From Mesostigma viride (lineage: Eukaryota; Streptophyta; Mesostigmatophyceae; Mesostigmatales; Mesostigmataceae): 64,000 nucleotides of DNA. Location: contig RPFO01000084.1 of assembly GCA_009746045.1 (NCBI GenBank), positions 1,010,176 to 1,074,175 of the forward strand. The letters are read 5' to 3'. The translations under genes and the position numbers were made by a program. This document shows positions 1 to 64,000 of the stretch, in pieces; position 1 is the first letter of the stretch, and the number at the start of each line of letters is the position of its first letter. The notes under the pieces are model-generated. The model was not told the origin of the DNA. It worked only from the letters and a program-made list of their open reading frames with translations, and did no database searches.

Positions 1-86
1 CTCCCTCCATCCATCCATCCGGGTTAATGCTCCGTGATGTCCCAGTGGAAGCACGAGTTTAATTATATAATTAATTAATGTGGACA
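1..86 (+). mobile_element. LINE 3' terminal fragment
   Basis: This is a CATC-repeat stretch, then GGGTTAATGCTCCGTGA, a short stem-loop and an A/T-rich TTAATTAAT tail. The same series ends the APE-type LINE fragment at 21169-22056 (opposite strand) and the copy at 58200-58265. It is therefore the 3' end of a LINE whose body lies to the left of the window. No coding part is visible. Confidence 0.6.
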
Positions 87-284
87 TGTGTGTGCATGGG
101 CAAAAGCTGGCTAACTCAATCAAAAGACGTGATAATAATTTAGTACTTAATAAGTTAATTAATAAGACATGTGCACCGTGTGTACAACAGGCATCAGTAA
201 TCACCGATAAGTAAACCAAGGCAACCACGATGTTAGATCATGGATCCAAGTCGACAAAGCTGCTGTCACGGTATCCTACATGTC
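87..284. other. A/T-rich spacer, nothing recognised
   Basis: Spacer between a LINE tail and the 3' end of the minus-strand kinase gene. I see no gene or clear regulatory element. Confidence 0.4.
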
Positions 285-1466
285 CTAACCCCTGACACGC
301 GGGAGGGGCACCGTGTTCCGTGGTGTCCCTGGAGCGTTCTCTGGGCAAGGCCTGGAAACAAAAGGCCGAGCATTGCGAAACAACTCCTCCACTTCAGACA
401 TCGTGGGTAGCGGGAAAGCAAGGGGGCCCAACCTTTTGGTGTGGTAATAGACATTGTGACACAAGTTAAATAGCCCTGAATCCACAGAATTCACGAAGAG
501 AGCGCGGCCCTTATGCCGAAACAAGGATACCACCATTACAAGGAAGGAGTACACATCATGGTCTCGCTGCGCTGTCACCACCCCTCCTGTCATGCCGGGC
601 TGGTCCACTGTTGCGGGATGCCACCGAGGCTGACGATCCTTACCAGCCTGATGCGTGAAAATCCGTTCCCCCCCTCTTGTCGCCAGGCCGAGATCTGCAA
701 TACGGATTATCGGATGTGCACTTCCTGGCGCCATGGTGTAGAGAAAATTATCGAGCTTGACGTCATTGTGTATAATGTTAACGGCGTGCAAGCCAGCCAA
801 TGCCTTTGCACAGTCTGCAAGGACGCTGGGTGAGCAAACTTCGAAAACACGCTGATTTTCCGGGGCATCACGGGCAGCATGCAAGTCACCACTCATTCTC
901 TCCATGACAATACCACCTACTTCACCGCACGTGGACCAGAGCCCTTCTACTGCAGGGCAGACCTGCGGGCCAGCTATAGACATGAAACCGGCCTCCTTGG
1001 CCACTGCCACAACGGCGGTTATAACAGCCTCCTGGTAGTTCACCAGCAGCGTGTCTCGTCGAAGGCTTGCCAGCTTTACCACTAGCGTAGCCTCGCCACC
1101 TGGTGCACTCGAGCTAGCAGGGATAGCGTATAACGTGCCATGAGCACCTTTTCCTATCCGGTCACCGGACAATTTCACTGCGATGACATGCGTCAACTTG
1201 CTAGCGCTGTGAGAAACCTTTTGATCATAATTCGTCAGCCGCTGCAATGCAATGCTCCAATCCGACGGTGCATTGGTTTGCAGCTCAACGTCCCTGCGAG
1301 CGTGCGAGTCCGCGGCGTTGAACACACGCGACACCCTATGCAAAGCGGTGCATGTACGCAGTCTGTAAGTCCGTGAATTAAAAGCCTGTCTCGCCCTTAA
1401 TGCCGACAGGGTTCCCGGCGACAGGTCCTGTCTGTTGGTCGACATTTTTCTTTTGCAGCTGGCCAT
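285..1466 (-). CDS. Protein kinase, eukaryotic type, divergent
   Basis: A single uninterrupted 393-residue protein starting at an ATG. It has a basic N-terminal extension of about 95 residues, then a kinase fold. The glycine loop reads GDRIGKGAHG (101-110), followed by VVK with the ATP lysine at 131. The catalytic loop is IIHNDVKLDN (231-240), so HRD is HND but Asp235, Lys237 and Asn240 are kept. The metal motif is DLG (258-260) instead of DFG. All catalytic residues are present, so it is probably active as a Ser/Thr-type kinase. HND and DLG mark a divergent branch, and I cannot assign a family or substrate. It is intronless, unlike the RUS and DUF3700 genes to the right. Its 5' end faces the hairpin repeats at 1560-1992, which may hold its promoter. 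It lies outside the 12-kb element that begins at 1993. Confidence 0.8.
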   Translation of the reverse strand: MASCKRKMSTNRQDLSPGTLSALRARQAFNSRTYRLRTCTALHRVSRVFNAADSHARRDVELQTNAPSDWSIALQRLTNYDQKVSHSASKLTHVIAVKLSGDRIGKGAHGTLYAIPASSSAPGGEATLVVKLASLRRDTLLVNYQEAVITAVVAVAKEAGFMSIAGPQVCPAVEGLWSTCGEVGGIVMERMSGDLHAARDAPENQRVFEVCSPSVLADCAKALAGLHAVNIIHNDVKLDNFLYTMAPGSAHPIIRIADLGLATRGGERIFTHQAGKDRQPRWHPATVDQPGMTGGVVTAQRDHDVYSFLVMVVSLFRHKGRALFVNSVDSGLFNLCHNVYYHTKRLGPLAFPLPTMSEVEELFRNARPFVSRPCPENAPGTPRNTVPLPRVRG

Positions 1467-1559
1467 TGTAGGTAGGTATGAATGATCTCGATGCTGTCAA
1501 TTACGATGATACACGAGGTAGTCTATACCTAGGATCGAGAGCTTCTTCTTGTATGGCAA

Positions 1560-1992
1560 TGCCGGCTGGGCGATGACGGTGACGGCCGTCACCGTCATCG
1601 CCCTCGACGGGCGTGATGAAAAGTACCTGGTTGATAGGCGGCAGCTATTCACAATATAGGCCGTTTTTTATTACTCCGAATAAAGAGTTAAGAGGTTGGC
1701 CCTCGGCAGGGCGATGACGGGGCGCTGACGGGGCGATGACGGGGCGATGACGGGGCGTTCACGCGCGTGATGAATACAACCTGTTTGATAGGCAGCGGCT
1801 ATTGGTAATATACTTTGTTGATTAAGAGAAGAGTTTAGATGTTGGCCCGTCGAGGGCGATGACGGTGACGAGCGTCACCGTCATCGCCCTCGACGGGCGT
1901 GATGAAAAGCCCATGTTTTATATGCGGTAGCTATTGGTAGTCCGTAGTATATAGGTCGTTGACTATCACTCCGAATAAAGAGTTAACAGGTT
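1560..1992. repeat. Three tandem hairpin-bearing units of about 150 bp
   Basis: Units start near 1566, 1708 and 1852. Each has a GGGCGATGACGG-type segment, then GGGCGTGATGAA, a GATAGGCGGCAGCTATT-like segment and ATAAAGAGTTAA. In units 1 and 3 the first part is a near-perfect inverted repeat centred on GGTGACGNNCGTCACC. In unit 2 it is replaced by short GGGGCGATGAC repeats. They lie directly upstream of the kinase gene. The third unit ends exactly where the 12-kb element begins. Confidence 0.75.
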
Positions 1993-2075
1993 AAGTGTCG
2001 GCGCTTGCATACTGTACATACATATGTTATGTAGTGGCGTGATCCACAACGTCGTTGTGGGTCACGCTACACTTC
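1993..2075 (+). repeat. Left terminal inverted repeat of the 12-kb element
   Basis: The first 12 bases are identical to the complement of 13969-13980, and gapped similarity runs for about 80 bp. It contains the palindrome GATCCACAACGTCGTTGTGG. A second copy of the same start sequence follows at 2093 and a third at 9606, but only the outermost pair is flanked by GGTT. Confidence 0.7.
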
Positions 2076-2092
2076 GGCCCACCGCCACGCTC

Positions 2093-2395
2093 AAGTGTCG
2101 GCGCTTGCATACTGTACATATGTTATGTAGTGGCGTGATCCACAACGTCGTTGTGGGTCACGCCACTACATACAGTGCATACAGGGCCTTAGCGTGTGGC
2201 AGTAGACCGAAGTGCACCCGGCGTGTACACCCGTGTACACCCGGAGTGTACACCCGTGTGCACCCACTTCGTTGTGGGTCACGCCACTACATACAGTGCA
2301 TACAGGCCTTAGCGTGTGGCAGTAGACCGAAGTGCACCCGGCGTGTACACCCGTGTACACCCGGAGTGTACACCCGTGTGCACCCACTTACACTT
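2093..2395 (+). repeat. Left subterminal array, two 121-bp units
   Basis: Units begin at about 2150 and 2271. Each has GTTGTGGGTCACGCC, then CACTACATACAGTGCATACAGG, a GTGGCAGTAGACC segment, and a run of GTGTACACCC-type palindromic words. Open frames in this array are repeat artefacts. Such subterminal arrays are often transposase binding sites; that role here is inference. Confidence 0.75.
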
Positions 2396-2701
2396 GGACA
2401 TGTACAGGCAGTGCCGAGCGCCGAGCAGCCGACTTTCAGGTGAACCGCCCAAAGCAATTGAACATAATGCATGGAGCGATAATAATATGGAAATAAACTA
2501 ACACCCATTTCACCGGAAATAATGCATGGAGCGATAACGTACGCCCAAAACCAAAACCTAGAGGAAGCATTTTCGCGCACTGTGTGTTGCTATAAAACAT
2601 CAAATATTTACTGATACTGAATTCATTATCTACTTAGTCATACCACAAAAAAAAAAATACCACGCGGGTTGTCAGACAGACATACCAGTACATACATTGT
2701 A

Positions 2702-3669
2702 ATGGCGTCTGTACAGCCACCAGATCCTGCGAAGGAGCTAAATCGCAAACTCAATGCCAACGCCCGGCGAGCTACGTACGTGGCTAAGCGGATTAAAGAA
2801 ATGGGCAAAGACGCCTGGCTGGAGCAGCGCAGAGAAGCCCGGAAGAAGGAGTACGCAGCAGAATCGGCTGCTGTGAAGGCCGAGGAGCCGTGGGCAGTAG
2901 CGAAGCGGGATTGCGATAACGCCCAGCGGCGCTTCTTGTACCGCAACAAGAAGTGGTGGAGACGCTGTGCAGGCAACGAGCCGCCTTGTCACCCATGGAT
3001 TCGGTTGCGCATGAGGCCCAAATTGCTCTTGGGACGAGCGGCTTATTTAGGACATCAGGTCTTGTGATGCCATCAGAACTGGCCCTGCTTCGTGAAATGT
3101 CTCAGCCTGGAAATACGGTCTATGAGCCGATCTTCAACGCGGTAACTTACAACAAGAAAACTCGCGCATTCGTGACAAATTCTGGTGACAAGCACCGATG
3201 GATGGGCTTCGTGCCCTTCGAGCAGGGTGACCCGGCGCGTAGGATCGCAAATCGTCTGGTGCGTGTCCTGATGGGCCCGGACGGCAAGCATTTCCCAGTG
3301 AAGGGCTACTTTCTGTGGAGCAAGGCGGGATGCAAAGAGCAGCCCGCCCATTCGGACTACACGCGATACCCGGGAGCATGGGATGTGAACTACCCCGTGT
3401 CGGTCATAGTGGCCCCCTTCGCTGGCACATCGTTTGTGTACTGGGAGAACAGTATACTGTACCCAGGCGTGGACAACATGAGCTCCCGCCCTGACGTCAC
3501 GAAGAAGACGTTAGTGTTGGAGGCCGGCGATGTCTTGGTGTGGCACGGGGCGCTTGTGCACGCGGGAGCGGCGTACAAGGAAAGGGATAACTTTCGTTTT
3601 TTCTTCTACGCCCCGGCACTGGGTGAGAAGGGGCTCGTGAAGGACGCGGTGAACCCCGTCCTCGTTTAG
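2702..3669 (+). CDS. 2OG-Fe(II) dioxygenase-like protein
   Basis: Two overlapping plus-strand frames seem to form one gene. The first, from ATG 2702 to about 3060, is highly charged and Lys/Arg/Ala-rich, like a basic or coiled N-terminus. The second, open from 2920 to the stop at 3669, carries a double-stranded beta-helix oxygenase domain. It has AHSDYTRY with the HxD iron ligands (3349-3357), T-F-VYW strands, then GDVLVWHGALVHAG with the distal His, and NFRFFFY with the 2-oxoglutarate-binding Arg. All four key residues are present, so activity is plausible. The frames must join by a short intron or a frameshift between 2920 and 3067, and I could not fix the junction. The fold includes TET/JBP, AlkB and prolyl-hydroxylase relatives, and the substrate cannot be told from sequence. 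It sits just inside the left end of the 12-kb element, with AATAAA about 235 bp past the stop. Confidence 0.6.
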
Positions 3670-3924
3670 GATAGGCTAGTGTCATGCACTTGTTGTACGG
3701 TCCTGGCTGACTGCTACATGTCAGAACAATATACAAGCATCCTGCATTGACCTCCCCACGGAGGCATGTTATAATTTATAATTTAATCCTGCATTGAGTA
3801 GGATACAACATTACCTGTCCACACAGTGTTTGGTTGGACACTGATTACACGTGACCTGCTGAGCAAATAGTGTCCGTGGGCTTTGGTTTTCCTGCTGCTG
3901 TAATAAATAAAGCTTAAGTCCTCG
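3670..3924. other. 3' flank with LINE-tail-like hairpin
   Basis: No gene. 3757-3790 has CTCCCCACGGAG followed by GCATGTTATAATTT, the same hairpin-tail word found at the 3' ends of LINE copies at 49085 and 14410. An AATAAA lies near 3904. Confidence 0.4.
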
Positions 3925-4620
3925 TCACTCACTCACTCACTCACTCACTCACTCACTCACTCACTCACTCACACACTCACTCACTCACTCACTCACTCAC
4001 TCACTCACTCACTCACTCACTCACTCACTCACTCACTCACTCACTCACTCACTCACTCACTCACTCACTCACTCACTCACTCACTCACTCACTCACTCAC
4101 TCACTCACTCACTCACTCACTCACTCACTCACTCACTCACTCACTCACTCACTCACTCACTCACTCACTCACTCACTCACTCACTCACTCACTCACTCAC
4201 TCACTCACTCACTCACTCACTCACTCACTCACTCACTCACTCACTCACTCACTCACTCACTCACTCACTCACTCACTCACTCACTCACTCACTCACTCAC
4301 TCACTCACTCACTCACTCACTCACTCACTCACTCACTCACTCACTCACTCACTCACTCACTCACTCACTCACTCACTCACTCACTCACTCACTCACTCAC
4401 TCACTCACTCACTCACTCACTCACTCACTCACTCACTCACTCACTCACTCACTCACTCACTCACTCACTCACTCACTCACTCACTCACTCACTCACTCAC
4501 TCACTCACTCACTCACTCACTCACTCACTCACTCACTCACTCACTCACTCACTCACTCACTCACTCACTCACTCACTCACTCACTCACTCACTCACTCAC
4601 TCACTCACTCACTCACTCAC
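3925..4620 (+). repeat. (TCAC)n microsatellite, about 696 bp
   Basis: About 174 nearly uninterrupted copies of TCAC, with one small defect near 3971. It separates the oxygenase gene from the transposase gene inside the 12-kb element. Its assembled length is probably unreliable. Confidence 0.97.
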
Positions 4621-5300
4621 TGGGTATTGGGTACCTTAGGCATTCGTATGGCAAGGTAGGGAAACTTGAGTCTGATTTTAGGGTAGTGCAATGTGGTAGT
4701 TTGTTTGCTGGGCCACTAAAACCCCTTGAGTGTGACCTTCATGAATCCAGGGTAGGGTAAGGGTTGGTTAGGGTATTACATAGTGGTGGGTATTGTAAGG
4801 TAGGTCTTGAGCTCCTTGAGTGTGACCTTCATGAATCCAGGGTAGGGTCAGGGTTGTAACTATAGAGATACTCACTTAAAAGACTGTGACATTCAAGAAA
4901 CCAGGGTATGGAAATGCGTGTTGTTTGGGGTTGTTTGACTGGCGTACATTACCATAGTTGTCTAACTTAATAGTGGCACGGGATGATGTTATTGCTACTA
5001 CTACTATAGTAATACTCCTAAATTATTGTCATGTGTATAGGGTTTGGGTCTGGTGGTGTGCCCTTTGGCATCCGGGGTGCATGTACATTTACATGAGTGA
5101 GCATTTGCATGGTACATTTGCATGGTGAATGCACTGGACATTTATTAAAAAGGAGGAAATAAACTGAATAGCCGTTGAGTGGAAATGGCTATGGACATGA
5201 ATCCAAAACCACATTGTTGGCATTGCAACATGTATGCTGTGCTGCAGCACTATGTTCTGTTTAGGACATCAAACAGCATTACATCAGAATAAGACATCAA
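4621..5300. other. Gene-free spacer with short imperfect repeats
   Basis: No gene seen. A block reading CCTTGAGTGTGACCTTCATG AATCCAGGGTAGGGT occurs at about 4724 and 4813, with a weaker third copy near 4880. GGTA/GGGT-rich motifs dominate. Confidence 0.5.
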
Positions 5301-5368
5301 AAGTGTGTCATGACAGGATCTCTCTCCTCACATTGAGGATAGACAGTTGTACAAGTATGGCACGGGCC

Positions 5369-8300
5369 TCAGGCACCAAACACCAGCCACTTGAGGGCAT
5401 AGTTGAAATCCGTCTGCTTGGTAAGGGTGTCATGCACAGCCTCCTCGCCCTCCTCCTCCGGGTCCCACAGGACGTTGAACGACCAGCCTGCCGTTGTCTT
5501 CTTGGGCAGCGGCTCGACACGGACCGAGTTGCGTGGCGGTGTGTTGGCGATGGTACCGTAGTACCACTTCCAGTAGGGCTTGCCGTCATCCCCCACCACA
5601 TCCCACAGCTGGCAGATGCGCCTGCCAACCATGGACTCAGGGGTCAGCTGAGAGAGGTGCAACACCTGGGCGGCCAGCAGCTCGGACGCCACAGGTGGGT
5701 CGATCTTCTTATCCTGCATGCGCTTGTACGCACCCTCCTTGTACGCATGCGGGTCGTCCTTGTTGGCATGCGGGTCCCACTTGATGATGACGCGAGCCTT
5801 CTTCGTGGGTGACGCCTTCTTCTTGGGCGACGCCTTGGAGGAGGTGGCGGGGCCCGCCTTGGTGGTGGTGAGGCCAGCCTTGGTGGTGGCGGGGCCCGCC
5901 TTGGTGGTGGTGGGGCCCGCCTTGGTGACGGTGGGGCCCGCCTTGGTGACGGTGGGGCCCGCCTTGGTGACGGTGGGGCCCGCCTTGGTGACGGTGGGCG
6001 CCGAGTGAACCGGTGGGAGGACGTCTGTCTCGTCAATGAACGGGCCACCTCCTCGGAATCCTCGAACGTTGACAGGCGTTTCATTTCGTACCGCCTCTTG
6101 AATGGCACCTGCACCTTGTCACCATGATGTGTCACAGTGGGGGGGGATGGCTCGTCGTCGTCCTCGTCGTCGCAGAGGTCGTCCTCGTCGTAGTCCTCGT
6201 CACTGTCCTCGGCATATGACACCTGCACGCAGTGAGGTGAGGTAAAGCAGCAGCAATGATGATGTCTGTCATGCGTGTACGGGCAAGAAAACCAGCACGG
6301 AGACTGTGTACGCTGGACTAGGGAACCCCATGCATACTAAAATGGGTCACAAAAGTACCGCTACCTTAAGGGTTACACACTCACAACTCCTACATTGCAA
6401 ACAATAACAAGCAAGGGACAATCTGACAAGCATGGACATACCTTCTTGCGAGCCGCACGCGTGCGCTTGCGTGGGGGCACGGCAGCTTCGCCATCTGGGC
6501 GGGCATTGGAGGTGGTCGCGGCCTCCACCACAGGGGTCGGGACAGCTGGCGCCGTCTTTGTGTTGTTGGTGGATGAGCCCGCACGCCCCCTCTGCTTCTT
6601 GGTGGGCGGGCCACCTTGGGCAGCATTGTGGGCGGCCAGCGTCTTCTTGCTGCCCCATACGCGGCACTCCTCGGGGGGTTTGTAGCCCACCACCCCCCTC
6701 TCACCTGCTGCATCTGACGCAGGGGGGGGGGGCAACCCAGTTGGGGTCGACCTCGAAAACGGTGCCTTCAGCGGGCATGGAATCTGGACCGGGCGTGTTG
6801 GCCAGGGGCACCCGCAAGGAAGCAGCCTCAACCTGTTACATACATACAAGGCAAACACACACACACACGGTGCGAGGCAGGCCAACACGCAAAAAGTCAG
6901 CTAAAGGGATTGTGCGGACAGGACAAGTATCAGTTGGTTTGCCAAGTTAAGAAGTCAGCCAGTGGTCCACACATTGCAAAGGCACACCAGCTGAGTTCTT
7001 TTGACATGGTGTCAGAGGATTGATGAAAATGCTCGACTACGCGATGCATTAGCAGCCTGACTTACCGCATCAGCGTTGGGAGTGACCGCCAGTTCCTCGT
7101 CAGTTGGGCGTGGGACCTCGTATTTCGTGAAGCCCTCGGGGCAGACGAGTGCGTCGCGCTTCGGATCCCGCTGGAGGCTGACGGCACAGCCGGTCTGCGT
7201 CCAGCCCTTCATGATGGTCAGCCTGCCCTCAGGCCCGCAGAGGCGGATCCAGGCGATAGCCACGGCATTCTGGATGATGATCCGCGTCTCGGAGGCGTTG
7301 GGCGGGTCAAGCCCATCGCGGGCCCTCGCGTCCATTATGCGGGTGACCTCCGCGTCAAACCAGCGCTTGAACACGGCATTGATGCAGCAGTCATTTGGCT
7401 GCCACAAGTGGGTCATGTTGCCCGGCCCATACCACGGCAACACCCCCATTTCCCGGAGGACTTTCCGAAAGGCGGGGGAGACCTGCATGCACCGATCCAC
7501 CGCAGCACCAAAACACCCAGGCATTGGAAACGACACATAAAAAAAAGAGAATATTAGTCTCCGGCATCATCATCACCACATGCCTTGCAGCCAACATGCA
7601 CATGCACTGAAACGAAACAAGCCAAAGAAAATTGGGGTAATAAGGAAGGAAACACATGCCCACCTGAACAGCGAGGTTGTCCAAGAACAAGAGGACGTCA
7701 CGCTTGCCGTGCTTGGCGTACAACTTCTTCAAAAAGGCTTCAAACAGTTGCAACCACACCTCCGGGGCGTGGTCGCTGAACCAGGCGGAGGCCTGAAAGG
7801 TGACAACCGCCTCAGGCATGTACTGGTTGGTCTCGTAAGCCATACGAGCCACGTTCTTACCCGCGCCGGGGAAGATGATGAGGGGGGGGGCATGTCAGCC
7901 AGCCAGTTCTCGTCAAAGGGGGAGTGGGGGGCGGTGGTCAGGCAAACGGTAACTGCCCGGTGCTTGTAATCCACCTTCTTGGTGCCCATGTTCACGTGGG
8001 ACGCCCCTTTCTCCGCGAAGCACTTGCCCTTCATGTTCCTCAAGGCAAGGCCCACCTGGTCCATGTTAAACCGAAACGTGCCGGTAGCGGGGCCGATGGG
8101 GAAACGCCCCCAATATGGGTCCCTGAGCGCCCTCAAGCCGCTGTTCAAACCGGCGACGATGAGCCCGGAATGAAACTGCTGCAACGCGGGCAACGCCTCC
8201 TCCATGGTGACATTGCGGTGGTTGCTCGCCATCCGCGTGACAAGGCCCCGTCGGCACGCGAACTCGCGGGCCCACGTGTCGGAGTACGCAAAGCCCATCC

Positions 8301-8962
8301 CCGCCGTCGGGTAATGTTTAGCCATCAAGATCTTGGCCTGTGCTTTGACGACGCTGCAATACGATTGGGAAAAACAGGCACGCAAGCAATGAGAGGGCGA
8401 CAATCAGCAAGCTTTTGCGCTCCTTCGAATGTTCACCAAATACACATGCCGCTGTTTAAAGACAGAAACTACCCATCAGTGTTTTCAGCAAAACGAAGAA
8501 CAAGGAAAGCATGCAAACTTACGCAAGCACAGGGGCTCTCTTCTGGCTGACGATCCAGTCCCTCAAATCCGCCTCCATTAATGGAAAGCGGCCTTCTCGT
8601 TGTTTGCCGGGCACCAACCCTCGGCCCGAGTGGTTTTTCAGGCTTGGGTCATCAGCCATGGCACGGATCTTCGCCTTCGTCTCAGATTCCAGCCACCGGC
8701 AGACGGTCGAAGTGCTCACTCCATATTGCTTGGCGACGGCCGACGGCGTGGTAGTTCCCTGTTCGATACACGTGACTGCGACAACTTTCTGCTTCGCGCT
8801 CACGAGCGTGACCAGCTTTGTCTTGGGTGGCTCCAGGATGGGCGCCGCCTTGTCGTCAGCGGTGGGCAAAACATTGTCACTATTGGCCGGAACGCGCGCG
8901 CACAGCTGCGGCTGTCTCCGCCGTGGTTTAGCCCCACTTTCTTTGCCTGTGAAGTTAGTCAT
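5369..8962 (-). CDS. Pogo/CENP-B-type DDE transposase with Tudor-like C-terminus (frameshifted)
   Basis: Five exons can be read on the minus strand: 8962-8523, 8353-7664, 7482-7066, 6832-6442 and 6222-5369, all with GT-AG borders in matching phase. Exon 1 holds a helix-turn-helix of psq/CENP-B type (AVAKQYGVSTSTVCRWLES). The DDE_1 catalytic core follows: FNMDQVG (first Asp), LLFLDNLAV (second Asp) and LWQPNDCCINAVFKRWF (third Asp). After the core come a disordered part with KKQRGR and RKRTRAARKK basic clusters, an acidic patch, about ten (T)KAGP repeats, and a terminal domain with VGRRICQLWD and YWKWYYGTI resembling a Tudor/SH3-like barrel. The frame slips at G/C runs near 7882-7890 and 6722-6731 and again near 6050. 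It is therefore either a decaying gene or has sequence errors. It is transcribed away from the deubiquitinase-like gene and would mobilise the 12-kb element. Confidence 0.75.
5830..6005 (-). repeat. 18-bp minisatellite encoding KAGPTVT-type repeats
   Basis: About ten copies of an 18-bp unit (GGGCCCGCCTTGGTGACGGT on the plus strand, with GGTGGTGG variants). In the minus-strand transposase frame they encode a Lys-Ala-Gly-Pro-Thr spacer resembling linker-histone-like tails. Confidence 0.8.
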
Positions 8963-9249
8963 GGGGCGTGGCTATGGCGCCAGCCCTCGTGGTGGGCACA
9001 CGTGTACAGTATGGATGGTGCGCACACTTGGGTTGTGCGCAGGTCAGGTTGGTGGTGGATGTGCCACAGGACGACCGATGCTCTTTTTTATATGCAAATT
9101 TGGGCGCCAAACTCAATTTGCACCGACTTTGCCAGATATTTGCCGACCTACACGTGGCTGAGTTGACGTTTCGCGGGCATCGGACGCGCGGGTTAGTCAG
9201 TGTTGCGAATCTGACCATTCGCAAATCGGCGTCGGGCCTGGATCTGGCG

Positions 9250-9455
9250 CCTCGCAATTTGAAAATTGCGGTCTCATTAGGTACGCAATCTACCGACTTG
9301 CGTACATAAGTAGTACTGTAGGACGGCGCAAGGGCGCAAGTGCGCACTTGTCGCGCCTCGCAATTTGAAAATTGCGGTCTCATTAGGTACGCAATCTACC
9401 GACTTGCGTACATAAGGAGTACTGTAGGACGGCGCAAGGGGGCCAGTGCGCAACT
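9250..9455 (+). repeat. Two tandem 104-bp units between divergent genes
   Basis: Each unit has CGCCTCGCAATTTGAAAATT, GCGGTCTCATTAGGTACGC, an ACGCAAT/TTGCGT inverted word and ACTGTAGGACGGCGCAAG. They lie upstream of the transposase start (8962, minus) and of the deubiquitinase-like start (10109, plus), so they may belong to a shared promoter region. That role is inference. Confidence 0.75.
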
Positions 9456-9469
9456 TGTCGCGCCTCTTC

Positions 9470-10026
9470 ACCGTGTACACCCGGCATGTATACCCGGAGT
9501 GTACACCCGGAGTGTACACCCGTGTGCACCCGGCAGTGCAGACCGAAGTGGAGCGTGACCCACAACGACGTTGTGGGTCACGCTACACTTCGGCCCACCG
9601 CCACCAAGTGTCGGCGCTTGCATACTGTACATATGTTATGTAGTGGCGTGATCCACAACGTCGTTGTGGGTCACGCCACTACATACAGTGCATACAGGGC
9701 CTTAGCGTGTGGCAGTAGACCGAAGTGCACCCGGCGTGTACACCCGTGTACACCCGGAGTGTACACCCGTGTGCACCCACTTCGTTGTGGGTCACGCCAC
9801 TACATACAGTGCATACAGGGCCTTAGCGTGTGGCAGTAGACCGAAGTGCACCCGGCGTGTACACCCGTGTACACCCGGAGTGTACACCCGTGTGCACCCA
9901 CTTCGTTGTGGGTCACGCCACTACATACAGTGCATACAGTGCCTTAGCGTGTGGCAGTAGACCGAAGTGCACCCGGCGTGTACACCTGTGTACACCCGGA
10001 GTGTACACCCGTGTGCACCCACTTAC
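9470..10026 (+). repeat. Internal array: end-like sequence plus three 121-bp units
   Basis: 9473-9605 resembles the inner part of the right end at 13830-13940: GTGTACACCC words, GAAGTGGAGCGTGACCCACA, then a GTTGTGG palindrome. At 9606 the left-end sequence AAGTGTCGGCGC restarts. Three near-identical 121-bp units follow (starts about 9664, 9784 and 9905), the same unit as at 2150. This suggests a head-to-tail junction of two related elements, or recruitment of end sequence as a divergent promoter. Confidence 0.75.
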
Positions 10027-10108
10027 AGGCGGACTTGAGGATGAATTACCATCCTTGAAAAAATGATGTTTTGACGTAGGTGGTCGGAAAGTTGCACGAA
10101 CGGCAGCG

Positions 10109-13100
10109 ATGGCAGACGGCTTGGCTACGTCGGCGGAGAGAGTGAAGGACACACTGGCCACCATGCGCTCGACATTGCGTGAGCCGGTAAGTACAGTAGA
10201 CGGTTACGCAGTTGGCGGGTATAATTTCATGTTACGCGGCTGGGCATATTACGGAGACAAGGTCGTTGTCCCTGGCGTTATGCAGGCAGGTGATGCGTGG
10301 CCGGGCGCCATGCCCTTTTTGTTTTTTTTGGGCCAACATGCACCTGATGCTTTTCGTCGGTTGTTGACAACCCAATCTGGTGGCTGGCATCCATGCTTTG
10401 GACGTACGCGGGCCGGGATGCACGTGCACGGAGCGCAGGTGAACAATTGCAAGACACCGAATGACTTCGTCAGTCTGTCCAGAGATTTTAAGGGCTCTCC
10501 CGTTGAGAGGCTCGTCGTTACCTTACACACGAAACAGGAGTTACACAGGCGCAAGGATGACCTGAAGAAGCTGGCTGGCGATACGTGGGACGTCAACGCA
10601 TGCACGGCCGCCGTAAGGTTTTCCCTGTAATGTAGCTACAATGTTGTTGCTTTCTGTTGGATGCATTGCAGGTAGAATGCTAGGCCTTGAACCAACCGGC
10701 CGAGGCACATGGGTGACGTCTCTGAATTTGTGGCATGGGGTGTTCCTGGTTTCATGCTGCTTCAATGTACATGGATGCCGTTTGTACGCAGCATCGACGA
10801 CTGAATGAGCACCAGAATAAGCGCGCTGCAAAGGTGTGGCCTGTCAAGAGTGAGCGCGATGCAAACCTGCGGAAGCTTGGAGCCTCAACATCGTCTGCTG
10901 ATGAGCAGAAAGAGGCTGAAGGTGCAGCGCCGGTTGCGTCTGGGGGTAATACACGGCAACCAGCGACGCAGGGTCAGCTCGCAGTCCTTCCCCCGCCCCT
11001 AACCTCCGCCTCCCCCCCAATGCCGTCCTTGGCTCTCTCAGGGGGCTTATCAAGCCTCCCACATGCGGACAGTGCTGCCCGTGCTGGCTACGAGGTAGCA
11101 AATGAGGCGCAACATCTGCTTCGAGCTGCGCTAGAGGCTTTGCAAGGCGTGACAGCAAGTGCGGCGCCAATCCTTAAAGACCCCGTTGCAGCGGGTAATC
11201 TGGCGCAGGCAGTCGTGACCAACCAGATACTCGCGCAGGTAGGGCTCCTGTTATTTTGCACTGAGTTTACCTGTTTATCGGGTTGTTTGTTGTGTTCAAG
11301 CAGTAACGTCTTATCTGAGCATCTCCATTGTTAGGATGTCCACGGCCTTGGCACACCGGGCTTATTTACAGCAATAATCTGCCTGGTGATGTGTGTGATC
11401 GGCACTGTGTGTTGCAGCTCATGCGCGTGGCATCAGCAGCCAATCGGGGCAGCGGGGACGAGGCCGCCACGGCGGTGGTGGGCGGGGGCAGCGGGGACGA
11501 GGCCGCCACGCCGGTGGTGGGCGGGGGCAGCGGGGGTGAGGCCGCCACGGCGCCGGTGGGCGGGGGCAGCGGGGGTGAGGCCGCCATGCCGGTGGTGGGC
11601 GGGGGCAGCCGGGATGAGGCCGCCACGGCGGTGGTGGGCGGGGGCAGCGGGGGTGAGGCCGCCACGGCGGTGGTGGGCGGGGGCAGCCGGGATGAGGCCG
11701 CCACGGCGGTGGTGGGCGGGGGCAGCGGGGGTGAGGCCGCCACGGCGGTGGTGGGCGGGGGCAGCCGGGATGAGGCCGCCACGGCGGTGGTGGGCGGGGG
11801 CAGCGGGGGTGAGGCCGCCACGGCGGTGGTGGGCGGGGGCAGCCGGGATGAGGCCGCCACGGCGGTGGTGGGCGGGGGCAGCGGGGGTGAGGCCGCCACG
11901 GCGGTGGTGGGCGGGGGCAGCCGGGATGAGGCCGCCACGGCGGTGGTGGGCGGGGGCAGCGGGGGTGAGGCCGCCACGGCGCCGGTGGGCGGGGGCAGCC
12001 GGGATGAGGCCGCCACGGCGGTGGTGGGCGGGGGCAGCGGGGGTGAGGCCGCCACGGCGGTGGTGGGCGGGGGCAGCCGGGATGAGGCCACCACGGCGGT
12101 GGTGGGCGGGGGCAGCGGGGGTGAGGCCGCCACGGCGCCGGTGGGCGGGGGCAGCGGGGACGAGGCCGCCACGGCGGTGGTGGGCGGGGGCAGCGGGGGT
12201 GAGGCCGCGGGCAGCGGGGGCGGGGTCGCGGCCAGCAATGATGGGTGGACAGTTTCTGAAGATGCGGAGGAGGTGGACAGTGCTGAGAAGCGCCCAACCG
12301 AGGAGCAGGCACGTACGGGGCCTGACGCATTCATAGACGTGGATGCGTGGGCGGATGCGGTTGAGGCTGCGGCTGCGGCTGCGGGGGGGAAGCGAAAGCG
12401 AAGCCCAAGGCCAGCCGCGCCACTGAAGGTGGTGGGTGATGATGCCCCGTGCACGTCTTGCCAGCAGGGTGCCAGGTTTATGGCGGAGGAAGACTTGGTC
12501 GTAACAGGCGAGCATCAACGCGTTATGAAAAACCAAGGCAACAACTGTTGCTTCTTAGATGCAGCAGTTGACGTGATTTTTTTTACCATCTTGTTTGTCT
12601 TGCAAACACTTGGCGCCCCAGGACTGTCATTCCTCGTGACACGTCCGCCTTGTGTGCCACATACCCCGGATATTTGCCGGATCGGCTGGATTCTCATGAA
12701 ATTGATGTTCTACCGGAGTGCTGGTAGGCTGGACATGATGACTACTAAATGGCGGAATGAGCTGTTTGATCAGCTTTCCAAAGTCGCCCGGGTGCGTGAG
12801 CTGCCGATTCAAGTGGGAGGAATGGGGTCCGTCCATGAAGCATTGTCGCTACTTCTTGTACATTTGAAGGGGTGCCAGCCTACCTTTACACCCTACAAGT
12901 GTGTCGCACGCGCTTCGGAAAAAGAAGATTGTGAACCCCCGCATCCAATCGACCTACGTGTGGCGCACGGTTCCGTACTGGAACGCCTCATGGACAACGC
13001 CGGTTTGTTGGCCAACATGCGGGCTGTCTGCCTGGAAGGCTATATAAGCATCCACCAAGTCGCACGGTGTAAAAGCTTGGGACCGGAACCGTGCCTGAGG

Positions 13101-13478
13101 CAGCGTGTCTTTAAAGGCAACCCCGCATACCTGGTGTTTACCATGCTCCATGGGGAGAAGAGTATCCCCTTGGACAACTACAGTGGGCCTCCTTTGCCCG
13201 TCGCTTTCAATGTGGAAATTAATGTGGATGAAGACGGTGCCATGTCTAAACGCACAGTGGACCTGCGCCTTGCAATTCTCATGCGAGCGTATTATAAGCA
13301 CTGGACCACATTGGTGCCTGCAAGCACTGACCCCACCAGGTGGTGCGAACAGTGGGTGGAGTATGATGACCTTAAGAAAACCGTCCAGCCACGTGGTCGT
13401 CTGAGTGATGTCGTCCAGCAGTTGACCGGCTGCATGTATGGAGCGGTGTACCGTGTGATTACGCCATGCCAGAACTAA
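10109..13478 (+). CDS. USP-type deubiquitinase-like protein with 12-residue repeats
   Basis: Three exons in matching phase, 10109-10612, 10792-11238 and 11418-13478, give 1003 residues. Residues 1-168 form a domain I do not recognise. Residues 170-317 are Ala-rich with predicted helices. About 340-600 is a run of some 21 VGGGSGGEAATA-type repeats, then an acidic stretch and a KRKR basic cluster. The C-terminal 320 residues resemble a C19/USP cysteine peptidase. The Cys box is NQGNNCCFLDA with Cys694 or Cys695. The His box is AYYKHWTTLV (His945), followed by WVEYDD (Asp967-968). Typical USPs read GNTCYLNS and GHY, so this is a divergent member. Deubiquitinase activity is inferred; action on another ubiquitin-like modifier is possible. 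AATAAA lies about 67 bp past the stop. The gene is inside the 12-kb element and diverges from the transposase. Confidence 0.7.
11449..12210 (+). repeat. 36-bp minisatellite in the deubiquitinase-like gene
   Basis: About 21 head-to-tail 36-bp units built on GGTGGTGGGCGGGGGCAGC and GAGGCCGCCACGGC, with alternating GGGGGTGAG and CGGGATGAG subtypes. The unit length keeps the frame. All six frames stay open here, so the other long proteins readable from this stretch are artefacts. Confidence 0.95.
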
Positions 13479-13489
13479 CCGAGTGCAGT

Positions 13490-13596
13490 GTCAATCATGC
13501 TCCACGGCTCCCCACCGGGACTCCGCGTAGTTAATTAAGTAATGCCAATAAATGTGAATGGTGAGGACAACTTAATATCAACTTGTCATCGAGTAC
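13490..13596 (+). repeat. 105-bp direct repeat, copy 1 (3' flank of the deubiquitinase-like gene)
   Basis: Begins TCAATCATGCTCCACGGCTC and ends at TTGTCATCGAGTA. It is essentially identical to 14778-14882. It starts with a GCTCCACGG hairpin and TTAATTAAG, like the LINE tails elsewhere in the window. Confidence 0.85.
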
Positions 13597-13819
13597 TGAC
13601 CGCGTACATGTGTCTCCCATGCACATGCTGACAGGTTTACTGGGGATTAGCGTGCACTTTAGGTTGGTCAGTCAGTCAGTTTATTCCCACGCCGGTTATC
13701 CGACAGAGTTATATTAAGGGGGTTAGTCAGTGTTGCGAATCTCGCCTCCTAAGTCCTACGATAATCTTAGTTAATACTCGTACATTATTACAACTAGGTA
13801 CTGGTGAACTTATGAACTT

Positions 13820-13980
13820 TCTACATAATACACCCGGCGTGTACACCCGTGTACACCCGGAGTGTACACCCGTGTGTACCCGGGAGTGCACTGCGAAGTG
13901 GAGCGTGACCCACAACGACGTTGTGGATCACGCCACCACATACATATGTACAGTACATACTTGTACTAGCGCCGACACTT
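13820..13980 (-). repeat. Right terminal repeat and subterminal array of the 12-kb element
   Basis: GTGTACACCC-type words (13830-13880), GAAGTGGAGCGTGACCCACA, the palindrome around 13915, and the terminal inverted repeat ending at 13980. In reverse complement it matches 1993-2075 with small gaps. GGTT follows at 13981. Confidence 0.7.
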
Positions 13981-13984
13981 GGTT

Positions 13985-14400
13985 AAACATACATGAACAT
14001 TAATACTTGTGACATGATTAGAATTAATATAATGGTAACCCCTTCCTTGCTGGGTAAATAATAATAGTTAGTAACTTGGGCTGGACAAGCATGGTTAAGG
14101 TAATGGCAACATGACTTGCCTAAAGCATTGTTGTTCACTTTGTCTTGACCACCATGGTAAGGGTACATGGTAACATCACTTGGCGTGTATCAAATGGTGA
14201 CTTGGGCTTGACAACCATAGCTAGTGTAGATGGTACCATCACTTGGCTTGATTTATTAAGTTAGACAACTAACTTGATAAACATTGGAGGCCTGAGGTTG
14301 AGTTCCATGGTTATGGTAGGGGTAATACCAGCATCACTACCCTAACTCATTAATTGAGTGATGTTTAATTGAGTATGTTAGTGGGAGCATGTACAATGTG
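13985..14400. other. A/T-rich gene-free region
   Basis: No gene seen. Recurrent words such as CATGGTAA and ACTTGGNTTGACAACCATGG suggest an old degenerate tandem repeat of about 60-70 bp. Confidence 0.4.
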
Positions 14401-14404
14401 ATTT

Positions 14405-14640
14405 TAATTTTAAATTTAATTAAATTATAACATGCCTCCGCTGGGGGGCCATGTAGCACATATTCCAGTGGGGGGTGGGGGTGGGTGGAAGCTGAACCGC
14501 GGGGCCCAAAGGGGGCCATCTATTCTAATCTACTCTAAACCTTTCTAGCCTTGCGCTTGCCCCGCCCTGTGGTGGGGGGTTTGCCCACAGGGGCAGGCTC
14601 ATGTGCCAAGACAATGTCTTGCCACAATGTGATATGACTT
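14405..14640 (-). mobile_element. APE-type LINE 3' end fragment
   Basis: On the minus strand it carries the last codons and 3' region seen in the LINE at 49085-49310: CCTGTGGGCAA then CC-rich sequence, TATGTGCTACATG, a hairpin around CCCCCAGCGGAGG, and GCATGTTATAATTTAATT. It is 5'-truncated to about 230 bp. Confidence 0.55.
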
Positions 14641-14748
14641 CCACTATGAGTATAAAAGTCCTCATGGCATCGGGAAGGAGGGTTAAGGCGAGACATGGGG
14701 CCCCCAGCAATATGACCGCCCGTGCATGCAATGCAGCCTACAAACTAA

Positions 14749-14916
14749 TGTTTCACTTAATACAAACTAATGCACAGTCAATCATGCTCCACGGCTCCCC
14801 ACCGGGACTCCGCGTAGTTAATTAAGTAATGCCAATAAATGTGAATGGTGAGGACAACTTAATATCAACTTGTCATCGAGTATGTTTCACTTAATACAAA
14901 CTAATGCACAGTCAAC
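14749..14916 (+). repeat. 105-bp repeat copy 2 between two 34-bp duplicates
   Basis: The segment ATGTTTCACTTAATACAAAC TAATGCACAGTCAA occurs at 14749-14782 and 14882-14916. Between them lies the second copy of the 105-bp sequence found at 13490-13596. The arrangement suggests insertion with a 34-bp target duplication, or a local tandem duplication. Confidence 0.75.
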
Positions 14917-14917
14917 C

Positions 14918-15478
14918 TAAACTATACTAGTACGATGAAAGGCTAGACACCCCGGGCCCCACGACGGAGGGCACGGCTAGCCCGCCGGCTAGCACGGCTA
15001 GATGTAGCATGTTCCTTCCAATATGAACCTAAATCTCCTGCATCAAGTATATAGCAGTCATTCACTTTATATACATGCATGCTGTAGCGAGCAAATAAGT
15101 GGACAACTGAAAGGGGTCAACCAAGGCAATTGCAAAGCCGTAGTATGTCTGCAAGCAAGCCTGCCTTTAGATAAGGAGAGTTGGGTCTTATGACAGGTCC
15201 TATCATAAGACCCAACTCTCCTTATCTAAAGGCAGGCTTGCTTGCAGACATACTACGGCTTTGCAATTAAATTGGTTGACCCCTTTCAGTTGTCCACTTA
15301 TTTGCTCGCTACAGCATGCATGTATATAAAGTGAATGACTGCTATATACTTGATGCAGGAGATTTAGGTTCATATTGGAAGGAACATGCTACATCTAGCC
15401 GTGCTAGCCGGCGGGCTAGCCGTGCCCTCCGTCGTGGGGCCCGGGGTGTCTAGCCTTTCATCGTACTAGTATAGTTTA
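14918..15478. repeat. 561-bp near-perfect palindrome (foldback element)
   Basis: Arms 14918-15193 and 15203-15478 are inverted copies about 276 bp long, with only a few differences (for example around 15120 and 15270) and a 9-base spacer. Arm ends read TAAACTATACTAGTACGATG. No coding potential. It looks like a foldback or MITE-type element and would form a long hairpin RNA if transcribed. Confidence 0.9.
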
Positions 15479-15558
15479 CTGCTACCAGGCTTCCTAACAC
15501 TCTAGCAACGATGGAAGTTTATGTTCATCATGGCACTACATCCATGTAAGTACCGTAA

Positions 15559-16441
15559 GTTACGTTAAATAGTGCCGGAACCTTTTGCCGCCTGAGGCAA
15601 ATCGGTCCGTAACACTATTTTGCCCGGAATAACCACTTCCGAGCACCCAAGTTAATTCGGCCGAATTAACTTGGGTGCTCGGAAGTGGTTATTCCGGGCA
15701 AAATAGTGTTACGGACCGATTTGCCTCAGGCGGCAAAAGGTTCCGGCACTATTTAACGTAACTAAAACCTGGCCTCATGGAGGGGGGACGAAGAGCCCGA
15801 GACATCCGCCTAGGCCGCTGAGCACGCACCACTAAATGCGCCGGAACTGCCTCAGTGAGGATTCGAACCCCTGACCTCCAAGGTGCACAGGTTTTAGTTA
15901 CGTTAAATAGTGCCGGAACCTTTTTGCCGCCTGAGGCAAATCGGGCCGGAACACTATTTTGCCCGGAATAACCACTTCCGAGCACCCAAGTTAATTCGGC
16001 CGAATTAACTTGGGTGCTCGGAAGTGGTTATTCCGGGCAAAATAGTGTTCCGGCCCGATTTGCCTCAGGCGGCAAAAAGGTTCCGGCACTGTTTAACGTA
16101 ACTAAAACCTGTGCACCTTGGAGGTCAGGGGTTCGAATCCTCACTGAGGCAGCTCCGGCGCATTTAGTGGTGCGTGCTCAGCGGCCTAGGCGGATGTCTC
16201 GGGCTCTTCGTCCCCCTCCACGAGGCCAGGTTTTAGTTACGTTAAACAGTGCCGGAACCTTTTTGCCGCCTGAGGCAAATCGGGCCGGAACACTATTTTG
16301 CCCGGAATAACCACTTCCGAGCACCCAAGTTAATTCGGCCGAATTAACTTGGGTGCTCGGAAGTGGTTATTCCGGGCAAAATAGTGTTCCGGCCCGATTT
16401 GCCTCAGGCGGCAAAAAGGTTCCGGCACTGTTTAACGTAAC
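15559..16441. repeat. Nested foldback array: three 205-bp hairpins and two inverted spacers
   Basis: Hairpins at 15559-15762, 15897-16102 and 16236-16441 are copies of one palindrome that starts GTTACGTTAAA and is centred on AATTCGGCCGAATT. Spacers 15763-15896 and 16103-16235 (about 134 bp) are inverted copies of each other. Each spacer holds a T-loop/B-box-like word (GGATTCGAACC at 15859; GGTTCGAATCC at 16130) in the context GGAGGTCAGGGGTTCGAATC C, as in tRNA 3' halves. Long open frames here are antisense-palindrome artefacts. Confidence 0.9.
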
Positions 16442-16575
16442 TCCGTACTGTAGGTTGTCTCCACATATCGCTGATCAATTCTACTTGTGTTGGAAAGGTT
16501 TTTCCATCACATTGGTGCCCACACTTTGGTGGGTCACAGAAGGGTTAGCATGACATGCGTCCAGCCAAGGTTGTT

Positions 16576-17586
16576 TCACTTAGCACATTCTCCATCGCCA
16601 CATCCCTTTGCGGCAAAATCGTCCACCGGCACAGCCCCTGGCGCCACAGCCACTGGCGGCTCAGCCATTTGCGCCACAGCCACTTCCGGCACAGCCACTG
16701 GCGCCACAGCCACTTGTGGCACGGCCACTTGCACCACAGCCACTTGAGATGATGCCACTGGCGCCACATCCTCGAGAGCCGCATCCACTCCCGGCACAGC
16801 CACTGGCGCCACAGCCACTTGCGCCACATCCACTTGCGGCAAAGCCTCCTGTGGCACAGCCACTTGCGGCACAGACGCTTGCTGCACAGGGTTCTCTTCC
16901 TCGTAGTTGGCCCTTCGCCAGACGTCCACGCTACGGCGGGCATTGGCAATCAACTCGCACTTGCCTTCGTGATTAAGCAAAAAGTGCCGTGCTTGACATT
17001 CCGAGGAGCAATAAGTTGCGTCCATGCAATCCCGGCATACCTTCAGATCGACGCCAGCGCCACCATTGAAACACTTGACGCAACGACCACCCTCGGACGG
17101 CTTCTCGTCATAATAGAACAAAACCCCGTCGCAGTCACCCGGAGTTCCCTGCGCGGTGACGGGGAAAGACGCCGCGACTAAGACGCCGTCGTTGTCGCGC
17201 TCCGTAAATCGCACAAACACGTCGTAGCGAGACGAAGACTGGCGAGGAATGCCTGCGAGATAAGCGGCAACGCTCGTGCCTGCAAATTCTGCCAACAGGG
17301 CGTTTGCGGAGACGAAGCGCAGGGGGACGGCAGTAAATGCCTCCGACAGGTACTCAACAGGAAAACGCGCCTCCAAAAGCAGCACCGTCTCCTCCGAAAG
17401 ATTCTTCAACTTCTTCTCGGTGTTCATCTGGATCGTTACATTGGGCACGGCCGAAATGCAGCCGCGAAATGTTTGTAGATATTCGTAAAAATCATAAATG
17501 ACGACGTCTCTCGCCGCCGCCATTTCACGACGCTCCGGCAGCACAGCCGGGAATATCTCAATGGCGATTCCTTCCATCTGCTTCAT
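16576..17586 (-). CDS. MYND-type zinc-finger protein with Pro-Val-Ala repeat tail
   Basis: A single 336-residue frame. I place the start at the ATG at 17586 because the longer open frame upstream has only a GTG. Residues 1-165 form an unrecognised, probably folded N-terminus. Residues 169-210 are a MYND zinc finger with the cysteine/histidine series C-x2-C, C-x2-C, YCSSECQ and H-x-C, with all ligands present. The tail from about 235 is built of degenerate PQVAVAPVAVP repeats encoded by a 15-bp minisatellite at 16640-16880. MYND fingers normally bind proline-rich peptides, so this protein may form partner or repressor complexes. The tail itself is proline-rich and might be a ligand. It is intronless, and its promoter side carries two hairpins (17712-17738 and 17881-17938). 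Confidence 0.75.
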   Translation of the reverse strand: MKQMEGIAIEIFPAVLPERREMAAARDVVIYDFYEYLQTFRGCISAVPNVTIQMNTEKKLKNLSEETVLLLEARFPVEYLSEAFTAVPLRFVSANALLAEFAGTSVAAYLAGIPRQSSSRYDVFVRFTERDNDGVLVAASFPVTAQGTPGDCDGVLFYYDEKPSEGGRCVKCFNGGAGVDLKVCRDCMDATYCSSECQARHFLLNHEGKCELIANARRSVDVWRRANYEEENPVQQASVPQVAVPQEALPQVDVAQVAVAPVAVPGVDAALEDVAPVASSQVAVVQVAVPQVAVAPVAVPEVAVAQMAEPPVAVAPGAVPVDDFAAKGCGDGECAK

Positions 17587-17711
17587 AATACCACGAAACC
17601 AGCTTTTAGAGCAAAAGTTATGGATGGATTGTGAACTTCGAAGTGAGACGATGCCTGTGAATATACATGCGCACGCAGACCTCGCCACCTTGGAAATAAA
17701 ACAGTCAAGAC

Positions 17712-17938
17712 GCCAACCGATACAGGATGTATCGGTTGGGGGCTCCTCTTTACGTTCTGTACTTCTGTAGGTACATTACGTGTTGGGCCGGTGGTCAGCT
17801 CGTAACAAGTCAGTCAGTCTGTCTCTTGCGGAACTTCAAGTACAGAATTCGCCACCACTTTGGGCCGTATCGGTCCTTGGTAGTTACGCAACAAACATTC
17901 GAACGGTCGCCGTGGAAAGTACCTTTGTTGCGTAACTA
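17712..17938. repeat. Two short inverted repeats upstream of the MYND gene
   Basis: 17712-17738 is an 11-bp stem (CCAACCGATAC/GTATCGGTTGG) with a 5-base loop. 17881-17895 and 17924-17938 pair as TAGTTACGCAACAAA and its complement around a 28-base loop. Function unknown. Confidence 0.7.
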
Positions 17939-18234
17939 GTTGCGTTACCGCGGGTTGGTACTGTACCAGCTGCGCGGCAGCTCATGTCTATATAATTTTT
18001 CAAACATGGGCTGCATGTGCCGGCGCACGTTCACGACTCGCCAGTAGTGACGTAAAGCGCCTGAGGATCGACTCTAGTCTGAGTCTGCATGCAGGCCATG
18101 CCAGGCTAGGGCTCGATGAGCTCACGCAATTGCATGGCCGAGGCGTATAGATAATCTGATTTGGCACGCCGCAAAGGTGAAAACCATTTGCATTCAGTGC
18201 CGGTCCGCAGAAAACGTGGAAAAACGCGATCTGC

Positions 18235-18345
18235 AAATGAATCCAGGCCGGAATCAAACTGGGGACCTCTCGCACCAATTTTGCTGACTACAGATAATGT
18301 ATGTATGACAGTCCATGAGCTCGCAGCCAGGTTGCTCAGTCATGC
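18235..18345 (-). repeat. tRNA-like sequence, possible SINE
   Basis: On the minus strand, a D-arm-like GAGC-loop-GCTC is followed about 60 bases later by GAGAGGTCCCCAGTTTGATT CC, close to a Pol III B box. The same 3' half is recognisable at 39531-39552. The stems are incomplete, so a functional tRNA is unlikely. Confidence 0.35.
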
Positions 18346-18449
18346 AGTGTCTTTTTCAGTGCGATTTTTATCATATACGGCATGCGCATTATGAACTGCA
18401 GTCGATATATGATTAAAAAAATATAATTTCTGGCCTGCGCTGGTTGTCT

Positions 18450-18765
18450 CCTTGATAATTACTTACATCAGAGTGAAGGCATGCACCCGCTTAAAAATAA
18501 ACAAAGCCAACGCTAACAAGACAGTCGATATACATTCATTGAGAATGATAAATTACGGAGGTGAGATTGGCATCGATATATATTCCTCGAGAGTGATAAA
18601 TTACGGAGGTGAGATTGGCATGCAAGAAAGGAAAACCCCGAAAAGAAGAACCCTGAAGAAATTAATAGTATTAAATCTGACATGCATGGACATCCAAGGA
18701 TCACGCCAGCTGCAGGCACAAGTTACAACTAACTACTGTACATCACAAAACTACGACACGCAGAA
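18450..18765. repeat. Dispersed repeat with TAAATTACGGAGGTGAGATT units
   Basis: Two direct copies of a 45-bp block (ATTGAGAATGATAAATTACG, then GAGGTGAGATTGGCAT) lie at 18533-18620, followed by AACCCCGAAAAGAAGAACCC and TGAAGAAATTAATAGTATTAAA. Related copies: 22620-22735 (inverted), 23225-23430, 23655-23755 and 35995-36080. No coding potential; probably the terminal part of a mobile element. Confidence 0.7.
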
Positions 18766-19850
18766 ACATCGCTGCCGGCCCACCATGCACGGGCCTGGGA
18801 GGGATCTATAGACTGCATGGGTCGCGACAAAGTCGGCCCGGGTGCGGCGGACTAACACATCAGCCACGGTGCGATCGAGTGAGGGCGCGAGTGCCAGGCG
18901 CTGCCGCCAATACGAGGACCACGTGCCGGAGCAGAGTCACCACGGGACGGTCTGACCCTCGAGGTCGAGGCGGTCCGGCTTCACGGCGCTGGCAGCATGC
19001 GTGGAAAAACTCCGCCGTCTTGGGGCCTGCATGGCCCCGAACTCCTCAAGGACAAACGGGATGCCCCGGTGGGGCCCAACATATTTGCCGCGTAGGAGGC
19101 AAACTTGTCGCGCTCAGCCACAGCGGCTGCAGCGCTGGCATCCACAGCCGCCCAGAGGATGTGGCGAATGGAGAGCCACGGCAGAGCCACGGCTGAGACA
19201 TCGATGAGCAGGTGGCAACCCTGCCCATCGATCGTAGTCAAGCACGGTAATGTCGGGGCGGTGGTAGAGGGCGGCCCCATCCGCGTACGTCCTCGCACTT
19301 GATGGTGGAGTGGGGAAAGACCGACCGAACCATTGCCGTACACACCACCTGGAGGACGGGAGAGCGGTATGGAGATCAGAGGAACCAGTTCTGGTTCTGC
19401 TGGCCAGCCACCCATGCACGCGATGTAGTGCGTCCCAGTAGTATCCAGAGCAAGCCCGCAGCTGCCGCAGGACGCACCCGGGGACGTGTCAATGAGAGGT
19501 TGCGGGGCCAACAGCTGGTGGCGGAGGGCGATGGCGTACAGTCTGTAAAGGGCCGGAACCAGCGTGAACAAAGGGCTCATGGGGAGGGCACGCAGGAATG
19601 CGGCGCCCCCCACGCTCCCCTCAAGGGAAACGGAGTGAAGCCAAGCCTAGTAGTTCCCCTGATCGGTCGTTCAAGCTCGCATGCAGACCCATTCAGTCGG
19701 CACAGTGTACATACTATATCTGCGTCTACAGGTCTTTTGTTGTTTTTCATGAACGCGGCCCGAGGGAAGACACTAGGACTGACGACAGTGGACACGCCGG
19801 GCGTGCCCCGTGGCAGGCCCGACGGTGGATGGCCTTGGCGGGGCGGATGA
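18765..19850 (-). mobile_element. RLE-type LINE 3' fragment (zinc finger and endonuclease region)
   Basis: The minus-strand translation shows LRHQLLAPQPL, then CGSCGLALDTTGTHYIACMG (a C-x2-C...H...C knuckle), then broken remains of a PD-type nuclease (LLIDVSAVALP). The intact order is seen in the paralogue at 53145-53910. This is the C-terminus of a LINE with a restriction-like endonuclease, R2/NeSL style. Frames are interrupted; it is not functional. Confidence 0.6.
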
Positions 19851-20535
19851 GCTAGGTCGCAGGCCTGCTGGATCCCGAGGTATAAGAACCCTGCACAGCC
19901 TGCACAAAGGGGATATCAAGGGGGATGGGGTGACCAAGTCGGGAATGCATGGCGCTGACGGCGCTGGGTCGACCAATTAACCGGCGGATCTCCGCCCAGG
20001 CCTGAGCAACAGAGCCATTGAAGGATCGTTCGAAGGCGGCGGGGGCGAGGCGGGCGGCGCAGGTAAGCCGACGTACCCGCCCATGCGGCAGGGGAGGGTG
20101 GCCAAGCATGGAGTGAGCTGGCAGGCTAGGGCCGGGGAGGAGCACCTGCATGCAAGGCGGCCTGTTCAAATGCGCTCGTCGTGGCCCTCCGCGGCAAGCC
20201 GCACCATTTGAGTGGGCCGGGGAGCGCCACGGAGCCAGTGAACCACGGGCCGCGGGTGGGCGCAATTAAACCAGAGGAGGAGCCCTTTGGACCGGGGGGT
20301 CCTTGAGGCGCGCCCAAGACTCGAGGACATGGGTGCGCTGTTCCATGCACGGTGGCCCGGACTCTCCTCTTCGACGTAGTCAGGGTCACCAACAGGGACG
20401 CCCAGGCACGAGAAACCGCGTGCCCGCGCCAATGCCACCGGGATATTAGCCGCGGGGTCCAAGCCAGAGCAGTCCCCCTGGGGCGAAAAGACTGCACACT
20501 TGGGGAGGGTGAGCTGAAGGAATTGATGGCTGCCA
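19735..20535 (-). mobile_element. RLE-type LINE thumb/connection fragment, degenerate
   Basis: Minus-strand pieces read LTLPKCAVFSPQGDCSGLD and GFSCLGVPVGDP, typical of the post-RT region of LINEs, then MGGCGLTCAARLAPAAFERS as in related elements. 19735-20130 is repeated in direct orientation at 22845-23220. 19622-19715 is present inverted at 22750-22850. Confidence 0.55.
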
Positions 20536-20554
20536 TCGATATACATATCAACAC

Positions 20555-20960
20555 ATGCTCCGGGCGGCTGTGGATGCCGGCGCTGCTGCCGCTGTGGCTG
20601 AGCGCGACAAGTTTGCCTCCTACGGCAATTAATGTGGGGCCCCACCGGGGCATCCGGTCCCTGTGTCCTTGAGGAGTTCGGGGCCATGGGCCCCAAGACA
20701 GCAGAGTTTTTCCACGAGTGCTGCCAGAGCCGTGAAGACGGCCTCGACCTCGAGGGTCAGACCGCCCCGTGGTCTGCCCGCACGGGCGTGGTGGCAGTGG
20801 TCCTCGTATTGGCGGCAGCGCCTGTCACTCGCCCTCACTCGCACCGTGGCTGATGTGTTAGTCCGCCGCACCCGGGTCGATCGACTTTGTCGCGACCCAT
20901 GCGATCTAGATCCCTCCCAGCCGGCCTGCATGCATGGTGGCCCGGCAGCGGCGATGTTGC
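20555..20960 (+). mobile_element. RLE-type LINE 3' terminus, opposite orientation
   Basis: An inverted copy of about 18765-19165, with clear similarity over some 400 bp. It shows that two copies of the same LINE end lie head to head, which gives this region a large inverted repeat. Confidence 0.6.
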
Positions 20961-21049
20961 TCGGTGTCCTAGTTTTGCACGTGACGTAGTTAGGTGTACG
21001 TACCTTGTGCAGCTGGCGTGATCCTTGGATTAATTAATTAATAATTAGT

Positions 21050-21168
21050 TAATTAAACTCGTGCTCCCGTTGGGGAGTCACGGAGCACCGGAGTGCTTTT
21101 AATCCCTGCAGTGTGCACAACAGGAAGAAAGGGCAGAGACCCCCTTTCTCCTTCATGCCAGAGGCATT
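21050..21168 (-). repeat. LINE-tail hairpin segment interrupted by a later LINE
   Basis: Contains CTCGTGCTCCCGTTGGGGAG and a stretch (GAGTGCTTTTAATCCCTG, then CAGAGACCCCCTTTCTCCTT) that recurs inverted at 58145-58260. It continues across the LINE insertion at 22069-22150. Confidence 0.6.
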
Positions 21169-22056
21169 AATTAATTAATTTATTAGACTCGTGCTCCCGT
21201 TGGGGAGTCACGGAGCATTAACCCCGATGGATGGATGGATGGGTACAAACATTCCTACCGGTCTAATCTATCTACATTGGCTACATACTACATCTATCTA
21301 ACAGCATTCTAACTACAACATCTATCTAGGCAGCCGCACGCTGCCCTAGGGGGAGCTATCTGGCGTGCCTCCCGCGGGATTGCACACGCGGGCGCTTCCC
21401 CACTGGGGGGGGCTCGTTGTCCTCTATGACCTGGGCCCATTTGGCCTTGTCCATCATCTTCTTCCAAATCACGGAGAGGCCTAGGCCCCCCATGTCCTCT
21501 ACTAGCTGTTCTTTGAAGGTGCGGGCCTTGCGGCGTCTAACATCACTGGGCCCAGCCCACGTCAGGAGGTGCCGGCCAGGCTGGGCTGGTCGCAGTCCTG
21601 CGGGGGGGCCACGTGAGGTGTCTACCTGGTTGGTGCGAGCTAGGTGCCCTACTAGCTGCAGGCGGCGTTGCTTAATGGTGCTGGTGATATAGGGCATGCC
21701 CTGGTACAGGTCCTCATTGCGGACATGAGCAGCATATATCCTACTCTGAAAATGGAACGCAGCATGCTGGTGACCGCGCCGTCTAGCTTGCGGGCCAGGT
21801 CGGCGGTGAGGGTCCACGTCTCGGCGCCATACGTGAGAACAGGAAGGACGAGGACCTTGAACAGGTCCTGTTTCTCGATCTTGCCCAGGGGCTTGCGCCA
21901 CAGGGCCCCGGCGGTACTGGCGTAAAGCGTGCCAGGCGAGGGAGATGCGATGGTCCACATCAACCTCGCAGCTGGGGAGCAGGCTGCCCAGCCGAGCTTA
22001 ACGCGGTCCCGATACAGGACTCGAGAGCCGTCTAGGAGATAGAGGGGCGGCGGTGA
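21169..22056 (-). mobile_element. 5'-truncated APE-type LINE insertion with 12-bp target duplication
   Basis: 888 bp flanked by GCCAGAGGCATT at 21157-21168 and 22057-22068. The minus-strand coding remnant has YGAETWTLTADLARKLDGAV, then DLYQGMPYITSTIKQRRLQL VGHLAR and a tail like the LINE at 49222-49965. The 3' end has CATC repeats, a CTCC...GGGAG hairpin and a TTAATTAATT tail. 5' truncation, a variable target duplication and an A/T tail are hallmarks of target-primed reverse transcription. Confidence 0.75.
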
Positions 22057-22299
22057 GCCAGAGGCATTCCATGTGCAGTAGTAATCGGACACGATATACG
22101 ATCCGGCAAGTTCTGTGGGTGCAATAAGACCCATGTGAGCATATCATAACAATGAGCGTGGGCAAGTAACCTGTATCTGACATAGCCAAGACGTAGCATG
22201 GCTGTACAAAAGCTAAGCTAAGGCGATGGCTTGTTGTGTGCCGTGCGTGAGCGGGGCACACGTGTGAAGTCCTAGGTACTGAGGTGGCTTGCCTAGGCA

Positions 22300-22600
22300 A
22301 ACATCATCTTGGCATGGCTGCCCGATGGCGGCAGTGACTACCAATGGACGTTCAAGCTAGGGCTATTCAGCCTATTCTAGCCCGCAGGGGGCGACCACAT
22401 CTTGTGGTTGATCATCAGGTCCCGGCCGCCCCTCCATGCAGTACGTACATACACCTTGGGCTTCTGGGGGTCCTGCTTGTGGCGGGGGTATTCAGGCCAC
22501 GGGTCGCGTCGCTGCTGCTGCTGCTGCGCGGGGGTCCTGGGTCGTCGTCCAGCGTCCAGGTGAGGTCGTGCAACCTCTTGCGACGAGAGAGGATCGAACC
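22300..22600 (-). mobile_element. LINE ORF1 remnant
   Basis: The minus-strand translation gives TLDDD followed by Gln/Ser-rich sequence, matching the conserved block TLDDDLTPAQQQQRRDLWP seen at 55435-55500 (plus) and 56690-56640 (minus). 22305-22400 is also an inverted copy of 55600-55690. Degenerate. Confidence 0.5.
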
Positions 22601-22749
22601 GCTGCAGATCCTTGGATGTCTGTGTCAGATTACTATTAATTTCTTCAGGGTTCTTCTTCTTTTCGGGGTTTTAATGTTGCATGCCATTGAATCTCATCTC
22701 CGTAATTTATCGTTCTCAACAATGAATATATATTCAAGACCTACGCGGG

Positions 22750-23225
22750 TATACTATATGTACACTGTGCCGACTGGATGGGTCTGCATGCGAGCTTGAA
22801 CGATCAGGGGAAGGCTTGGCTTCACTCCGTTTCCCTTGAGCCGCGTACTAGGTTGTTTTTCATGAAGGCGGCATGAACCAGGGAAGACCCTATAGGACTG
22901 ACGACAGTGGACACGCCGGGCATGTCCCGGGGCAGGCGACGAGCTGGACGGCCTGCCAGGGCGGGGCGGACGAGGTCGCAGGCCTGCTGGATCCCGAGGT
23001 AAGAATCCTGCACAGCCTGCACACAGGGGAATGGGGATGGGATGACCATTGAAGTCGGGAATGGCGCTGACGGCGCTGGGGACCAACCGGCGGATCTCCG
23101 CCCAGGCGTGAGCAACAGAGCCAAGGAAGGCGGCGGGGGCGAGGCGGGCGGCGCGGGTGAGCCCACACCCGCCCATGCGGCAGGGGAGGGTGGCCAAGCG
23201 CATGGAGTGACCTGGCGCATTGATT
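22750..23225 (-). mobile_element. RLE-type LINE fragment
   Basis: The minus-strand reading LPCRMGGCGLTRAARLAPAA then FLGSVAHAWAEIRRL is the helical region found downstream of LINE RT domains. It is about 90% similar to 19735-20130, but with an inverted segment at its left end. Confidence 0.6.
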
Positions 23226-23760
23226 ATATATTCATTGAGAATGCCATAAATTACGGACATGAGATCTCGGCAATGATGCAAGTACATGCATAAGGAAAAA
23301 CCCAAAACTGAAGAAGAAGAACCCTAATGAAAATAATAGTAATCTGACACGGATGTATGCAAGCGATCGATGTATATATTCATTGAGAATAATTAATTAC
23401 GGAGGTGAGATTGGCATGCATGCAACAGAAGGATATCCATACACACCCCACCGTCTAGGTCATCTAGTCGCTCTACACGTAAGCCAGCCATAATTTCAAT
23501 GCACACGGATACACATTTCCATCACCATTCATATTCATCATCCTGAACGACTCGAACACGCGGACAAGATAACGGCAGGCTCGAGCTACCATGGTCCGGA
23601 TTCTCCCGATTTCTGGCCTGCGCTGGTTAATGTCTCCTTGATACACATATCCTTCTATATATTCATTGAGAATGATTAATTACGGAGGTGAGATCAACAG
23701 AAGGAAATCCCCGAAAAGAAGAAGAATCCTGAAGAAATTTAATTGTATTAAAACGTAAAT
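23225..23760. repeat. Cluster of dispersed repeats
   Basis: Holds three copies of the ATTACGGAGGTGAGAT block (about 23225, 23390 and 23670). 23440-23650 recurs inverted at 57830-58030 and in part at 52610-52740, sharing GGTAGCTCGAGCCTGCCGTT on the opposite strand. No gene. Confidence 0.65.
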
Positions 23761-24328
23761 GCCATGCGTGGGCGCAAGCCGCCATGGCCAGGTCGTCGTT
23801 TTCCGGAATGCACGTCGTACGTGAAAAAGTACCCTGACCCCTTGTACTTTGACCGGCCAGAACACCTCTATAACTTTGTCAGAAGTAAGCAAACCCTAGT
23901 ACCATGCTGTGAGGAAAATTATAAACTTTCGATCTTCTCAGCTAAACTTTTCCTAATTCTCAATAGTTTTCGCGGCATTTGGTCCCCCGAGAAGGGGCCG
24001 ACGTGTCGGCTGTAACTCAGTTTTAGGCGGAAAATCGGCAGCCAGACCATTTAGAGGTTAATGGGCGTTAGTAGGTATAATGATGAGACAATGCGTTAAC
24101 CGGGCCCAAAGCGCAGGCCTGAAATACAGATGGAGGATCGATCCCGACCATGGTCATGCAGGGAAGCCCAAGCCTGCCTTTGTCTTACCCACGTCTGACA
24201 GCCCGTTCAGGCTGGACATGTAGGTGAATTAAGTAAGTAAGTAAGTACTTGCGTGTCATGCCGGCATGCGCAAAGGCATGCCACGGAGTACTATGCTAAT
24301 CTCATTAGAAAGATAATTACACAAAAGT
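23761..24328. other. Gene-free, with LINE-tail-like and piggyBac-end-like remnants
   Basis: No supported gene. 24030-24061 (AAAATCGGCAGCCAGACC, then GAGGTTAA) resembles the right end of the piggyBac-type element at 27165-27195, so it may be a relic end. 24225-24315 is an inverted copy of 54482-54570. Confidence 0.4.
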
Positions 24329-24664
24329 TTAACCCCTCAACCGTCTTTGACTCGTGACTAAAATGAGTCACGAGTTGCACAGTATGCCACAGGTGCCCCC
24401 ATTCAGCCTAATTATTTTTTCTAGACCATACTAGGAACCAAGCATAACCATATTAGGGCCCACCTGGGGGTATAGTGGGTGGTCCCAGTGCTAGCCCCCC
24501 CTGCTCTATAAATAGCCCCCCCCTCAGGGGGGTACGGTGAGTGTGCGCGGTGACACCCTTATAATGGATGATAGACCCCTTTCCTCAATGAGTTGACCCT
24601 GGGGTTGGTTTTGTAGATAGATTTTTTAGTTAGGATGGGATACAAACACTAAAAATTGTAACTC

Positions 24665-25150
24665 CCCCAGGGACCCATCAGCTGGTGCTAAAAATAACTG
24701 GTGACTATTTCGAGTCGCGAGTTTTTGGGGGGCTAAAATAGGCATCCTAGTGCAGTTTTGAACATGGAAACGATATGCAAGCATGGAGTATGGGCAAACA
24801 TGCATGCTAACACTTATTCCAACCTGTGTGCCACCAATACCTGCCATAACCACTACAGGTCCCTGCCGGATATGATTGGAGACGACTACGCGCGGGCCGC
24901 GAGTACGGGGTTCACAACCTTATCATACATGATGGAGCACGTATACCTTGGATTTCACCCTAGTATTTCAGGGGGGACTGCAACTGTACCCAAGCACTAC
25001 ATCCAAACACTTACATGTCTTGTTTCACCCAGGGACCCACAAGATAATGCTAAAAATAGCTGGTGACTATTCTGAGTGACCAGTTTGGGGGGGCTAGAAT
25101 AAACATCCTAGTGCAGTTTTGAACATGGAAATGATAGGTAAGCATGAAAC
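24665..25150 (+). repeat. Two direct repeats of about 125 bp in the piggyBac element
   Basis: 24665-24795 and 25025-25150 share CCCAGGGACCCA, then GCTAAAAATA, CTGGTGACTATT and TAGTGCAGTTTTGAACATGG. Nothing coding is seen in 24346-25300. Confidence 0.75.
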
Positions 25151-25305
25151 ATGCATGATTATGTTTATTCCAGCTCCTATGTGGCACAAATATATGCCAC
25201 AATAAGCGTAAATGCTTGCAGACCCGCTGATACTGTGGTACTTATTTTTACATGCATGATGGACCTTGCACACAAAGTCAAAACATCCCAGCACTCCTAG
25301 ATAAA

Positions 25306-26880
25306 TTAGTGACCAAGGGACCATGCATGCAGTAACACTGAAAATTGCCAACTAGAAATAGGTGGCACTGTGACCATCACGGAGCAGATTTTCAAACTGC
25401 ACAAGTTATGCATAAACATGAAAGCTAATAAGACATGACCATGAAACAATAACCCATGCAGGCTAACAACATGAAACCAAATAACACATGCACAGGTGGG
25501 TCCATGAAACAATAACACACACTTCAAACCATGCCGGCCCATGGTGATACACGGCGCGCATGAGCGCGGGCAGGAAAGGCCAAACGCCATGCCACGTAGG
25601 CAACAAATGCTAGCATTCTTAGTCAGCCTCCGTAGGACTATATCCCAGGCGGACATGCTCCGCCCTGAGATGGCGGCGCCGCGCCACCCCCTTGAGCTTC
25701 CGGGTGGTGGCTGCTGACCCCTCGTGGTAGTGGCGCCCTTGAAATTCTTGGCGCATTCGCCACGCTGGGAGAGGCGCTGCCATACCCGCTGCTTCGTCAC
25801 GTTGAAGTCCAGCCCCTCCACCTGCCCGGAGTGGAAGAGGCCGAAGCAGTTCCGCTCGCTGTTGCTGCAGAACGCCATGTCACAGTGCTCGCACATGACC
25901 GAGGTCTTGTGCTTCCTGCCTTGCGCGCAGCACAGTTGGCACAGCACCTGCTCCACCCAGAAATTTGCCCATCTCATGCATTGTTAAGGGGTGCCACTCA
26001 CGCTCACCTGGCTTGCCCGCCCCCTTGAGCTCAGCATAGTCGTTGGTCTCCTTGACAATCTTGGCCACGACATCACGTTGGGACCAGAAAAGGGAGAACA
26101 GCCCGAGGGGCCCAAACTCGAGCTGGGCAGGGGAAAGGTTTTGATAGCAGGCGGTACCCGTCATCGGCGACAGCACCGGAGTATCGGGAAAAGGAAACAC
26201 ACCTGGCTTGCCGAAACCAGATTTCCAGACAGTCTCGGCTGGCTCCTCAGTGGCAGGAGTGTCGTTAGGAAAAACGAATCATCGAGCTCAGCCTCACCGC
26301 TCGGCACCGGACCCTCCGCACCCTTCTGGTAAACAAAGTCGTCATCGGAAGCGTCCGAGACAACGCTCTCGCTGGCCGCCGCCTTGGTCTGACGGCGCCT
26401 TTTCGGGGCGTGGCTGATGGCTGGGTTCTTCTTCGGGTTGCCGACAGCGCGCTTCCCCGGCTCGCGTCGCTTGACCGGTGTGGGCAGCTCGATATCCTCG
26501 GATTTGTCGTCGTCGTCCTCGCCGGCGTCAGAATCGCTATCCTGGCCCTGCTCGCTATCATCGTCACTGCTACCTGCCGTTGGGACCTTCCTGGCGGCGC
26601 ATTCTTTCACTAGAGCTTCGTACTCATCTGAGCTGCACGAATATATGAAAATCTGCTCACGGGTGAATGGGTACGTGAGCTTGTCGTCCGGGAAATAGCA
26701 CCGTGCACCATCTCCGGACCTGTTCACTGTCACTACCTTGCCCGGCAAACGTACCTCGCTTTGTTTTTCCCCATACTGCTCTATCGCCCAGTCTCGTCCG
26801 AATTTTTCCACAGGCACTGCCATGAAAATGCCCTTCTTTACCTTGAAAGTCCGTATATCTGCCTGCATTTCGTCCGCCAT
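25306..26880 (-). pseudogene. piggyBac transposase remnant lacking the DDD core
   Basis: ATG at 26880. The N-terminus has LPGKVVTVNRSGDG and a Tudor/chromo-like feel, then an acidic disordered linker with basic clusters (PKRRRQTK). A one-base slip at a T run near 26270 moves to the next frame. That frame reads ETVWKSGFGKPGVFPF, then FWSQRDVVAKIVKETNDYAE and HPLTMHEMGKF, the opening of the piggyBac DDE_Tnp_1_7 domain. About 45 residues into it, at about 25970, the sequence jumps to WVEQVLCQLCC, then MCEHCDMAFCSNSERNCFGL FH, the C-terminal zinc finger typical of piggyBac. The roughly 300 residues with the catalytic aspartates are missing. It cannot transpose by itself but keeps possible DNA or chromatin binding parts. 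Confidence 0.7.
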
Positions 26881-27195
26881 GTCTACGTCCGCGCTCCCCC
26901 CTTTTTTCGCATCCTTCGTTTTCGTACGTTTTTGTCAATTTTTTTTACCGCCCAAACCTGCATGCACCAGGGTACCCTGTTGACTTTGACCAGGGTTTCC
27001 ACCCTGATACGGTGGTCAAATACGGTCAGACAAGTGTCCTACGGATAGAGTGAATCTAGATCTTTTCGGTGGTCTAGTTGGTTCCCGCCAAAACCCTCCC
27101 GCCAAATCCCTACAGGGCGCACAAACTCATGCCGAATGTGAGGCATGAGAAAAACTCGCAGTCGAAAATCGGCACGAGGACGGTTTAGGGGTTAA

Positions 27196-28680
27196 ACAAA
27201 TATCGTCTGCATCATCCCCCAACCGTTAGGCACTAGATGGGGATCAATCCGAGCTGTCCTCTACTGTAATGGCAGACGAGGCGCCGATATAGTGCAGTAG
27301 CGGCTATCCTCAGGACCAATAACCTCCACCTGCGGACTTCTACCCTGGCTAGCAACGGGCCGCGGGGCCCGTGGGGAGAAAACAGGAGCATACCCCTCAG
27401 GAAGGTGCTTATCGCAGATGGCAGCCCATTTCTCCTTGTCAATCATGCGGGCGCGGAGTACGGATAGTCCCAGAAGCCCTGTGCACATCTTCAAGCAGTT
27501 GTGTCACATAGGTCCGGATCGCGCCGCGCCGGTGCCCGGCGCGCGCAAGTTTGCCAGTGGGTTGCGATGGGACAAGGGGACCCTGCCATAGGAGGAGGTG
27601 TCTACCTGGTTGGCCCGTCTTAAGCCCCCCGGCAGGGCCCACATCGGTATTCACCTGGTCTGTGCGGGCAAGATTGCCGGCAAAGAGGAGGCGGCGGTGT
27701 CCGGGATGGTATGGGTGACAAGAGGGAGCTCGCAGTAGAGCTCGGCCCGGGTGCGGCGTTCTTGGTAGCGGACGCCGAGGATATCAAGGACGCCGAGGAT
27801 ATGACGGAGCATTCTAGTGACGGTGCCGTCAAGCTGCTGGCTCAGCGTCTGGTCCAGGGTCCACGCCTCGCAGCCATAAAGGAGGATGCTGAGGACAAGG
27901 GCCTTGAACAGAATGCGCTTGCGTCGCTCACTCAGGTAGCGGCAGGTCCAGAACCTGTCGAGGCGGCGGAGGGCCGCCCAGGCCTGGCCAATTCGGATGT
28001 TGATGTCGTCGCGGCCGTGGAGGGAAGCCAGCTGCCAAGGAGCTTGAAGCGAGTCGCCGGGGGGACGGGGCTGCCGTCCAGCAAGAGGAGGGTGGGTGGG
28101 GCTATCCCAGCAGGGAAGCCGATGGCCATGACCTCCGTTTTCTTGCTGATCATAAGCCCCACCGCCCGCGCTTCCAGTGATAAGCTGTCTAGCCAGAGTT
28201 GGGCTGACTCCGGGGTTTCCACGAGTGTCGTGTCATCAGCGTAGATCAGATCGCTCAGGCGGTAGGGGGGGTCAACCCCGCCGTAGCTGGCGTACTCCGT
28301 TACCTCGATCCCCGGCGGGCGCCCCTCCACCCGGGCGAAGCGGGCTTGTGCACGCCGCATAATATAGTCCACCATAATGATGAATAGATATGGGGAGAGC
28401 ACACAGCCCTGCCACACCCCGGTGTGCAGGGGGAACGCCGGAGTGACGCCGTCGGCGGTACGGACCTGGGCTTGGGACCCTTCATAGAACTGGCGGATGA
28501 TCTCAACGATGTACGATGGGACACGGAACAGGTGAAGGACCACCCACAGGGCGTCCCATATAACCGTATCGAATGCCTTGGTGTAATCCACGAAGATCAA
28601 TAGCAATGGCAAGAGGCCGGGGGCCAGGCGGCCCACTTCCTCGATCAGGCGGCGCGCGGTAATGGTGACCATAACACAAT
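27196..28680 (-). mobile_element. APE-type LINE reverse-transcriptase fragment
   Basis: The minus-strand translation has FVDYTKAFDTVIWDAL (RT motif A), GVWQGCVLSPYLFIIMVDYI (motif B), LIYADDTTL (motif C), ISKKTEVMAIG and FKLLGSWL. The frame is lost near 27930, and thumb and C-terminal pieces continue to about 27240. The 3' end (GATGATGCAGACGATATTTG, then TTTAA) abuts the piggyBac element. Catalytic aspartates are present but the element is 5' truncated and frameshifted. Confidence 0.75.
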
Positions 28681-29150
28681 TGCGACCAACACCGGGAAGC
28701 CCATCTGGGACTCACCTAGGTGGGGATCGAGGCTGGCGCGCATGCGGTTTGACAGCAGGAGAGGCATGAAGACTTTTAGCACGCAGCTTTGGAGGCATAC
28801 GCCGCGGTAGTTGCCGGTATCCGCGGCGGACCCCTTGCCCTTGGTGAATGAAGGTTACTGTGTTTGGCTTTTTACATTCAAACGACAAAATAAATTGTAC
28901 TTAATGGTGCATCCACTTTTTCTCCCCAGTTGAACGCTACCTCCAGGTCTCTCAACAGGCGGCATTAATTAATAGACACGTGACTGCGTTATCACACACA
29001 GGCGGCATCATAGCATCAATTAATTGATTAATTAAGAAGTCTCGTGTCCCCGTTGGGGGACCACGGCGCACTGAATTCCCCAATCAAGATACAATCGAAG
29101 CATTAAAACGATCAATAACACGCTTCGCGTCAGCACTGACATCAGCAAGC
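28681..29150. other. LINE 5' remnant, then tail hairpins; no gene
   Basis: To about 28850 it continues the LINE RT region (a minus-strand read of GNYRGVCLQS type is visible). 28970-29075 has CACGTGACTGCG, TTAATTGATTAATTAAG and CTCGTGTCCCCGTTGGGGGA, the LINE-tail hairpin motifs. Confidence 0.4.
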
Positions 29151-29151
29151 T

Positions 29152-30834
29152 TCACGGACAATGACGCATAGCCGGCAGCTGCAGCAGGTGCCAACCCCCC
29201 CCCGAAGCGCCCGATTGGCCAGGCTGCCCTGAGCTGGCCAGGCCCCCTCTCTCTACATCCCCAATCACCCTATCCAACCCCTTGCCACCCTCGTGGGGCG
29301 CCACATCTACCCGTCGGCCTGCATGGGACGCGCCGCCCGCAATCGTGATCGTCATCTTCGGCACACCCTGGCCGTCCCCATCGCCCCCAGGGTAGCCAGG
29401 TGCAAACAGGGGTCGTCGCGACCCGTCCTCGTGCACTGAGTGTCGCCGTGCGACAGTGTTCCCCCCCACCTCCATTGGTCTGCCCTGTTTCCGCTCGCCG
29501 CTGCCTTGTTTCAACTCCACACTGCCTTGTTTCCATGAGGATAACTCGACCACCACCGCGGCATCTCCAGGGCCCAAGCTGCGGGTTGGGCGCAGGGTGC
29601 TTACCGGCGGGCGCAAACCCTGGCTATCAACCTGGTCGAACGACCTTCGCGGCGCCGACGCAGCGGGAGGAGCCTCAGGGGCACTGCTACGTATCTCCAC
29701 CACCGCAGGCGCCACACCTTCCGCCACTACCAACCCGGCCGCCCTTGTCGGCACTGCCCGCGCATTTGTGTCCGTCATGCGTGCGTGGCTGTCTGTACCA
29801 TCCGGGTCGTCGCCTTCCTCCACTCGCCGGTGGTTCACCTGCGCGGAGCCTAGAACGGTCGCACCCTGCAACGCGGCCCGCGCTCGAACCTCCCTCTCCA
29901 TAGAAGGTGCATGTCTCCCCCCGCCTCCCTGGGCAGCTGCCGCCAGCCCCGCATCCTCCAGGGCGCGCAAGCGGTTGCTGGATGCCGCCATGGGCTCCAC
30001 CAAGCCCACACGCGCCAAGTCCCCCACCCCCTCGCGGTCGCGGGAGGACACCTGGCTGTCTCGTGAGGGCTCCGTGGGCTCCCCTCCAGACGGTTGCGCG
30101 GCAACCAGTACACCCGAAGGGATGGGAACATGGCCATCGCGGCCGCCCATGCCGGCCGAATGAATCGCGTTACCATTGGCTTGGGCCCCGGATGCGCCAC
30201 TGGTCCTCTTGTCTTCCCTGCGTGAATCTGTTGGGGGAAACAGGTTCTTGGAATCGGTACCCTGGACGCTATCAACACCACTTGCGGCGCCTGTACTAGA
30301 CTCTCTGGGATCCGAGGCAGCGGGACCGGCCACCTCCCTCCCACTTCCCGCACTAGGTAGAACAACGCCACTGCCACCAGCGCTGAGCCGCGCGTCAAGT
30401 CCTGGCGGCCCGAACACAGTGCCAGCACGCTCCATGGGCATTGCTTGTCCATGCACTACTTGGGTGTGGTTGCTGCTGGGAGGCAGCCTGGGCGTGCGGT
30501 CAGCCAAAGCACCAAATGCGCTCACAGAGTGTCTTCTGCCACCATGGGGCAACTGGCTGCTGTCTTTGACCAACGCCTTGTCGCCGTTCATCAACTGGGT
30601 GCTGGCGTTCGCACGAACATCCTTTCCTTCTTGCCCACTCGTGGGGACCTCCACCCCTCCGTGCCCACCCGCTCTGCCACTGTTAAAACCCATCCGGCCT
30701 TTATTAAAGCCCATGTGGCTACCTGTTGTAATGTCGTGGGCGCCGTTGCCGGCGCACACGGGGCATTCGGCCTGCGCTTGGCAGACGGCGGTCGGGCACC
30801 AGGGTGCTGCCGTGTTCTCCTCCTTCCTCACCAT
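29152..30834 (-). CDS. Long low-complexity exon, unknown function
   Basis: An uninterrupted minus-strand frame of 560 codons beginning MVRKEENTAAPW. It is rich in Gly, Ser, Ala, Arg and Pro and looks intrinsically disordered. Near the N-terminus is CPVCAGNGAHD, a single C-x2-C that could be half of a metal knuckle. Imperfect KQGSVELKQGSGERKQG repeats lie near residue 440. No domain recognised. It lies downstream of, and could be the last exon of, the minus-strand gene starting at 36691, whose style is similar. Alternatively it is a separate gene. In this GC-rich region a long open frame alone is weak evidence, but its length and composition favour coding. Confidence 0.45.
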   Translation of the reverse strand: MVRKEENTAAPWCPTAVCQAQAECPVCAGNGAHDITTGSHMGFNKGRMGFNSGRAGGHGGVEVPTSGQEGKDVRANASTQLMNGDKALVKDSSQLPHGGRRHSVSAFGALADRTPRLPPSSNHTQVVHGQAMPMERAGTVFGPPGLDARLSAGGSGVVLPSAGSGREVAGPAASDPRESSTGAASGVDSVQGTDSKNLFPPTDSRREDKRTSGASGAQANGNAIHSAGMGGRDGHVPIPSGVLVAAQPSGGEPTEPSRDSQVSSRDREGVGDLARVGLVEPMAASSNRLRALEDAGLAAAAQGGGGRHAPSMEREVRARAALQGATVLGSAQVNHRRVEEGDDPDGTDSHARMTDTNARAVPTRAAGLVVAEGVAPAVVEIRSSAPEAPPAASAPRRSFDQVDSQGLRPPVSTLRPTRSLGPGDAAVVVELSSWKQGSVELKQGSGERKQGRPMEVGGNTVARRHSVHEDGSRRPLFAPGYPGGDGDGQGVPKMTITIAGGASHAGRRVDVAPHEGGKGLDRVIGDVERGGLASSGQPGQSGASGGGWHLLQLPAMRHCP

Positions 30835-31199
30835 GGAGAGGAGGCGCAGGGTGAGCCGCGCGAGCGACTCCCTGTTTCGTTTGGTGTAAGGTTAAGGGGT
30901 GAGGCCAAGGCGGGAGCAGAGCGAGGGCATGGGACGTGGGCGCAAGGGCACGCGAAGGGGAGGCCATGAGCCACACATTGACAGGTCGTCAAGGCTGAGT
31001 AGTCAGCAGGCGACGACAGACAGGCCTGTGCTGTACGCGCCGAAAAGCCGCGTGCGCGTGCGTGGTGGTGCGTGAAGTCATACCCTTCGCTCTCAGGGGT
31101 CTCAAAATGGTGGTGATAAGATATCTTGGGTACGAGCTGGTTGAACGTATTACAGGAAGCAGGAAAGAAGGGAAAAGGTAGCAAGCAATAGAGGCGGTG

Positions 31200-32540
31200 C
31201 ACCAAGCACTGCTTGGAATGACGAGATGTGGATGTGCCATGCGTCTCAATGCCTACCTAGTGTTGTAATTTTTAACGTAGGTTTCATCTCAAACAAACGC
31301 AGGAAATCTTTACAAGCAAAAAGGGTATGTTGGCGTAGCTAAGAAGTTCAAGGCATGCATTCACCAAGCCCCCTATCATACACCCAACCAAATCCCCCAT
31401 TTCAGCACCAGGAGGAAAATGTCCTTCGACATGCCGAGAAAGCGGTGTAAGTGCAGAGCATTGCTGATGTCAGCCTGTCGATGCCAGTTCGCGACAAAGT
31501 GACCGATGGCCCCCCCAACTCGGTGCACGCAGTAGCCTACAAGAGGACCACGGTCCCAGGCAGGTCACCCACCAGCACAGCTCATGACCAGCTGCGCCCT
31601 CCACCACGGCGGAGGCAACAAACATGCGCCTCCCCACGCTCCCTCTACGACATACCTGGTAAGAATCGTGCTCCTACACAACACAGTACAGAATCGTGCT
31701 CCTACACAACATAGTGCAGAATCGTGCTCCAATACAACATACCTAGTACAGAATCCTGCACCGAAAATTGCTACAATGCCATGGCATGGCCCTTGTCACT
31801 GCCGGCCTCCCATACACTGGCCTGCATGTACTGGCTGCCCGCCTATTCACACCCCCTCGGTCTGCTCCTAGAAGCACTCACACTGCAAAAAATGGTAGTA
31901 CAGGTACACATACAGTCGGCATTCCAGTGGGCAGGCATGTGCGCTGCACAACAGGGTGGCCAAGTCCATACCAGTCGCCCTGCTGCACCAGCATGGTGCC
32001 GGCCAGGGTGTCGGCGTAAGAGCCGCTGGCACCCGCCACATTGGCCAGGTGCTGGCGGTCGTGTTGTCGTTGGCTGGAGCTGCTGGCATCCCTGCACGAC
32101 GCCTCCAGCAGTGAGTGAAGAAGCTGCGACACGGGCAAGGGGAACCGTCACGAGTGGCACCCCGGTTGAATGGGTGGCATCCGAGTTGGAAATAATGTTT
32201 CGGATCCAGAGGGCAGGAAAGGGACCTAGGGATGTACTGAGCATGGTTGGTGGGGGGTGTCGACAGCGTGCATCCATTCAATAGCTTTGCAGGCCAATAG
32301 GGCACGTACCAAACGGTGCCAGATTCAGAGAAGCGATAAAAAAGAAGAATTAGTTACTACATACAAGGGAAAGTAGTGCCACTTTTAAAGCAAGCGCCAC
32401 AGAGGAATATGCCCCCCGAATATTGTGGCCAATGCTGCAGCAAGGGCATGTAATGATGGCGGCGTGAATGTCACTTATGTAATAAGATATTCAAAAGGAG
32501 AGATGTCTACCCAAACTCCAACTAGAGCGACCAATCAACC
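31200..32540. other. Probable intron or spacer with short repeats
   Basis: 31660-31755 has three copies of CAGAATCGTGCTCC-type units. A minus-strand frame at 31878-32138 (SQLLHSLLEASCRDASSSSQ, then YADTLAGTMLVQQGDWYGLG) could be an exon linking the flanking long exons, but I see no family match. The rest is unremarkable. Confidence 0.35.
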
Positions 32541-32541
32541 A

Positions 32542-35500
32542 TCAACAAACAGCAAGCCAACGTGCCTTGGGTGATGTCTGGCATGCTTTGTCGACCGCTT
32601 CCCAGCCACCTTCAGTCCCACCGCGCAGCCCCCGATCCGTGCCCATGTCCGCGTGCGTGCCCATGTCCGCACCATGTCCCTCCCTGCGGCCATGATGGTC
32701 TCCTACCCGCGATAACTCCCGCCCGTGGCTGCTGCCACCATCCCAACCCCTCCTGTCCTCCAGCCCACCCATTGCGTCCTCATCCAGAACCCTCTGCGCA
32801 TCTTCAGGCGTGCCTAGCCTCTCAAAACGATTCGATGGCGGCAAAACCTCCCGCTGCCCCTCGCCATTCCCTCTCCTCCCCCCACTGTCGTCACCACGGG
32901 GTTCCTCACGCCCCTCTTCCCCTTGCGCCAGCCAACGCGGCCGGTGTGGGATGGCCTGCGCCGGGTCCGACCAAGCTGTCGGAGTCCCCCGTTGCGATGG
33001 GTACCTAAGCCTCCTGGCATCGGCATCCCTCGCATCCTCAACATGGCTACCCAGCGGCTCCATCACGTCCCTCTTGCCTCTCCCTCGGTACCCCCTTCCA
33101 TCCCCCTCGCTGCCATCCCCGCGTTCTATCCTTTCCCCGCCACCCCACCGATGAGGGCTCCCCCCATGACCCTCGACACTCCTCCCCGCCTCCCCACCGG
33201 CGGCCACATAGATGGCCTCCCCTCCATCGTGTACATCCCTCCCCTGCGCACCCTCATCACCCACACGGCCGCTGGCGTCCACTCCACGCCCGGCACCTGG
33301 CACGCTCCTAACCTGCCCATCAGCACCCGTAGCAACTTGACCCCCCTCCTCCCATGAACCTCTCCGCTGCCGGTCCAAACTGCCCACCGGATGGCGACTC
33401 CATTCCCCATACTCTACGCGCGCGGGGCCGCGCACAACATCCTCAGGGTGCGCCCCCTGATCCCCCAACCATAGGCCTCGGTAGCCATCCGGACCGCCGC
33501 CGCTGTACGCACCCTCCTCCCAGCCAGGGACCCTGGCGCCGGACCCCGCGGGCTCCCCCTGCTGGCCCTGGGGCCAAACATGGCGATCGCCCTCCCGCTC
33601 GCCCTCACCATCCCGCAAAACCTCACCGTCTCGCTCGCCATGGCCCTCCCACTCGCTCGTGCTCCTGTGCTCGCGGTGGTTGCCACGGTCGTATTCAGGC
33701 CCGGCATCATAGGGAGGGCGGGGATTGGGGTCCTCCCGTGCGGCAGCCTCCCGCGACTGGCCAGGCACCCCCCACTGATCTACACATTGTGCCGAGGCAC
33801 GGGACTCGACCGATGGCCGCGCGGCAGGGGCATCTGTTTCCCGTACCGCCACGTCATCGTTTGCCTGGGTGGGCTGCACGCTTCTGTGTCCGGATGCCTC
33901 ACCCGTGCCGCTGCCGTCACGATGGCCCGCAACAATGGAAAACTGGCCTGCGCTTCTGTACGGCACACCTGCACCACTGCCGTCCTGCTGGCCTGCAAAA
34001 TGTGGCTCATCGTGGTCGTCATGGCCGCGGTAGAACGGTCTAGCCGCCCCTGAAGAGCCAGCACGCGGTGCGAGACTGGCACGCTCCTCCCTGACCGCCC
34101 CCATGTCATGCCCATCGGCGACCTCCACTCCATTCGACAGCGCCCTCCGCGCGTCAACCCCCTCCCCGTTACTCTTGTGCACAGTGACCCCCTGGCCCCG
34201 CCCCTGCCAGCCATTCGCGTCCAACCGGCGACCTGCGCCGCGGATGCTGTCAAGGATGCTGTCCAATGCCGCTGGGCCGCCCCGCTCCTCCCCAGGTCCC
34301 CCCCCCCTAGCAGCCGCAGGAGCGGCCGCCGCGGCATCTTCGGATGAGACTCTCGGGTCCCATGTGCCCCGATCACGAAACACATCCGCATGAGCCCCAG
34401 TGGTCTGGATGCTGCCAACCGCCACACCATCCCATGCCTCCCCCCTCTGGAGCCGCGATGCAGAGGGTGGCGGGGGGGGCCGCGTGGATGCCACCCCTTG
34501 CACCCCTTGCCATGGGCCAGCCTCCCCCCTGCCATCGGAGTATGGAACGGCAGAGGCTGCATGAAACGCCGAGCGCGGACGATGGGATGGCGAGTATGGG
34601 GTCGAGAAACTAGCTGCTGTCGGCTGCTCAGGATACCCCCGATAGTCACTACCAACATCCGTCCCATTGCCGGCATCCCTCCCACTGCCAACATCCCGTT
34701 GCGCTGACTCCCCTTCCCCTAGCGACGACTCGTAACCCCCTCTCCGTGCGCCAGCAGAAGCGGCAACCCCATCTCGGCCGCTCGGCGGATACCCCAACGC
34801 GGCGCGGCGGGGCGACGCGCGGCCGTTGGCGGCAACACTGACACCTGGCACCCTCGCGAACGCAGGGGCCAAGGTGCTGCCCCGCAGGGGGATAGCGTCC
34901 AACTCGCTTCCTCTTCCTCGCACGGTGGCCGCGTTGGGTTCACTGCCCCGCGTGCCGGCGGGGGCGCGGACCCGCATCGCCGCAGGATCGAGCGTGATTG
35001 TGTCCACCACGAACGTGCGCGGGCTGTGCAGCGTGCCGACTGTAAAGTCGCGGTGCCGAGCCAGCCCGCCCACCTCCCTATTTGTCCTCTGCCCAAGACC
35101 AACCGCCCCCGCCCCCCGGTCACTGCCCCCCCCCCGCAGTTGCACTTGCCCCCCCCCCCCGTGGTGTCCACCGGCCCTCGTACCCAGCGGACACGGTGAA
35201 ATCGTGAACCGTGCGGAATTCATTCACGTCAAACCCTCGGTGGCCCGATGCCCCAACGGGTATGCTGGCCGCCGCGTGGTCCAGCCAACGTGAGCTGACT
35301 GCGGGCCAGGGGCCATGCCCGATGTCATCATCCCACAGGGACGCTGGCGCCATGGGCCCCCCATTTCCCTGCGGAGCCCTGCTACCCTGGCCGGTGTTCG
35401 AGGCGGCGGATGCGTCCGCACTGGAGTTTATGCCCGCTGCGGTGCCCATGCGGGGGGGCGGCCGTTCCCGTCCGTATGGCACCTCTCGCATGCGAGACTC

Positions 35501-36691
35501 ACCCACTGAGGCGGGTTCTGTGTACGCCATCAACTGGGCCTGCGCTGGCTTTGTTGCCCCGTGACCGTGGCTACCGTGGCTCTCGCCGCTGGCGCCCGTG
35601 CGCACGCGCAGGCCTGGAGGCGTGGTGACCTGCTTGGCAGATGGTAGCAGCCGTGGGGTGGCAACCAGGGGTGGCAGCCAAGGGAAACAAGCAGGATGGC
35701 AACCAGGGGTTCCAAGCACGGATGCAACTTATGACGATGTGCGGTCAAGTTCTGCACAGGACTGCGCCGCGATAATATCTTAAGATTAAAAAGAAAGTGA
35801 CAGCTTAAGGGTTACACAGCACTTGTCTTCACAAAAATCATGACGTGTTTCATACATTTTTGTAAAGCCAACTGCCAAATGCCCATGCACGCCAGGATTG
35901 AATTTAATGGTGACACTGGCAGTGACGGGGATAATGGAGGATGATAATGACACGGTGATGAGGACGCAAGCACGGTTGCAAGGATGGAATACTAGTATAT
36001 ATTTATTGATAATGAAAAATTACAGAGGTGAGATCGGCATGCAACATAAGGACAGCCCCGAAAAGAGGAAGGACACTAAAGATCACTGGCATGCAAGGAT
36101 CAAGCCGACACAACGAACAAAACTACAACACCGCACGGAATGTATTTAGTAGTACGAGCTCCTCTGTTACAAAACAAGAGCTACCACCCCCCGGGATCAT
36201 GGCAGGATACAACCTACTACTACACACCCAGTAGCCACTGATAGCAGCATGGTTGTTAACAGCTGGGTTGATAATGCCATCGTTGATACCAGCAATCCAG
36301 CATCGCTTGTGGTGGCAGCAAATGGCTAAAGCAAGTAAACACTCACCAAATCCCACGACTCGCTGCCGTCGTGCTGGCCATTTCTGGCAGCCGCCACGCC
36401 GCTCCTCCGTTGGAAGCCATCCGGACCACCCTGGTCCTTCTCCAGGCCCCCTTCTTGATCCTCACTCGCCCGCCTGCTACCACTTCTGTTGTCACTACTA
36501 CTCGTCACTCCCTTCCCTAGCGCTCGTTCGCTGCCCGCCGCACCCCTCATGTCCCGCTCCGCATGCGCGCCAGTAAGGGCCAGTCGGTCGAGCGAAACGC
36601 GGGGGGGTAGGCCAGATGGCACGCCTTCCGTGTGCCAGGTGTTCTCAGGGGAGATGGCGAGGGAATCGTCTGCCAGATGCAGGGAAGCCAT
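32542..36691 (-). CDS. Very long disordered protein, unknown function
   Basis: Exon 1 is 36691-36347 (ATG; 115 codons; starts MASLHLADDSLAISPENT) and ends at a good GTGAGTG donor. The next coding block starts near 35760 after CTGTGCAG and runs to about 35162. There the frame changes at a run of 12 C (35149-35160) and continues open to 32542 as an 890-residue frame. The simplest reading is one exon with a homopolymer indel. The product is Gly/Arg/Glu/Ser-rich, with HREH, RDGEGEREGDR and similar charged repeats, and has no recognisable domain. Near the C-terminus is SNRFERLGTPEDAQRVLDED, the only part that looks helical. It is perhaps a nuclear or RNA-associated scaffold, but this cannot be decided from sequence. 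It may continue into the exon at 29152-30834. Confidence 0.45.
35995..36085 (+). repeat. Dispersed repeat copy in intron 1 of the disordered gene
   Basis: Carries ATTGATAATGAAAAATTACA, then GAGGTGAGATCGGCATGCAA and CCCCGAAAAGAGGAAGGA, matching the family at 18533, 22690, 23390 and 23670. Confidence 0.65.
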
Positions 36692-38359
36692 GCAACGCAG
36701 GTGGGCCTTGGGCCATGCTCATGAACTAGGGCATGAGGGAGGCGAGAAAATTAAAACCTGGGGCCACTCCTCTCATAAAAATTCAGACTATGGATGCGTG
36801 ACAAGCCAAACCATGCAAGTATTTCTCTTTTCTCTTCCCCCCCTCGCCCCCCTCCCACAAAACAAGTGTACCATGCCATAACTAAAGAACCATTATCTTA
36901 GTAAATCATGCTGTTGTTCACGACAAACTGACTGTCTTGTGTGACCGTGCAAACGCGCATGTACCTGCCACGTAATATCATAGAGCAGCCACGCAATCTT
37001 CGGAATTACCATCGGTTGCAGTACATGAAACGGCAGGAGTGGCACTAAGGCACACCGCACAACGGAAATTGTTGCGGAAACTACCGGTGTTGCGAAGCAT
37101 TTATGGCGTGTTCGAGACAAAAAAACGGAGGTGCTTTTCTTTTGTGAAAAGGCCCTTACTAGTCGAACACTGCTTAGCCGGTGCAATTCCTGCTATTACT
37201 AACTCACTAAAATTGGAACAATCCGGCCTAGCTGTCACGATGTTCGACTTTCAGTGCAGAAAGACGGAATAGCTGAAGGGCGCGATGAATGGACAGGCGA
37301 CCTACCTCGAAGCCAGACAGGGCATCTCGGAGACGGTCTTGACATTCTCTGTGTAATCAGTAAATGCCCGAGCACGCCAGTGAGCTCCACTGCAGACTGC
37401 AACAGGCGATAACTACGGAGGCAACTCAACGTAAGCAGCTAGTCCTCTGGGCTGGAAAGCACAATTCCAGCTCAAGGCTAAGAACAGCGAATTCATCTGT
37501 ATACGAAACCAAGGTGCTTCGCACCCGTCAGGCCTCTGCAGGGTGCTACGTCCAATAGTGCACCATACTCAACGGCTGCGCTCCGCGGCCTAATGCAAGG
37601 GCACTACAGTAATGGCCACGTAAAATTGTTTAAAGTGTCTCCACGGCCTCGCGGACAGGACGGATGGAAGATGATGGATTAATAAATAACAGGTTTTCTG
37701 CTTCCCCGGCCCCGATGCCGGAAATCAGGCCATGCTTGTCTTACGTTTCATCGTTCCGGAAGTTCCGTTGGAACCAAACTTTTCTCCTTGCGACGTTGCC
37801 ACTTTCAACTTACAGGGCGTCCTGACGTCCTGTACGAATGAAAGGCACAGAATCCCCGTCCTGATTCTTGCGTGCGAGGGTTTGCAGCCAGTCAGTTGTC
37901 AGTTGGATGACTTGGATCCCAAGTTCCCAACCTGGAGTGATTGCAGGCTGCCAAGTTGTGCTGCCAGCTTGGGATATCCTTAGTATCCAAGTACAAGTAC
38001 ATTATGGCAACTTGGTTTGGCACCATTGTCAGCAACTCAGCGAAGTCGCTGCCCAAGTGCCCATGTGCGGGCAGTGCGGCGTGCGCAACAACGACAACTT
38101 CCTGGTCGCGACAGTAGTAGCTACCGGTGCATACCTACTCAATTGCCATGTGGGATTAGCGGTGCATTGCAAGAATAGGAAGCACTCCAACATCCGGGGA
38201 CACCAACCTGCACCAAGCCACCAACCATGTTTGTTGTTGGCTTTCACGGCTTGTTATACTACGTCCGCTACCACGGCTTCGAGTTTGATTTTTCAAGGGA
38301 AGGGCATACCGTAAACAGGCGGGCTCGGAAGAGCTCGTGAAGTGGTAAAGTGATATGCC
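36692..38359. other. Intergenic region, no supported gene
   Basis: Lies between the divergent minus-strand disordered gene and the plus-strand RUS gene, so it should contain both promoters. Only short incidental open frames are seen. There is no clear TATA box or repeat. Confidence 0.4.
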
Positions 38360-41300
38360 ATGGCGTCTTCGTTGTGTCTCTCTTCAATAGATGCACGTGT
38401 TGATGTTGGTCTGATAACCCCTTTTTTGGCCAAGACAGACCATTTTTGTAAATTTACCCGATGCAAAAGTACCGTTTATCGACAGGCCAAGCGTCAGGTA
38501 TATTGCCGGGCAGGAAATTTGTCAGCAAGCGGCAATGATAAGCCGGCGGATAAAGATTCCAAGGATGATCGCAGTGGAAAGAAGGGGATCTTGCAGAAAC
38601 ACAACATACTATGCCTCAGCGAGCCTGTTATAGCAACGGAACGTCGTGGGGCGCACGGCCATCGAGCGTATGTGGTCGGGGAGTCCGGAGGTCAGTGAAT
38701 TCTGTCAGCCTTAATGTTGGGAAAACAACCAATAAGAACCGCAGCCAAGGAGAAGTCCATCGCAGCGAGTAGGGTGTTCTTCTGTCACTGCCCACGCGGC
38801 ATTGCTGGGTCGTAAGCGTCTTTTTCAACTTTAGAAACGGTCCTTTATTAATGGAAATAGAAACGGAAAAATGCTGCCCGCATTTTTGCGGGCAGCTTTT
38901 GTAATGTCTTTATTTGGAGAGGGATCCAAAGTTGCAGTTTTGATTATTGGAACGTGGTCTTCCGCTAGGAAGGATGCCAGGTAGGCCAATAAGAAGAGAC
39001 GACAATTAGTGCTCACTTTTTCATTTGGGCTAGTCCTGGCGGTAGGTATAAGGGCTGTCCATGCATTTTTGCTTTCAAGACACTTTTTTGCTTAGCAAGA
39101 GTACATTTGACGCAGTGATGGTTGTAGTTAGTTTATGACATCGTAGGTGGAAATATATGGTATTAGTATCCCAGTTGCAGGCAGATATATTTGATTGCCT
39201 CAAGAATGGTAATGTCATCAACTCTGTGAGACAGTTGGCAGTGATGTGATGTCGATGGGACACATTCGAACGACTAGGAACAGTTGCTACGGATGCTGTT
39301 GACTGCCTTGCGCTTGTAAGGGCAGTACCCTGGGAAACCTGGCATTCTAGTTTCTAATGCCAAACGGGGGTATCAGCTGTCTCCAAAAATTCCCTCAATG
39401 TCTATGACATAGGCTGCGGTTGCTCCTTGCGCATCGTGCACCGTCACAGATGTATAACGTCGAGGCAAGCAGCAAACAGTTAGTTAAATGCTGCCGAGCG
39501 CCGGGACGCGAAAACCGCAAAAGTTCAAGTAGCTCCAACATGGATTCGAACTAGGACCTCTGGCAAAGTTCTGAGGCTATATGGGTCTCCTGATCCGTAC
39601 GCCTCCCAAGCTACAGCCCAACTGCGAAAAAACTTATTACCGGAGAGCGGTGCCAGATGTATATCTACATCTTCTGTGCTGCTCCATGATGCCGTGGGCC
39701 TAGTGATAGGAAGGAAAGGGTGCATGGATGCACTGTTACGGGGTATTATCAGAGCTTTGTCATCAGATCAACAGCGTTCTGAAGGCACGTGCTGCTGTTC
39801 CTGGGGTTCAACTTGCGTTGCACGAGGGTGTCACGCAGATTGGCCTTGTTCCACTCAGCTGGAGGGAAGCAGACGATCATGTGGCCTGTGGGATTTGTCA
39901 TGCAAGCATCAATACCGTTTTTGCCTTGGTGAACGAATTCCACAAAACTTCACACGTCCAGCAACGCTCTATCTACTCTAACAGCAGGGTCGCATCAGAA
40001 GGTGCCTGGACGCTTGAGAAGCTCCGTCTTGGTCAAATGCATCCGTGTGGCTTATTCCCTGCCTCGCTTCCGGGGTCTTTCCCTGGCATTCTCCACGACT
40101 TTTGGGGGGGGCTGGACGCCTTGCTCTTTCACTTTTCCTGGGCACCACCCTTGGCACTGCCCCTGGCCCCAGAGCTCAAGCTGGTCAAGAGCATGGAGGT
40201 GCGCAGCCCGCTGGAGCAGCTGACCGACTTCTTCCGTGGCCTGCTGCTGCCGCAGGGCTACTCGTCACTGGGGTCAGACTACTGGCAATTCTCCATCTGG
40301 TGAGCTGCTGCACGTGTCTTTAAGGGAATGGCTCCAGTGACTTGTACTTAAATTCTTCGCACCGGTTGGGCGCGTCTGCTCAGCAAAGTAGAACTAGGCT
40401 TTGGGTAGGCGACTGTAGATTTTGAAACGATATACAGGAGGGGATATTTTAGTGGCCAACGCAGCCTTGCCTTAAATGATCCTGGTTGTCATGCTGGCTG
40501 CCATTCCAAGTGTCCAGCGCACCGGCCACTTTAGCCAAAGCCGAGGCCATATCTTGCACCAAGTAAGACAACTTGCCTTGCAACCAATTCACTGCGTCTA
40601 CCAATTCTAGACACTGATCTCTCCCCCCCCCCCCCCTCCCCCCCGGAGGATGATCGCCCCCCCCTCTGCTGATGAGGATCGTCCCCCCCCCCTGCCCCCC
40701 TGCCCCCTCTCTTCAGGCATGCGCTGCGTAACGTGGTCTCCTCGGCCATGGCGGTGCTTGCCACGCGCTCGCTGCTGCTCGCCGTGGGCGTGGGCGCCTC
40801 GCACGCCGCGGCCGCCTCCGCCACCATCAATTGGGTGCTGAAGGACGGCCTTGGGCGCATCGGGTGCATCATCGCTGTCGCCATCGTCGGCAACCGCTTT
40901 GACAACGAGCCCAAGACATTCTTCTTTGCCGGTGAGGATGCCTAGTTTGCATTGCCCTTTGCCCGGTGGGGCTTGTTTTGCTCATTGAAACCCCCCTCCC
41001 CGCATCAACCACCATATAAAGGCCTGGTATATTCCTGCTGTCCCACGTCTCATCCCACCCCTTGTGGTAACAGCAGGGTCGTACTTTGATTTTGGCCAAC
41101 TTTGCCTTCTCCTTTCCTCGTTTGTCGTGTTGCACATGCCCGCCTCGTAAGTTGCTTCCCTGTTTTGCACATGCTTTCTTTGCCATCCTTGTTACCTGCC
41201 GACCTGGCCCCAGCTCTGAGCTCCCTTTGCTTTTTACGCCCCCTTTCCCCTCCCTCCTCTTCTTCCTCTGCCCCCCTCTGTTTCTCGTAATAACAACAAC

Positions 41301-44300
41301 AAACAGGCTACCCCCACCACACACATGCCCCCCCACCTCCCCATTCCCCCTTACCCCACCCTCACAAACCCTACCCGCCGGCCCAACCGTGCCCCCACCC
41401 CCACCCCCCCACCCGCTCCCTAAATGGCCACCATTAACGCCCCCACCGATCCCTAACAGGCGACGTGATCTACGAGATCGGCCTGGGCATCGAGATCATC
41501 ACCCCGCTGCTGCCGCACCTGTTCCTCATCACGGCCTCCATCGCCAACGCGGCCAAGACAATCAGCTACATGATGCGCCTGCCGCCGCGCGCAGCCATCC
41601 TCAAGAGCTTCTCGCGGAGGGAGAACCTAGGTGGGTGCCGCATGCACTTCCACGAGCTTCAAGTGTGGCTGACTTGTGCCCGCCCTCTCCCCGCATTCTT
41701 TCCCCCCATTTCCCCTCCTTTCCTCCCCCCTGTCTTCCCTGCCCCCCCCCCCCCCTCTTCCCGCCACCCCTTTCCCCTTGCTTTCCCCCCCCCCCCCCTT
41801 TCCGCCACCCTTCCCCTCCCCCTTCCTTTTCCCCCCTTTCCTTCCGCTTTCCCCCCCCCTCCCCCCTCCCTTCCCGCACTCCCTTGCGCCCCCTTCTCCC
41901 CCCTTTTGCTTGATACCACGTCGGGTTCCCTCACATCGCAGCCAGGCATGGACGGTACAAGCCTGTGCTCTCCTTTTTGTGGGAAGACTTCAGTGAGCCT
42001 GGGAATCAGTGACGGGGGTGCGGATGCCAGCCTGCCCCTTGCCCACACGTCGATGCAGCACAGTGCCTCCCACAGAGCGTGGCGTACGCTTGGCCTGCCC
42101 TCTGCTGTTGTCACCTGCTGCACTGGCTAGGGACTGCTACACTGTGCCTAGGCCCCCAACTGTGCTCGTCGGCCCCCACTTTGCGAGCCCCTGTGCAAGA
42201 GCGTCTAGATGGCTCGTATGAGCATTTTGTCTGTGCATCTCCCTCCTTCCCTCCCCGCCGCCCTGCGTGTTAGGAGCATTCTTTTCCCAGTGTTGTGATG
42301 GTCATCAGCATGCCGCAGTCATGCATGACTCAGCATGTTGGCATGACATGGAAACCTGCGGTGCCAAGATGTCAGCATAACCGCGACGCCGGCATTAAGC
42401 ATGACAATGACCCAAGTGTGATGCCGTTCTTCGAGATTCTGTCCATGAGGTTCAGGTCGTCCCTAGCATGTTTCGCTGTTGAAAAGACCCTGGACGCCTT
42501 GGGCATGCGCCTGCAAACTTAAAAAAAACACATCAAGGACAGCATTGACGAGAACGTTAAGTACAGCGTCAAGTAATAAACTACAACATACAACAGTGTC
42601 AAGAACATAAGCAAAGGTCATGCCTTATCCACACGTGCCCTGTGTGCAGGCGACGTCTCCGCCAAGGCCAACTCGCAGGAAGTGCTCTCCTCCCTGGTGG
42701 GCATGGCGATAGGCATCCAGCTGTCACGCGCGGTGGGCCACAGCGTGGCTGCCTCGCTGGCCTGCTACGTGGTCACGCTTGCCACTGTCATGTTCTGCTC
42801 CTACAAGTCCCTCGCGCGCCTCAAGCTCAACACGCTCAACTGGCAGCGCACCGAGATTCTGGGTGGGTAGGGAGGGCGCACACTGGGTGGGTTGGCGGCC
42901 GGAAGAACTGGATGGGTTCAGGTAACGGCTGAGGTCGATGAGGGATTCGTGTAATGGCTCTATGGTGAGCGCACGGATCGCGGGTGGTTTGGTCGACAGG
43001 CTTCTGGGTGGGTAGTTGATAGTTCTTATCTTGGGTAGGTGGTATCTTATCTGGCGCCTCCTGATTCCACCCCAAGCGTTGAAGTAAGACCCATCACTGT
43101 TCAATTGACCTCAATACCCGTACACGCGCCGCACCCACCCACCCACCCACTGCATTTCAACCGTGCAGGGCCCCCATGCCCGTGCCTTTAGACGGCCTTG
43201 CGCTTGCCCTACATGCCGAACACCCTAGTTTGGGTCCTAAGCGCATCGTGCACTCCCTGCGAATCCACCCCCAACAATCTGGTCATTCCTTCTCTCCTGT
43301 TAACATGTCCATAAGTGCAATACATTTCAATGCCTTTTCTCCCCCCCCCTCCCCCCCAGCCCGCCACTACGTGCGCACAGGGGAGGTGCCTCACCCGTCG
43401 AGTGTAAACAAGATGGAGCGCATGTGGCCGCTGGGCCTGCCCGCGGAGATGCGTGTCGCGCGCTGGCAGTGCACTTACGGCGCGCCGCTGCATGCCACAT
43501 GCGAGACGCAGACCGAGTTCAACGCAATGCGGACGCTGTATAAGAAGGAAGAGTAGGTGCTACTGAACAGGAAAGAAGAGTAGGTGCTGCTGTACAAGAA
43601 GGAAGAGTAGGCGGCCGCTGGTGGGGTTGCTGAGGATGTGGTAAACGTAGTGCGGTAGAGCGAGTGGGTGCTTTGTGCGTGCGTGCGGTGATGGCCTCGG
43701 GAGGACAGAAGAGGCAGCAATGTGCCGCCCATGACGGTGTGTCTCGTTGTAGGCTAGGGGGATGGGACCCAGGTTCGGCACATCCGCTGATTGCGCGGTC
43801 TGTCGTTGCCGCACATGTCACAAGGCCGCAGCTATGACCTCCTCAGAATAGGCCGCTGACAGCACCAGGGGAAGGTGTAGCATTGCCACAATGGCGCATG
43901 GCCCTCATGCGCAGGATGTCAGTGTCATGAGTTAGGATGCCGTGCAGAGTGGAATGCCCACATGTGGGTATTGTAGAGTTTCTGGTGTCGTGCTTGTATG
44001 GGCTCAGATGTCAGGGCTCAGTGAGTGTTTCGTGGTGGGGAACTGGGTGGGGTTTCCTTGCCTCCTCTGCCGTCATTTGCAGGTACCTGCTGAGCTGTCA
44101 CTGGAATCCTAGCCAAGACAAGTCTTACATCAGGTGCGTGGTTGGTGGTCGATGGATGGTGGCTGTCTTACATGGGCATGCATCACCATTAATTATCGCT
44201 GGCTGTCGTAACTTTTGTTAGTCTCCTGTTTTCTGGAGACGGCAACAGTTCCAGGGATCAAGGTCTCTAGTTCTTGTGCATGCAAAACGGTAACCCACTT

Positions 44301-47133
44301 GCTTGCGGTCTGTGTCTTGTGGCAGGTGTCCCTTGCCAGTGGCTGAAAACGCGAGCCCCGTCCTTGCAGGCGCTACCTGTCTCAGGGGTTGATAAGAGCC
44401 TGGACAGCTGCAGTGGCGCATGAGGCCCTCAAGTTTTGATGTTGTACCTTTTTTGATGTGGTACTACGAATCATGCCGGTACGTGGCAAGATAAACAGGA
44501 TGATGCTGGTAAATATTGTACAAGATTCACATACAGAATCATGCTGGTATGTGACACGTCAATGACATTACATGTAGCATGCACTTACGTGTGCGTGGGA
44601 CGCCTAGTTTACGATCCTGAAGCTTGTCGTTGCTGCCATGCCCATGTCCTTTTCCGCCACCTTTCTCTAAAACTTGTCATCGCCTTGTTTGGTGCCTGCG
44701 CGTTGCTCGTGGATCGACGTGCCTGCGTGTTGCCGTGCCTTTTGCCCCTTTTTGGCCTTTTGTTGGTCTCCTTTGTCCGTGTTTTGTTCTTCCTTAAGGC
44801 CCTCCACTGGCCTTCCTGTTGCCACCCGTGGCTTTTGGCTTTTGTTCTTCTTTCGGCCCCCCTTTGGCCTCCCTGTTGCCACCCCCCGCCAGCGTGAGCG
44901 CCAATGCCAAGGCGGGCGACATCCTCAAGAGCGTGCTGCAAGCCGAGTACCTCCAGCAGCACCGGGGGTGTCCGATCGAGGAGTCATACCAGTACACGTG
45001 CGCGCACATCGACCGCTTCCTGCAGGGGTTGTCCGGTGCGTGGTGGCGGATAAAGCCAGCACCCGTCACCTGCATCATCTTATTATAGCCTGCATTGCGA
45101 CGCCATGTAGAGAGAGGGCAATCACGCCCAGCGTGATGTTATATAATTGCCACTGGCGCTTGGTGGGTATACGCCACTGCCTTCGTGCGCGTGCTGACAC
45201 CGAACCAGCGTTGCTCTGTGAGCTAGCCTGGAAATGATTTGAGGGCTGGTAAGCTTTTCCTGTTTATGCAGGGAATAGGGCCCTACTCCGGCGCCTGGCC
45301 CATTGGACCGCAAGTGGTCATCCAACGCTATCCACCCTTTTTGGCGTAGGTATTGCGTGGGCGGGCAGTAGATAGGCGGGGTTGGCCGTGATAGTGCCAC
45401 ATACCTTTACGCCTCATGTTATATGTATTCTGACTGGGTGCCTGCTGTGTTGTTTGGCTTGCCAGTCCAGGATGATGGTCTGTTCTTGCCCTTTGCCAGC
45501 AATTATCGCTGATTGGTGGCAATGAAGCCCACTGCCGCCGCCGGTGCTGCTGGTGTTTCCGCTGCCACTGCCGCTGCCTGCCTTTTCCCACTCTCGGTCG
45601 GCATCCCGATTACCCACATTCCGGACAGGAAGAAAGTCGCGGCTTTGATGAAACCGCGCCCTCTGGCTCCTTCAGACGCAAAATTGTGCATGACACGAGG
45701 AGGTCCTGCGTTGACATTGTTGGGGGGCTTGTATCCAGAGATCACCCGTCTTGTGTCAAAAAAGCTGCATCGTGGGACAGATCCGCGGAACCTTCTAGTT
45801 GTTTATATACAAGACAAAATGAGGTCTTTAAAAATGGAACAAAAGCTTCTGTTTATGTTTGTTTTTGCTGACCTGCCTTGGCGTGGTAGCATGTCGCTGG
45901 GCCGTCATCGGTGGTTAGTCATACTTATTAACCTAAAAAATGATCTTATAACTGTTTTACAGCCGGGGTTGCTTTTCAACCCGGTCTCAATGCTGCTGCA
46001 TATTGTGCCTGAGTTCAAGTAATTGCATGATGATGGCGGTGCATGATGATGGCTGTGCATGATGATGGCTGTGCAAGATGATGGCGGTGCATGATGATGG
46101 CTGTGCATGATGATGGCTGTGCATGATGATGGCTGTGCATGATGATGGCTGTGCATGATGATGGCTGTGCATGATGATGGCTGGGCATGATGATGGCGGT
46201 GCATGATGATGGCGGTGCATGATGATGGCGGTGCATGATGATGGCTGTGCATGATGATGGCGGTGCATGATGATGGCGGTGCATGATGATGGCTGTGCAT
46301 GATGATGGCGGTGCATGATGATGGCGGTGCATGATGATGGCGGTGCATGATGATGGCGGTGCATGATGATGGCGGTGCATGATGATGGCGGTGCATGATG
46401 ATGGCGGTGCATGATGATGGCGGTGCATGATGATGGCATGAACGGTGAACCCCAACGTTGTCTTGGTATGGTTGCAACCCACGGTGCAGTTGTGCCCTTG
46501 ACTACGTTGCGTGTAAAAGTCGGTGCCTCTAGTGCCTTGCCTTTTGAGTTTCGAGGGCAGGCTTGTGGTCTTGAATGGCATGTCAGTGGAGTGCATGCCA
46601 TTGGGAGGGGCATTTGTCATGTAGCGAAAGAGCATTAGCATTCCTTGTGTCGGTTTGGTGGATCATGTATAAAGAAAGAGCATAGCATTCGTTGTGTCGG
46701 TTTGGTGGATCATGTATAAAGAGAGAGCATAGCATTCGCTGTGTCGGTTTGGTGGATCATGTATAAAGAAAGAGCATTAGCATTTGTTTTGTCGGCTTGG
46801 TGGGGAGAGCCCGAATCACGCCTTTGCACACGCCGCCGAAGCCGCACGCTTGCATGCTATCAATGGTACTGTTTCCCATTCACGCCACGTTAGTGTGAAG
46901 CAAGCTTGCATGCCCCTCCATTTCTTCGCGCTATGCAACAACTTGCATTTGAACGAACCTTATTCGAACCGCCCTGCGCCAACCACCCCGTTCCCACTGC
47001 AGACAACGGCTGGGTGGCGGAGCACATCGTGTTCACCGCGCCGCACATCGCCGACTGGGGATCGCACGCGCGCGATGAGATGCCCCAGGGTCTCGACAGG
47101 GAGCCACAGCTGAGCCAGGGGGTGGCGTCATAG
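38360..47133 (+). CDS. RUS family (DUF647) protein, probably plastid-targeted
   Basis: Nine exons with GT-AG borders and fully consistent phase: 38360-38690, 40173-40299, 40717-40931, 41460-41630, 42650-42862, 43360-43537, 44083-44133, 44893-45035 and 47003-47133, giving 519 residues. The start ATG is in GCCATGG context. The first 60 residues are Ser/Arg/Lys-rich with few acids, as in chloroplast transit peptides. The DUF647 core follows: LLPQGYSSLGSDYWQFSIW, LAVGVGASHAAAASATINWV, LKDGLGRIGCI, RFDNEPKTF, then ANAAKTISYMMRLPPRAAIL and DVSAKANSQE, with several hydrophobic segments. The C-terminus has AGDILKSVLQAEYL and a DNGWVAEHI block, as in full-length RUS proteins. Plant RUS1/RUS2 act in UV-B sensing, vitamin B6 linked development and auxin transport; other members are less known. 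The paralogue cannot be assigned. Length and motif order suggest an intact gene. Confidence 0.9.
38873..38900 (+). other. Strong G/C hairpin followed by T run in RUS intron 1
   Basis: A perfect 10-bp stem GCTGCCCGCA/TGCGGGCAGC with a TTTT loop, then TTTT. It looks exactly like a bacterial intrinsic terminator but lies in a eukaryotic intron, so it may be incidental, a Pol III stop, or a relic of transferred DNA. Confidence 0.5.
39531..39620 (-). repeat. tRNA-like / SINE-like sequence in RUS intron 1
   Basis: On the minus strand, TAGCTTGGGAGG (39613-39602) resembles a Pol III A box and AGTTCGAATCC (39552-39542) a B box. Spacing is about 60 bases, with CAGAGGTCC between as at 18250. Acceptor strands do not pair convincingly, so a tRNA pseudogene or SINE fits better than a working tRNA. 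Confidence 0.4.
45522..46022 (+). CDS. Possible intronic ORF, 166 residues
   Basis: A complete ATG-to-stop frame within RUS intron 8. It starts MKPTAAAGAAGVSAATAAAC, then has a hydrophobic start and a basic middle (IPDRKKVAALMKPR), and ends in a hydrophobic segment. I recognise no domain. Its sense orientation within an intron and ordinary composition make chance or a retained processed fragment equally likely. Confidence 0.25.
   Translation: MKPTAAAGAAGVSAATAAACLFPLSVGIPITHIPDRKKVAALMKPRPLAPSDAKLCMTRGGPALTLLGGLYPEITRLVSKKLHRGTDPRNLLVVYIQDKMRSLKMEQKLLFMFVFADLPWRGSMSLGRHRWLVILINLKNDLITVLQPGLLFNPVSMLLHIVPEFK
46024..46440 (+). repeat. 16-bp minisatellite, about 26 copies
   Basis: The unit is GCATGATGATGGCGGT with a GCTGT variant, in RUS intron 8. 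Because 16 is not a multiple of 3, all three minus frames read the same His/Ser-rich peptide, which creates several long false reading frames. Confidence 0.95.
46625..46800 (+). repeat. About 46-bp tandem repeat, 3-4 copies
   Basis: Units of AAAGAGCATTAGCATT, then TGTCGGTTTGGTGGATCATG and TATAAAG. In RUS intron 8, just after the 16-bp minisatellite. Confidence 0.85.
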
Positions 47134-49080
47134 CCAAGGGAAGCAGGCTTTAGGGTGGACTTAACAGCCTTGTGTACATTGGAGCATTTTTTATTTGACC
47201 GCGGTGTGCTGTCTGTGGCAAGGCACGACCCTGGGCAAGGCCTGAACGACAACATGGCTCTTGCTGCGCACAGCGTTCCCACGTCTCTCCTTTGTGCTGG
47301 CATCCCTCCTTGGGGCAATCTGCCAAAGCATTCTCACGGTAAGTCTAGATGTTGGGAAGCCAGCCCTCGCATGTGCTTGGAGCCAGCCGCTGTCTTCCCT
47401 TAGAAGCCTGATGATGTATCGGGCGCTTGTCAAGGAGACGCCACGTGGGCCCCGCCGCTCATCTGGTGCAACATGGCTGCACAGCTGGTGTCCTGCTTGT
47501 TGGTTCTGCATGGCATGCCTGTTGAGGTGGCCGGCATGCATGGGGCGGGCTGGGGGACAAGATCTTTACACACCGCGACGGCCTTAGAGCCTTGGTGAGG
47601 GATTTGGTCAGTCACGTTGGGCAGGCAGCACGCACTGGCAACGTGGTCCCACCCTGCCTGTGGTTCTGGATAGCTGGCAGGAGCAGAGATCAAGTATTGA
47701 CGATAGAGCATCAGGGGCGCCGAAGCCGAGTCGGCGGGGGTCGACGCTGGGCCAAAGGGCAGCCCCATGGCTAGGACGTGTGCTTATGAGGACAATCGCA
47801 GCAGTCCAATACGTGAAGGTCATGTTGGAAAACCCACCGGCTCCCTCGCAAGACTGCTGGTACTGCCTCCTTGCCGCTGCTACAAAGAGGGGACGTGAGA
47901 AGAGGGATGTGCCAAAAGGGATGTGCCAAACGGTATGGAATATGGCACGGCTGGGCTGACGCCGCTTGTGTGATGTATGGTGAATAACCCCCAAGGGCGG
48001 CATGGCGCTGTCCGGTCGAGTGCCCCGGGTGGCTCGTGCCTGCCCGTTCTCATGGAGAACTCAAGGTGGCCTTCCTGCGGGTGTGGCGATGGCTGGTGTC
48101 ATTTGTCCTGACAACACGGGCGAACTGAATCCTCATCATGGGGATGCCTGTCTCGTCAGGGGCTCCAGCGTGTGTTGTGATATCCTGTCCACAGGTACAG
48201 CAGAGTTGACCATCCGAGCGAGACTCAGACTCGCTTACTCGGGGAGTGAGCTGTTTTGGTGACAAAGGGCTTGGTGCTGTGGACAATTCTTTATTGTTTT
48301 TGTCGGGTTCTGCTGCAACTCGCACCAGCCACCAGGTGCAGACCTGGGTCTGCAAGAAAGAGCTTGTGGTTGCTTCACATCCGTAACGTGCACATGCGGG
48401 ATCCTGTGCACACGGTCAGTGGCGTATGATGGCAGGCGGCTTGCGATCCGCAACAATTTGTTCAGGGGATGTTGGCCGTAGCTTGTTATGTCTCACATAC
48501 ATCTCTACGCTGATTGGTGATGGGCTGACCATCAAGCATAATTTAATGTTGGTTACCGATAAACGGTGGAAATGGTTCTCCCCGCATAGGCAGCTCAGCT
48601 CATGCCGTGCCTGCCAGTTATGTGGCTCAGACTTGTGCAGTACGCAGTCCTGTGCAGTACGCAGAGCAACCCACCAGTAGATACATATAGTATCAACCGT
48701 TGCTTCATGTGTATTGCCTTGCAGACAGCAAGGCCCAAGAGCAAAGTGGCGATGTGAGTATTAGCCTGTCCAGACGTGGACCATGCAGTGCACGGTCTAT
48801 TGCGGCTTGCACGGCTGGTCTCCAAAGCTGCGTAGCAAGGAAAACACAAGCAGCTAAATAGCTTCACGAAAGTTCCAAGCGACCACACGAGAGACAATTA
48901 TTCCCGTATTTCCAATATTTGAAGCGAAGTTTGAATGTTTACAATACTCTGAATGTTTACAATACGTCTGCTCGGAGTAAATTGTGCATGATGAGGCACC
49001 TCTCCATGTGCACTTTTTTATTACAGGGTTGCACATCGCTAGACCAAAGCAATCTTTCATGACTAAGAATTAAATTTAAA
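47134..49080. other. Intergenic region, no supported gene
   Basis: This is 3' flanking DNA of the RUS gene. Only short, unrelated open frames are present. GAATGTTTACAATAC is repeated at about 48931 and 48950. Confidence 0.4.
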
Positions 49081-49084
49081 AAAT

Positions 49085-52000
49085 TATAACATGCCTCCGT
49101 TGGGAGATCATGTAGCACATATTACTTGATGGATGGGTGGATTGGAGGGAGCCGCGTAATCGAACTAACCTAACCCTATAAGCTATCTAGTCTAGAAAAA
49201 AAATCCTAACTACACTAGTCATCAAAATGCCGCCTCCGCTTGGGGGGAGGTGGCTTGCCCACAGGGGCTGGCGTGTGAGCCTTGACAATTAATCTTCTGC
49301 CACCGCGTCTTGTTCTGCATGGCAGTCCAAAGAAGGGAGAGAGAGTGGATGCGGTGTTCAAACTGGGCTGGGACCACTAGGTCGGCCAGCAACATCTGGA
49401 TGTAGTTCGCGACAGGTTTCCCTACCCTTTTGGGAATGCCCTTGGGGCCAGGCCAGGTCAGAATATGCCGCCCTGGCTGGCCAAGCCGCTGGGGGCCTGC
49501 CAGACCAAGGGCGGTGTCGACCTGGCTGGTGCAAGCAAGGTGTCCTACATATGCTATCCTACGCTGCCTAATCTCGTCCGAAATACGAGGCATACCCTGA
49601 TACAAAGACTCTAATGACGGGCGCTTGGAAAACCCTACGTTAAGGACCTGTCGGAGCATCCTGTAAACCATGCCGTCTAGCTTAGCTGCCAGTGTGTCCG
49701 TGAGTGTCCACGCCTCGGCGCCATACGTGAGCACCGTGAGGACGAGGACCTTGAAGAGCATGCGCATGCGGTGCTCGCCCAGGCCCTTCGAGCGCCAGTA
49801 GGTGTTGAGCGAACGGAGCTTGGCCCAGGCCAGGCCGATGCGGATGTCCACATCGTCTGCGGTGTCAGGGAGCACATGTGCTCCCCAACAGTTTGAAGCG
49901 ATCGCGGAACGGGACCTCCGTCCCGTCGAGCAGGCGCGGCAGCGGTGGGCTACTGGAGGCCCCAATCACCATCGCCTCAGGTTTTACACTAATCTCCAAC
50001 CCCACCGCCCTCGCCTCCAGGCCCAGACAGTCCAGCCCCAGGTCTGAATGTGCTCGGGGCGTGCGATGAGGGTGGTGTCGTCCGCATAAGTCAGGTCGGC
50101 CAGGCGGTAGCCAGTGCTGACCCCGCCGTGCTCGCGCTCGTTAAGGATGTCCAAGCCTGGCTCGAACCCTTTAAGAGCAGTAAAGCGCGCACGTGCCCGG
50201 CGCATGACGTGATCCACGACAATAATGAACAGGTATGGGGACAGGACACAACCTTGCCACAACCCGTGGTGAAGGGGGAACGGTGGGGTGGTGCCTTCCG
50301 CAGTCCGCACTACTGCCTGTGAGCCCTCATACAGTCGACGAATGGCAGCTAAAAATTTCTGGTGGCACCCGATCCAGAGCTAGGATGGCCCAAAGAGCCT
50401 CCCAGAGGACCGTGTCAAAGGCCTTGATATAGTCAACAAAAATGACTTCAGACCAGCGGCAAACTGTCAGGGCAAAGGCTGCGCACCTCCTCCATCAACC
50501 GGCGCGCGACAAACACAGCCATGACAGTGTTACGACCACGACGGAAACCCATCTGAGACACACCCAGGTGTGGGTCCAGCGCGGCGCGGAGCCTGTGCAG
50601 CTCATCATGGGCATGAAGACCGTCAGCGCGGCGCTCTGGAGGCAGACACCCCGGTAGTTACCGGGGTCAGCAGCAGAGCCCTTAATTCTTGTACAGCATG
50701 ACGCGGATGGCCGTCTGCCACTCAGCAGGCGGAGGCTCGTCAGAGAGCAGGACACGGTTGCAGAACGCGCGCCAGCAGAAGATCCCTCACCGCCGGGTCA
50801 GGGGTCTTCAGCAGCTCAGCCGAAAGGTGGCCGGCACCGACCGCCGCGTCGTACCGCAGGCGAGCAAGGGCGCCGTCCAATTCCTTCAAAGTAAAGGGGT
50901 GGACGACGTCGTTGGTGGCAAGGCAGCCCTCCTGCAAGGCGGCCGGGGACTTGGTAGTCCGCGGCCGAGGAGGGGGGCGCCGGCGGCGGCGGGGGTCCGG
51001 CGACCCCGAGACGGGCGGCTGTCTCGGGGTGAAGCGGCGGGGGGGGGGTGCGAGCCCCAACGGTCAAGGAAACATTGTGGGCCAACCAGCGGTCAAGGCT
51101 TACCGGCGCCGACGTGCCGTCCCCCGTGTGCTCCACCGGGGTGCGCTGCCGCCGGCCGCCGAGCCGGTCGAGGTGGTACCACATGTCCTTGCCCTGGTTG
51201 CGAGCTTGGCAGGCCTTGCATGGCATCTGCGATGCACTGGGCCGCCTCCGCGTGCTGAGCGTGCTCGTAGGCCTCCATGCACGAGGGCGGCCTTGAGCAC
51301 CGGTTTCTGCAGCGGGTCCCGGTTACGTTTGAGGCGGTGCCGGGCGGCCAAGACCTTGGGGTCCTGGCGGTAGAGCGGGCCGGGGCGGCGGCGGGGCATG
51401 ACCGGCAGGTGCCGGGCCGCCAGCAACGGGGCACGGGCCGCAATTAAGCCCGCAAAAATGGCGGCGTTGGGGGAACCCTTGTCCAGCTCGTCGACGTCCG
51501 CCCGGGCGTCCAGGGCCGACAGGTACTCCAGTCGGCACCGGTTCCGCGCGTGCTCGGCGTCCGGCCGTCTAGTCCTCAGGATCTCCCCGGACCGGGCATA
51601 GAGCAGACCAGTCAGGGCGGGCCACTGGGGCCCGCGGCGCTCGGGGACATGGAACCGGAGCCGAATGGTCGCGCGCACCAACCGGGTGCAGTCAGAGCAC
51701 ACCGTGGGCGTGTCAAACACTCGGGTGTCCCGAGATTACCGAAATGCACCTGGGCTGCCGTACCACCACGTAGTCCAGACAGGCCTGACGGCCGTTAGGG
51801 CCCCGAAACTTGACCAAGTCCTGTGAGGGACGTTGGAAGTGGCAGTTGACAGCAACCATCCCGCTATCCCGCAAAAAGGCAGAAAACAGGGGAGTGTTGT
51901 CGTCATGCAGCAACAGTGTCAGCAGGCGCAAAGCGACTGCCAGCAGTGCCCACGGGGAGCGTGGCATTGGCGTCGAGCAGCATAACCAAAAAGTGGCGGC

Positions 52001-52480
52001 CGGCCGGGGTGGCCCCCTCAAGGCTATGCAGGTCCTCGAAGAGCTTCTGGCATTCCGACTCAGGTAGACCACTATGGGGTGCGTAGCCCACCCCCACCGT
52101 GAGGTGGTGTTTAGACCGCCCCTCGACGGAGGTGAAATGTGCTACCATAAGGCGTGGGGTGATAAACTTTAGCGTGCAGCTGAGGCTGGCATCTGCCGGC
52201 GGCGAACACAAAAGACCAACACCACCTTGGCCTGGCGTACCACTGCCAGCGAAATAAAACCGCCAGCCACCTGCAAGGCGATCAGTGCTCACCATGCCAA
52301 GTGGCACCGAGCGGCGATGCTCTTGCACGCCTAGAATAGACACACGATGGGATGTGCAGATCGAAGGCAACGAGCTCCTCTACCCGGTAGCTATGGCCGC
52401 TATCTGCTAGCAATGTGCGTGCGTTGAAGGTGGCAAGGGCCAAGGATGCCTGCTGGCCCACCAGGGGAGCATGACTAAGA
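49085..52480 (-). mobile_element. Nearly full-length APE-type LINE, broken ORF2
   Basis: On the minus strand the order is as follows. An AP-like endonuclease comes first (ILGVQEHRRS, GGVGLLCSP, VGYAPHSG, VMLLDANATLP; 52370-51900). Then a linker, and an RT start region (KELDGALARLRYDAAVGAGH; about 50880). Then RT motifs FVDYIKAFDTVLWEAL (about 50430), LWQGCVLSPYLFIIVVDHVM and LTYADDTTL (about 50085). Then a C-terminal region (TYGAEAWTLTDTLAAKLDGM then VGHLACTSQ; 49965-49222). Several frame changes show that it is a pseudogene. The 3' end has CATC repeats, TATGTGCTACATG, a CTCCCAACGGAG hairpin and a TATAATTT tail. No ORF1 is attached; a likely ORF1 copy is at 56550-57690. Confidence 0.8.
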
Positions 52481-53100
52481 ATCCCATGGGCATTCTAAGT
52501 CATGCATGGTAATCATTAAGCTGCAGATCTATATCCCGCTGATGGGATAAACCTGTGGTATGAATTTTTGCATTTGTCAAACGAGCTTGTGCTGCATAGT
52601 TGGACATCATATCAAGGCCGACAACCAGTGCAGGCCAGAAATCGGGACAATTAGGACGTACCATCATGGTAGCTCGAGCCTGCCGTCATTATCTTGTCCG
52701 CAGTTTTCGAGTCGTTCAGGATGGTTGTCATATATTTATTGAGAATGTTACAGTCATTACCGCGTTAAGTTGCTTTTTTAAAGATTCCGTTACTATGTTA
52801 AGTTGGACGCCGAAGTTTGGGGCGGCGACCGCAACAAGGTGGACCGTAGTTACCCCCCCCCCCCCCCTGCCAGGGAGGGTGACGCGTAATCATATACTGC
52901 GCTGGTTGTCTCCTTGATATACTGCGCACGCTGGTTGTCTCATTGATATATGCTAAAAAAATATAATTACTTACAGCAGAGTGAAATCACTCAAACCAAA
53001 GCAAACGCCCAGCTATAAACCTATATACAGAGCCATGTCAAAGCTCTATACGACGATAAGACCAATGGAAACGCCTAACGGGAGGAACCTAATAGCCCTG
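52481..53100. repeat. Dispersed repeats and a MITE-like end; no gene
   Basis: 52610-52740 matches 57830-57920 and (inverted) 23560-23650. At 52754, ACAGTCATTACCGCGTTAAG matches the ends of small hairpins at 58640-58695 and 59160-59250. A C run lies at 52852-52866. GCGCTGGTTGTCTCCTTGAT recurs at 18437. Confidence 0.6.
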
Positions 53101-53144
53101 CTGCACCGCAAAATCAGCCCGCGTACGGCGGAGCATGAATCATG

Positions 53145-54170
53145 TCAGCCATGGCCCGAGTCAGCGCCACCGACAAGCGCTGACGCCAATATGACGTCCA
53201 GGTCCGCGCCGACCATGGGGCCCGCTGGCCCTCCAGGTCCAGCCGGTCCTCCCGGAGCCGGCAACACTCCTTGAAGAAGGCGGAGGTCAGGGGCCCCATG
53301 GCCCCAAACTCCTCCAGGACAAAGGGCACCACACGATGGTGCCCGACGTCGCCGTAGGCCAGGACGGCTTGGCCCGCTCCGCCCGGTCCGCCGTGTAACC
53401 TGCCGTGAGGGAGGCCCCAGCCACGTGGCTAAGAGCCGGCAAGGGCCGCGCCACCGAAACGTCGATAAGCAGATGCCGGCCACCCCCCTCAAAGTCCAGC
53501 ACCACGATGTCAGGCCGGTGGTTGGGGGAATAGAAGGCAGCGCCATCCGCATCCTCGGACCGGATGTTCGCGTGGGGGAAAACCGACCGAATCATGGCGA
53601 GCACCACCGTCAGGAGGACAGTGTGCAAATACAAATACCAATTCTGATTCTGTTGGCCCCCCATGCAGGCAAGGTAGTGAGTCCCCGTGGGATCCAGCGG
53701 CTGCCCACAGCTACCGCAAGGCCGCCCGGCCGGAACAAGAGGCTGCGGGGCAAATAGCTGGTGCCGGAGCGCCACCGAGTAGTGGCTGGGAGCTAAGGCG
53801 AATGGGGGGGCCATGGGAAGAGCACGAAGGTACGCCGAGCCCACACTCCGCAAGGAAAGCGAGAACAGCCACGCACGTCCCTGGGCGTTGAGGTCCGCGA
53901 AAAGAGCCATCCAATCAGCCGTGTGCAGAATACCCGCGTAGGTTTTCTGGTGTTTATCGATGACGCGAGCAGGGAATGCGGCGGGAGATTGAACGGAGGC
54001 GACCGAGGGAGTGCTGCGAGGGAGGTGGCGCTGTACCGCCTGAGCGGCACGGACGGGAGAACAGGCCTGCTGGATCTCAGCATAGGCCTCCTGGATGGCG
54101 GTGACGAAGGGCTAAGGGCTGCTGGGGTCCAGGAGGTCAGGCGCTGCCGTTGCCAAAAGGGGCAGGAGCC
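53145..54170 (-). mobile_element. RLE-type LINE C-terminus
   Basis: The minus-strand translation reads LRHQLFAPQPLVPAG, then CGSCGQPLDPTGTHYLACMG (zinc knuckle), then RPDIVVLDFEGGGRHLLIDV SV. The last part fits a PD-(D/E)xK restriction-like endonuclease as in R2/NeSL-type elements. It is the best preserved copy of the type also seen at 18765, 20555 and 22750. The upstream part to 54170 has degenerate FSRTSTPRDVRG and LPRS pieces. No intact RT is present. Confidence 0.65.
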
Positions 54171-54404
54171 GGCGACATATGATATATGTGCTGACATCTA
54201 GTGCCGGTAAGATTGTGATAGCTCAGCTGAAAGGTCTCATCAAGAGGATCCAGTATCGCGTGTACGACACCCAAATTGAAATCTTCCTCTACAAGTTAGC
54301 AAGTGGCACGCTGCAGTGCTCAGCTAAAAATAGGTTTTGGCTCCCAAGAGGCGCCTGGTTTGACTTTCTCCCACACTTTCTGACACTGAAGGGATGTTAC
54401 GTCC

Positions 54405-54720
54405 GCGGATAACTAATTAATTAATTAATTAAACAAATGTGGTCTGCGTCATTCCCCATGCAGTTATATGCAACCATGTGTAATTATTTTTTCTAATGAG
54501 ATTAGCATAGTACTCCGTGGCATGCCTTTGCGCATGACCGGACACGCAAGTACTTACTTACTTAATTAATTAACTAAGCACATACCTCGACCAGCAAGGA
54601 ATATGTGCTACATGATCTCCCACCATGCTCACGTGACGCAGTCACGTGTCTATTAATGATCTCCCAACGGAGTCATGTTATAATTTAATAATGTTATAAT
54701 TTCATAGCTCGATCCGTGGA
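54405..54720. repeat. Cluster of LINE 3' tails
   Basis: 54410-54462 (minus) ends a LINE tail like that at 27196: GACGCAGACCACATTTGTTT then AATTAATTAATT. 54482-54570 is an inverted copy of 24225-24315. 54590-54700 has TGTGCTACATGATCTCCCA, CACGTGACGCAGTCACGTG and CTCCCAACGGAGTCATGTTA, then TAATTTAA. Confidence 0.6.
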
Positions 54721-55260
54721 TAAGTTGTTTTCAAAGCCCCAGTCAGACGGAAAAGGTTTACTATCTTTAAGGTTGCCATGTTTGAAATGGACATGCACAT
54801 GCTACCCTACCACTGAGGACTTATGCTCACGTGACGCAGTCACGTGTCGATTAATTAATTATCGATTAATTAATGCTACCCTAGACGTGACGGGCTCACA
54901 CCCAGGCAGCCTCCTGGTTTGTCTGTAATATATGGAGGCAGATGGTGCGCAAGGATAGATAGATGGCAAGTAGTGATGAAGGAGACCACCCCCAAGTCTG
55001 TAGGGGCTCCGCGTGTGACCACGTATGGCATTCATAGCGATTCGGGCCGTGGTGCCCACAACCCTGTAACTAGGACCTAGATAGCTCATTCCATCCCATG
55101 TTCCCACCCATCCATCCGAGAATGACTGACGGCGGTATGGCTGACGGCGGAGTTCAGATCTTTTGCGTCTGAGCCCCAAATTCAGTCAGACCACTTGCAT
55201 TCGATGCGCCTTTTTAAGACGCACTCGCCAGTATAATCGGTTACGGCCGAAGCGCAGTAT
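54721..55260. other. Repeat-rich spacer without supported gene
   Basis: 54820-54870 repeats the CACGTGACGCAGTCACGTG hairpin followed by TTAATTAATT. The remainder is unremarkable. Confidence 0.4.
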
Positions 55261-55277
55261 CCAAAAAGTTACCGCAC

Positions 55278-55622
55278 GTGACAATTAGCAGCTATGACGA
55301 CTCCAAAAGCAAAACGAGGTTTAGAAAAGGAGCTTTCCGGCTCCCAGCCCAGCCCATGCACTCGCCATCGTCCTTGCCCAGTCGACTGGGCCCGCAAACC
55401 CATTGCCAAGCGCCTCACCAGAGCCCAAGACCTCACCTGAACGCTGGACGACGACCTGACCCCCGCCCAGCAGCAGCAGCGACGCGACCTGTGGCCGGAA
55501 TACCTCCGCCACAAGCAGGACCCCCAGAGCCCAACCTTGGTTCAGTTTACTGGCGGGGCAGGGACCTGATGATCAACCACAAGATGTGGAGGCGCCCCCT
55601 GCGGGCTAGAATAGCTTATTAA
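55278..55622 (+). mobile_element. LINE ORF1 remnant
   Basis: The plus-strand translation, with stops, gives CPVDWARKPIAKRLTRAQDL, then TLDDDLTPAQQQQRRDLWPE YLRHKQDP. This is a conserved block of plant and algal LINE ORF1 proteins, also seen at 56640-56710 (minus). Confidence 0.55.
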
Positions 55623-55770
55623 AGCCCTAGCTTGTATCCATATTGGTAGTCACTGCCGCCATGGCAGCCATGCCTAGAATGTTTGCCTAGCTGTGCCACC
55701 ATACCTAGTCACGGGCACCGCTAACACACGGTACACCACCAGCGGCCATTAAGCCTTAGCTTAGTCCTTG

Positions 55771-56400
55771 TAAGAATTTAGCCATGTGATGCCTATGCAG
55801 GGAGTTACTCTCTGCTGAGATGCCATGTGTACACCAGCTATAGCCTAGCCACATTATTACCCTCCACCCCATATGTCATGCAGGCCTTCTAGGCCCTCTC
55901 CTCAAGCCCCCCCTGGGTGCCTGAGCTTGTTAAGGACTGCATGAACCATCATGGCGGTGCAGGTGCACCTTGTGCACCCTGGCAGAGCAGGTGATAGTTG
56001 TACATCCTCCACCTGCAGGTTGTAGCCCTGATTGTATTACAAACCCATTAATTAATTAATTAATTAAAATCATGCTCCGTTGGGAGCATATGTAACACAT
56101 AGCCGCCTGAGAAAGGGGCATCTATGGGTTTGTAATACAATCAGGGCTACAACCTGCACGTGTAGGATGTACAACTATCACCTACTCTGCCAGGGTGCAC
56201 AAGGTGCACCTGCACCGCCATGATGGTTCATGCCTCCTTATCAAGCACAGGCACCCAGGGGGGGCTTGAGGAGAGGGCCTAGAAGGCCTGCATGACATAT
56301 GGGGTGGAGGGTATGTGGCTAGGCTATAGCTGGTGTACACATGGCATCTCAGCAGAGAGTAACTCCCTGCTGCCATAGGCATAGCATGGCTAAATTCTTA
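55771..56400. repeat. Foldback: 275-bp inverted arms around a LINE-tail hairpin
   Basis: 55771-56047 and 56120-56400 are inverted copies, by eye about 95% alike. The centre holds TTAATTAATTAATTAATTAA and CATGCTCCGTTGGGAGCATA TGTAACACAT. Confidence 0.85.
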
Positions 56401-56549
56401 ATGCATCATCCATGGGAGGTCCCATTGTAGGCTGGGCGCGGCTAAATACTGAAAGCATCATCCATGGGGCCATTATGAGCGCACATGCGCGTGGGCCACT
56501 TGCAAAGGCTAAGCCTGTCTAATCTATACTACTGGTATATTCCCTAGTC

Positions 56550-57690
56550 TGGGGTGGCAGAAGGGGCCTGCCAGGGCTTGTGGTCAACGTGGATGACCGC
56601 CCCCCTCCAGTATACCGGCTTCCCCCCTGCACGCTGCCGGAGCTGAAGGTAGGTCGGCCATAGCTCGCGTCGCCGCTGTTGCTGGGCCAGGGTCAAGTCG
56701 TCGTCCAGCGTGAAGCGAGTCTCCGAGAGCTTCTTGCGGCATTTAAGGAACGCCAGCTTGTCCGCCATGTACTTAAAGGTGAGGAGCACAGGTGCCGGGC
56801 CAACCTTACCCCGCGCGCGGGGAAGGCGGACAGCCGACATGTCCAGCTCACCAGTGAGTTGCATGGGGGCAAGAATGGCGCGCTTAAATGCCTCAAGGAG
56901 GCTCGTGGAGGTCTCACCTGCCGGCTGGTCGAAGTGCTTGACGATGACATTGTGGCTGCGCTTGTCGAGCTCGGCCGCCTCGCGAAGGTCGAGGCCGGGC
57001 TTGTTGCTTGAGTTGTGCCGTGATGGTGGAGGTGGTGGAGGTGGTGTGCTGCTTAAGCAAGTCCGCCCAGGTGGAGGGAGCATCGCCGGCCGGGCCAGCA
57101 GGCGCCGGCTGGGCGGCGATGTCCTTCACCGCTTGGGCGGTGAGGTCGGCGGTGTCATGCAAGCACTCAAGGGCGGTGGCGGTGGCTTGAAGGCGTTGGT
57201 CGAGGTCGAGGAGCTGGGCTGTGTGTGATGTCGGCAGTGGAGGCGGAAATGGCAGTGGAGGTGGAGGCGGCGGCGGTGGAAATGTGAGGAAGTTCAGTAG
57301 CCAGCGTGCCACCGATTGCTGCTACGTCGGCAGCAAGGGGGGTCACGTGCTGCTGAAAGGCTTCCGCGAGGATGGAACGGAGTGTGGGGGCGGAGATGGA
57401 TGGAGCCCAGATCTCGCCGTCGGAGCGCTGGAGAAGGGAGTTGAGGATGGCGTGCTGGAGTTCGGGGCGGGTGCACCCGGACAGCGGGATGGGGAGCCAT
57501 CGGCAGCCGTCCGGGAGGAGGAGGCGACGGTTGTCGTGGAGATGGAGGCACAGGTCGTAAAGCGAAGCGTAGTCCCCGAAGAAGATGCAGCGCATAGCAT
57601 CGGTCGAAGACGGGTTGGCCCAGTCGTAATCATCGACCTTGAAAGGCCGGGGCCGAAAGCTCGGTTCTGAGGGGCACAAACCCATAGATG
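56550..57690 (-). pseudogene. LINE ORF1 (nucleic-acid-binding gag-like protein), frameshifted
   Basis: Three overlapping minus-strand frames join into one protein. The first has DDYDWANPSSTDAMRCIFFG, then LHDNRRLLLPDGCRWLPIPL SGCTRPELQHAIL. The second is a helical Thr/Ala-rich middle (57312-56914). The third reads SHNVIVKHFDQPAGETSTSL, LLTFKYMADKLAFLKCRKKL and TLDDDLTLAQQQRRRELWPT (56544-57083). The last block is an RRM-like/CTD signature of LINE ORF1, which binds the element RNA. There are at least two frame changes, so it is inactive. A 3' LINE tail lies on each side in outward orientation (56048-56095 and 57690-57758). Confidence 0.65.
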
Positions 57691-58350
57691 CCCCTTTCTC
57701 AGGGATATGTGTTACATATGCTCCCAACGGAGCTATGATTTTAATTAATTAATTAATTAGTCCTTTTACAGCCATGCTACGTCCTGGCTATGCTCAGATT
57801 ACTTGCCCACGCACCTGTTATGATATCAAGGAGACAACCAGCGCAGGCCAGAAATCGGGAGAATCCGGACCATGGTAGCTCGAGCCTGCCGTTATCTTGT
57901 CCGCGTGTTCGAGTCGTTCAGGATGATGAAGATGAATGGTGATGGAAATGTGTATCCTTGTGCATTGAAATTATATATGGCTGGCTTACGTGTAGAGCGA
58001 CTAGATGACCTAGACGGTGGGGCCGGAAACAGCATGCTTGATCAGGGCGTGTGTTTCGAGCCTAACCTGTTATGATATGCTCACATGGGTCTTATTGCAC
58101 CCACAGATCTTGCCGGATCGTTTATCGGGTCCGATAGCAGCTGTGGCATGCCTCTGGCATGAAGGGGAAAGGGGGTCTCTGCCCTTCCTTCCTGTTGTGC
58201 ACACACAGGGATTAAAAGCACTTCGGTGCTCCGTGACTCCCCAACAGGAGCACGAGTTTAATTAATTAATCAATTAATCCCATGTTCCCCTCCCACGGAG
58301 GACTTATGCTCACGTGACGCAGTCACGTGTCTATTAACTAATTAATTAAT
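57690..58350 (+). repeat. LINE tails and dispersed repeat, no gene
   Basis: 57690-57758 is a plus-oriented tail (ATATGCTCCCAACGGAGC, then TTAATTAATT). 57830-58030 is an inverted copy of 23440-23650. 58072-58265 is an inverted copy of 22150-22070 joined directly to 21168-21060, that is, without the LINE inserted there. 58285-58350 repeats the CACGTGACGCAGTCACGTG hairpin tail. Confidence 0.7.
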
Positions 58351-58592
58351 TGCAATGTGGCTGTTTCTATGCAAAGTTTAGCCTCAATATTTATAACTTG
58401 AGCTAGCCACCTCTACAAATCACGCGGACTGAACAGGCTAACTCGACGTGGACGTAACTATTTGGCTGCAAATGTTCAGCGTCAGAAGATTTGTTTTGTG
58501 GCCATGCCTAGGTTGGGGGAATGCCCCCCCCCCCATTGGGCCTGAAGTGTGACCTTTTGGCTGGGCTGGGGGCACCTTTGGCGGGGCGCGCG

Positions 58593-58700
58593 AGTTGGCG
58601 CCAAAGTCATGGCGCCGGGTACCGAAGGTTGCCTACGGTCCACCTTAAGCATCGGTGCCATCGCAACTTAACGCGGTAATGACTCAGTTTGTAGGTGTCA
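58593..58700. mobile_element. MITE-like fragment
   Basis: Ends in CAACTTAACGCGGTAATGAC TCAG, matching the right end of 59165-59250 and (inverted) 52754-52780. The left end is degenerate. Confidence 0.4.
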
Positions 58701-59162
58701 GGCCATTTTTGGCCGCGCAGGAGGCCCCTTTTTGCCACGTCCGGACCTGGGCTATGTGGCTTTAGGCGGCAAAATGTATACGCAAGCTCCACTGGCGCGC
58801 AGACGCCCCCGCCTCCTGGCAATGATTGAAAAGCACGACTGAAACCTTGCAATCCCAATTAATTGTGCAGCCTGCGGACTGCGGTACATAGCATGCAGGG
58901 CGCACATGACGGCACATTTGTGGTATCAGTAAAACCCGGGCACTCACGCACTGTGTAGCTGGCCGGCTGCCGCACCCGCAGGCGGCGTGAATTGCGGCAG
59001 CCCACCTTTCTCGCAAAATCATGAGAAGATACCTGGTATGGAAAAACAGGAAAATGGACTTCGTGCGGCTTTGATCATGCTGCAGCTGAAATCGGGCTTG
59101 ACGAGAGCTGTTGAATGCCGTATAGAAGTCCGTGAGAGGAGGAGGGGGTGGGATGCTAGCCT

Positions 59163-59252
59163 AATTCTACCATTAAGTTGCGTTACCGCGTTTAAGTTGC
59201 GACGCCGAATTTCAGGCGTCGATCGCTACTTAACGCGGTAATGACTGTACTT
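59163..59252. mobile_element. Small Tc1/mariner-type MITE
   Basis: About 90 bp with inverted arms: TTAAGTTGCGTTACCGCGTT and, at the right, CTTAACGCGGTAATGACTG followed by TA. GCGACGCC...GGCGTCG forms an inner stem. Read from the right end it starts TA-CAGTCATTACCGCG, as typical of Tc1/mariner/pogo ends with TA duplications. No coding capacity. Confidence 0.55.
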
Positions 59253-60913
59253 TGAAAAATTCCCAAGGCGACCAAACAACGCGATAGAAAAGAAACCAGT
59301 GACCTAGACAGCAAGTAAAGCCTGAGAACAACACTACAGCAGAACGCAGACCGTCTCATTACAATGTATGGGAGGATGTCGTGCGCCATGTGATCAATTA
59401 CAATTAGCCTTAAACTGTAGTCTCAAGTTTGAAATTTAGCATTATGATCAAACAACAACATTATGAATCGCAGGTATACGTCAAGTAATTGTGTGGGCGT
59501 GCGCCCGATCTACCCAGTGGCATACAGCTGCAGGCACGCGACTGCCGTGCAATTGACGTATTCCAGCATGCACGCGCGAAGTTCGCCCTTCAGCGGAGCA
59601 TAACCCTTATTATTATGGTGATGCCTGCAAGCACCTGGACGAGCAACGAGCCACCATGGCTGACATGATGTTGATAATGGCTGACATGACGGCGGCGCCC
59701 ATAACTTCCGCTTGTGTGTGCCGATCCGTGCCGGATCACTTGCATCAGATCCGCCGTGACAGAATCACTGAATACGCTCATACATGCTTCAAAAACTTAA
59801 AGCTCAACATCGGCTAAACGTATCCTGGTTAAGCCTGGTTTTGGCATGACGACCTCTCGTCGACACGAAAATGATGGGCGCGGGATCCCGGCCAGCTAAA
59901 ATTACAGCAACTGGACCAGAAGGAAATGACAAAGCTTGCGGTTCAGGTCCTGATGCTCCATCTTCCCTACTGTGCTGTCATCCATTGGCATGCCTAGCGG
60001 AGTTAGAGCGCGAAACCTCTTCGACTCCGACCCGAGCGAATTACGTATCTATCATTCGGAAATCTAGTCTGAACTTCTCCTCATGCTAATGCTGTTGCCG
60101 ACTCATGGTCGAGTCGGGGTAAAATTGACAGAATGGGGTAAAATTGGCTCCAGAATTCTCAATTCTCAAATTCTCAGAGGGCGAGTCGCGTTGACTCTGC
60201 GTCACAAACTCACAATTTCGCAAGACCCCGGAAGTCGCCAATATTATGTATATATGCCACGCGCAACTCGCGCAACTCGTGTTTCTGCCATGGCACGCCA
60301 CGCGCCCGCGCCCTCCCTGGGTACCCTTGAGCCTGCTTTGCTGTACAGCCGTCAGCATGCGGGTGTGCACGACGTGTCGAATATGTGTTGTTGTTGTTGC
60401 TGCCCAGACAGCCCAGTGCCCAGGCCCACGCCGCACAATATGGGCACTTGGGCAGCAGAGATTTCTTGGAAACGGCCGAGGGCCAGTCGAATCAGTATGG
60501 GTATGTTGCGTTGCGCGGAGGCGGGTGTACGCCGGATGCCCTGTGGCAAGTACCCTAACTAGGTACCTATACGGGACACTGAACTGAACTGATGTCTGTG
60601 CCCGTGCTGACCGCGATTTTCCGCGTCAGCACAATCCCGATATGACGACGTTCCCTGCAAGCGGTCAGTCCTCAAAACGCTGTCTCGATTGCGACATTGG
60701 GAACAGGAAAATTCGACAACTGCAAGCAAAGCGCGTTCTTTTTTCTCCTTTGTTTCTACAGGAGTAAGCAAGTAAGCCAACCAGGCAATCGGAAATTATA
60801 GCGAGACTGGTAAGACAACTAGCGCGCGACGTTGAGTGAAGCGATCGTAAGTAAAGTTGCCAACAACAAGTGCCGCCGCGGCAAATTTATAGCTGCGGCC
60901 TTCTCGAAAAAGA
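59253..60913. other. Intergenic region upstream of the DUF3700 gene
   Basis: No supported gene. Short incidental frames only. The promoter and 5' UTR of the gene at 60914 must lie here. No clear TATA box. Confidence 0.4.
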
Positions 60914-63877
60914 ATGACTTTCCTTGCCGCTTTTGACAGGAATGTGGTGAGGGGCCCCCCGGCAATTGATTGCCATGGGCCAAGCGACGCCGAAGGCGTT
61001 GAATACAGTCTGCTAGCCCGAGAAATGGGTGCATCGGCGCGTATGCACGTGCATTGCATGTCCTCCTCCGTGAAACAAGCAGGCTTGGAACACCCAATCG
61101 TGGACCTGGAACTGAAAAGCCACGGCGGGGCGGCATTTGCCCTGGACAAAAAGGTGTTGAGCTGCACGTACGAATACCCTGGGTAAGTAGCCTCATGGTG
61201 CACCTGCAAATTTGGGTGAATTGTGACCTCAGGACAGCAGCAGTGAACCATATGTGCGAGGCGGGGCGGACTCATCAGTGAAATCACATTCACAGCATTC
61301 TGCAGTGGCCTGTGTCCCAAAAGTGTTTTCCAAGCTTTTGCAGCGCACCTCTTTAAAGACCAAGATGGGTGGGGGAAATGGTGAAACGTTCACGTTTTGG
61401 AGATTCCCGCAAGGCGGGTGGTACGATAGCCTGTGCGTTAGAAACGCATCGTCACCCTTTACCGTGCGTTTGTATCGGCTGCATTTTTTTCGGGGGGGGG
61501 TGTCCCTGAGGACAGTGTTTTTCTTTCTTGCACAGTATCCCACTTCAAAAGAGCCACAGCAGGACTGGCCTCTGAGAGGGCAGTGGCATTGTTGCTGGGA
61601 AGCGATGCGCTTTCTGGGTGCATGTTGGCACCTTTTCTTCTTTCCTTTTAGGATCCGGTACTACCCCAATGCCATCGAAGGGCTACAAATGCATGACTTG
61701 GATGTGGACTGTCTCATCGGGGTTGCCTCTCTTATGACTTGGTTGTCTGTCTGTCGAGCAAAGCAAAGTCTCCCACATCCCACACGGTTCTTTCCTTCTC
61801 CAAAATTCCTCCGCGCACACTTTCATCCCGCCAGCAATTGTACCACCCTGCCAGCGATTCTACCAGCCAGCCCAGCAGTTCTATCGTCTTGCCTCGTGCT
61901 AATTCTCGCTTTTCTTCTCCCCTTTCCTTTCCTTCCTCCCCCCCCCCCCCCCCCGGGTCCCCCCATTTCCCCAACCTTGAACCCGACCCCCCAACCCTCC
62001 TCCAACCCACCCACCCACCCACCCACCCACCCACCCACCCACCCACCCACCCACCCACGCCCACGTTTCCTGTGCTTTCTCCCCATCCCTCCCCCCCCAG
62101 CGATGGCCAGAAGGTGTCCGTGTACGTGATGGGCGCGGTGACCAACATCGATGAGATGGTCGAATTATACGCACTGGGGGCCGAGGGGGCCACCGAGCCG
62201 CCACCTGTCCGCGTGTCCGACACTGCGGAACTGCTCATGGCGCTGTACCTCAACGTGAGTGCTGCCTTGGTTGCGCGCGGTACAGCACCTACTAGGCTAA
62301 CCTGCTAAACTGGCCTTTCTCACGGGCACAGCACCTAGTGCGTGAGTGATGGGTCGTGATGTGAGGGGCCCAATGCAAGGAAAGGAACTGCAGGTTTCGC
62401 GTCCTGGTGGTGAACCTTTATCCGAATCCTTGGTCCATGCTTGTGCTGGCTGCTTGCTCCCGCAGGGCTTCAGTGATTCGGATGCCGACATGTCCCTGCA
62501 GCCCGCCACCTGCCTGGACGCGCTCCAGGTACGCGTCGTGTGCACAGGGTGTTGGATGGGCCGAATCTAGTGCGCCCTTGCCGGTAACGCTTTGGTTTCA
62601 TATATGCAACCCTTGACAGCTACGACATGGATTCCTGTAAGCACGCCTATCAAGCACTGCTAATGAGCTCAACAGATAAGTTTATTTGGTATCGCGCCTA
62701 ATGACCAGCGCTTGTTCTTATACGCATGAGTTAGGGGCGGTATTGGTCAACTAGGCCGCGACTTTGAGTCGATCGTAGCCTTTTCAGGTGCCGTTTTGTT
62801 GCTACAGGAAGCGTCAATGACGCACACCCTGCTGCTACGGGGAGGAAGATGCCGTGGCAGCGCTCACATGATTCTTGCATTTTTTTTTCGGCTGAGAAGC
62901 GTTGTGGAGGTGGAGGCTTGGGTGGAAGCCTCAGCCAGTTGGGGGATCCCGTTTGGAACGCCCCCCTGTTGCCCCCCTGTCATTGTGTGCATGGGGTGGC
63001 ACGGCCACCCTCGCCATGGCCCCTCTGTCAGTTGGGCTGACGCCGCATGCGCGCGCTGTTTTCTTGCACGCCTCTTGTTGACTTTCGTCTTTCTTGCCCC
63101 CCCCCCCCCCCCCCCCCCCCCCGCCACCAAACGCTTGTTTCCGCAGGGTGACTTTGCGTTCATGCTCTACGACGCCGCGCGCTCGTATGTGCTGGCGGCC
63201 CGCAGCGCGCAGCACCCGCAGCCCTTCTTCTGGGGCACCGCGCTCAGCGATGGTGAGCGATGGTCTCCCAGGACACTTGGGTTTCTCGTGTGCCTTGGCT
63301 CTAGCGTGCCTTGCTCTCGGGTGCCTCGGTCTCGGGTGCCTTGGCTGGAAGTGTCTAGCTCACGTCGTGCGCCGCGGCGGTCCCCCAGAACGCTGCTTTC
63401 ATGATGACCAAACCTTCCACGATGGCTTAAAATCCCACGGACGATTTAATTCTGCGATTGGCTCATGGATGAGCTGTTCTGCTCGCACTGCACACGTTTG
63501 GTGCGCGCACGAGTTGGGGGAAGGCATGCACCTGCCCGGTTTGCTGTGTGATATTTAGAGGGTTGTGGGAGGGGCGGAGACGTTGCCCTCTCTGTTCTTC
63601 CAGCCAGTCGTCTAAAAAAGTGTTTTTGTGAGAGTTGTCTGGTGTGCAAAGGCTCCCCTGCTCCCGCATTTCATCGCTCCCCCCCCTTCCCACTGCCCCC
63701 TTGTTTGGCCCCCTTGTTTCCATCCCCCCCCCCCCCCCCTCCCCCAGGCGCGATGCTCTTTTCCACGTCAGAGTCGGCGCTGGAGGAGTGTGGCCCCCAT
63801 GCGGCCGGCACGTTCGAGTTCCCGCAGGGATGCCTCTTTGAGAGCACCGAGGCCGACGACTTTGGCGCGCTCAAGTG
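60914..63877 (+). CDS. TSJT1/DUF3700 (aluminium-induced-like) protein, 3' incomplete
   Basis: Five exons in matching phase: 60914-61182, 62101-62254, 62466-62528, 63147-63252 and 63748-63877, with the gene continuing beyond the window. It starts MTFLAAFDRNVVRGPPA, close to the usual MLAVF start of the family. SCTYEYPG joins DGQKVSVYVMGAVTNIDEMV. Then come ALQGDFAFMLYDAARSYVLA, PFFWGTALSDGAMLFSTSES and TFEFPQGCLFES. These follow the order of DUF3700 proteins, which share the Ntn-hydrolase glutamine amidotransferase fold but lack the N-terminal catalytic Cys; here too residue 2 is Thr. Plant members are induced by stress or wounding and their biochemistry is unclear. Introns contain long C, CCCA and pyrimidine tracts. 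Confidence 0.85.
61995..62060 (+). repeat. (CCCA)n microsatellite in DUF3700 intron 1
   Basis: About 14 copies of CCCA/CCAC just upstream of the exon 2 acceptor, following a C run. It contributes to the polypyrimidine-like tract. Confidence 0.9.
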
Positions 63878-63894
63878 GTGCGTGCCTGATGGCA

Positions 63895-64000
63895 GTATTG
63901 TGTATGTGGTTGTATTTATGCCAGGCTTGTGTAAGTGGTTCTATTTATGCCAGGCTTGTGTATGTGGTTCTGTTGATGCCAGGCTTGTGTATGTGGTTGT
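63895..64000 (+). repeat. 33-bp tandem repeat at the right window edge
   Basis: At least three copies of GTATGTGGTTGTATTTATGC then CAGGCTTGT in the intron after exon 5 of the DUF3700 gene. It continues beyond the window. Confidence 0.85.

Follow-up and report, generated by a model that had tools for sequence, protein, structure and literature searches.

Published transposons of the pogo superfamily are described as small, encoding little besides a transposase; they measure 1.2-5.2 kb and carry one or two ORFs, and Fot-like elements have been reported in one green algal species, as far as the accessible sections of that survey go (PMC7386202). DD35D falls within the 33-40 of the pogo groups in the available part of a second source (PMC7325037). 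Algae also harbor giant transposons of the KDZ, EnSpm and Sola-1 types, which exceed 10 kb, contain accessory genes and nested insertions, and frequently have decayed transposases, with supply in trans presumed; the autonomous Mariner-Tc1 element among the algal transposons, in the portion of the source at hand, is 4.4 kb (PMC12477816). In fungi, TET/JBP transposons including IS3EU, which has an alpha-kinase, carry, beside the transposase, a kinase as well as an Fe(II)/2OG oxygenase, and neither "mariner" nor "pogo" occurs as a word in the main text describing them (PMC12730594).

Here we describe a transposon in a 64,000-nucleotide stretch of Mesostigma viride DNA (the window; positions count from its first letter, and negative ones lie to its left). 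It resembles the Fot-like, DD35D members of the pogo superfamily in its DDE_1 domain, DD35D triad, TA duplication and short (37 bp) terminal repeats, yet it is ~20 kb long with at least four non-transposase ORFs, compared with the 1.2-5.2 kb given in the accessible sections of the survey (PMC7386202). Like the giant algal transposons, as available excerpts describe them, it exceeds 10 kb and combines accessory genes and nested insertions with transposase decay and presumed supply in trans. In contrast to it, they belong to other transposase superfamilies, and their ParB-like plus DNA methyltransferase accessory protein was not seen in the element here (PMC12477816). With both an oxygenase of the Fe(II)/2OG type and a kinase next to its transposase, the element recalls the fungal TET/JBP transposons; however, the oxygenase here is PhyH-class and the kinase PF00069-type, which sets them apart from the fungal genes in the part of that report available (PMC12730594).

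Ends and target site of a 20-kb element

Comparison between copies delimits an element of 19,935 bp at C1702:1008204-1028138, corresponding to window positions -1971 to 17963; its in-window portion is 1..17963, and it starts 1,971 bp to the left of the window. The stretch that an earlier note had taken for a complete 12-kb element is the middle part of this larger 20-kb one. The left terminus is common to the window and C557 copies, and the right terminus to these two and the C2 copy. Similarity breaks off at -1973 for C557 and at 17965-17967 for C557 and C2, with unrelated DNA outside. The left and right terminal inverted repeats, each 37 bp and starting CAGTACC, are identical, the right one (CAGTACCAACCCGCGGTAACGCAACTAGTTACGCAAC) occupying 17927..17963 on the minus strand. 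A TA target-site duplication lies at 17964..17965, with its partner at -1973/-1972, and TA also flanks the filled and empty sites of C557 as well as all four short non-autonomous copies that were read.

With up to three mismatches, the terminal pattern has 84+97 matches in the genome, compared with 4+2 for a control. Among 100 such places listed, 78 make up 39 plus/minus pairs, and 23 of the 39 pairs span 4.9-5.45 kb; many non-autonomous copies of ~5 kb are bounded by the same ends as the large element. At the other extreme, the C557 and C302 copies reach 43.6 kb and 35.6 kb. The earlier note had proposed comparing filled with empty sites, which succeeded for C557: its joined flanks match 15 paralogous empty sites across the joint at 92-95%, plus one more at 72%, and the two that were aligned have a single TA at the joint. 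For the window's own insertion, by contrast, the assembly holds no empty site.

The ends, the TA duplication, several independent insertions, a DDD-type transposase, the non-autonomous copies and four further ORFs inside are all directly observed, and we regard it as nearly certain that this cut-and-paste transposon is a giant member of the pogo group, spanning about 20 kb between the ends given here. At 19,935 bp and with at least five genes, it lies outside the published pogo range of 1.2-5.2 kb and one or two ORFs.

Nested repeat DNA occupies 15479..16442; the C2 and C557 copies are without it, their matches jumping from 15478 to 16443. A repeat resembling this nested DNA was found near C2:6126773.

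Internal repeat arrays

The 12-bp sequence AAGTGTCGGCGC is present at 1993-2004 and its complement at 13969-13980, with GGTT directly outside both and a further inverted match between 2028-2076 and 13894-13942 (49 bp, 96%). The pair that the earlier note read as element ends is real, but similarity between copies continues through both 1993 and 13980, and the true ends are at -1971 and 17963. Likewise, GGTT stands where it had been described, but is not the target site, the real duplication being TA. The earlier note had also called for a search for other copies with AAGTGTCGGCGC, and this was productive: the motif has 145+124 matches in the 440-Mb genome, compared with 8+8 for a reversed control. 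Of 23 near-identical oxygenase loci, 17 have all three genes listed in that note (oxygenase, transposase and USP-motif gene).

Within the 12-kb stretch, AAGTGTCGGCGC has two additional copies, at 2093 and 9606. Three internal repeat arrays lie in the window: one at 1993..2400, flanked by the divergently oriented kinase and oxygenase genes and containing the earlier left "end"; one at 9463..10045, separating the transposase gene from the USP-like gene, which is divergent to it; and a third at 13821..13980, containing the earlier right "end". Further repeat motifs lie beyond the stretch, at about -1113 to -1000, and in all four short copies having CAGT ends.

A separate 12-kb transposon that had once entered an older TA-type element with a GGTT duplication, and has since travelled inside it, would place GGTT on either side of a matching inverted pair, as found. 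The large length variation among copies, up to that of C557 and C302, suggests nested insertions, and the C302 and C168 copies have DNA left of the outermost motif that is unlike the window's. This DNA, however, belongs to the left end of the element itself (window -1547 to -958, 98.6-98.7%); the junction therefore marks an array-to-array deletion within the element, not a new target. The other five of the seven large copies fetched carry the same flank left of 1993 (window, C184, C557, C17 and C902), and the flank right of 13980 is the same in all seven copies fetched there (window, C184, C557, C17, C302, C168 and C2). Furthermore, the motifs are not confined to the two proposed ends, occurring outside the stretch, within it and in the short copies; the 12-bp pair is found without matching flanks at five other loci; and the transposase inside the stretch is of pogo type, expected to make TA. 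From the part of the 269 motif places that was fetched, we consider such a separate insertion very improbable, and take the arrays to be internal parts of the 20-kb element.

A pogo-type transposase

The putative transposase gene (5369..8962, minus strand; exons inferred by eye at 8962-8523, 8353-7664, 7482-7066, 6832-6442 and 6222-5369) matches DDE_1 (PF03184) in Pfam at 34.2 bits (cut-off 22, 2.4e-8; first three exons joined, with one X at the frame break). The earlier note's reading of the stretch as mobile DNA that encodes a DDE transposase is borne out by this match and by the multiple copies. We read a D-D-D triad by eye, the last two Asp being separated by 35 residues (DD35D); a relative on C998, at 49-52% over the catalytic part, keeps all three. 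Scores for N-terminal domains fall below their cut-offs (HTH_23, 22.3 bits against 24.6; CENP-B_N, 18.3 bits against 21.2), and a Pfam scan of the C-terminal piece 5372-5842 gave no result.

Judged by sequence features, namely the DDE_1 domain, the D-D-D triad, the TA duplication and the terminal inverted repeats, the element is assigned to pogo within the IS630-Tc1-mariner group. GGTT had seemed at odds with the TA expected of a pogo-type enzyme. The real duplication is TA at the window, at the short copies and at C557; there is therefore no conflict, and the GGTT puzzle disappears.

The window copy is not intact, with frames broken in both the oxygenase and the transposase. One transposase break, at a C-run, is the same in all six copies aligned there, and the frame is open in the C2 copy; at the second, near 6043, all five other copies differ.

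Accessory genes

The transposase, oxygenase and USP-motif protein of the earlier three-gene list are all present, but the list was short by a kinase and a MYND-finger protein. The gene for a predicted PhyH-class Fe(II)/2OG oxygenase (2703..3669, plus strand; domain 2974-3666) has a broken N-terminal frame here. PhyH (PF05721) scores 24.1 bits (curated cut-off 22) while covering only ~23 C-terminal residues of the window protein, and is matched by all nine alignment members, the window included, at E up to 0.5. H126, D128, H196 and R208 are invariant in these nine; we take them to be the HxD...H metal triad and distal Arg of Fe(II)/2OG oxygenases. A TET/JBP type was considered for this protein and rejected, as Pfam at E up to 1 returned PhyH alone and no TET/JBP family match. 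Solved-structure searches with the oxygenase gave matches only at E 0.02 or worse. Its longest open frame is 249 aa in the window and three other copies, and 335-369 aa at 17 others. Pfam gave no result for eight of the nine ORFs of L062/L063, the ninth being the L062 oxygenase.

C557 also has the protein kinase ORF (285..1496, minus strand; PF00069, 33.2 bits, cut-off 31.7), the C902 piece has part of it, and C168 and C302 are without it. The MYND-finger ORF lies at 16576..17775 on the minus strand (PF01753, 28 bits, cut-off 22.7).

Large size and several cargo genes might also befit a piece of some endogenous virus, or a hybrid of virus and transposon, and a gene-dense stretch of C1475 that contains more distant relatives of the oxygenase is viral-looking in layout. 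Yet capsid, polymerase and packaging genes are absent among the 12 element ORFs scanned in Pfam. No relative emerged from IMG/VR scans that used the two alignments and the USP, transposase-exon and oxygenase pieces, and PHROGs gave three weak matches only, the best (1.4e-5) to a repeat-rich piece. On these scans we rejected a viral origin of the gene set, which appears extremely unlikely.

The USP-motif protein gene (10109..13478, plus strand, start inferred) comprises N-terminal exon(s), an array of 39-bp peptide-coding repeats (about 11440-12217) and a C-terminal domain (12480-13475). The array varies between copies, with 19, 11, 16 and 20 unit matches. Within the domain, His274 is present in all 11 alignment members and Cys24 and Asp296 in 90% or more; the three are invariant in 14 of 14 close copies and presumably form the Cys ... 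His ... Asp/Asn triad in USP order. The Cys/His/Asp motifs behind the earlier description of a USP-like peptidase are thus present, but a family match is not: UCH/USP (C19, PF00443) in Pfam matched neither the window protein nor appeared among the families matched by the 11 members, and a PDB search gave no match. HMM searches of the three proteins, put forward earlier as a check, placed PhyH and DDE_1 above cut-off and returned none for the USP-motif protein. The 47 genomic UCH matches all lie elsewhere than the 77 matches of this domain, and a single-sequence AlphaFold2 model of it had a mean pLDDT of 36, with no usable fold. From its motifs only, the protein is a possible deubiquitinase; family and structure searches by sequence were negative.

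Across the 23 near-identical oxygenase loci, a USP-motif gene lies within 45 kb at 19 and the transposase at 20. Accessory genes that were chance-captured passengers, decaying without selection for the element, would be expected to look as some do here: the oxygenase and transposase frames of the window copy are broken, the peptide array is variable, the kinase is missing from two copies, and 11 of 25 near-identical USP-domain loci are partial or frame-split, some with stops. However, the 14 full-length USP-domain matches are all stop-free, and the oxygenase domain is open in all but one of 21 full-length matches, the exception being C1568, which has two stops. Relatives at 46% (USP-like) and 76% (oxygenase) identity stay open as well. 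Furthermore, omega between the window and its C335 USP relative is 0.38; the USP-like domain has therefore been kept over long times. We find it rather unlikely that these genes are mere passengers.

Divergence and amino-acid change among copies

Of the divergence peaks among copies, the one over the USP-like domain is the longest, at 1.8-3.7% compared with 0-0.8% in the noncoding DNA just downstream (Fisher's test, 1e-6 for C184, 1e-6 for C168, 3e-11 for C17 and 4e-5 for C302). Three shorter stretches are as divergent: the linker preceding the domain (2.9-3.3%), a 260-bp piece in front of the oxygenase (0-3.4%) and, in two copies, 133 bp at 16443-16575 (3.8-4.5%). In 17 copies chosen among the longer matches, the domain has ~81 amino-acid-changing and 15 silent changes (binomial p 0.033). 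Codon-model tests on 14 copies, the partial L078, L079 and L080 having been dropped, gave an omega of 2.0 (p 0.011) and, on repetition, 2.1 (p 0.007). For the oxygenase, a set of 11 (L082, with two stops, dropped and two C1324 copies added) gave an omega of 1.6, an excess that is not significant (p 0.07 and 0.06).

The other genes, pooled, have 23 changing and 4 silent changes, a sample too small to judge. Because silent changes are scarce there too, mutation bias could explain part of the amino-acid excess in the USP-like domain. Exchange with older lineages may also contribute to the divergence pattern. The variable USP residues show no significant clustering near the presumed active site (p 0.085).

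Proposed roles

We propose that the transposase would bind the CAGT ends, and perhaps the internal arrays too, and that it would mobilize both the large element and its ~5-kb derivatives. The arrays, two of them between divergent genes, may be shared control or binding regions. The accessory proteins would act on host chromatin silencing, ubiquitin-dependent turnover or signaling, keeping the element expressed. Of the coding parts compared, the domain of the USP-motif protein changes fastest, which makes this protein the leading candidate for being in direct contest with the host. A host-directed role of the accessory proteins would fit this rapid change and is a plausible, if tentative, suggestion; its odds are reduced, since comparable divergence is also seen in some short stretches of noncoding DNA. 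As a whole, the account of a giant pogo-type element with accessory genes and the roles proposed for them appears probable.

VANDALs are Mutator-like elements. In the accessible parts of their description, Arabidopsis VANDALs, like the element here, have short motifs arrayed in the same orientation in their noncoding DNA, and VANC, like an accessory protein here, has conserved and highly variable parts and tandem peptide repeats (PMC5735166). The likeness to the VANDAL/VANC anti-silencing system is in layout only. By analogy, a pogo lineage might have independently evolved a full counter-defense kit, in which motif arrays would mark element DNA and accessory enzymes would strip or block silencing there. 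The leading part in such a kit would fall to a rapidly evolving, deubiquitinase-like enzyme whose peptide array varies in length, and the kit would work in the VANDAL/VANC manner with a peptidase, an oxygenase and a kinase rather than a binding protein alone. We regard this extension of our account as distinctly doubtful.

A pogo element of 20 kb with at least four other genes would bring "giant transposon" status to the superfamily. Furthermore, its many young copies, in which one accessory domain forms a long peak of divergence, would offer a test, within one genome, of an arms race between transposon cargo and the host.

The element ends lie outside the inverted 12-bp motif

An earlier note had placed a 12-kb element at 1993..13980 of the window. 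The inverted pair behind that placement is real, since AAGTGTCGGCGC occurs at 1993 and its complement at 13969-13980, with GGTT outside both, and 49 further bases are in inverted match in the window sequence. These positions are not the ends of the element, as their flanks are common to other copies: the left flank at 1993 recurs on contigs C184, C557, C17 and C902 of the same genome, and the right flank at 13980 on C184, C557, C17, C302, C168 and C2. BLAST matches between copies continue across both positions, and a 701-bp stretch (14000-14700) is found at 20 places, window included, with at least 98% identity over most or all of its length.

By extending the window leftward and comparing it with the C557 copy at both ends and with the C2 copy at the right end, we mapped the true termini to -1971 and 17963 (negative coordinates lie left of the window). 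Similarity to C557 and C2 stops at -1973 and 17965-17967, beyond which the flanks are unrelated, and both termini read TA-CAGTACCAACCCGCGGTAACGCAACTAGTTACGCAAC, with C2 differing at one base. The element is thereby 19,935 bp long, its left end lying 1,971 bp outside the window. It contains two near-perfect palindromes, one at 14918-15478 with 280-nt arms, common to the C2 and C557 copies, and one at 15558-15763 with 103-nt arms, part of a nested repeat.

The 12-bp 'ends' are members of internal repeat arrays. Additional AAGTGTCGGCGC sites lie at 2093 and 9606, and across the genome (440 Mb, 2,243 contigs; the window being C1702:1010176-1074175) the motif occurs at 269 sites (145+124), compared with 8+8 for the control. 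On one contig of this genome, an rbcL judged to be green-type lies next to atpB, which makes a green alga the most likely host. The element is also rich in two other motifs, GTGACCCACAACG (15 sites) and GTGTACACCCGG (24 sites), at most one mismatch being allowed in each; neither occurs in the remaining 46 kb of the window or in five base-shuffled versions of the element. Two arrays separate divergent gene pairs (kinase/oxygenase and transposase/USP-like), a third lies near the left end and a fourth after the USP-like gene. The USP-like gene itself contains a peptide-coding 39-bp array, for which the pieces read from the window, C184, C168 and C302 give 19, 11, 16 and 20 unit hits, respectively. 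By analogy only, this layout of arrays and peptide repeats resembles that of VANDAL/VANC elements (PMC5735166).

C302 and C168 differ from the window to the left of the outermost motif; there, left-end DNA of the element itself (window -1547 to -958, 98.6-98.7%) is joined directly to 1991. In both copies, an array-to-array deletion of ~2.9 kb has taken out the kinase region. Among the copies read at that place, the kinase is present at C557, partial in the C902 piece, and absent from C168 and C302.

Related copies and empty sites indicate TA insertion

The terminal 22-mer, with up to three mismatches, occurs at 84+97 genome sites compared with 4+2 for the control. Of the 100 matches listed, all exact, 78 combine into 39 pairs, 23 of them 4.9-5.45 kb long and the others 6.1-43.6 kb. 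Four short copies, read from end to end, have only ends, subterminal DNA and internal repeats in common with the large element; their longest ORF is a repeat-like 201 aa, and the four lie at different sites, each bordered by TA. By eye, the short copy in C52 is inserted within a repeat whose uninterrupted form is seen at window 15583-15661. Once joined, the flanks of the 43.6-kb C557 copy find matches that span the joint at 15 paralogous sites (92-95%) and at one more (72%); the two empty sites aligned carry one TA, compared with two in the filled site. No empty form of the window's own insertion site was found in the assembly.

A pogo-type transposase

From the sequence, we read the transposase gene on the minus strand as five putative exons (8962-8523, 8353-7664, 7482-7066, 6832-6442 and 6222-5369), the last two being assigned to it tentatively. 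Joined with an X at the frame break, the first three score 34.2 bits against DDE_1 (cut-off 22); the HTH matches fall short of their cut-offs. A manual count over the motifs FNMDQ, FLDN and WQPND gives DD35D. A related pogo-type transposase at C998:1519838-1522755 is 49-52% identical over the catalytic part, keeps the three Asp, and has its second Asp separated from the third by an intron. The window frame has two breaks, one at a C-run and the other near 6043. All six copies aligned there have the first break, and the second is found only in the window among those six; in the C2 copy, the frame is open through the C-run, which may be real or an assembly error.

A recurrent cargo set

Besides the transposase, the element carries a kinase ORF (PF00069 match), a PhyH-class oxygenase (family and motif evidence), a USP-motif protein (gene at 10109..13478, plus strand, with a putative start) and a MYND protein (profile match). 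The trio of transposase, oxygenase and USP-motif gene proposed earlier holds up: at 19 of 23 near-identical oxygenase loci the USP-motif gene lies within 45 kb, and at 17 of the 23 the transposase is there as well. Four loci (C1910, C2206, C1468 and C1801) have no USP-motif gene nearby. The window oxygenase has a broken N-terminal frame and 249 aa open, as do C184, C1545 and C2206; the 17 other full-length matches have 335-369 aa open, one (C1568) with two stops within the match. After the oxygenase gene, a CACT-type repeat with 8-bp spacing extends over ~700 bp (3909-4639).

Related oxygenase genes also occur in other settings. At C1324:3598700-3601650, an oxygenase gene with 76% identity occurs as two inverted copies that have similar repeat motifs upstream, with no CAGT ends (the element's terminal inverted repeats) within the 9.9 kb read. 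Two C1579 loci ~102 kb apart (5898095-5903561 and 5999866-6005348) each place oxygenase and USP-motif genes ~4 kb apart, with no transposase on that contig among the matches listed. An oxygenase relative of ~35% identity at C1475:92500-100500 lies amid densely packed ORFs whose layout looks viral; the ORFs scanned there gave no Pfam match, and some fifteen further genome places score similarly.

The USP-motif protein is USP-like by motif only. All 11 aligned relatives share His274, and at least 90% of them have Cys24 and Asp296; Cys24/His274/Asp296 follows the residue order of USPs. The protein matches neither Pfam UCH nor solved structures, a single-sequence structure model of the domain gave no usable fold, and host UCH-type genes sit elsewhere in the genome. 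A second multi-copy USP-motif group occupies ~40 genome places (e.g. C1824, C1391, C1813, C446 and C419), mostly at 25-33% identity and often with long open frames; no transposase lies near its members among the transposase matches listed.

Rapid divergence of the USP-like domain

Relative to the window, the USP domain (12480-13475) diverges by 1.8, 3.1, 3.7 and 2.9% in C184, C168, C17 and C302, compared with 0-0.8% in adjacent noncoding DNA (13479-14740) and 0-1.0% in transposase exons (Fisher p for the excess 1e-6, 1e-6, 3e-11 and 4e-5). Divergence also runs high elsewhere: the linker directly upstream (12240-12479) diverges by 2.9-3.3%, the 260 bp before the oxygenase by 0-3.4%, 133 bp at 16443-16575 by 3.8-4.5% (two copies read), and one intron by up to 2.2%. 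Recombination with older lineages is a possible source of the USP-domain divergence.

Of 25 near-identical USP loci, 14 are full-length, none of them with a stop, and the remaining 11 are partial or frame-split. Seventeen domain copies, chosen among the longer matches, contain no stop and ~81 amino-acid-changing versus 15 silent changes by parsimony count (binomial p 0.033). The 14 near-complete copies give an omega of 2.0-2.1, significantly different from 1 (p 0.011 when no transition parameter is included, 0.007 when one is). The triad is invariant, and variable residues near it (10 versus 6.4 expected, p 0.085) are not significantly clustered. Mutation bias could also produce the USP-domain excess; the other element genes, pooled, hold 23 changing versus 4 silent variants, too few to separate such bias from relaxed constraint. 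Together, the divergence, the excess of amino-acid change and the omega values support selection on the USP-like domain.

Comparison with published elements

Beside the transposon, ORFs at 18981-28711 and 49222-54111 appear reverse-transcriptase-like by eye (e.g. 27932-28711, minus strand, with a YADD motif) and are probably adjoining non-LTR elements.

Published pogo elements measure 1.2-5.2 kb and contain one or two ORFs, and Fot-like members are reported from a single green algal species (PMC7386202); in another survey, Chlorophyta yielded no Tc1/mariner element (PMC7325037). Among giant algal transposons, accessory genes are known in KDZ, EnSpm and Sola-1 (PMC12477816), and some TET/JBP-bearing fungal transposons carry an alpha-kinase (PMC12730594); the words mariner and pogo are absent from the main text of the latter paper and from a giant-transposon review (PMC6431247). 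A giant pogo element with such cargo was not found in the literature searched, a search with most subscription papers outside its reach. The transposition chemistry is already known. We conclude that the element is a giant transposon of the pogo type whose cargo genes recur together and which, as far as the literature was searched, is new in its size and gene content.
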